Positions 1 through 31,317 of a stretch of DNA of 31,317 nt are shown one piece after another; the first letter of the stretch is position 1; every line of letters starts with the position of its first letter. The notes under the pieces are model-generated. The model saw only the letters and a list, made by a program, of their open reading frames with translations, was not told the DNA's origin and did no database searches. Position numbers and translations under genes: made by a program. This DNA comes from a virus: positions 1 to 31,317 of IMG/VR virus record IMGVR_UViG_3300021963_000444; one strand, given 5' to 3'.

Positions 1-1
1 A

Positions 2-76
2 AAACAGCGCGAGTACAACAGGACCTACCGTGAGCGCAAGAAGGCAGAGAAGATGTCAGCAGGGGGCACGTCATGA
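2..76 (+). CDS. 3' end of a small basic protein, truncated by window edge
   Basis: An open frame enters from the left edge and ends at TGA 74-76, giving the last 24 residues of a protein. The tail is very basic (KQREYNRTYRERKKAEK, then MSAGGTS). Its stop codon overlaps the ATG of the next gene (ATGA), the same coupling used through the rest of this operon, which is the main reason to believe it is coding. A lysine/arginine-rich C-terminus suggests nucleic-acid binding, but too little is visible to assign a family. Confidence 0.55.
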   Translation, partial: KQREYNRTYRERKKAEKMSAGGTS

Positions 77-276
77 TGCGCCACATGGGGCTACGCGATC
101 TGATCAAAGACCCGTTCAGAAAACCATCGCCCCTGGAAATGATTGCGGCAGAGCTGGATGAATGCCATCGCGAGAAGCTGATCGCAGAAACGGCAGTCGA
201 GTACGCGCAGTCCGTTGTGGACTACAACGTTACCCGGATTGAACGTCTTAACAAACGCATGGAGGAATACAAATGA
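73..276 (+). CDS. Small helical hypothetical phage protein (67 aa)
   Basis: I do not recognise the family. The protein is short, soluble and charged, with a likely long amphipathic helix from about residue 20 to the end (AAELDECHREKLIAETAVEY, then ERLNKRMEEYK), so a small coiled-coil or DNA/protein-binding accessory protein is plausible. The start is supported by a GGGGG stretch six bases upstream and by a 4-base ATGA overlap with the preceding stop; it also ends in an ATGA overlap with the next gene. There is an in-frame ATG immediately after the first, so the exact first residue is uncertain. It is the second visible gene of a plus-strand operon of small early or accessory genes. Confidence 0.7.
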   Translation: MMRHMGLRDLIKDPFRKPSPLEMIAAELDECHREKLIAETAVEYAQSVVDYNVTRIERLNKRMEEYK

Positions 277-431
277 ACGAAGTAGACAAAGCCTACATGA
301 ACAAGGAAATGCCCGAGCCATATGACCCCAACCCCGTTGAGGAAGTGTTCGCAAGCGTGAAGTTGCTGATCGCTGTGATTGCTGTAGCCGGTGTAATCGG
401 AATGATCTTTGCAGCATGGTGGGGGAAGTGA
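273..431 (+). CDS. Small single-span membrane protein (52 aa)
   Basis: This short frame begins at an ATG overlapping the previous stop (ATGA) and ends at TGA 429-431, whose last base is the first base of the next ATG. It encodes 52 residues: a polar, acidic N-terminal part (MNEVDKAYMNKEMPEPYDPN), then one strongly hydrophobic segment at about residues 31-50 (LLIAVIAVAGVIGMIFAAWW), ending with GK. This is a typical one-span inner-membrane protein, with the C-terminus probably at the membrane surface. Small membrane proteins in phage early operons often act on the host envelope or on superinfection, but nothing here identifies a function. Coupling on both sides is the best evidence that it is real. 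Confidence 0.72.
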   Translation: MNEVDKAYMNKEMPEPYDPNPVEEVFASVKLLIAVIAVAGVIGMIFAAWWGK

Positions 432-655
432 TGGCAAAACTACCGTACACATACACGATATGCCCGCCGCAGGAAGAACCCAAGCGGTTTACCGCAAGCT
501 GCAAGGAGATGGGGATACTGCTATCGCATAGCCCAAATGGAGACCTAACTATTGATGACCGCCGTAACGGGCTATGGGAATCGTGGGAAGGCAAGGGCGT
601 AGCAGCAGAACCCTTTGAAGACACACTACGCAGAATTGCAAGGAGCAGACCATGA
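431..655 (+). CDS. Hypothetical phage protein (74 aa)
   Basis: I do not recognise the family. The start at 431 is chosen over the longer frame from 416 because a GGGGG ribosome-binding stretch lies five bases upstream of it and it shares one base with the previous stop (TGATG). The product is soluble and has no membrane segment. It begins MAKLPYTYTICPPQEEPKRF and carries a middle section (SPNGDLTIDDRRNGLWESWE) that reads like a small beta-rich fold, ending in an arginine-rich tail. Its stop overlaps the next ATG. It is probably an accessory gene of the early operon. Confidence 0.68.
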   Translation: MAKLPYTYTICPPQEEPKRFTASCKEMGILLSHSPNGDLTIDDRRNGLWESWEGKGVAAEPFEDTLRRIARSRP

Positions 656-855
656 AATACAAAGAACTGATTGAAGCTAACGGGTTGACTTTGCACGGCG
701 ACATAGAACATTTTGCCGCCTTAGTAGCAGCACAGGAGCGTGAGGAGTGTGCGAAAGTGTGTGATGAGCAGGTATCTGAGTTGTACGCAAGTCGAGATAC
801 TGTTGATTGCGCTGAATACTTGGCTGGACAAATTAGAGCAAGGGGAACAACATGA
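652..855 (+). CDS. Small conserved phage protein with EREECAKVCD / QIRARG motif (67 aa)
   Basis: The protein has the pattern AAQEREECAKVCD near residue 28 and ends in AGQIRARGTT. This 'REeCAkv...aIRARG' pair is a recurring signature at the C-terminus of small phage-encoded proteins of unknown function, which I recognise from general experience rather than a search. Three cysteines (in EECAKVCD and VDCAEY) could bind a metal or form a small helical hairpin. The start is well supported by AAGGAG upstream and by an ATGA overlap with the preceding stop. Its own stop overlaps the next start in a 23-nt segment that is repeated at 1636-1658. Confidence 0.75.
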   Translation: MKYKELIEANGLTLHGDIEHFAALVAAQEREECAKVCDEQVSELYASRDTVDCAEYLAGQIRARGTT

Positions 856-862
856 CAGGCTA
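840..862 (+). repeat. 23-nt direct repeat, copy 1 (RBS plus start codon)
   Basis: This 23-nt segment is identical to 1636-1658. It contains a GGGG ribosome-binding site, the spacer AACAAC, the overlapping stop/start ATGA and the first codons (M-T-G-Y). Downstream the two genes diverge completely. Confidence 0.9.
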
Positions 863-977
863 TTACTGCGTAATATGCGGTAAATTTTTGCCAGCAGATG
901 AACATGGCGTTATCGTGCATGACGATGTGCCGCACCCTGTTGATATGGATTTTGGAGACGAGGAGAAGCCGCAATGA
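852..977 (+). CDS. Tiny zinc-finger-like protein (41 aa)
   Basis: This frame starts at ATG 852, overlapping the previous stop (ATGA), and ends at TGA 975-977, overlapping the next start. The 41-residue product has a CxxC pair at residues 6 and 9 (YYCVICGKF), followed by histidines at about 18, 23 and 27. That is a plausible C2H2-type zinc-binding knuckle, although spacing alone does not prove metal binding. The C-terminus is acidic (DMDFGDEEKPQ). The ribosome-binding site and first four codons lie inside the repeated 23-nt block. The function is unknown; such mini zinc ribbons in phages usually bind nucleic acid or a host protein. Confidence 0.68.
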   Translation: MTGYYCVICGKFLPADEHGVIVHDDVPHPVDMDFGDEEKPQ

Positions 978-1651
978 CACCTTTAGTACGGGAAATGGTC
1001 AAGATGGTGTCGGTTGCTAATCTTGACCCAACTCAGATGCAGTGGTTTGATGTGACTGGAGCAATCAAAGAATACATTGGCTACGACCAAAAGAAGTATT
1101 TGTTGCATCCAGCACCCTACAAAAACATGATGCTGTGTGGAAAGACAGCGCAGGGCGACTTCATGTTGTCAGTGCTGGCAGAACCAGCAGCTACCATTGT
1201 GACTGGTTGGATTATGAAACCAACGGGGTATAAAACCCTTGGGACTTTTTTGTTTGCTGAAGACAACGGAGAGCCAAAGACGGGTGAAGTTGACAAGCCA
1301 ATTGACCCGCAAGACCAGTCAATGATGTGTGCGATTGTTGCCATGTTTTACGCCTCATTGGATATGAAAGTGGAAGCGTATGTGCCGACAGTCAAAGACA
1401 CATTTACAAACCGCCGCAAAATAAAAGAAGGCAAGATGCCTACATACGATTGGCATACGGTTGTGATTGAGCCGCCAAAACCAAAGCAGGAGCATCAAGG
1501 CGGGACACACGCAAGCCCACGCAGACATCAATCAAGAGGTCACTGGCGCACTTACAAATCTGGCAAACGAGGATGGGTAAACGAATGCTGGAAAGGGGAT
1601 GCAAGCAAAGGAACAGTATTTAAAGATTATGAACTAAGGGGAACAACATGA
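974..1651 (+). CDS. Conserved phage hypothetical protein with H-SPR-H-RGHWR C-terminal motif (225 aa)
   Basis: The first 160 residues form a soluble, mixed alpha/beta region with no family I can name. The C-terminal 45 residues are distinctive: THASPRRHQSRGHWRTYKSG, then KRGWVNECWKGDASKGTVFKD, leading to a final DYEL. This 'SPR.H.RRGHWR...GK..WV...GD...G.v..DY' module recurs at the C-terminus of otherwise different phage proteins; I recall it as a hypothetical conserved tail. Its His/Arg/Trp-rich character would suit nucleic-acid binding. A GAGGAG site lies eight bases upstream of the start, which overlaps the preceding stop; the stop overlaps the next gene. It is the largest gene but one of the plus-strand operon. 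Confidence 0.75.
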   Translation: MTPLVREMVKMVSVANLDPTQMQWFDVTGAIKEYIGYDQKKYLLHPAPYKNMMLCGKTAQGDFMLSVLAEPAATIVTGWIMKPTGYKTLGTFLFAEDNGEPKTGEVDKPIDPQDQSMMCAIVAMFYASLDMKVEAYVPTVKDTFTNRRKIKEGKMPTYDWHTVVIEPPKPKQEHQGGTHASPRRHQSRGHWRTYKSGKRGWVNECWKGDASKGTVFKDYELRGTT

Positions 1652-1658
1652 CAGGCTA
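1636..1658 (+). repeat. 23-nt direct repeat, copy 2 (RBS plus start codon)
   Basis: This segment is identical over 23 nt to 840-862. Again it covers the end of one gene, the ribosome-binding site and the start (M-T-G-Y) of the next. The two copies are 796 nt apart in the same orientation. Confidence 0.9.
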
Positions 1659-1974
1659 CGAATCAAAACGCGCTATGGCGCAGGATAAGTTGGCACAGCC
1701 AGCGCAGGAGCCTTGGCCCGACCTCACTAAACGCGACCGCGAGTCGTATCGGAAAGGGCACGACGCTGGGGTTGCACATCATAAGCAAGCAGTCAAAGCA
1801 GCCCTAGCACAGCCAGCACAGCGCACGTGGGTAGAGCCAACGGAAATTGAATGGTTTAACTGGTGGCGTGTGTCGCCAATAGCAGACAGTACGGAAGCAG
1901 AAATTGATTTTGCTGACTTTTTAATTATTGCTCAGGCTGTCGTGGCTAAGTTAAAGGAGAACAACAATGGATGA
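1648..1974 (+). CDS. Hypothetical protein with AQPAQ segments (108 aa)
   Basis: Two similar proline/glutamine segments, KLAQPAQEPW (about residues 15-24) and ALAQPAQRTW (about 52-61), flank a charged stretch (RDRESYRKGHDAGVAHHKQ). They are encoded by two nearly identical nucleotide blocks, around 1693 and 1806. Such AQPAQ spacers are common in small accessory proteins of betaproteobacterial phages and make alignment-based annotation unreliable. The C-terminal 45 residues (EPTEIEWFNWWRV onward) look like a small folded helical domain. The start overlaps the previous stop and lies in the repeated 23-nt block. No function is assigned. Confidence 0.72.
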   Translation: MTGYESKRAMAQDKLAQPAQEPWPDLTKRDRESYRKGHDAGVAHHKQAVKAALAQPAQRTWVEPTEIEWFNWWRVSPIADSTEAEIDFADFLIIAQAVVAKLKENNNG

Positions 1975-2161
1975 TGACGATGACACACAGGTCTACAAAG
2001 ACGATGGCAATGCGTTGCTGATTGCATACCAAAGCGGGTACTACGATGGAAAGAAAGCGGCATTAGCTGGACGCGAGTGGAACTTTTGCGAACGCTGCGG
2101 TAAACGCACAGCAGACTTGACGGTTATCCACACTTGCACACCACCACAGGAGAACACATGA
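1967..2161 (+). CDS. Small protein with CxxC...HxC zinc-ribbon-like tail (64 aa)
   Basis: The N-terminus is strongly acidic (MDDDDDTQVYKDDG), followed by AYQSGYYDGKKAALAG, a 'GY.dG...A' motif seen in many small phage proteins. The C-terminal third has CERCGKR and then IHTCTPP, giving a CxxC plus HxC set that could form a zinc knuckle. Its ribosome-binding leader (AAGGAGAACAACA) is almost the same as the repeated leader of other genes in the operon. It overlaps the previous gene by eight bases and the next by four. The function is unknown. Confidence 0.7.
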   Translation: MDDDDDTQVYKDDGNALLIAYQSGYYDGKKAALAGREWNFCERCGKRTADLTVIHTCTPPQENT

Positions 2162-2787
2162 GCTACATAGTGGCATCACTGCCCCCAATTAATTGTTTTG
2201 TAAAAAGAGAGTTTCTTTACAACTTCACTAAGGGCCACGGCGAATTAGAGCCTGCGGTTTGGATCAGCATAAAAGGTCTTCGCGGCCAGGTGTTTAGGAT
2301 TGAGTCGCTACTGCCAGCTTACGGCGCGCTGTACGACAAGCTGCCCATCCACGCATACGTCTGGAAAGAAGACCACGGTGATTTGCCCATCGACTTCTTG
2401 CAGCTATGGGACTGCATGGGCTACCGGTTCACGGTCGTTGAGAAGATTGTTTTGCGCAACCTGGGCGTGAAGTTTCTAGGCAAAGACAAGCAATGGTATT
2501 ACGGCAACTACTTGTTCACCGTGGATTTTTGCGCTGACGGCCAGGACCTGGACACGGGTTTTACCGAACAAGCTGAAGAGCACAAGTCGTTTAATTTCAT
2601 ACGCCTTGAGAACGGGCAGTTTGCCTGCCAGCCAAACAACCGGTGCCTGTGGTATGACCAAAGCCTGGTTCCTTCTGAAACGAAGTTTCCCGACTTCCAG
2701 GCAGCGCAACATCTATGGTCGGTGGATGGCACGCGCAAGTGGAGCGCGGGCGACGATTGGTTTTATAGCATTCAAGAAAATGCGTAA
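2158..2787 (+). CDS. Conserved phage hypothetical protein (ALYDKLPIHAYVW type, 209 aa)
   Basis: The start at 2158 is preferred over an upstream in-frame ATG at 2134 because AGGAG stands five bases before it and it overlaps the previous stop (ATGA). The protein has segments I recognise as conserved in a widespread phage hypothetical family: CFVKREFLYN, GHGELEPAVWISIKG, and YGALYDKLPIHAYVW near residue 60. It is rich in aromatic residues, without membrane segments or recognisable catalytic motifs. In phages carrying it, the gene usually sits among early or DNA-metabolism genes, but no biochemical role is established to my knowledge. Confidence 0.78.
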   Translation: MSYIVASLPPINCFVKREFLYNFTKGHGELEPAVWISIKGLRGQVFRIESLLPAYGALYDKLPIHAYVWKEDHGDLPIDFLQLWDCMGYRFTVVEKIVLRNLGVKFLGKDKQWYYGNYLFTVDFCADGQDLDTGFTEQAEEHKSFNFIRLENGQFACQPNNRCLWYDQSLVPSETKFPDFQAAQHLWSVDGTRKWSAGDDWFYSIQENA

Positions 2788-3064
2788 GTCAACCCACGCC
2801 GACATCCGCCTTGCTCTGCGCGAAGAACCTGATGGCCTAACCATACAACAGGTAGCCCAGGTCACTGGCCTTGCCGCAGACTGTGTGCGCCAGGCGCTGC
2901 CCAGCATGCCTGACGTGTACATCGACCGTTGGGAGCAGGTAGCCAAGACCAAAGGCTACAAAGGCAAAACTTGGCGGGCTGTGTACATCGCTGTGGTCGT
3001 ACCACCAAACACAGCAAAGCCTAGTCCTTCTCCTCGCCCTCGACGGTCAAACCTTGACGAATGA
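2780..3064 (+). CDS. Small helix-turn-helix / winged-helix-like protein (94 aa)
   Basis: Residues about 8-45 (RLALREEPDGLTIQQVAQVT, then GLAADCVRQALPSMPDVYIDRW) have the spacing of a winged helix: helix, turn, recognition helix, then a YIDRW strand and a basic wing (AKTKGYKGKTWRAVYIAVVV). This fits a DNA-binding switch or repressor-like protein. The C-terminal tail is Pro/Arg/Ser rich and probably disordered. It is the last gene of the plus-strand operon, starts eight bases inside the preceding gene with a weak ribosome-binding site (coupled), and its last 44 bases overlap the convergent giant gene on the other strand. Being last and facing the late operon, it could influence it, but that is inference. 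Confidence 0.68.
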   Translation: MRKSTHADIRLALREEPDGLTIQQVAQVTGLAADCVRQALPSMPDVYIDRWEQVAKTKGYKGKTWRAVYIAVVVPPNTAKPSPSPRPRRSNLDE

Positions 3065-6000
3065 ACTGCTTTTTCTGGCGCAACTTTTCGCGCTCTGCTT
3101 CGCCTGTTGTGGGGCTGATGGCACCTTTGTTTTCCAAGCGCTGAGATTGCTTGATTTGCATTTCCAATTCCCGGATAAGGGCTTTCGTTTGCGCCTTCTG
3201 AATCTTTTCTGAAGTATCCAGGTCGATTGGCCTGGCTTTGATGCCGACAGTTTGCAAGGCCGCGTAGCCCGGTGTGATTGGCAAGCCGTCTTTGCCTATG
3301 CCCGTGTACTCGGCCAGGCCGACATTTACAGGTTGGCCGGTTACATTTGCAATCACATTCATGGCCCGCTCAAAGTGGCTATTGCCCACGGCAATGGCCG
3401 GTGTGATTTGCTTCCACATCCAAGCCGCGCGTTTTTGCGCGGCCTCAGCGTCGGTATCTGTTTTCTTGACAATTTCCTGGCCACGGAATGTGTCTTTATT
3501 AAACAGCATTGCCGACGCGATTGTGAGGATTGGGCTGTTAGGCGTGATCGGCGCAAGCAAGGGAATGCCGCCAGCGTTATTGTGCGCGTCGAACAGATCG
3601 CCACCGGGGAAGATACGGCTGACATCAAGGAACACGGGCAAATTGGTCAGGTCGTCCATGCCCAGGCGGATTGCCTTCTCAGTGCCCAGTGACAGGCTTG
3701 CGCCCTTCATCCACGGCGGTAGGTTTTTGCGCTCTTGTTCTTCCAGGTCCTTTGACTGTTGGCGGAATTCGGGGTCGGTCATGTATCGACGAATGATGGT
3801 CCACCAGTCTTCGTCTTCTCCACCGCCAAGGCTTGCAGCGATGGCATACATGGCCGCATTTGCCACGTAAAGCGCGACGGCAGGAGCAGCATAGCGGGTA
3901 GGGTGTTCAAGGGCCGTATTGACCAGGGCTGGCACGACCTTGTACGTGTAAGCAAAGAACGGCAGGCCGACTGGCATGTCACGAATAACACGGGCACCCT
4001 TGGGCATGTCGTCGTAAGAGAACATGTATTTGAGTGCGTAATCAACCGAGTCGTCTACGCTTAGGCCCTTGGCCCGCGCATCTCGGTAAATCATGTATCG
4101 GAAGAATTCGTCCTCGGCACCGTATGCTTTGCCCAGGGGTTTGCGCAGCCACAAAGACAGGCCGTTCCAGACCATTTCGACAGCGCGCTTGCTCTTGGTC
4201 TCTGTCATTTGGGCCAGGACCCGCAGCTCTTCGGGCATGGCCTCGGTCAGCTCAGCTCGATTGAACGTGCCGCCAAACAGACCGGCTTCTTTGGCTTCGT
4301 CCACCATCGCGTCGCCCTTGACCAGGTCTTTGATGGAGCCAATGTACTTGTGCGCGTCCCAGTAAGACACGCCAGCAAAGTGGGCCATCGTTAAGTTCGA
4401 CAGCACGTTGTTTGCGTGGGCCACTGGGTTGAGGACGGTCTTGCCCTCTTTCCACATTGACAAGCCTTTCATGTAAATCTTGGTCAGGTCGTTCTGCATG
4501 TCACTATCAAATGCAGTGAGCTGGTCCAGGATTTCACTTGGCACCCATTTACCGCCCAGCTTGCCGTAGCGCTTGGCGTAGGTGTCTTCGACGTTGGTCG
4601 CGGGCACCTGGACATAGCCCGGTTGTTCCGTCTTGCTTGCGTAAGTCGCGGCCAGGTTTTCATACAAGCGGCCCAGTGCGATGTCGCGCTGGCTCTTGTT
4701 GTAGCCCATGACAAAGCGGAACATGGCATCGCGAATTTCGCCCATGTCGTCTCGCTCTGTTCTGCTGTAGTCGCGCCACACAGTGATTTCGGTATCGACT
4801 GCTGGATCGTAGGTAGCGTCGCGCACTGCCCAGCCCTTGGCTTCCCAGTCTGCCAGGTCAGCGACGGGAACGGTCTCGAACATGCCGCGTGCCTTGAGGC
4901 TGCTGCCCTTGATGCCTTGCATGGTTTGCTTGCGGCCCAGCAATCCCTTGACTGCCTTCATCCAGGCTTTGGCTTCGTCGCCTAACTTCTGTTCGTAGAA
5001 GCGCGGCAGGTACTTGCCGTCCCAGCGGCCAGCGGCGTCTTTGGAAAGCATGCCCAGGCGCACCAGCTCTGCCGATTGCTCGGACATGATGTCCTGCATA
5101 GACGCTGCGATCTCCAGCACTCGCTTGGGTGGCTTGGCACCGCGCTTGAGTTCGCCTTCGATCACATCGCTGATCATCTGGCGCTCTTGATCCGGCAGGT
5201 CCTTCATGGTCTTGGCAACTTCGACCGTCAGGTTCTGCGCCTTGTCAATTTCCATGCGCATCTTGCGCATCGCACGGGACAGCTCTGGGCTGACCGGCTT
5301 CATGCCGACCACGTCCAGGACCGCGTTGGCCACGTCCGCTGCGTATCGGTATGCCTTGGCACCGGCACCGAAACGGAAGCGGCCCAGCTCATCACGGCTG
5401 AGCAGCCAACCCTCAGTCTCTTTGCCCATTGGTTGGCGCTTGGCAAACGCAATGCCTTGCAGTTGTTTTTCTGCATCATTTGGCACAGAAACCGTCTCAG
5501 TTTCACGCTCCCAGCCTTTTTCGTTGGCCTGCTTCTTGGCAAGAGCGGCGTCAGAGAGTACACTGAAGTCCTTCACGGCTTGGTTGCCACCCCTCGCAAG
5601 AGGAAGCGCTAGTGTATTGGTGAGCTGCTGGCCTTGGCCAGTACCTTGTGTGGTATTGAACCTTCCAAGTAAATCACGGAGCCGTGAAACCTCTTCTCCA
5701 GGCAACCACACTCGGTTGCCTTTTCTCATTTCGCGCACGATGTAAGACGCGGAATTTTCCAACGGGTACGTGGTCGCAAAGCGTGTGACTTTCAGCGTAG
5801 TGCCCCCGCCCTTGACCTCCTCCTTCTTCAACGCCACCACAATTGGAGCGCCGTTGGTGGCCCGCAAAGGCAGCACCACCAAAGCCTGGCCCGGTCCCTG
5901 GAATGTCACCATCCGTGGGTCCTTGAGCGCAGCGGGAAGCTGGCCAATCATGCGAGCGGTGATGCCCTCTTCAACGTGCTTGGCTGCGTGGTCCAGGGCA

Positions 6001-8354
6001 TGGCCGTCAAGCACCACCATCTGGCGGTCGCCCAACGGAACTCCCGGCCCCATGGAGAGCGACGGATGCGGCAGTCGGTCCGACAAGATTTTTGATTCAG
6101 TTATGTTGCCGCGTCCCTTAAATATGGAATCGGCCCATTGTTCCAGTTTGGCATCTACCGGTAGGTTAGTTTGCTTTTCACTAAACGCAATAGGCGCGCC
6201 AGTGATGTCTGCCTCTTGGCCGAAGGTCACGTTCTTGGCCAGGACCAGGGGGCCGATCTGGATCACTTCGTCTGCGGCCAGCACGGGGCGCATGGTGTCG
6301 CGGTCGTAGAAGTAGCTGTGGCGGAACGGGTCCATGCCGACCTGGGTCCAGGCTGGATCGTTCAGCGCCGCGTCAGCGCGGGCCTTAGCGTCCGCTTTGC
6401 TGATCGGTGACCATTTGCCAAGCATGGTGGCAATGGTGCCTTTGGCCGTGCCAGTAGCAATCCTCGCGGCCATTTTCTGGTTCATGCCAAAGGTGACGTC
6501 GGTCAGAGCGGCCACCGACTCATAGCCCACCACCGGGCCAGCGTCGTATGCGGCCTGGACTTCGCGATTGGTTGACTTGGGTGTATGCACACTGACCACC
6601 CAAGCGTTGTGCTCTTGGTAGGACGGGATGTCCAATCGGAGCTGCGCCCAGTCGCCCTTGATCAGGGTCATGGTCGGCACGCCATACTTGGCTGCCTTCT
6701 CTGCGCTCTGGCCACGGCCATTGGCCAGGGCGTAACGGGCGTCTTTGGGCGATGTAACGTCGGGCACGGCGGCGTAGGGGTACACCGGTCGCGATTCGTC
6801 AACCATGCGGTTGTACTCATCCCTGGTGATATTGCCTGCTTGCAGGTCGGCCACGGCTTGCTGAAGCTCAGGCGTGCGCTTGAATCGCTCTGCACTTGTA
6901 CCTTCTACGCGACTGGCCGCTGCATTCTTTTGCTCTGCCCTGCTTGGCGGCTCGACTTTGCGGGCAACAATACCCAGACCAACATCGCGCTCAGTTGCGT
7001 AACGGACTGGGTTTTCCAAGGGGTACATGTACTTGACTTGGCCAGGAGCAATGTCAAACTTGGAGCCTTTAGGCACCAGGGTTTGATCGCGGTACTGGTC
7101 AAATTGCTTTTGGGTAGATACCCGGATCGGTTCACCAATGGTCACCGCACCAATTGCTTTGGCTGGGCCGTCACCTGTGCGCACAATCGACACCCGTTTT
7201 CCGACGTATGGCCGGAGCGAGTCAGACGCCCTAGTCTCAAGTGTCTTTTCCCCGTCAACTATTTTGTCAGCGTATCGGTTTTCTCCATTCTGGTTGACGT
7301 TGATACCAATGCTTTCAGCTATAATAGGGGCGGAGGTTCCAATGACATTCGATTTCAAATCCCTTCCGCCCGGCACAATGTTCTTTGACTGGAACGAAGT
7401 GCCCGTGACTGTTTCGCCAGACTGGCGCTCGGCCACAGCCTGGGTGCCGAAAGCCTCCCCGCGCAATCCCTCGGATGTACGGGAAAAAGGTGATCCGGTA
7501 GACAAAGCTGAATTCGAGCGCGTGTTTGCAACATTCGCTGCCCGGCCAAAGTTTGCCCCTTCGGAATAAATCTTTTTCTGAAGCTCGACCATCTTGGCCT
7601 TGACTGGGCTGTCTGGCATCTCGCGTTCAAACGCATAGATGTCATGGCCCAGGTGCTTAGCAGCCAGCATCTCGGGCGTGCTGATCTGAATCTCAGCAAC
7701 AGTGCCGTCAGGCAATACGACGTTGGTCAGCACATCCTGGTAACCGGTGGACAACGGTTCGCCCTTTAATGGCTTGCCTTTGTTGTCAACCAGGTCAATC
7801 GACAATCGGTTTTTAATACGATCAAATTTGTAGACTTTGCCAATGGCGTTGATCACGCGCTGCGCATCCTCGGGTGTGCTAACGGCGATGGTGCCGCGCA
7901 GCAGGTCCTTCATAGTCTCAACGTCCCACGCGTTTTCGATGGCCAGCTTGGTCACTGCGCGGTACTCTTTTTTAAGACCAGGCTTTTTGGCGTACCCGTT
8001 AACCTCGTCGGCGATCCGATCCAGGGTGTTATCAAATTCCGGTTTGTTGCTGGTAGCCGATTTGTACAGGGGTTTCAACAGCTTATTGCCGTGTGCGCGT
8101 TCTTTCTTTGTCAGGGGATCAGGCGGCTCGGCCTTCTTGTACTTGGCGATCGCGGCCTCGGCTGCTGCAATGGTCTCAGGCTTGAGCACTTGTTCCGGGG
8201 TCAGGTCTTGCGCACGGCTGAACGCCACAGGCGCGCTAGGCAGCAAGTGTTCCAGGCCACCGCTGGCCAGGTAGGCTTTGAACGCGGCTTGGCCCTGGAT
8301 GACTCGCTCTTTGCCGTCACGGTCGGTAAACCTGTACGTGCAATCTTTCGCCAT
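3021..8354 (-). CDS. Giant polyvalent internal virion protein (1777 aa) with RelA/SpoT-like, ASCH-like and BECR-nuclease-like domains
   Basis: This last gene of the late operon is probably packaged and injected with the DNA. Domains read from sequence: residues ~95-245 resemble the RelA/SpoT nucleotidyltransferase fold (DLLRGTIAV at 150, GYQDVLTNVV at 204, EIQIST at 221, AAKHLGHDIY at 231); ~355-455 look ASCH/PUA-like (DGEKTLETR at 367); ~520-712 form an unnamed domain found in such proteins (MDPFRHSYFYDRDT at 674); ~775-900 resemble a BECR-fold phage nuclease domain (HALDHAAKH at 785). Residues ~985-1290 are helical. ~1300-1520 carry the LNPVAHANNVLSN and EDEFFRYMIYRDA motifs common near the C-terminus of giant phage proteins, with a hydrophobic segment at ~1489-1510. 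The C-terminal helix is charged. AGGCGG lies upstream of the start, 3 bp after the ferritin stop. An intact chain of this size argues for function, but each domain call is by eye and the catalytic residues partly differ from the standard families. Confidence 0.85.
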   Translation of the reverse strand: MAKDCTYRFTDRDGKERVIQGQAAFKAYLASGGLEHLLPSAPVAFSRAQDLTPEQVLKPETIAAAEAAIAKYKKAEPPDPLTKKERAHGNKLLKPLYKSATSNKPEFDNTLDRIADEVNGYAKKPGLKKEYRAVTKLAIENAWDVETMKDLLRGTIAVSTPEDAQRVINAIGKVYKFDRIKNRLSIDLVDNKGKPLKGEPLSTGYQDVLTNVVLPDGTVAEIQISTPEMLAAKHLGHDIYAFEREMPDSPVKAKMVELQKKIYSEGANFGRAANVANTRSNSALSTGSPFSRTSEGLRGEAFGTQAVAERQSGETVTGTSFQSKNIVPGGRDLKSNVIGTSAPIIAESIGINVNQNGENRYADKIVDGEKTLETRASDSLRPYVGKRVSIVRTGDGPAKAIGAVTIGEPIRVSTQKQFDQYRDQTLVPKGSKFDIAPGQVKYMYPLENPVRYATERDVGLGIVARKVEPPSRAEQKNAAASRVEGTSAERFKRTPELQQAVADLQAGNITRDEYNRMVDESRPVYPYAAVPDVTSPKDARYALANGRGQSAEKAAKYGVPTMTLIKGDWAQLRLDIPSYQEHNAWVVSVHTPKSTNREVQAAYDAGPVVGYESVAALTDVTFGMNQKMAARIATGTAKGTIATMLGKWSPISKADAKARADAALNDPAWTQVGMDPFRHSYFYDRDTMRPVLAADEVIQIGPLVLAKNVTFGQEADITGAPIAFSEKQTNLPVDAKLEQWADSIFKGRGNITESKILSDRLPHPSLSMGPGVPLGDRQMVVLDGHALDHAAKHVEEGITARMIGQLPAALKDPRMVTFQGPGQALVVLPLRATNGAPIVVALKKEEVKGGGTTLKVTRFATTYPLENSASYIVREMRKGNRVWLPGEEVSRLRDLLGRFNTTQGTGQGQQLTNTLALPLARGGNQAVKDFSVLSDAALAKKQANEKGWERETETVSVPNDAEKQLQGIAFAKRQPMGKETEGWLLSRDELGRFRFGAGAKAYRYAADVANAVLDVVGMKPVSPELSRAMRKMRMEIDKAQNLTVEVAKTMKDLPDQERQMISDVIEGELKRGAKPPKRVLEIAASMQDIMSEQSAELVRLGMLSKDAAGRWDGKYLPRFYEQKLGDEAKAWMKAVKGLLGRKQTMQGIKGSSLKARGMFETVPVADLADWEAKGWAVRDATYDPAVDTEITVWRDYSRTERDDMGEIRDAMFRFVMGYNKSQRDIALGRLYENLAATYASKTEQPGYVQVPATNVEDTYAKRYGKLGGKWVPSEILDQLTAFDSDMQNDLTKIYMKGLSMWKEGKTVLNPVAHANNVLSNLTMAHFAGVSYWDAHKYIGSIKDLVKGDAMVDEAKEAGLFGGTFNRAELTEAMPEELRVLAQMTETKSKRAVEMVWNGLSLWLRKPLGKAYGAEDEFFRYMIYRDARAKGLSVDDSVDYALKYMFSYDDMPKGARVIRDMPVGLPFFAYTYKVVPALVNTALEHPTRYAAPAVALYVANAAMYAIAASLGGGEDEDWWTIIRRYMTDPEFRQQSKDLEEQERKNLPPWMKGASLSLGTEKAIRLGMDDLTNLPVFLDVSRIFPGGDLFDAHNNAGGIPLLAPITPNSPILTIASAMLFNKDTFRGQEIVKKTDTDAEAAQKRAAWMWKQITPAIAVGNSHFERAMNVIANVTGQPVNVGLAEYTGIGKDGLPITPGYAALQTVGIKARPIDLDTSEKIQKAQTKALIRELEMQIKQSQRLENKGAISPTTGEAEREKLRQKKQFIRQGLTVEGEEKD

Positions 8355-8357
8355 GGC

Positions 8358-8849
8358 TTAACCGCCTAGTTCTTGGTCGATCAAGAGCGTGCCAGCCTTG
8401 TCTTGGTCGACAAGGTCAATGCGCGCCAGCAGGTCGCCGTACTCGCCGACACTGGTGCGCTGGATTTCAAGGAATTGCAAAAGGTATTGTTGAACCACTG
8501 GATCGTCAGAGGCCCGACCGTACCACTCCTTGTAGCTGTTGTACAACTCCATCTCGGTTTCGTACCCAGTCTCGATGGCATCGCTGAGGGTCTCGATGGT
8601 GTCATTCATCGCCTCAATCATGGGCACCTTGGCCACCGTACCTACGTCGTTCTGAAATTCAACGTGGCGCTGGTAATGCTCCAGCTCGTCCGCGCTTTCT
8701 TTGAGAAAGAATTTGGTTGCACCAAAGTACCCGATTCGCTGGAGCTGATTGGCAATGTGCTTGTACAGATTGGATGCGTACAGCTCGGAATGGATTGCTT
8801 CGTCCAGCATCTTTTTGCAGTCGTCGGAGATGATCATCTTGGGTAGCAT
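8358..8849 (-). CDS. Ferritin (FtnA-like, non-haem) encoded in phage late operon
   Basis: The 163-residue protein is close to the length of bacterial ferritin. It shows the four-helix ferritin pattern: AIHSELYASNLY (E22, Y29), ESADELEHYQRH (E55, H58), ETGYETEMELY (E97/E99) and LEIQRTSVGEYGDLL (Q130, E136), plus a C-terminal GTLLIDQELGG that mirrors the GLYFIDKEL tail of E. coli FtnA. E22, E55, H58, Q130 and Y29 fall where FtnA has ferroxidase-centre residues E17, E50, H53, Q127 and Y24, so Fe(II) oxidation and iron storage in a 24-mer shell is expected. The start at 8849 is preferred over 8870 because AAGGA lies eight bases before it and it leaves an 11-bp gap rather than an overlap. It sits between two giant injected-protein genes, so it is expressed late. 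The virus could use it to sequester iron, limit oxidative damage, or package it. Bacterioferritin or Dps are less likely on the motifs. Confidence 0.9.
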   Translation of the reverse strand: MLPKMIISDDCKKMLDEAIHSELYASNLYKHIANQLQRIGYFGATKFFLKESADELEHYQRHVEFQNDVGTVAKVPMIEAMNDTIETLSDAIETGYETEMELYNSYKEWYGRASDDPVVQQYLLQFLEIQRTSVGEYGDLLARIDLVDQDKAGTLLIDQELGG

Positions 8850-8860
8850 GGCTTGGGTCC

Positions 8861-11800
8861 TTATTTGCAATTGATCTTAACCTTGTCCGCATCCTCAAGC
8901 TGGATCAAGATGTCGTTGAAATTCTCTTGCACGTACTTAATCTGAGCGGCATCTGTTCGTCGCGCAACTATGGATTCCATGTTGGTCTTGGCCAAGCCGC
9001 GTTTATCTAATCCCGCAAAGACGTCTTCGAGGGAAGTCCGGGCTTGGATGAAAGATTCCCGCTCTGCTCCTTGGAGCGGGCCAGTTGGCCTAGTCGGCTG
9101 GCCAGTCTGTCCATCTGCTCTGGCGTTCTGCTTTCCAGCCACTTGTCGTGCTGGTCCTGGTCCAGATTGGGCTGCTGTGTCGATTTGTTTTCCATCAAAA
9201 CCTTCTTTTGTAAGTAGTAATTTTGCTGCCCCGGCGTAGTCTTGGCTAGTGACTGCAAGATCAACACCCAACTTTTTATAGAGTTCTTGTTCTGGATACC
9301 AGACCAGCGCTTGCAAAGCCGCTGGTGGCACACGCTTACCAATCTGCTGCTCAACCATAGCTACCATCTGGCGAGTTACGTCACGCAAGCGTTGGCGCTC
9401 ACCCCCACTAGATGGCGCGTCGGTTGGTTTGTCAGCCGATTTTAGTATAGCTCCAGCCGCGCCGACCAGGGGAGTTTTGATTCGGGTGCCTGAGTCAAAC
9501 GCCTCCCGCTGCTTGATGAATTGGCGGTTGTGCAGGCTGCTCACCTGGCGGGCCAGGGCGATGGCCCCTTCATCAGTCTCCATCGCGGCCTGGACGGCAG
9601 CCGGGTCAAACTGGGCAGCGTAGACGCCGATCTCGGCTGGGCCGGTTTCGGCCAGGGCGGCGCGCAGCTTGGCCACTTGCTTGGGGAACAGCACTGGATC
9701 AAACGCTGGCAAGGTTCCGGTTAGACGGCCAACCAAACGCATGAACCACATGTCCATGGTAATTGGCTCAAAGTTGCCGGTCAGGTTGCTATAGAAACCA
9801 AAACCAATCTTGGGGCCAAAGATGGCAGAGCCAAGTATTTTTTCATCCATCGACTCACCACCAATTGGAAAGCCAACAGTCTCCAGCTCTCGCTTGGTGA
9901 ATTCTGTTTGCAGGAACCGGCGCAACAAATCGGGACCCATATCGGCCATCACTCTGTTGGCCAAAGCAAAATTCTTGGTCATAGCCGGAATAGATTTGCC
10001 TTGGCCAATTTCAGGGAATTTGCCTGTTGTGCGGTAAGCCTCGTACTGGCTAGACGCAAAGGTCAGATTGGCTTCGACATCCATCGTCTGTGACGAAATA
10101 GCAACAGCTATCAAAAATGCATTGCGTGCATTTGGGTCCGTGTTTAGCTCTGGGTATTTAACCGCCATGATCCGTAGCATTTTTTCAACAGTCTCGTCGT
10201 ACCATTCGACGGCGTTGCCCGCACTGCGGATGGCCGCCACAGCCTCAGAAGCCATTAGTTTGGCCAGGGTTGTGCGGTCTTGGGCTTTGTTTAAATTAAG
10301 AATCGGCAGACCAGATTCCAAACGCCTGTTAGTCAACCACTGCACGACCTCGGGAATGCCGCCAATTTTGGGAGCGCGGAAAGTTTTATTGCCGGTTCCC
10401 CCCAACATCAAGGGCAGGGCGGTGGCGTCGTATTCCACCTGGGTCAGGTTAAAAGCCTCAGCAACGGCGCGGTAAACGCCCGTGTTTATTTTGCGTCCGT
10501 CGGAGCTTTCGTCGGCTGCAAGTTCGGCTTCGATTGCGGCACTGGCTTCTTCACGGATGCGACGAGCTTCTGTCCGTTTTGCAAGAAGCTCGGGAGTGAG
10601 GTTCCCGTTTTCAGAATCATAATCGTACTCCTTGTTGGATACAAAGGCGCTCTGGCCTTCGGCTGCATTAATAATAAAACCTTCTGGGCGACGGCCAAGA
10701 GCGCCTTGTATTTTTGATACAAGGTCGGCCATCCTATCAGAAGGAACGGCCAAAACCATTTCTTTTCCAACCGTTGTGTGGCCTTTGATGTTTTCAGGCG
10801 ACACTTGCCGAATGGCTTGGTAAACCGAATGGACCGATTCCTGGTCTTGCATGTTCTCGGGCAGCGTGATCGTAATCAGGCCCGTTAGGCTAGACCCCTC
10901 AAAAGGCTTGGAGTCCAGAACCATCATCTCTTCTTGGGTTAAACCAAACCCACCTAACCGGGCAACATCCATAAGTTGCTCAGCGGATGCCGTGCTTGGG
11001 AGAATCGCCGCAAACGAAGGACTTGTTTTTTCAAGGTAGCCGCCCAACTGCGTGGTCATCTTAGCCCGGACCCCGGCCAGTCTGAAAACCTGGGGCATGA
11101 TCTTTGCGGCAACGCGCTGGCTGATTTCGATCTTGCGCTCAAAGGGCACCGCATCCCAGCGAGTGTTGAGATCAAGGTTGTTGGGGTCAGGTGCAACCTC
11201 AAACATAACCCGAGCCGGGGCTGCTTGCCTTTTAGCAAAACGTATTTCGCTGCCGATGCGCGTCATCTCGGTGTTGGCCGCTTCCACCTGGCCCGCTGGT
11301 ATCTCCAGGGTGCCCATGCGCATGCGCGAACCGGGGATGTTGCCGGTGTCGACCTGGCTGGCCTCGCGTGTCAGCAGGCCCTTCTTGAGGGTGGTAGGCG
11401 CGGCCTCGGCTGGCAGAGCTGCGGCTCGGGGCTGGCCGATCTGCTTGACAGGCACGGCCTTGTGTTTTTGGCCCAGCAGCACCACTGCTGATTGGCCATT
11501 ACCAAACGGCGCGATGTAACCGTCAAACCCTGCGTTGATGACCGCTGACTCAAACGCGTTTGCGTCGGCCTGCGGTTTGATCAGTCGAGTCTGTGGGTCG
11601 TAGATGTTGTCCAGCTTGGTTTCGTGTGCGTACCCGCCGACCCCGGATTCGGGGCGAATACCCGCGCCTTGGTCAACATAGAAGTAGACGCGGTTTTTAA
11701 GTCGAGGATCAGTGCTACTGTCCAGGCGAGTACGTTCTGCCCCCTTGAGTCCTTGTCCATAGTAGGCTCCACTTAGCGTCTGACGGGGAGTTGTTGAGTA

Positions 11801-14800
11801 GTGTCGGGCGACAACGGAGATCGCGCCTGTTCTTGCGGTTCCGTAGGTTGGGGTCGGACCGCCCCCATCTTCGCTAAAGCCTGGTCGATCCTGCGCTGTT
11901 GGTCCTGGTAGGTTTTCACTTCCCCGGGTTCCGATGGTCGGTGCATTGATTTCTCCTTGCCGCAGGCTCATCGCCGGGGGCGTGGTGGTTGGTGCAAGCT
12001 GTTGAAGCGTGCCATTGCGGTATGCCACCAGGGCATCACGCGCAACCATTTTAGCCCGATTCAAGTCTTTGAGGTAGCTGTCGACTTTGACCGACTCCAG
12101 GTTGGACCGAGCACGCACGCCCCGTAGACGCGCGATCATTCCGTCCAGGATGCCGATCCACTTCTTCACAAAATCGCCAAAGCCCTTGGGGTCCGCCTTG
12201 GCCAAGCTGGCCAGGAAACGCTTGTCTGTGGCACGGTTGCCCATGAAGTCAGCCGTCATCTCCGAACGGGTCTTCGGCTCGGTCAGCATTTCGGTGATGC
12301 GGGCTTCGCGTGCGACCGGGTCTTGAATTGAATCCAGCTCTTCTTTGTTTAGGAAATTGCTGATGTACGCGCGCTTGCCCTCATCGGACATTTCACCGAA
12401 CAAACCGTGGATGGACGCGACGTATTGCTGTGCCGGTGTATCGGTGCGACCGGCTGCCGTATCAGCGGCAGCGATCCGCTCGGCAATATGGAAGCCCTCA
12501 TGCCAAGACGTGTGAGCTATGCCTTTTTGCGATTCGGTGTTGACCGCGATGACGCCGCCAAGCTCGAACCCATCGGCCCCGTCGGGGTCTGAGTAAGCCA
12601 CGACTTTGTTAACCAAGCCGACGCCACCAAGGGCGTCTGCAACGATGCTTACGGCTGCTTCGTTTTCTGGAGTAGGCGCGGTAAGGGTCGGGACTGCCAC
12701 GCCATGGATTGCTGCGGCACGGTCCAGGCGGGCTTGAAGCTCGGCTCTGGCAGTTGCTCCAGCTCCCGTAACAGGGGCGTCAGACACCCGCCCTTGGGCG
12801 TCGCCCAGGCCAAACGAGGTCCTGCTTGTGTCGAGTGTTTCACCTGCGTAGGATACCGTACTCGGTGCCCCGGTGGCCTGCGGCGCGGCGCGTTGGGTAA
12901 ACGCACCGGCTTCGTCCTGGCGTGCGGTCAGCTCAATTGCTGCACTGCGGCGAGAGATTGGGGCAACGGTCTCGTCGCCAGTGATTACCTGGAGCTGATC
13001 GTCTGTCAGGTCAGCGACCGGCGTGCCCTGGATGCTTTGCGGCCTGGGCGCGTTGATGCGCAACTTGTCCAAACCAAACTGCTGCTCGGTTGCCTGGTTG
13101 ATCTCAGCGGCTGGGGCGTTCAGGTCCAGAGTCGGCTCAACCACTTGGCCAGCGGTGGCCGGGATACTCAGGTCTAGGCCAGGCTCAATCAGTCGGCCAG
13201 AGGGAGTCAGGGCGCTTGCGTCAAACCCTGGCCCAGCGCGACCCACAGAAGGGGTCATTTCGCCCACTCGGAAGGTTGGCTCAAGGGGTAGGGGCGTGAT
13301 GGCCGTTGAGGGCACCAGAAGCTCGTTTAACGAACCGGACAGGCTATCCGCTGCTGCGGCTGCGGCGTCTGCCGTGGTTGATTGCTGGAGGTTAGTCTGG
13401 TCCCGTTGGACCTTGGCTGTCTGGTCAGGCCGGATGATGTTGGCGTCGTATGACTGCACGTCTAGGGCGCGGCGGGCGTAGGCGTCAGCCGCCAGGTCGA
13501 CCGCCGGGGCCGGACGATTCAAAGCATCACGGACTTGCTGGCCAACAGCGGCGGCTGAAAATGGGGCTGATGTAACGGCAGCCGTACCCATAGCCTCGGG
13601 CACACCCTCCAAAAGGGCTTGTTTAGGATTGACAGTTTGGATAAGTATGTTGCCGCCAGCCTGTGTCCCGCCCTCTTCAATCTGTTCGCCAAAAAATTCT
13701 TTGGCAAACACTTTGGCCGCGCCTTTAGGCGTTGCTGCCTCGGCTAAACCTCTGCCAGCACCCCTGGCGACCAAGGTGGCTTCGGCACCCATAAAACCAA
13801 AAGCAGCAAGCGGCAAAACAATTAACCCGGCTAGGCGTGCTTTGCTTGTTGCGATTTCGTCGATTGCTTCTTTCTGCGCAAGTTTGTAATCTTTGTAGCC
13901 GGGCAGGTTTTTAAGATCGCCCATAGCGTCCAAGTCTTTGGACAGCTCTCGCACCTTAGCTATTTCACCCCTGGCCTGCTCTTCAGTTCGCCCGCGTTTA
14001 ACCAGGTTTTCAACTAGCAACTTTTGGTAGTCTGGATTTTGTTCCCAATTACTGGTGGGCGTTTTCTTTGGGTCAGTTAACGTCTCATAAACATTGCCTG
14101 CGGCGTCGCCGCTGGTCATCACTGCGTTTGCAGTAAAACCTCCAGCAAATGTTCCAGCGGTTCTTGCCCCGGCTTGGATAGCGCCTCCGCTGATAGCCTC
14201 GCTAAGCGCCACTGTAGGGCTAACCCGAGAAGCCGCAGCAACAGAACCCCCGGCAACTGCCCCACCTAATTGGGCTAAACGTAAAACCGCCAGGAAGTTG
14301 GGGACCTGCTTAACAGCCTCAGACAAACCAAGGGCTGGGTTGGTTACCAAACTTTCAACGGTTGTAAAGTATTTGCCAAGAAACCCGTCTTCGTTTTTGA
14401 CTCGGGCTGACAACTCTGCACGCTGAGCTTTTAGAACGTCGGATTCTTGTGCTTGCAATTCTTTTTGCGTGTCACGCAGAATGCCGCCCAGATTGCTGCC
14501 GGGCGCAATGAGATTGGTTGGAAGCTGGACTAAGCTTGTTACGCCTTGGCCCAGACCAGAGAAAGTATCAGCAGCCCATTCGCCAGCGGTTCTAAATTCA
14601 TTAGCTTTTTGTTGTTGAGCACCAAGCGCAACTGCGGGGTCATTGGCCCGCTCAAATAAATTTGCTAACTCTGCCGGAGCTTTCTTTTCGTCAAGCAGTT
14701 GGACAACGCGGTTTACTGTGGCGTCTTTGCTGGCGACAGCCTGAGAAGTGCCGCGAGTGCTTCGCACTAAATCGGCGGTGGCCATAGTTTGTTTGCTGAT

Positions 14801-15184
14801 TGGCCCTGCGCCCGCAGCCAGTCGCTTGTCGATTTCCGCCTGGCGCTCTTGAGGCGAAGGCTGGTAGTTTTCTAAAACGCTTTTGGGTTCCGGCTTTAAA
14901 AATGATCCGATGCGGGAGATCAAGCCTGGCGCGTTGGGGTTGGTGGGCGCAGCAGCGGCCATGATGGCCGAGCCAAAGTCATCGCCGCTTGGGCTGTAGT
15001 CCGCAGAGACCTGTTGCGGGGCTGCGGCCTGGCGCACCGGGGCCGGGCGCGGTTGCTGGACGTCTACCTTAAACGGGGTGACGTCGCGCCGCCCTTGGGG
15101 CTGCGATACAACGGCGTCTTGCTCCCACCACTTTTCGTTTGGAGCTTCAACAACAGCATCGTTTTCCCACCAGTTTTTTGCCAT
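8861..15184 (-). CDS. Giant polyvalent internal virion protein (2107 aa) with metallopeptidase-like and ADP-ribosyltransferase-like domains
   Basis: The N-terminus carries the motif WWENDAVV (5-12), repeated as WWEQDAVV (19-26), a signature at the start of many large phage internal proteins. Residues ~290-355 and ~450-475 are Ala/Gly-rich hydrophobic stretches that could insert in membrane during ejection. Residues ~560-870 are low-complexity linker. At ~885-985 there is an HExxH site (SWHEGFHIAERI, H895/E896/H899) with a downstream EMTADFMG (E975) that could be the third zinc ligand, so a zincin peptidase. Residues ~1120-1250 match the ADP-ribosyltransferase-like domain of polyvalent proteins (VARHYSTTP, YGQGLKGAERTRL, RVYFYVDQGAGIRPESGVGG, FESAVINAGFDGY). 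Residues ~1560-1900 form a long conserved helical region (GPKIGFGFYSNLTGNFEPIT) of unknown role. AAGG precedes the start; its stop lies 11 bp before the ferritin gene. Its position after the small internal proteins fits an ejected protein delivering effectors to the host. Domain calls are by eye. Confidence 0.85.
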   Translation of the reverse strand: MAKNWWENDAVVEAPNEKWWEQDAVVSQPQGRRDVTPFKVDVQQPRPAPVRQAAAPQQVSADYSPSGDDFGSAIMAAAAPTNPNAPGLISRIGSFLKPEPKSVLENYQPSPQERQAEIDKRLAAGAGPISKQTMATADLVRSTRGTSQAVASKDATVNRVVQLLDEKKAPAELANLFERANDPAVALGAQQQKANEFRTAGEWAADTFSGLGQGVTSLVQLPTNLIAPGSNLGGILRDTQKELQAQESDVLKAQRAELSARVKNEDGFLGKYFTTVESLVTNPALGLSEAVKQVPNFLAVLRLAQLGGAVAGGSVAAASRVSPTVALSEAISGGAIQAGARTAGTFAGGFTANAVMTSGDAAGNVYETLTDPKKTPTSNWEQNPDYQKLLVENLVKRGRTEEQARGEIAKVRELSKDLDAMGDLKNLPGYKDYKLAQKEAIDEIATSKARLAGLIVLPLAAFGFMGAEATLVARGAGRGLAEAATPKGAAKVFAKEFFGEQIEEGGTQAGGNILIQTVNPKQALLEGVPEAMGTAAVTSAPFSAAAVGQQVRDALNRPAPAVDLAADAYARRALDVQSYDANIIRPDQTAKVQRDQTNLQQSTTADAAAAAADSLSGSLNELLVPSTAITPLPLEPTFRVGEMTPSVGRAGPGFDASALTPSGRLIEPGLDLSIPATAGQVVEPTLDLNAPAAEINQATEQQFGLDKLRINAPRPQSIQGTPVADLTDDQLQVITGDETVAPISRRSAAIELTARQDEAGAFTQRAAPQATGAPSTVSYAGETLDTSRTSFGLGDAQGRVSDAPVTGAGATARAELQARLDRAAAIHGVAVPTLTAPTPENEAAVSIVADALGGVGLVNKVVAYSDPDGADGFELGGVIAVNTESQKGIAHTSWHEGFHIAERIAAADTAAGRTDTPAQQYVASIHGLFGEMSDEGKRAYISNFLNKEELDSIQDPVAREARITEMLTEPKTRSEMTADFMGNRATDKRFLASLAKADPKGFGDFVKKWIGILDGMIARLRGVRARSNLESVKVDSYLKDLNRAKMVARDALVAYRNGTLQQLAPTTTPPAMSLRQGEINAPTIGTRGSENLPGPTAQDRPGFSEDGGGPTPTYGTARTGAISVVARHYSTTPRQTLSGAYYGQGLKGAERTRLDSSTDPRLKNRVYFYVDQGAGIRPESGVGGYAHETKLDNIYDPQTRLIKPQADANAFESAVINAGFDGYIAPFGNGQSAVVLLGQKHKAVPVKQIGQPRAAALPAEAAPTTLKKGLLTREASQVDTGNIPGSRMRMGTLEIPAGQVEAANTEMTRIGSEIRFAKRQAAPARVMFEVAPDPNNLDLNTRWDAVPFERKIEISQRVAAKIMPQVFRLAGVRAKMTTQLGGYLEKTSPSFAAILPSTASAEQLMDVARLGGFGLTQEEMMVLDSKPFEGSSLTGLITITLPENMQDQESVHSVYQAIRQVSPENIKGHTTVGKEMVLAVPSDRMADLVSKIQGALGRRPEGFIINAAEGQSAFVSNKEYDYDSENGNLTPELLAKRTEARRIREEASAAIEAELAADESSDGRKINTGVYRAVAEAFNLTQVEYDATALPLMLGGTGNKTFRAPKIGGIPEVVQWLTNRRLESGLPILNLNKAQDRTTLAKLMASEAVAAIRSAGNAVEWYDETVEKMLRIMAVKYPELNTDPNARNAFLIAVAISSQTMDVEANLTFASSQYEAYRTTGKFPEIGQGKSIPAMTKNFALANRVMADMGPDLLRRFLQTEFTKRELETVGFPIGGESMDEKILGSAIFGPKIGFGFYSNLTGNFEPITMDMWFMRLVGRLTGTLPAFDPVLFPKQVAKLRAALAETGPAEIGVYAAQFDPAAVQAAMETDEGAIALARQVSSLHNRQFIKQREAFDSGTRIKTPLVGAAGAILKSADKPTDAPSSGGERQRLRDVTRQMVAMVEQQIGKRVPPAALQALVWYPEQELYKKLGVDLAVTSQDYAGAAKLLLTKEGFDGKQIDTAAQSGPGPARQVAGKQNARADGQTGQPTRPTGPLQGAERESFIQARTSLEDVFAGLDKRGLAKTNMESIVARRTDAAQIKYVQENFNDILIQLEDADKVKINCK

Positions 15185-15189
15185 GAGAT

Positions 15190-16791
15190 TTAACCTTTTG
15201 TGCGGATGGAACCGTCAGGTGCTTTGTATCGCGTACCGCTCTTTAGCTTTGCAAGGTCTGCCGCCGATTTAGGCTCAGGCAAACTTCCCGCTGGCACTAC
15301 CCCCTTGGGCACAGGCGCTGGCGCAGGGGGTGGTTTCTTAGCTTCCAAAGCGCCCCGCTGCAATGCTAGAGCCTGGTCGCGTACCGCCACGGCGTCATCC
15401 ATGCTCTTTTGCCAGGCGGCTTGGGATTCTTTCGTACTTCCCTTGCCATTATCTATAAGCGATTTAATCGTCGCATTGGAAGCGTTGATAACGGTACTAA
15501 GTTTTTCAGTGCTTTTATCGCTAAGTGATCCACCTTTAATTTCAGCGTCGATTTTTTCAATGTCTTTGCCGTACTTCCTAGCCAACGCGCCAGCCTGGCC
15601 AGCCTGTGCCTTGTTCTCATCAATCTGCGATCTGCCCAGGGGTGTGGTAGAGCTCTCGCCAAGGTACTGGTTGTATTTTTCACCGCCTTCGATGTTGATA
15701 ATCGGCTTGCCTTCTGCTGCCGCAACCGCGCCGGAGCCTATGCCCATTTTGGTAGCGCCAGATAAGACGCCTTGGCCAACGCCAGTTTTGAAATTAACTA
15801 GGCCAGCATCAGCCGTGGCTTTAGTCCCTTTGGCTGCGGCCTCGCCAGCTTGTGCCAGGTTCTCGCTGATCATTGAACCACCCACAGCCGTGGCCGAGTT
15901 GCTGCCGGAGTACTGGTTGATCGCCGTGCCGTCTTTGACATCGTACACGGGTTTGCCTTCTGAGGCCGCAACCGCGCCAGCGCCTGTGCCCAATGGGGTA
16001 GTGCCAGCTAGGACGCCTTGACCAACGCCAGTTTTGAAATTAATTCCACCAGCTTTGGCTGTGGCCTCGCTTGCTTTTGCCAGGTTCTCGGTGATCATTG
16101 AACCACCCACAGCCGTGGCCTCGTTTTTGCCGGTGTACTGGTTGATCGCCGTGCCGTCTTTGACATCGTACACGGGTTTGCCTTGTGAGGCCCCAACCGC
16201 GCCAGCGCCTTTGTCCAATGGGATAGTGCCACCTAAGACGCCTTGGCCAACGTCAATCTCAAAGCCAGCTTGGCGACCTTGCATTACTTCTTTGTAATCC
16301 TTTTTGAGCGCATAAACTTCTTGGAGTCTGCCCAGCTCTTTTCTTTTTAAAGCAAACTCTTCTTTCAAAGCCTGGGGTACTTCCGTCACAGTTTGCACGC
16401 CATACGTATCATCAAGCGTTTTACCAATTGGTCGTGCAAACTCACTTAGGTCGCCAGTCTTATTAGCTTTATAAAACTTGTTGTAGTCGTCTTCTGAATA
16501 CCCAAGTGTATTGGCAGCCATGTTCGCGGCTCTGCCGCCAGGGGCGAGGTCTTCTATCTGAACACCCTGGTCCTTGCCAGCGCCAGCGCGCCCTTCCATC
16601 TGCTGGGCGGCTGTACGCTTGTAAAGTGCGTCTTGCTCAGCCCGATACTCGCGCCTGTCCTGTTCTAGCTTATCGCGGTAATCGCGGTCGGCCTCGCGCT
16701 CCTGAGCGCGCAAGAGAAAACTGCCCACAGTGGAACCGGAGTTGGCAATCCCTTGCCCAACACTGGCCCAGATTAAACCTTGGCCTGCCAT
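15190..16791 (-). CDS. Internal virion protein with three ~75-aa tandem repeats (533 aa)
   Basis: An N-terminal hydrophobic/small-residue segment (IWASVGQGIANSGSTVGSFL) is followed by a long charged coiled coil (~28-60, EREADRDYRDKLEQDRREYR). Then come three tandem repeats at ~177-251, 252-333 and 334-400, each beginning VGQGVL(G/A/S)G and containing SGAVAA-type and GKP(V/I) segments, with an NQY core and an SxI..N end. Repeats 1 and 2 are almost identical at the DNA level; repeat 3 is diverged. The C-terminal third is helical and then Pro/Lys-rich, ending KAPDGSIRTKG. I do not recognise a named family. Placement between the small internal proteins and the giant polyvalent ones, and the repeat/coiled-coil build, suggest a structural component of the ejected core. 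AAGGAA lies six bases upstream of the start. Confidence 0.78.
   Translation of the reverse strand: MAGQGLIWASVGQGIANSGSTVGSFLLRAQEREADRDYRDKLEQDRREYRAEQDALYKRTAAQQMEGRAGAGKDQGVQIEDLAPGGRAANMAANTLGYSEDDYNKFYKANKTGDLSEFARPIGKTLDDTYGVQTVTEVPQALKEEFALKRKELGRLQEVYALKKDYKEVMQGRQAGFEIDVGQGVLGGTIPLDKGAGAVGASQGKPVYDVKDGTAINQYTGKNEATAVGGSMITENLAKASEATAKAGGINFKTGVGQGVLAGTTPLGTGAGAVAASEGKPVYDVKDGTAINQYSGSNSATAVGGSMISENLAQAGEAAAKGTKATADAGLVNFKTGVGQGVLSGATKMGIGSGAVAAAEGKPIINIEGGEKYNQYLGESSTTPLGRSQIDENKAQAGQAGALARKYGKDIEKIDAEIKGGSLSDKSTEKLSTVINASNATIKSLIDNGKGSTKESQAAWQKSMDDAVAVRDQALALQRGALEAKKPPPAPAPVPKGVVPAGSLPEPKSAADLAKLKSGTRYKAPDGSIRTKG
15592..16263 (-). repeat. Three in-frame tandem repeats, 225-nt period between first two
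   Basis: Units lie at about 16263-16039, 16038-15793 and 15792-15592 within the 533-residue protein. Between the first two units, 50 nt are identical (15910-15959 and 16135-16184) and a further 40-nt block differs at one base (15856-15895 and 16081-16120). Both matches are offset by exactly 225 nt, showing a recent in-frame duplication. The third unit is recognisable mainly at protein level. Confidence 0.9.
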
Positions 16792-16809
16792 AATAAATTC
16801 CTTTGTTTC

Positions 16810-17064
16810 TTATCTGTACTTATTGATGAGACCGGTTGGCGCTGGCCGTGGTTTGCGGTATTCGGCAACCATAACATCAGCATCTTTTTTAGGGTTCCAG
16901 TTCATTCCTGTGTACGGAGTTGCAGCAGCAGCAGCACGCTCTCTATTAAAATTTGGAGTTGCGGCCCAGCCAGTTGGCTCGGGGGCCGCCTTTGCGGGGG
17001 CTGACCGCCGAGTTTGACCGCGTTGCAGCGTTAACTGGGGCCGAGGTGCGCCGCCTGATGCCAT
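16810..17064 (-). CDS. Small basic virion-associated protein with ATPYTG...NKY C-terminal motif (84 aa)
   Basis: The N-terminal half is basic and proline-rich (RPQLTLQRGQTRRSAPAKAA), likely disordered. Residues 46-83 carry AAAATPYTGMNWNPKKDADV and end PTGLINKYR. The same motif closes the 341-residue protein at 17520-18545, so the two proteins share a C-terminal module. A strong AAGGAG lies seven bases before the start. It is clustered with internal virion protein genes and separated by 2 bp from its upstream neighbour. A role as a small linker or scaffolding component is plausible; no function is known to me. Confidence 0.72.
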   Translation of the reverse strand: MASGGAPRPQLTLQRGQTRRSAPAKAAPEPTGWAATPNFNRERAAAAATPYTGMNWNPKKDADVMVAEYRKPRPAPTGLINKYR

Positions 17065-17066
17065 AG

Positions 17067-17501
17067 TTATGCTCCTTGGGAAAAGACCGCTGGGTCTATC
17101 TTATCCATCCCCTGTTGAAGCTGGCTGGTGTCCACGCCGTTCTCGCCTAAATAGCGCAAGAGCATGTTCTTGAATGCGCCAGCCGCGTTTTGTGGAGTGA
17201 TATCCATTTTGGCTGCTTGACCGATGTCAATCACTTCTTTCAGAATTGCCATTGCCAACAAACCAATCAGCTCACGCGGCACGGTGCCTTCAGTGCGCTC
17301 ATCGACCGTGCTAGTGATTTCGTAAGCAATGTTGCCCAGGGCTTCGGTTTTATCCGTTGCTACGCGCAATTGTTGAGCTACATCACCGGCTGCCTTTTTT
17401 TCATAAAGCACGCGCATGGCAAATTTAAGTGCCCGCAAAAAAGCCGGGTTGTTTTCATCAACCGGTTGTGATTGATCGCCCGCAGGCATTTGTTGAGCCA
17501 T
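17067..17501 (-). CDS. Conserved helical phage protein, probably virion/internal-core associated (144 aa)
   Basis: The protein is predicted almost entirely helical and soluble. After a disordered Gln/Pro-rich start (MAQQMPAGDQSQPVDENNPA) it reads ALKFAMRVLYEKKAAGDVAQ, with further helices at IGLLAMAILKEVIDIGQAAK and AFKNMLLRYLGENG. It has no catalytic motif and no clear membrane span. Its place between the tail/lysis genes and the giant proteins is typical of small internal-core or scaffolding proteins of podoviruses. AAGGA lies just upstream of the ATG. Family assignment needs a profile search; the function is not assigned. Confidence 0.75.
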   Translation of the reverse strand: MAQQMPAGDQSQPVDENNPAFLRALKFAMRVLYEKKAAGDVAQQLRVATDKTEALGNIAYEITSTVDERTEGTVPRELIGLLAMAILKEVIDIGQAAKMDITPQNAAGAFKNMLLRYLGENGVDTSQLQQGMDKIDPAVFSQGA

Positions 17502-17519
17502 GATAAATCCTTTCGTTTA

Positions 17520-18545
17520 TTAGCCTTGGCTAGGTAACATATATTTGTTAACTATTCCGGCGGGCTGTTTGTTTGCGGCACTACGAATGTAGTAGTCGCT
17601 AATAATCTTGTCGGCTGCTGCTGACGGGTTCCAACCACTTCCCGTGTACGGTGTTGCCGCAGCAATTCTTCGCAATTCGGAAAAATCTTGAATTGTGCCC
17701 CTGCCTTCTTCTGCACGCGCACGGATTTCAGCCGCTTTTTCGTCGTTGTATTTGCGCTCATCTTCGGCGGCACTTGCCGCGCCCATGCCTGCAACCAAGC
17801 TACCGCCCACTTGAGCGCCGGTCATAATAGTGGCCGCTTTCAAAGATGGGTCTAGGGAGGCCCACCATGACGGGGCTGCGGCTGGGGCTACGCCTGGAAG
17901 CGCGCCTGCTGCGGGTAAGGCGTTGGCTGCCCCCGGTTGGACAAGAGCGTAAGGGTTTACGCTGCTGCCAAGGCCAACATCCCCGGCGGCGCTCATGCCA
18001 TTGGTTATCAGTCCTTGACTGGTACTGCCGCCCGCAGTTAGCCCCGTGCCAGCGGTGGGGGCAGCCGCCGCGACCTGGGTATCCCCAAGGGCAGCAACGT
18101 TAGAAGAAGAAGCGCCAGGAATGGTTGCGCCACTGGGGGTTAGAGCGGCACCAGCGCCACTTTGAAGCGCTTGTGTCATAGCTGCGGAATTGCCACCAGC
18201 CGTATAAGCAGTACCAAAAGAGTTACCAATACCACTGGCTGCTTCGCCAAAATTACCGGCCAAGGTGGAAGACCAAGCGCTAGAAAGCGTTTCCGCCGCA
18301 CTGGCCACACCGGTCCCCATGCCTGATAAGAAACTTCCTCCGCCCGCCGCTTGCCCAAAGCCCCCGGCCAGCGCCGCACCTCCAAAGTAAATAGCGCCAG
18401 CGATCAGGATGGCTTTACCAATGGGCGAATTGGCGATTCCTCTGGCCAAATCACCAACTCCGTCAGCCACGTTTTTGACGACGTTTATGGCACCTTTGAC
18501 GACGTCGCCAATAGCGTCGCCGATTCCTTGGACTACTTTTGACAT
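17520..18545 (-). CDS. Membrane-active internal virion protein, Gly/Ala-rich (341 aa)
   Basis: The N-terminus has an amphipathic repeat pattern (VVQGIGDAIGDVVKGAINVV, then KNVADGVGDLARGIANS), followed by a hydrophobic segment AILIAGAIYFGGAALAGGFG. A long Ala/Gly/Ser/Thr-rich tract without charges fills the middle (~65-230). A short charged helix follows (AAEDERKYNDEKAAEIRARA). The last ~45 residues (AAATPYTGSGWNP at ~295, then PAGIVNKY) match the C-terminus of the small protein at 16810-17064. This build resembles small ejection proteins of podoviruses that insert in the host envelope to make a DNA conduit, comparable in role to T7 gp14, although no sequence homology is claimed. It lies 2 bp downstream of the acetyltransferase gene. 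Confidence 0.75.
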   Translation of the reverse strand: MSKVVQGIGDAIGDVVKGAINVVKNVADGVGDLARGIANSPIGKAILIAGAIYFGGAALAGGFGQAAGGGSFLSGMGTGVASAAETLSSAWSSTLAGNFGEAASGIGNSFGTAYTAGGNSAAMTQALQSGAGAALTPSGATIPGASSSNVAALGDTQVAAAAPTAGTGLTAGGSTSQGLITNGMSAAGDVGLGSSVNPYALVQPGAANALPAAGALPGVAPAAAPSWWASLDPSLKAATIMTGAQVGGSLVAGMGAASAAEDERKYNDEKAAEIRARAEEGRGTIQDFSELRRIAAATPYTGSGWNPSAAADKIISDYYIRSAANKQPAGIVNKYMLPSQG

Positions 18546-18547
18546 GA

Positions 18548-18988
18548 TTAAATTCCTCTTACGTATGAAAGGGTTACGGTTTCCCTGGAAAAACCAAGGT
18601 GTTTTAAAAAGCGGACTAAACGCGGGTCTGCATTTGGTTCCAAACTAAGCACAGCCACTTTGATTGCAGACCGGCTCTTAATCCATTTGGCAAATTCACG
18701 GATCAATTTGACGCCAGCGCCCTTGACCAGGGAGTAGTACAAAAGCACCGAGCACTGCATCTTGTCGTACCAAAAACTTTTCTGTACACAAGCTCCAAAC
18801 ACTGCTACCACTTTGCCATCTTCGTCTTCTGCGACCCAGGCAAAGTGCGCTGGGTTGATACAGGCGTTGGCCATGCGCGCCATTGCTTCGCGGTCAATGT
18901 TGACCGGCAAAGGGTTGTTCGACACGGAGATCACCGCTATCTCTACGATAGCCGGGACATCCTGGGGCTTGGCTTTTCTGTAGATCAT
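18548..18988 (-). CDS. GNAT-family N-acetyltransferase (146 aa)
   Basis: This is a typical GNAT layout. The N-terminal strand-helix is MIYRKAKPQDVPAIVEIA; a central strand pair is HFAWVAEDEDGKVVAVFGAC; an acetyl-CoA pyrophosphate loop is LVKGAGVKLIREFAKW (the R/Q-x-x-G-x-G/A position reads VKGAGV); and a late strand is AVLSLEPNADPRLVRFLKHL, GF. The length is normal for the family. The transferase would use acetyl-CoA to acetylate an amine on an unknown target. Its ATG region overlaps the end of the following-numbered internal protein gene (4 bp), so it is co-translated with structural genes. In this position it could modify a virion protein, or be a packaged effector. The substrate cannot be read from sequence. 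Confidence 0.85.
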   Translation of the reverse strand: MIYRKAKPQDVPAIVEIAVISVSNNPLPVNIDREAMARMANACINPAHFAWVAEDEDGKVVAVFGACVQKSFWYDKMQCSVLLYYSLVKGAGVKLIREFAKWIKSRSAIKVAVLSLEPNADPRLVRFLKHLGFSRETVTLSYVRGI

Positions 18989-19968
18989 GGTGTAAGCGGA
19001 GGGACGTTAGCCCCGTAAAACTTATTGGCCCAAGTAATCTGGGCATTTGCGTAACTTATCAAATTGGTGATAGCCGTGGTTTGAGCTGCCGAAGTCAAAG
19101 TAGAAGCCCGAATCGATTCGACGCCCAGCATCGTAGTGTTACTGAGCTGGGCCGCAAACGCCGCTGGGATTTTTGCTTTATCTTGGTCGTACTGAAAGCC
19201 CAGTTCTTTCATCCGAGCCACGTTTGCGTTGGTTTGAATATCTGTTTGTTGAGTACGGTCAAGCTCGGCTTGGCTGCTAACAAAATTTTGTCTTGCGGTT
19301 TCTAAAGCCGTCGTAGCAGCAATACTCTTATCAGCCAAAGCCACTTGATTAGCACGGTCAAGCGCGGCTTGAGTACCGGCAAATGTCTGTTGCCCTGTTT
19401 GTATTGATGTTTGCTGTTCGCGGCTAAGCGAATTCTGGGCAGCATCAAAATTCTGCTGAGCCTTGGCCAGGTTGGCCGTGGCTTCCACGCTCTTGTCCGT
19501 AAGAGCTGTTTGCTGCGCGCGGTCCAGTTGCGATTGGGCAGCCTGGAAGTTTTGAGTGACCTGTGTTTGGTCAGCGGTAAATGCTTGCTGATTGCCCAGC
19601 AGGCCAAACTGATTTGCCGCTTGCGTGTTGCTCATACCAACGGTGTTTTGATTGTTGGTGTTTGTGAGGGCGCGGTTGGAAAATGTATTTGCGTCAGCAG
19701 TGGCAATAGGAATAGCGCGGTCCAACATGGCTGCGACACCGGCACCCTGATTGATAGAGCTGTTGACCAGGCCGCGTGCGGCCATGCCCTGGGTCGCCTG
19801 AGTGCGGGCCTGCTGCATCAACGGGTTGTCCTGGGCCATGATGCCCTGAAGCTGGCCAGACACTGTCTCTGTCGGCTTGTCCACCTGAGACGTAACGGCC
19901 TGGAAAGTTTGGGCCTGGTTCGCCGGGGCGTTAATGTTGCCTACGTCGAAAGGGTTTGTTGTAGCCAT
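18985..19968 (-). CDS. Coiled-coil internal virion protein with 55-aa A-B-A-B repeats (327 aa)
   Basis: The N-terminus is polar (MATTNPFDVGNINAPANQAQ), followed by a helical section with QARTQATQGMAARGLVNSS, a motif I associate with phage internal or portal-associated proteins. Residues 141-250 contain two copies of a 55-residue unit: F-x-x-x-Q-x-x-L-D-R-A-x-Q-x-A-L-x-D-K-S then a shorter F...EQQT/TQQT block with IQT. The copies occupy 141-195 and 196-250 and are Gln/Ala-rich coiled coil. The C-terminus (ITNLISYANAQITWANKFYG) is helical. It is the first gene after the lysozyme terminator, with GGAG upstream of the start. It is probably an ejected core protein; it is similar in layout, not sequence, to T7-type inner-core proteins. 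Confidence 0.78.
   Translation of the reverse strand: MATTNPFDVGNINAPANQAQTFQAVTSQVDKPTETVSGQLQGIMAQDNPLMQQARTQATQGMAARGLVNSSINQGAGVAAMLDRAIPIATADANTFSNRALTNTNNQNTVGMSNTQAANQFGLLGNQQAFTADQTQVTQNFQAAQSQLDRAQQTALTDKSVEATANLAKAQQNFDAAQNSLSREQQTSIQTGQQTFAGTQAALDRANQVALADKSIAATTALETARQNFVSSQAELDRTQQTDIQTNANVARMKELGFQYDQDKAKIPAAFAAQLSNTTMLGVESIRASTLTSAAQTTAITNLISYANAQITWANKFYGANVPPLTP
19219..19548 (-). repeat. Two 165-nt in-frame repeat units (A-B-A-B)
   Basis: Units correspond to residues 141-195 and 196-250 of the coiled-coil protein. Each has a 33-residue part with the LDRA.Q.AL.DKS core and a 22-residue part with the QQT.IQT core. The similarity is visible mainly at protein level. Confidence 0.8.
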
Positions 19969-19983
19969 TGTTGCTCCACATGT

Positions 19984-20009
19984 AAAAAAAGCCGCTATCA
20001 GGCGGCTTT
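19984..20009 (-). terminator. Rho-independent terminator after lysozyme gene
   Basis: Read on the minus strand, AAAGCCGC pairs perfectly with GCGGCTTT around a six-base CTGATA loop and runs into a T-rich tail (plus-strand A run 19984-19990). It lies 56 bp beyond the lysozyme stop and only 15 bp before the next start codon, leaving no room for a promoter behind it. It probably attenuates rather than fully stops transcription into the internal protein genes. Confidence 0.88.
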
Positions 20010-20010
20010 C

Positions 20011-20031
20011 TGCGGGCGCACTGCCCCCGCA
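20011..20031 (-). other. Upstream hairpin preceding the terminator
   Basis: Six-base arms TGCGGG/CCCGCA enclose a nine-base loop immediately before the terminator in the direction of late transcription. It may stabilise the 3' end of the lysis message or aid termination. On its own it is a modest structure. Confidence 0.45.
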
Positions 20032-20064
20032 AAGATTTTATGTCAATCCCCGGCCCCGGTCAAT

Positions 20065-20541
20065 TTAACCCAGGAACAGGGCGCGCTCGTCAATCCGGCG
20101 GTTTTGCAAACCTTTCAGCGGCTTGCCCCCGGCCATACAGTATTTGGCAAATTCCGCAGCAGCGCCTTCCTTATCGCCCCGTAGCAGTTTCTGGCGAAGC
20201 GTACTACGCTGGAGTGTCCCAAGGCCGCAGTTAAATGAAAAGCTAACAAGCCCATCAAACATACCCTGTGTAAGAGGGACAGGACAGAACCGTTCCACCC
20301 CGCGTTCAAATCGCTCAAGATCGGCTGCAAGAATTCCATTTACTTCTTCCATGGTGAATTGGCGGTTATCTTCTGGCCGAAGCGGGAAAGCGTCCCGCTC
20401 CTCCAACTTTAACCGGCCTTGCTCGGGGTAAAGCACATGGCCTACCCCTATGGTCCAGAGCTTGGCTGGGCACCGGTAAGCACGCGTCCTGGTGCCTTCG
20501 TGGTGCTTAATGATCCCAAGGGCTTTGTTTGAGGTTTTCAT
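20065..20541 (-). CDS. Endolysin, GH24 (T4/lambdoid-type) lysozyme (158 aa)
   Basis: It cleaves the glycan strands of peptidoglycan at the end of infection. The N-terminal catalytic region reads IIKHHEGTRTRAYRCPAKLW then TIGVGH: the catalytic Glu is in HHEG (E15), the Thr is in TIGVGH, and the position that is Asp in T4 lysozyme is Cys here (YRCPA). That E-C-T arrangement is common in GH24 phage enzymes. Further signature parts are GMFDGLVSFSFNCGLGTLQR and the C-terminal LKGLQNRRIDERALFLG. Length is normal. There is no signal peptide or SAR segment, so it should stay in the cytoplasm until a holin releases it. The start overlaps the stop of the upstream holin-like gene (ATGA). Confidence 0.95.
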   Translation of the reverse strand: MKTSNKALGIIKHHEGTRTRAYRCPAKLWTIGVGHVLYPEQGRLKLEERDAFPLRPEDNRQFTMEEVNGILAADLERFERGVERFCPVPLTQGMFDGLVSFSFNCGLGTLQRSTLRQKLLRGDKEGAAAEFAKYCMAGGKPLKGLQNRRIDERALFLG

Positions 20542-21053
20542 TTACCAAAAGCTCGTCCACCAAAGTGGAATGCAATGATGCTGGCAAAAAGAGCTTGCGT
20601 GTTGCTATCCCACAGTTTCTCAGCCAGTTGGGGAAACTCGATGCCACGGTTCCAGCCGTACATGAACAGCCCGGCATCCACAAACACCAGCAGAAAGAAA
20701 AAGCCTAGTGTGATAAAGCTGCGCACACCGGCACGTAGGTTCTTCATCCACTGGCTGGTGCCATCGTTCAGGCTTTCGTCGTGCTTATAAATGGCGTTCA
20801 TCTCAGCCACCTGTGCGCTGACCAGGTTCTCTTCAGACTTGGCCTTGGTTTCTAACTCTAGCTGGGCGCTGTGTATTTGCTCTATTCGTTCTTGGGCCTC
20901 GAAGCCAGCCTTGCGCAGCTCCAGCTCACGTTCTATCTGGAGCTGAGCCAGGGCAAGTTCGTGCTTCTTATCGTTGCGGTCTTGAAAGAAATCCAGCAGC
21001 TTGGGCAAGCCGCCCATTAGGAATGAGATCAGAGTTGATAGGATGGTAAGCAT
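20538..21053 (-). CDS. Holin-like membrane protein of the 3TM type (171 aa)
   Basis: An N-terminal hydrophobic segment (MLTILSTLISFLMGGLPKLL) is followed by a long charged coiled coil (~25-90). A strong membrane span comes next (VRSFITLGFFFLLVFVDAGL), then a C-terminal hydrophobic helix ending LFASIIAFHFGGRAFGK. The closing 'I.F.FGGR...K' motif and layout fit the holin family first described in gene-transfer agents (three-span). It would make the inner-membrane lesion that lets the lysozyme out. AAGGA lies seven bases upstream. It is directly coupled to the lysozyme, as expected for a holin-endolysin pair. The long coiled coil is also compatible with a spanin-like function, so the name is tentative. 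Confidence 0.78.
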   Translation of the reverse strand: MLTILSTLISFLMGGLPKLLDFFQDRNDKKHELALAQLQIERELELRKAGFEAQERIEQIHSAQLELETKAKSEENLVSAQVAEMNAIYKHDESLNDGTSQWMKNLRAGVRSFITLGFFFLLVFVDAGLFMYGWNRGIEFPQLAEKLWDSNTQALFASIIAFHFGGRAFGK

Positions 21054-21056
21054 GGT

Positions 21057-21302
21057 TTAGTCCTTTTTGCAGGGGGGAGCATCTTCACTATGGGAAAGTT
21101 TTACGCCAGCCAGCAGCCCAATGAAGCCACCAACAATGGTTTGAAATGCGGGGGATATGAGTTTAAAGATTTCGGCATTGTCCACAATGGGGTTGAACAG
21201 ACCAGCCATTAGCACACCGACCATTCCAATTACTACAACGCACAAGGTGAAACTGACCATTAGGGTCACAAAGAACGTAAGTTTTGATTTGATGTCGTTC
21301 AT
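21057..21302 (-). CDS. Small two-span membrane protein, holin-like (81 aa)
   Basis: There are two hydrophobic segments: FFVTLMVSFTLCVVVIGMVG with further hydrophobic residues to about 36, and PAFQTIVGGFIGLLAGVKLS at about 51-70. A short linker (NPIVDNAEIFKLIS) joins them and the tail is polar (HSEDAPPCKKD). Size and topology suit a class II holin or pinholin/antiholin. It has an AUG immediately after the upstream gene's stop and a weak ribosome-binding site, so translation is probably coupled. Which of the several membrane proteins here is the true holin cannot be decided from sequence. Confidence 0.72.
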   Translation of the reverse strand: MNDIKSKLTFFVTLMVSFTLCVVVIGMVGVLMAGLFNPIVDNAEIFKLISPAFQTIVGGFIGLLAGVKLSHSEDAPPCKKD

Positions 21303-21773
21303 CTATTTTTCCATCAAAAGTGTTAACCACCAAAAAAGAAGCCCCAGCAATAGCAGGACCAGGGCACCGGCTATCAGCCAGGTCAGCAATTCGTCCAAGT
21401 CCTCTTTGCTTTTCTTGGCTTTGTTCTCGGCCAGAATTTCCTCGACCTTGCGCTGCTGGATGATCCGGTTGCGTTCGACCAGTAGCTGCTGCCACAGATC
21501 GGCGTTGCCGCTCATCACCATGTAATTGTTTAGTTCCCGCTCAGCATCGTTGAGCATCTTGGCCTGCATCACTATCTCAAACGCTTGGGCCGTGTCGGAT
21601 TTGGCAAAGCTGCTCTTGGGTTTGGATGCGGCTTTTTGCACCACATCCTTGGCCTCAAAGAACTTCATCATGTCGCCAGAGACGGCCTGGATGTCTTTGC
21701 CCAGGGCAATGGCTGCCTTAACCCCCTTGACTGCCGCCTGGGCTGCTGCGAAGGCCGTAATGGGGTCTATCAC
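21303..21773 (-). CDS. C-terminally anchored helical protein of the lysis block (156 aa)
   Basis: Start is GTG (21773-21771), overlapping the stop of the hidden 43-residue gene (GTGA). The N-terminus MIDPITAFAAAQAAVKGVKA resembles a family widespread in podoviruses of aquatic bacteria (MIDPvTAf...A..gvk.a...G.di). The middle is a long charged helix (RNRIIQQRKVEEILAENKAK) and the C-terminus is one strong membrane span (LLTWLIAGALVLLLLGLLFW WLTLL). A tail-anchored coiled coil in a lysis cassette could be an inner-membrane spanin-like protein, but no outer-membrane partner with a lipobox was found. Function unassigned. Confidence 0.78.
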   Translation of the reverse strand: MIDPITAFAAAQAAVKGVKAAIALGKDIQAVSGDMMKFFEAKDVVQKAASKPKSSFAKSDTAQAFEIVMQAKMLNDAERELNNYMVMSGNADLWQQLLVERNRIIQQRKVEEILAENKAKKSKEDLDELLTWLIAGALVLLLLGLLFWWLTLLMEK

Positions 21774-21901
21774 TTTTCAACCTTTCGCCACTCCAGGCAG
21801 TACACAGTCCGGTTAAATACGTCCCCCGTCCAAGCCCACCGCACGCAAACCCACTGGTTTTGCGGTACGGCGATCAATACGATGGTGATCAACCATTTCA
21901 A
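21770..21901 (-). CDS. Hidden 43-aa membrane protein with TTG start
   Basis: It is easily missed because it has no ATG start. TTG (21901-21899) overlaps the stop of the upstream gene as TTGA, and its own stop overlaps the GTG of the next gene as GTGA, so it fills the gap exactly. It begins MKWLITIVLIAVPQ, a short hydrophobic or signal-like segment, followed by NQWVCVRWAWTGDVFNRT and VYCLEWRKVEK. The Trp-rich 'W.WTGDV.NR.V.CLEW' tail is a motif I have met in tiny phage proteins near lysis genes. Two cysteines could pair if the tail is periplasmic. An alternative ATG frame here is much shorter and out of step with its neighbours. Confidence 0.7.
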   Translation of the reverse strand: MKWLITIVLIAVPQNQWVCVRWAWTGDVFNRTVYCLEWRKVEK

Positions 21902-22134
21902 CTTTTTCCCATCATGTGGGCGAAGTAACCGATGACGCTGCCGATCGCGGACACGATGACCATGCCCATCCAGAAACCGCCTTTGCCCTGGTTGGCCATG
22001 GCAACTAGCGTTTCGATGGACCCCTCCATTTTGTCGATCTTGGCGCTCATCTCGTCGAATCGACGTTCATAGTCCTGGACCTTTTGCCAGAGGACTCCAT
22101 ATCGGATCGGATCAATAGTTTCGGGCGTGTTCAT
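21898..22134 (-). CDS. Small coiled-coil plus C-terminal membrane protein, XhlA-like (78 aa)
   Basis: The N-terminal half is a charged coiled coil (LWQKVQDYERRFDEMSAKID, KMEGSIETLVAMANQGKG), followed by a C-terminal membrane span (FWMGMVIVSAIGSVIGYFAH). This is the layout of haemolysin XhlA-type and related class II-like holin proteins. It starts in an ATG overlapping the end of the preceding fibre-assembly-like gene and ends coupled to the hidden TTG-start gene. It is one of five membrane proteins in a row, so its exact role in lysis is open. Confidence 0.72.
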   Translation of the reverse strand: MNTPETIDPIRYGVLWQKVQDYERRFDEMSAKIDKMEGSIETLVAMANQGKGGFWMGMVIVSAIGSVIGYFAHMMGKS

Positions 22135-22559
22135 AGTGTGGGCCAGTTCTGAGTGGTTACAACTGTAATCAATGTAGGTACATCAGCAGTAGCAATTGCA
22201 GAGCTTAAACGGGTGCATTCTGCGATCACAGCAGCACGATAGGTCACAGTGTCAGCAGGAATGTCTACGCTGCGTTCTACCTTGCGTATGACCATCCAAT
22301 CGGTTTGACCAAGCAGCTTGTTAGCCATGTCCTTGATTTGGGCTGTCCAAGTAGCTTTGAGTCCGTCTAGGTCTTTGGGATTGTCTATGCCCCAATAAAA
22401 GCGGTCATCATAGGTTGTGGTGACATCTGCCACCTCGACGATACCCACGGCGTTCTTCTCCTCAATAGAGGTCAAGCGTAGCCAGTTGGCTGGATAGGAC
22501 GTTCCATCAATAGTGAATGGAGTGTCGAGTGGGATTGTGGTGTCGTTGTGTTTAAACAT
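22131..22559 (-). CDS. Tail-fibre assembly-like protein (142 aa)
   Basis: The C-terminal half contains LLGQTDWMVIRKVERSVDIP followed by YRAAVIAECTRLSSAI. This 'LL..TDW.viR..E....iP..v..YR..v' pattern is typical of phage tail-fibre assembly/chaperone-like proteins. The N-terminal part (PLDTPFTIDGTSYPANWLRL) is beta-rich and could be a small fibre-contact domain. It directly follows the LamG/SPRY appendage gene by 3 bp, the expected place for a fibre chaperone, with GAGGT upstream of the ATG. It may help fold or attach that protein, or be a minor fibre part itself. Confidence 0.7.
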   Translation of the reverse strand: MFKHNDTTIPLDTPFTIDGTSYPANWLRLTSIEEKNAVGIVEVADVTTTYDDRFYWGIDNPKDLDGLKATWTAQIKDMANKLLGQTDWMVIRKVERSVDIPADTVTYRAAVIAECTRLSSAIATADVPTLITVVTTQNWPTL

Positions 22560-22562
22560 GGG

Positions 22563-24959
22563 TTACCTCGCAAGAGAATATTTGAATGGGTTTTCGGCGA
22601 AAGCTGCGTAGATATATGTATCACCCGAATTGTTTGAAGAAGCGTAGTTATATCTTAATTTAAATCCATTAGACAAAATATCAAAAGTAGCAGGTGAAAG
22701 AGTTTGTTCTGCACCACTTGTATCTGGTATTAACCTATGATTTGCCGCGTTGTAATTATCACGAGATGTGTCATATATATCCCAATCAGTTGCTCCAGTT
22801 GTTGTGCATTTCCACATGATCCAACGTGGTCTAAATCCAAGGTGCACAAATGGCCCGTCAGCAGACCCATTGCCTGTGTATGAGCCAAAGGCTGAATAGC
22901 CTGCGACTTCGCTGAAGCAGTAGGCAACGCTATTTGCAGAACCTAAAACAACTTGACCTGATTGTGTACTAATAACAGTTGATGTTGGAGCAGTATTGTT
23001 CCAAATAGTTGCATTTGATGCAACGGCATTAGTGCTATTTAATTGCAAATAAGATTGTGCTAAATTGGATAAAGATTTATGCCAAACTCCCCAAGCAGTA
23101 CCAGCGTTTGTTCGGTCTTTCAAAATAAACATTGACGGGGTAACCCCCAAACCATGCCCAAAAGTAAATGCTCCTGATGCTGGCGCAGTAAACGTCACCA
23201 CGCTAAAGCCTTGCGTAGCACCCGCGCTTACCGTTGATGTGATAGAGCCGCTGGTGTTGGATGAGGATGTGCCACCTGCTTTCCATTGCCAGCCCACATA
23301 AGTTTCTGTACTTGCATTTCCATTGATACTACTACCAAGGCTAAAACCATTGCTATTAAAAGCAGTAACTCCAGAATAGGTGTTTTCAGCATTGGTAAGA
23401 TTAGATGACAAACCTTGTGATGTGCCTCTGATTAAATCAAATAAAGAATGGTCTCTGGCAACACTTCTATCTTTATACCAAACCAAGTCAGGCTGAAAAG
23501 ATATTCCATTAACTGTGTTTGTAATACTCTGCGTTGAACCATTACCTGTATACAACGTAGCAGCCATATACGCTGCACCATTTGCAATCGTAGGCGTAGA
23601 CAGGTTCTGCGTGTTAAGTGCTACAAAGCCTGTGGGTGGTGTGTAGGTGAATGGGCGTTGACCAAAGTTAATATCACAAAGACTACCACCACTACTTGTA
23701 TTGTTGTGAATCATTGCACGATAATTTTGCGTAGCAATAGTGGCATCGCTAATTGCACCTTGACTTGCATTATTTTTATAAAACGTAACAGTGCTTGCCG
23801 CCTTATCAACTGCAATTCCAATTACGTCACCAGTTGTGTATGTGGCTCCATAAGCTGAGTCAACCGTTAAAACACGTTTGTTACCATTAAAGGCGTAAGT
23901 AATTCCTTTAGTATTTCCATCTGCCGTAGTATTTGAGCCATAACTAATGCCTACCGCTATTCCGTTAGAAACTGTAGTAATAGTAATTTCCCAATACCAT
24001 TTATTAGTCGGCATTACTACAGTTGACCAACACATTGTTGGTGCGCCTGTTCCCATACTGGCACGAAGGTTACCGTTTTGAAAACCCATGTATGTAGTAT
24101 TTACATTTTCTAACGGATTCAAAACAGCATAATTCCCCCGTCCATTACCGCCATCTGCATATAGCGTAGGCACATCTATCATGGAGTCATACGTCACACC
24201 AGCAGTCACGCTAATGTTGTTGGGTGTCCAGTTGTTACCGTTACCGCTGTTGTCCTTACCTATGGTTGTGGCAGTTGCTGCACTGTTATCGCTGAAGTTA
24301 AGGTAGAACCCGTTAGTACCGTATGTTCCTGCGTACTTGATAGGTGACCATACGCCATTAGCGTTGTATTGACCAAATGAAGATGGGGTTAGGGCTTGAC
24401 CGTCAACAAAATAAGTTTCCGTTAAATAGCCATCGAAATATTGAGTGGCGTTGTTTTGATAGCGCCCAATGTTATGAGGGCCAGTGGTATTGATTGCCGT
24501 GTTGTCGTTTTGTGCTGGATAACCCGCTGTACCAAAAGCCGTAATTTGCGATCCGTTGATGTAAAGCTTTACTCTGTTAGCTGCGGTTGCTTGAGTTGTA
24601 TCAACTGCACATACAACGTGATACCAAGCAGAAGGGTCACGATAAACAGGTGTTGATATTAAATCAACCCACAAAGAACCCGTTACGTTGTTGCTGAAAT
24701 CAAGTTGGTCTGAACTGGTAATTTGTAACTGGGTGCGTGGAACAGAACCACCACCCGTAGTCGAGTCAGCACCAAACAACTGCATATTTGCGCCTAATGC
24801 GCCACGTTTAACCCACCCACTCCATGTCCAAGTTTTTTGATTAGTTGCGCTTGCGGGAGTCCTATTGAAGTAAGCAGTAGCACTAGAACGCAACCGCACA
24901 CTGCGGCTGATTTGATAGCCGCTAGGACGGGTGAAGAACAGGTCTTTAGAAGCAAACAT
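22563..24959 (-). CDS. Tail appendage / receptor-binding protein with LamG and SPRY domains (798 aa)
   Basis: Residues ~40-225 form a concanavalin-like LamG domain (WTWSGWVKRG, AWYHVVCAVD, VKLYINGSQI, FDGYLTETYFVDG). Residues ~319-445 are a SPRY/B30.2-like domain (KWYWEITITT, IAVGISYG, GDVIGIAVDKAASTVTFYKN, CDINFGQRPFTYTPPTGF). Residues ~450-798 contain a module repeated about three times, with a P-x-x-hydrophobic-W..K strand, a D..R turn, then NGF and a closing YVGWQWKA / YIYAAFAE strand. Similar proteins are common as adhesive appendages of marine and freshwater phages. It is likely the host-recognition protein. It starts by one shared base after the fibre gene (TAATG). The DNA here is visibly richer in A/T than the flanking genes, suggesting exchange from a different source. 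Confidence 0.85.
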   Translation of the reverse strand: MFASKDLFFTRPSGYQISRSVRLRSSATAYFNRTPASATNQKTWTWSGWVKRGALGANMQLFGADSTTGGGSVPRTQLQITSSDQLDFSNNVTGSLWVDLISTPVYRDPSAWYHVVCAVDTTQATAANRVKLYINGSQITAFGTAGYPAQNDNTAINTTGPHNIGRYQNNATQYFDGYLTETYFVDGQALTPSSFGQYNANGVWSPIKYAGTYGTNGFYLNFSDNSAATATTIGKDNSGNGNNWTPNNISVTAGVTYDSMIDVPTLYADGGNGRGNYAVLNPLENVNTTYMGFQNGNLRASMGTGAPTMCWSTVVMPTNKWYWEITITTVSNGIAVGISYGSNTTADGNTKGITYAFNGNKRVLTVDSAYGATYTTGDVIGIAVDKAASTVTFYKNNASQGAISDATIATQNYRAMIHNNTSSGGSLCDINFGQRPFTYTPPTGFVALNTQNLSTPTIANGAAYMAATLYTGNGSTQSITNTVNGISFQPDLVWYKDRSVARDHSLFDLIRGTSQGLSSNLTNAENTYSGVTAFNSNGFSLGSSINGNASTETYVGWQWKAGGTSSSNTSGSITSTVSAGATQGFSVVTFTAPASGAFTFGHGLGVTPSMFILKDRTNAGTAWGVWHKSLSNLAQSYLQLNSTNAVASNATIWNNTAPTSTVISTQSGQVVLGSANSVAYCFSEVAGYSAFGSYTGNGSADGPFVHLGFRPRWIMWKCTTTGATDWDIYDTSRDNYNAANHRLIPDTSGAEQTLSPATFDILSNGFKLRYNYASSNNSGDTYIYAAFAENPFKYSLAR

Positions 24960-26005
24960 TATTGGAACGCCTGTGCAAAAGTACCGTACCAGTTAGTGCC
25001 GTCAGCAAAGAACGTCAGAATGTCCCAACGGGTTGCTGTCGTAGTCAATGTAGGTGCTGCATTACTAGGCCATTTAACACTGGTAAACGTCCCTGTAAAA
25101 CCACCAGCACCTGTACTAACGATTAAAACAAAAGACTTGCCAGCCGTCGCCGTGGGCATTGTGAACGTGCAGTTACCCGTCATGGTTACTGTCTGCACAG
25201 TGCCGTTGGTCAATGCAAGTGTTTGTGATGTGCTTGAGTTGCCAATTGCAACAACAGTCTCAACATAGTTAGTAACAGTGGGGTTGGTCAGCGTCTTGTT
25301 GGTGAATGCTTCAGACCCAGCAAGCGTTGCTAATGTTCCAGTTGTGGGGAACGTGACGTTTGTTGCCCCTGTCAGCGTTCGTGTGTATGCAAAGTTGCCT
25401 GAACCTGTGACAGTCATTGCCGCATTGTTTGCTACTCCTGTGCCGCCGTTTGCAGCACCTAGCGTTCCCGTTACGCCTGTGGTTAAGGGCAAGCCCGTAG
25501 CACTAGTAAGCGTGCCGCTGGATGGTGTACCCAAGGCCCCACCATTGACAACAAAAGCGCCAGCGGTCCCAGTGTTTATGCCAAGTGCGGTCACCACGCC
25601 AGTGCCGGTAGTGGTGGTAGCTGGGGCTGCTCCTGCGCCCCCGCCAAGGACAATTGCACTTGCAGCAAGAGCGGCAGAGGTGGCCCAGGTAGTATCACTG
25701 GAGAAGTATGGAATGCCTCCAGATGTTCCAGCCACAGTCAGAGCCAAGGTTCCTGATGTTGTAATGGGAGAGCCGCCAACAGAAACGATGCCACCAGTGA
25801 ATGACTGCGCTACTGAAGAAACGGTAGCACTGGATGATGCGTTGGAGGCCAGTAGCTTGACTGTGCCTGCACTGTTTTTAAAGTACAGTTTCTCGTCTAG
25901 AGTGTTTAGAGCAAGCTCACCTGCGATTAAATTTGCCGCTAATGGGGCTGTCGCCGCCGTTGTGCTGTAGTACAGCGAGATGGGTGTGTAGCTTGTAGCC
26001 GCCAT
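24959..26005 (-). CDS. Tail fibre protein, Thr/Gly/Ala-rich (348 aa)
   Basis: The N-terminus TPISLYYSTTAATAPLAANL then IAGELALNTLDEKLYFKNSA is a conserved start of phage fibre proteins. The body is a beta-solenoid-like, Thr/Gly/Ala-rich shaft (ALAASAIVLGGGAGAAPATT, GTLGAANGGTGVANN). A further EAFTNKTLTNPTV repeat motif is shared with the upstream fibre protein. The C-terminus (GKSFVLIVSTGAGGFTGTFT, ending DGTNWYGTFAQAF) is a common fibre tip fold. No catalytic motif is evident. It lies between the shorter fibre protein and the appendage protein, with one-base overlaps at each end. Confidence 0.8.
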   Translation of the reverse strand: MAATSYTPISLYYSTTAATAPLAANLIAGELALNTLDEKLYFKNSAGTVKLLASNASSSATVSSVAQSFTGGIVSVGGSPITTSGTLALTVAGTSGGIPYFSSDTTWATSAALAASAIVLGGGAGAAPATTTTGTGVVTALGINTGTAGAFVVNGGALGTPSSGTLTSATGLPLTTGVTGTLGAANGGTGVANNAAMTVTGSGNFAYTRTLTGATNVTFPTTGTLATLAGSEAFTNKTLTNPTVTNYVETVVAIGNSSTSQTLALTNGTVQTVTMTGNCTFTMPTATAGKSFVLIVSTGAGGFTGTFTSVKWPSNAAPTLTTTATRWDILTFFADGTNWYGTFAQAFQ

Positions 26006-26511
26006 TAGAATGTTCCCCCAAAGATGCCGGTTGTTGCCGTTACAGTAGTAAACGTTCCGGCCAAAGGTGTGGTCGTGCCGATGACTACGTTGTTAACCTG
26101 GTTGCCGCCACCGGAGACCGTGCCGCTGATCGTAAAGGCACCCAAGGTCTTGTTGGTCAGGGTCTGGGTGGTGTCAGTGCCAACCAAGGTTGTGTTGGCG
26201 TCAGGCACCGAGTAGACGCGGGTTGTGGCTGTCGAAACCGTGCCTGCATTAAACTGAAATTTTCGCGTGTTGTCGCTGTCATCTTGGATGGTGAAGCCTG
26301 TGTCAGTAAACGTGGCAGGAGGCAGCGTCGATGTTTGCGTTAGCGCCGTTCCGGCGCTGTTGATCACGACAAACAGATTTGCGTTACCCGACAGCGTGGG
26401 CAGCTTATCAAAGCCAACGGTGATTAGGTCCAGCTCAGCCCGCATTGACGCCGACGTAGCAGCCGAGCCAATCGACGGGAAAGAGCCGTGTGTGTAAAAA
26501 GAATTGCTCAT
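26005..26511 (-). CDS. Short tail fibre / fibre adaptor protein (168 aa)
   Basis: The N-terminal region (MSNSFYTHGSFPSIGSAATS, ASMRAELDLITVGFDKLPTL) is helical and typical of the tail-attachment end of fibre proteins. It is followed by a beta-rich region with TQTLTNKTLGAFTISGTVSG and a repetitive end (TTTPLAGTFTTVTATTGIFG). It overlaps the nozzle gene by 4 bp (ATGA) and shares one base with the next fibre gene (TAATG). Length is short for a full fibre, so it is more likely an adaptor linking fibre to tail. Confidence 0.77.
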   Translation of the reverse strand: MSNSFYTHGSFPSIGSAATSASMRAELDLITVGFDKLPTLSGNANLFVVINSAGTALTQTSTLPPATFTDTGFTIQDDSDNTRKFQFNAGTVSTATTRVYSVPDANTTLVGTDTTQTLTNKTLGAFTISGTVSGGGNQVNNVVIGTTTPLAGTFTTVTATTGIFGGTF

Positions 26512-28562
26512 CGAAGTCCTCTGCGCATGCTGTAGTGCAAAATAGTGGAATTAACTGTGAACGGTTGGTAGATGTCAGAGTCCGACGCAATCTGCACTGC
26601 AATATTTTCGGCGGTGCCAACTATCTCCACCTCGGATGGCACAAGCGTGCGGCCATCCCAAACAAAATCGTCCCAATAAATTGAATCCCAAAAACTGGAA
26701 ACTAAGTTGCTTGAGTAAGAAAACCCGCTGCTTTGGCCAATTTCAGTTGTGGAGTAACCCAGGTCATAGCTGAAGGTGAATTCAGCGTAGCTTGTGCCGG
26801 TAATTTCCAAAGAGCCTTTGCGATACCGTTTCAAAATACGCGGACTTTTGATTGCGTTAAACACCAACGTGACGTTGGCCGCAATCGATGCACCGTCAAA
26901 AGACGTGCCTGCATCCAGTCGGTACACATACCCGTTGGTTGAGCCAAAGAACGTAGTCTCGGCGCCGTCAGGCGACTCACCTTCGCAGACCACGTTAACC
27001 GCATTTGGAAACTGGACCGGCATCACGCCAATCAAATTGTTGTTTGATACGGTCAGGTACAGGCCATACCCGTCGCTGAAAAAAACGCGGTACTGGGCCT
27101 TCTCGCGGTTTAAGCTGCTGCCGGTGGCCAGGTTGCGCCTCTGTTGAATAAACGGGCGAATGTTTAAAGTCAGGGCTGCTGAATCAAAGTTGCCGTAATT
27201 TAATGTCGTCTGGAGGTTGATTACGCCACGGTCGTCAAACACATAGCTCTGGGCCATGTTCTGCGCGGTGTAGGGTTTGGCCCCGGTGCCCACGTTGTAT
27301 GACACCAAGTTCCAATTGGCCGAGCTTGTGCCGTACAAAATGTAGGTATCGCTGTCCGTGTAGATTGCCATTGCACCGGTTGACTGATCGCCAGGCTGGA
27401 CTAGATAGTTGGTGACGTTGTTTGTCAGCGCTATCTCGCCCGCGCCAAGTACGGGATTCCATTGATAGGGGAGACCCAAAGACGAAAACTGGACTGACTG
27501 GTTGTACGCAAAGAACAAATGCTGTTTGTGAAAAGCCACTTTGTTTGGTACATCTGTTGTCATGCCTGTTCGCAAAGGCACATAAACAATGCCGTCAAAC
27601 TCAAACCCTTTATTTACGCCGTCAACGCCATACACGCGGGTCTGGTTGCTGTTGCCTCCGAAATTGCCCATCGTTGTCTCAACGCGGCCATTAGGGTTCA
27701 AAGTAATCGCTGCTGCGCCCGTAGCGCCTACCACGGCGTAGGGAGTTCCACTAACACGAAGGTTTTCGCCTGCGCTAAAACTACCGGTAAAAGAAGCAAA
27801 ATATAAATATCCTGCTGCGGTAGAGCTGGTCCAAATGCCTGAGCTTAAAACAACCCGCGTAACCGTGGCGGTAGCACCGCTGGTTTGGCCGACAACAATG
27901 TTGCCTTCAGCAATTTCAATTGACCCGGTATTAAAAGGCATTTCGTAGCCCAGGGGCACCAGGGTCCAGCCACTGGTCGTGGACTTGTAAATCGCCATGG
28001 CCGTGCCAGCGCTGTTGTTGCGCCAGGCGTACACGACGTCGTTGTAATAGACCACGCCGCAAATAGCGCCAGAGCCTGGTACAACCGTTATGTTGGCCCG
28101 GTAAGCGTCGGCTGCCAAATTTGTATATTCGGCTGCCTGCTTGCTGGTAGTTGTACTGGCAGAGCCAAACGCAGTAAACGTACCCTTTGGAACCGCGCTT
28201 ACCGTCAGGGTTTCGTTGACAACAAAAGTACCAGTGGCAAAGGTAAAAACTAGCTGGGTAGCACTGGCTACTATGACGTAGCCGGTTGCTGCTGACGTGA
28301 CCCCGACAATGGTGTCGCCGACATTGACCGTTGCGCTAAGGTTAACCGTAATGACGCTGTAGATGGCGTCCGATGGATTTGGGCGTCCATCTAATCGCTC
28401 ATACCCGGCAATTCGGGTGTAGCCCCCGGTGATAGATGCTTCAAAGTTAATTGAGTCTCGCGCCACACCCGGTGGTAATGAGAGGGTCGGAGTTACCAGG
28501 TCCAGGCCACCAGCCATGCGGATGATGTCGTAACGGACCTGGGGGTAACCTGAAGAAGCCAT
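26508..28562 (-). CDS. Tail tube / nozzle-like protein (684 aa) with two inserted repeats
   Basis: The N-terminus (MAGGLDLVTPTLSLPPGVAR, DSINFEASITGGYTRIAGYE) is a signature of podoviral tail proteins placed just after the head-tail adaptor, comparable in role to T7 gp12 or P22 gp10. The main body is beta-rich and propeller-like (KVAFHKQHLFFAYNQSVQFS, SDTYILYGTSSANWNLVS, AQSYVFDDRGVINLQTTLN). Two insertions at ~78-134 and ~219-282 share a pattern (VG.T..G.TS.AT..V... then G.F...E.L.VSG) and look like duplicated small beta domains on the surface. The C-terminus includes the aspartate/tryptophan stretch SIYWDDFVWDG. AGGAA precedes the start. It is an essential structural gene in this model. Confidence 0.82.
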   Translation of the reverse strand: MASSGYPQVRYDIIRMAGGLDLVTPTLSLPPGVARDSINFEASITGGYTRIAGYERLDGRPNPSDAIYSVITVNLSATVNVGDTIVGVTSAATGYVIVASATQLVFTFATGTFVVNETLTVSAVPKGTFTAFGSASTTTSKQAAEYTNLAADAYRANITVVPGSGAICGVVYYNDVVYAWRNNSAGTAMAIYKSTTSGWTLVPLGYEMPFNTGSIEIAEGNIVVGQTSGATATVTRVVLSSGIWTSSTAAGYLYFASFTGSFSAGENLRVSGTPYAVVGATGAAAITLNPNGRVETTMGNFGGNSNQTRVYGVDGVNKGFEFDGIVYVPLRTGMTTDVPNKVAFHKQHLFFAYNQSVQFSSLGLPYQWNPVLGAGEIALTNNVTNYLVQPGDQSTGAMAIYTDSDTYILYGTSSANWNLVSYNVGTGAKPYTAQNMAQSYVFDDRGVINLQTTLNYGNFDSAALTLNIRPFIQQRRNLATGSSLNREKAQYRVFFSDGYGLYLTVSNNNLIGVMPVQFPNAVNVVCEGESPDGAETTFFGSTNGYVYRLDAGTSFDGASIAANVTLVFNAIKSPRILKRYRKGSLEITGTSYAEFTFSYDLGYSTTEIGQSSGFSYSSNLVSSFWDSIYWDDFVWDGRTLVPSEVEIVGTAENIAVQIASDSDIYQPFTVNSTILHYSMRRGLR

Positions 28563-28571
28563 GGCGGTTCC

Positions 28572-29249
28572 TTATGCCAAAGGTGGTCCGCTGATCAGCG
28601 TAGGAAGCTGGTCGATCTCCATGCGAGAGTACAAGCGTCGGTACTCAAAGTCACCACGCGCCATGACTTCAGGAGCGGCCTCATAACCGGCGTAGTACAT
28701 CATCGATCGGTACACAATAGCCATGTGGAACCTGGTCGGCAAAAGCGGCGTATCCGCGTCTGCTGCCAAGGTGACCGGTTGGGTGTAATACTCGCCGTCA
28801 ATCACATAGATGCCGTCAGGGGTAGAGCCGAACGCCAGGTCTTTGTTCGGCATGATGGACACCACGACAGGGCGCGCAGTGGTGTTGCGCATGTTGGCGT
28901 AGCGGTACAGGTTGCGGAACGTGGTCCACTCCATGTAATTCAAAAGCTGTTCGTCTCTGTATAGAGTCAAATCGCTGGCGCACCGGAAGCTGTCTCGCTT
29001 CCAGTTGCCAAAATCTGTAAGCCCGGCGTTAGTCGGGGAATACTCCCAGACGTTGGCTGTGGTATTGAAATCAAAAGATTCGCGCATGAACAGCCAGTCC
29101 TCTTTGCTGGTCTGGATATCGATCCAGGCTTGGACCACCCAGGCAACCATACGACCAGATTCACCAGTCTGGCCAACAGCAGTTGTAAGGGCTGGCCCAG
29201 ACACGCCGCATTCGACGCGTGCCTGGTTGACCAATTGCAATAAGTTCAT
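28572..29249 (-). CDS. Head-tail adaptor-like protein (225 aa)
   Basis: The N-terminus MNLLQLVNQARVECGVSGPA then VVQAWIDIQTSKEDWLFMRE is characteristic of podoviral adaptor proteins that dock under the portal. Further parts (YMEWTTFRNLYRYANMRNTT, ARPVVVSIMPNKDLAFGSTP, RFHMAIVYRSMMYYAGYEAA) match the same type. The role is to join the portal ring to the tail tube. It lies directly before the nozzle gene in transcription order, as expected. A clear ribosome-binding site is not seen, so translation is probably coupled to the gene just upstream (gap 4 bp). Confidence 0.82.
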   Translation of the reverse strand: MNLLQLVNQARVECGVSGPALTTAVGQTGESGRMVAWVVQAWIDIQTSKEDWLFMRESFDFNTTANVWEYSPTNAGLTDFGNWKRDSFRCASDLTLYRDEQLLNYMEWTTFRNLYRYANMRNTTARPVVVSIMPNKDLAFGSTPDGIYVIDGEYYTQPVTLAADADTPLLPTRFHMAIVYRSMMYYAGYEAAPEVMARGDFEYRRLYSRMEIDQLPTLISGPPLA

Positions 29250-29253
29250 GGGT

Positions 29254-29676
29254 TTAAGCCGGTTCGGCCATCACGTTGGTTAGCCAAGCGCGGCCACGCG
29301 GATTCTTGTCTTCGACCAAGTCAAACGGATACGACAAACCGTGGCGTGCCACCATGTCGATCTGGTCAGGTGCCGCAGGGTTGCGTGTGACCTGGCTGTA
29401 CTTGGTCTCTTTCATGCGTGCCAGGATTTCAACGTACTTGCGTTTCACCGTGGTGGGGTATCCACGCATGATCGGCTGGTTCATGCCGTTGCAATTTACG
29501 ATGACCTGGGGAGGTTGGTTTTCATCAGTGGTCGAATGGACCATGATCGTGACTTGCTCGTTCATAAAGGCTTCGCTTGAGGCAAGCGCAGCAAAGTCTT
29601 TTGATTCCGAAACCAAATCTATTGTAGGTGCATCGTCGCTGATCTCGATGCCTTGGATTTTTTGTTTTGTTGCCAT
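29254..29676 (-). CDS. Conserved phage structural-region protein (140 aa)
   Basis: Family unnamed but conserved in phages of this type. The core reads VIVNCNGMNQPIMRGYPTTV then KRKYVEILARMKETKYSQVT, followed by a mixed C-terminus ending RGRAWLTNVMAEPA. It is predicted soluble with no catalytic motif. Its position between the capsid/decoration genes and the adaptor suggests a head-completion or scaffolding role. Two adjacent in-frame ATGs exist; the second (29676) sits six bases after GGAG and is preferred over 29679. The gene is translated from message that has read through the terminator at 29711-29739. Confidence 0.75.
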   Translation of the reverse strand: MATKQKIQGIEISDDAPTIDLVSESKDFAALASSEAFMNEQVTIMVHSTTDENQPPQVIVNCNGMNQPIMRGYPTTVKRKYVEILARMKETKYSQVTRNPAAPDQIDMVARHGLSYPFDLVEDKNPRGRAWLTNVMAEPA

Positions 29677-29710
29677 CATTTACTCCAGGGGGTTGAAAAA
29701 TTGTTCTGCC

Positions 29711-29739
29711 AAAAAGCAGACCACCCGAAGGTGGTCTGC
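29711..29739 (-). terminator. Rho-independent terminator with UUCG tetraloop
   Basis: On the minus strand a perfect 10-bp stem (GCAGACCACC / GGTGGTCTGC) closes a TTCG tetraloop and is followed by TTTTT. It is one of the most stable intrinsic terminator designs. It lies 33 bp past the stop of the small beta-rich gene and about 35 bp before the next start, leaving no room for a promoter, so it probably lowers but does not abolish downstream transcription, giving capsid-end genes higher output. Confidence 0.93.
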
Positions 29740-29745
29740 GTCAAG

Positions 29746-29762
29746 CTCTTCAAGGAGAAGAG
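29746..29762 (-). other. Small hairpin before the terminator
   Basis: CTCTTC / GAAGAG arms (6 bp, 5-base loop) lie just upstream of the UUCG terminator in the direction of late transcription. Its plus-strand face resembles a ribosome-binding site by chance. Confidence 0.4.
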
Positions 29763-29772
29763 AGATGGCAAC

Positions 29773-30210
29773 TTACTGGGCAGAGCCAGGCATGTCCATG
29801 CAGTCGGAGTACGCGCCAGTAATGCCAGAGGCAGACAGGTCGGTAGTGCCAGGCGTAAACGTAGCTGCCGAGCTGGTGGTGACCTTGATCAGGCCGACCA
29901 GCGTAAGGTTGGAAGCCGCTGCTGTGGGCACTGGGCAAGGATCGCCTGCGGCCACGATAGGACCTTGAGTGGTCGTTACGGTGCCGGTAGAGCCAATCCA
30001 CACAGCAAACAGGCAAGCCTGGCTTGCGGCCAGCGCGGTGCCGGTCGAAAAGGTCAGGTTGTCGGTAGCCGCTTTGGACTTGAAAACACCGTTGTTGGTG
30101 AAGGTCAGGGTGTTAGCAGTCTTGAAAGTAGCACTGTTAGTACCCTCAGCCAAACCGGCAGCGGTGAGCGAAAGAAAGCCACTATTGGCTTGTTCAATGT
30201 TGTAAGACAT
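29773..30210 (-). CDS. Beta-rich capsid-associated (decoration-like) protein (145 aa)
   Basis: Small Thr/Ala/Gly-rich protein with regular beta pattern (SATFKTANTLTFTNNGVFKS, CLFAVWIGSTGTVTTTQGPI, LVGLIKVTTSSAATFTPGT) and no membrane or catalytic motif. It starts MSYNIEQANSGFLSLTAAGL. Two genes after the major capsid protein and before the terminator, it is expected to be highly expressed, which suits a capsid decoration or head fibre protein. AAGGA lies upstream of the ATG. I do not recognise a named family. Confidence 0.75.
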   Translation of the reverse strand: MSYNIEQANSGFLSLTAAGLAEGTNSATFKTANTLTFTNNGVFKSKAATDNLTFSTGTALAASQACLFAVWIGSTGTVTTTQGPIVAAGDPCPVPTAAASNLTLVGLIKVTTSSAATFTPGTTDLSASGITGAYSDCMDMPGSAQ

Positions 30211-30231
30211 GGAAAGATTCCTTTACAAAAA

Positions 30232-30732
30232 TTAAGAGACAGTTGCCGAGAACGGAGTTGCTTCCGTGCCAGTGGCTTTAGAGAGGACTTTGACTTGGTA
30301 AGTACCGGCGATTGCGTCAATGATTTCAACGATGTCACCGATATAGCCGCCCGTCGTAGTGCCGTTCAGCGTGATGGTGTCATCAGTAGAGCCAGTGGCG
30401 TAACCGAGTACCGCAGCCGTGTTATCGCTGATCACATACGCACGACCGGACATTACGTCAGTAGCATTGTTCACTTTGATGGTGGTGCTATTTGATGTAA
30501 TGGTGGCCCCGATGAGAAAGCGATATATTGAACCAGTGCCGGTAGCGTTGGGCAGAGTAACTGCACAACCTGCTGCCGCAGTGATAACGGTAACGCGACC
30601 GCCGTGAACGTCACGGTTGCAAACCAGGGTAGCGCCGGTAGCCGCGATTGGTGGGGTGGCTATCACCGCACCGATCATGTCACCCGTCAATTCCCCGTTG
30701 TTGAGAAGGCTGTAATAAGCTGCATTGCTCAT
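30232..30732 (-). CDS. Beta-rich structural protein next to the capsid gene (166 aa)
   Basis: The N-terminus MSNAAYYSLLNNGELTGDMI is followed by a beta-helix-like region (RVTVITAAAGCAVTLPNATG, STTIKVNNATDVMSGRAYVI, DDTITLNGTTTGGYIGDIVE) and a closing TYQVKVLSKATG strand. This resembles head-decoration or head-fibre proteins that trimerise on the capsid. It directly follows the capsid gene, separated by a stable hairpin, and has AAGGA seven bases before the ATG. Function is inferred from position and composition. Confidence 0.75.
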   Translation of the reverse strand: MSNAAYYSLLNNGELTGDMIGAVIATPPIAATGATLVCNRDVHGGRVTVITAAAGCAVTLPNATGTGSIYRFLIGATITSNSTTIKVNNATDVMSGRAYVISDNTAAVLGYATGSTDDTITLNGTTTGGYIGDIVEIIDAIAGTYQVKVLSKATGTEATPFSATVS

Positions 30733-30753
30733 GGTGTTTTCCTTGGGTTAGAC

Positions 30754-30775
30754 GGGACCAGGTTGCCCTGGCCCC
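30754..30775 (-). other. GNRA-loop hairpin downstream of the capsid gene
   Basis: On the minus strand a 9-bp stem (one G-U pair) closes a GCAA tetraloop. It lies about 22 bases before the start codon of the next gene and just after... the start of that message segment; there is no T run, so it is not an intrinsic terminator. It could set message stability or be a processing site between the 166-residue protein and the capsid gene. Note that the capsid gene (30782 onward) lies upstream in transcription. Confidence 0.6.
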
Positions 30776-30781
30776 TAGTCA

Positions 30782-31317
30782 TTACAGAGCGGTCACACCG
30801 GCTTCGATACGGGCCATCCAGGCGTCGTTCAAACGCACGGTAGCAAACCAGGTCGAAGCGCCCACGTAACCGAATTGGCCCAATGGGTTAGCGTGGTTAG
30901 TCTGCGATGCTTTCAACACCACAGGCTTGATTGCGGACATACCCTTGAGAGCGACTTGGCCCCAAGCGTCTTCACCGATAACGATGAAGGGGTACACGTC
31001 CACGTTGGATGCGCCAACGGACAACATGCCGGACGAACCGACCGATGCGCCAGCAGCCAAAAACGACTTGAGCAAAGGAGAGCTGACGAAACGGAAGTCT
31101 TCGCAAGCGCCGATTTCGCGGTCGTGGATTGGCTTGAATGAACCGTACTCTTCAACGCGGGTGAAGCCAGGCAGGTTACGCACGTCAGACACTGCATCAG
31201 TGTGGCAGAACACCACATAAGCAGGCTGCACTGCGCGAGTGCCGAAGTTCACGCCAGGAGCCAGGCGGCTGGTCACGCGGCGGGCACGGTTGGATTCCAA
31301 AGTACGTGCTGCTTTAC
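30782..31317 (-). CDS. Major capsid protein, N4-gp56-like family, C-terminal part (truncated at window edge)
   Basis: The last ~178 residues are visible; the N-terminus lies beyond position 31317. Family-like features include an Arg-rich SNRARRVTSRLAPG, then VEEYGSFKPIHDREIGACED and FRFVSSP (the 'EIG...rFv.sp' core), VIGEDAWGQVALKG (the 'G.DA.G.v.l' strand), and NPLGQFGYVGASTWFATVRL, NDAWMARIEAG at the C-terminus ('dPlgq.G.vg......L.d....riE'). Together these fit the N4-gp56 type HK97-fold capsid protein. It forms the head shell. It is the first visible gene of the late minus-strand operon; scaffold, portal and terminase would be expected further right. Confidence 0.78.
   Translation of the reverse strand, partial: KAARTLESNRARRVTSRLAPGVNFGTRAVQPAYVVFCHTDAVSDVRNLPGFTRVEEYGSFKPIHDREIGACEDFRFVSSPLLKSFLAAGASVGSSGMLSVGASNVDVYPFIVIGEDAWGQVALKGMSAIKPVVLKASQTNHANPLGQFGYVGASTWFATVRLNDAWMARIEAGVTAL

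Follow-up and report, generated by a model that had tools for sequence, protein, structure and literature searches.

Why should a phage encode a ferritin, and why should the gene stand among those for its own virion? The question is raised by a window of 31,317 bases, the whole stretch of viral DNA that we analysed. In it, a gene for a ferritin of 163 amino acids (8358-8849, minus strand; ATG at 8849, stop codon at 8358-8360) lies between two giant genes. The one directly upstream (8861-15184, minus strand; 2107 aa) occupies the position of an internal-virion or ejection protein and ends at 8861, 11 bp from the ferritin gene. The one directly downstream (3021-8354, minus strand; 1777 aa) is of the polyvalent type, with relatives that carry LPD38 and ART-PolyVal, and starts at 8354 after a gap of 3 bp. 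A Shine-Dalgarno-like AAGGA (8858-8862, minus strand), 8 bases 5' of the ferritin ATG, overlaps the stop codon of the upstream gene, and the ribosome-binding sites of the neighbours are also purine-rich (AAAAGG for the upstream giant, AGGCGG for the polyvalent gene). A search for a promoter or terminator specific to the ferritin gene found none. The same block contains a 533-aa gene upstream of the giant (15190-16791, minus strand) and an endolysin (20065-20541, minus strand; phrog_7), and a virion structural or tail fiber protein (22563-24959, minus strand; phrog_19943) marks it as phage late genes; a GNAT-fold gene (18548-18988, minus strand) is related to the internal virion protein family phrog_308. 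An earlier note on this DNA had described an intact, full-length ferritin gene within a late structural block, separated by 11 and 3 bp from two giant genes and sharing their kind of ribosome-binding site. All of this holds: the reading frame has no internal stop and its product matches the ferritin family PF00210, the coordinates and the purine-rich sites agree, and the neighbouring genes support the nature of the block. The IMG/VR virus record is probably a fragment because close relatives of the window reach 52-63 kb; a terminase large subunit is present in each of thirteen such long relatives.

The position of the ferritin gene recurs far beyond this window. Successive scans of viral contigs gave 25, 56, 104, and 179 candidate relatives, and the set of loci analysed here comprises 108 contigs with 85 distinct ferritin proteins. 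Close homologues of the C-terminus of the upstream giant occur in 33 contigs, and ferritin adjoins the giant in all 32 that are readable. The 33rd contig (L206) has, at 7494-7880, the start of a ferritin followed by an inverted part of the gene on the other strand, a fold-back assembly chimera at the contig end. Over the whole set, ferritin follows a giant gene in 63 of the 85 distinct cases, a count obtained by single-linkage clustering and thus a loose grouping. Elsewhere it stands directly behind portals of different families: phrog_6547 (L055, L081-L089), phrog_12082 (L063; separated from it by a 100-aa gene in L061), and the lambda-type PF05136/phrog_21 (L076, L051). In L148 the ferritin gene comes after Terminase_3, Portal_Mu, and Phage_Mu_F, in this order, and the cluster upstream of it recurs in L152; in L129 the gene lies behind a polyvalent protein that includes an InPase domain, and in L053 and L056 it has a GroES-like gene on one side and genes for virion structure on the other (L053 being one of the 85 distinct cases). 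The neighbours of three of the 85 (L146, L147, L151) could be assigned to no class of packaged protein. The ferritin tree requires a minimum of 8 context changes. Hence, the gene sits in the portal/MuF/internal-protein slot, that of the packaged or ejected class, and it is nearly always beside portal or packaged-protein genes, across three different portal families or MuF. Searches of the long relatives for portal phrog_12082, and of 15 of them for a T7-type RNA polymerase, gave no match, as did their respective controls.

Four distant giants (28-33% identity) are without ferritin, and among deposited phages the nearest relatives, which are Limnohabitans phage DC33 and two podophages from Manatee Spring, have none either. 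Since these relatives lack it, the ferritin was probably gained in the clade of the window and then kept. A giant in the internal-virion-protein position is present in DC33 (3125 aa) and in one Manatee Spring podophage (3209 aa), and the upstream giant of the window is in part homologous (33-36%) to that of DC33. The latter phage (L258, PQ492659.1) is filed under Inoviridae, yet it has 39 kb, an endopeptidase gene, and a podophage-like giant of 3125 aa, so this is probably a taxonomy error.

What could a ferritin do in such a slot? The muf genes directly follow portal genes, gp7 of SPP1 is bound to the portal in the capsid interior (PMC5576092), and phage polyvalent proteins are probably packaged and injected (PMC5512222). 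The position of the ferritin gene next to such genes suggests that the phage may carry an iron-handling protein into its host. Because a place behind portal, MuF, and giant packaged-protein genes recurs, travel with the ejected proteins is the most likely of the options raised in the earlier note, and the position makes packaging more likely than it would be if the gene required nothing but late expression. The proposed course of events is as follows: the ferritin would be translated late, together with the neighbouring virion proteins; along with the giant proteins, it would be incorporated into the head close to the portal; and it would enter the next host with them as subunits, or else act before lysis in the producing cell. 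There its di-iron site would oxidise Fe(II) with O2 or H2O2 and the ferric mineral would be stored, which should reduce Fenton damage to phage DNA and withdraw iron from the defence and metabolism of the host. Passage as subunits would be imposed by size. A ferritin cage measures some 120 Å. The tail channel of N4 measures 30-45 Å (PMC12633501). An ejected ferritin must therefore pass as subunits, the 24-mer being too large for a tail channel of 3-4 nm. That a catalytically competent ferritin is made with the virion proteins, packaged, and used to clear the infected cell of reactive Fe(II) is, in our judgement, evenly balanced between true and false. The more specific proposal holds that packaging of ferritin subunits in the virion, and their injection alongside the ejection proteins, are common to a widespread group of tailed phages; it is tentative and falls a little below even chances. 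No signal for packaging was identified. The downstream giants of most loci share an N-terminal motif resembling CxYxF...G..A(F/L)KAYL, which may serve them all as a signal for packaging or anchoring.

The alternative that survives best is a late auxiliary gene, whose unpackaged product would buffer iron and peroxide until lysis and whose slot would simply provide late and strong expression. We consider it a serious possibility, if one that is clearly short of an even chance. Metabolic-enzyme genes can sit among phage structural genes without their products being packaged, as in the case of cyanophage psbA. The intact ferroxidase site would suit such a role, Dps and Mn-catalase of gut phages are interpreted in this way (PMC8008677), and a bacterioferritin has been treated as an auxiliary metabolic gene in a predicted archaeal virus (PMC10904782). 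However, any place in a late operon would serve this purpose, and yet it is the portal/MuF/giant slot that recurs across different portals.

A second alternative is that the ferritin bundle was reused as a component of the head or portal vertex and lost its role in iron handling. Two observations are in its favour: the gene is adjacent to portals in several lineages, and Y106, G135, and D139 are invariant in the phage ferritins and absent from cellular ones. But the di-iron ligands E22, E55, H58, E99, and Q130 are all invariant in 85 of 85 distinct sequences, and a purely structural role would not maintain five of them, which makes this reading improbable. Only 16 of the 163 columns of the alignment are invariant; the probability of finding five specified columns all within this set is about 5e-6, a figure that ignores the conservation expected of functional columns. 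Position 29 is Y in 79 sequences and W in 6. The ferroxidase-type residues named previously (E22, Y29, E55, H58, Q130) are thus all present, and E99, the fifth ligand, had been overlooked. Given the established chemistry of ferritins and these invariant ligands, oxidation of Fe(II) by the phage protein is very likely. The FtnA-like C-terminal tail described in the earlier note is confirmed as an E-helix; for the iron site, a likeness to FtnA fails. FtnA has a third iron site, which we take to consist of E49, E126, E129, and E130 (FtnA numbering). In our alignment its three acidic columns hold E in each of the 24 proteobacterial ferritins and mostly I/L/T, T/K, and S/A in the phages. Because these acids are lost and the ferroxidase site is kept, the phage site looks H-type rather than FtnA-like, and for want of the same acids mineral loading may differ from that of FtnA.

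These readings presuppose that the protein is a ferritin, and on profiles and a predicted structure it is almost certainly a true one with a conserved ferroxidase site. First, it matches Pfam PF00210 (Ferritin) with 61.3 bits (cut-off 24.5; E 1.3e-16). Second, its best NCBIfam match is non-heme ferritin, where the 33.2 bits to NF007638 lie below the equivalog cut-off of 178. Third, an AlphaFold model built on an alignment of 50 relatives has a mean pLDDT of 95.9 and helices at 9-39, 42-68, 88-112, 117-146, and 151-161, the last being the C-terminal E-helix. This model superposes on E. coli FtnA (1eum) with Z 24.0 and an rmsd of 1.0 Å over 157 residues, and on the ferritin of Thermotoga maritima with Z 24.3. 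Membership in another four-helix di-iron family (Dps, rubrerythrin, or bacterioferritin) would be in line with weak matches to rubrerythrin (Pfam, 2.7e-8) and to encapsulated ferritin, but the 50 PDB structures listed by the structure search are all ferritins, with no Dps among the matches listed; the best of them are classical ferritins matched over the full length including the E-helix, and non-heme ferritin leads the NCBIfam profiles, so that we do not favour any of these identities and consider them very improbable.

The ferritin belongs, by its sequence, to a lineage that appears to be restricted to phages, carried by freshwater phages. A maximum-likelihood tree separates 39 phage from 24 proteobacterial ferritins by a branch with support of 100/100, and the identity of phage to cellular ferritins is at most 28%. 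Among 50,697 deposited phage records, none contained a member of the clade when queried with the window protein and three divergent members; a cellular-type ferritin used as query found unannotated records only. No host-like copy of the phage ferritin was found in samples of 369 and 398 proteobacterial genomes, which partly overlap; their ordinary cellular ferritins reach at most 82 bits, and two contigs from bins there reach at least 236 bits. Relatives of the ferritin are also present on three contigs from genome bins of Burkholderiales, Rhodoferax, and Methylobacter. The close relatives of the window gene are under strong purifying selection, with dN/dS of 0.05-0.18 against the 14 nearest (dS up to 1.2). 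The pattern is more than chance because it involves 85 distinct sequences at 108 loci, invariant ligands, and these dN/dS values. Recent capture from a host, or contamination in assembly, is refuted and has a next to negligible probability: ferritins are common in bacteria, PF00210 being present in 14 of 14 control genomes, but the low identity to cellular ferritins, the fully supported branch, and a slot shared by dozens of independent contigs all speak against it, in agreement with the earlier view that this is not a stray host gene.

The other genes of the window deserve some remarks. The C-terminal part of the upstream giant (8861-10360, minus strand) is 71-97% conserved in close relatives and has an invariant TMDMWFMR block, resembling an enzyme core. 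A model of its last 499 residues (pLDDT 75) had no Foldseek match with E below 0.001, and we rejected an assignment as the 5-PmdU glycinyltransferase of phage PaMx11, the best VIA-align match (Z 6.6) but one too weak for a helical model. The 1777-aa giant has Pfam matches to RelA_SpoT (128-236), ASCH, L5_gp82, and MuF_C, all weak and below the cut-offs, and is a possible injected effector acting in nucleotide signalling or on RNA. A region of it matches the protein behind the portal in podophage ctYwJ313, with two tiny ORFs intervening. In two other loci a small ORF lies between the ferritin and the polyvalent giant (L125, 10492-10764, 90 aa; L146, 10486-10677, 63 aa). A conserved 217-aa gene (2134-2787, plus strand), convergent to the late block and found in many relatives, matches phrog_3704 'ferredoxin' (E 1.5e-74), a label that is doubtful since the gene lacks both a Pfam match and a CxxC cluster. 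None of the PADLOC defence models matched.

Viral ferritins, phage Dps, bacterioferritins as auxiliary metabolic genes, and single phage entries in structure databases are already known. In the literature covered by our search, with most subscription journals outside it, we found no description of a clade of phage ferritins that is associated with portal or ejection genes. Here, a clade of freshwater phages has a conserved iron enzyme as a fixed component, which is tied to portal and ejection genes across different portals, so that the repertoire of the portal slot now includes ferritin. If the protein is packaged, it would be an enzyme of iron chemistry already active in the host within the first minutes after infection and a new class of injected effector; a ferritin packaged in the virion would, once confirmed, be a clear surprise. 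Phage control of iron was proposed before, as the Ferrojan horse and as protection from reactive oxygen species (ROS), on indirect data. It is now testable whether phages carry or inject iron-handling proteins and whether iron or ROS limits phage infection.

How does this ferritin compare with known systems? Like E. coli FtnA, it has the full-length fold of five helices, the ligands of the A and B di-iron sites, and the C-terminal I-D-x-E-L motif; unlike FtnA, to which its identity is about 20%, it does not conserve the acids of the third iron site and is encoded in blocks of structural genes in phages. Human H-chain ferritin presumably shares with it the Gln of the B site, Ser/Ala in place of a Glu of FtnA, and the lack of a third site, but the identity is only 23-24% and the phage origin differs. 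Proteins of the ferritin-like superfamily are present in other phages, but they belong to other families: DPS-like proteins and Mn-catalases in gut phages (Gratiaviridae), for which the authors propose protection from damage by iron and ROS (PMC8008677), and bacterioferritin in vOTUs of Flandersviridae (PMC11780533); the parts of these two articles considered here mention no connection with genes for the portal or for ejected proteins. A bacterioferritin has also been found in a predicted virus of Bathyarchaeia (PMC10904782). The ferritins of giant viruses (PMC7136201) and that of an uncultured marine phage in a structure database (A0A8D9C9X5, 23% identity to the window ferritin) are likewise encoded by viruses, with no described conserved slot. 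Ferritin- or Dps-like folds also occur in BFVD entries A0A6J7WIS1, A0A6J7WPK9, and A0A6J5RFH1, phage proteins of 432-763 aa named prohead protease or Dps that are possibly head-protein fusions, with a poor rmsd. MuF and polyvalent proteins occupy the same gene positions as the phage ferritin, behind the portal or in the packaged and injected block, but they are structural proteins or multi-domain effectors, and the account of the polyvalent proteins (PMC5512222) does not mention ferritin. Finally, the Ferrojan horse hypothesis (Bonnain et al. 2016, via PMC9061769), in the form given in that secondary source, likewise links the phage particle with iron, but it concerns iron in tail fibers that is used for docking, whereas the ferritin described here is an enzyme.
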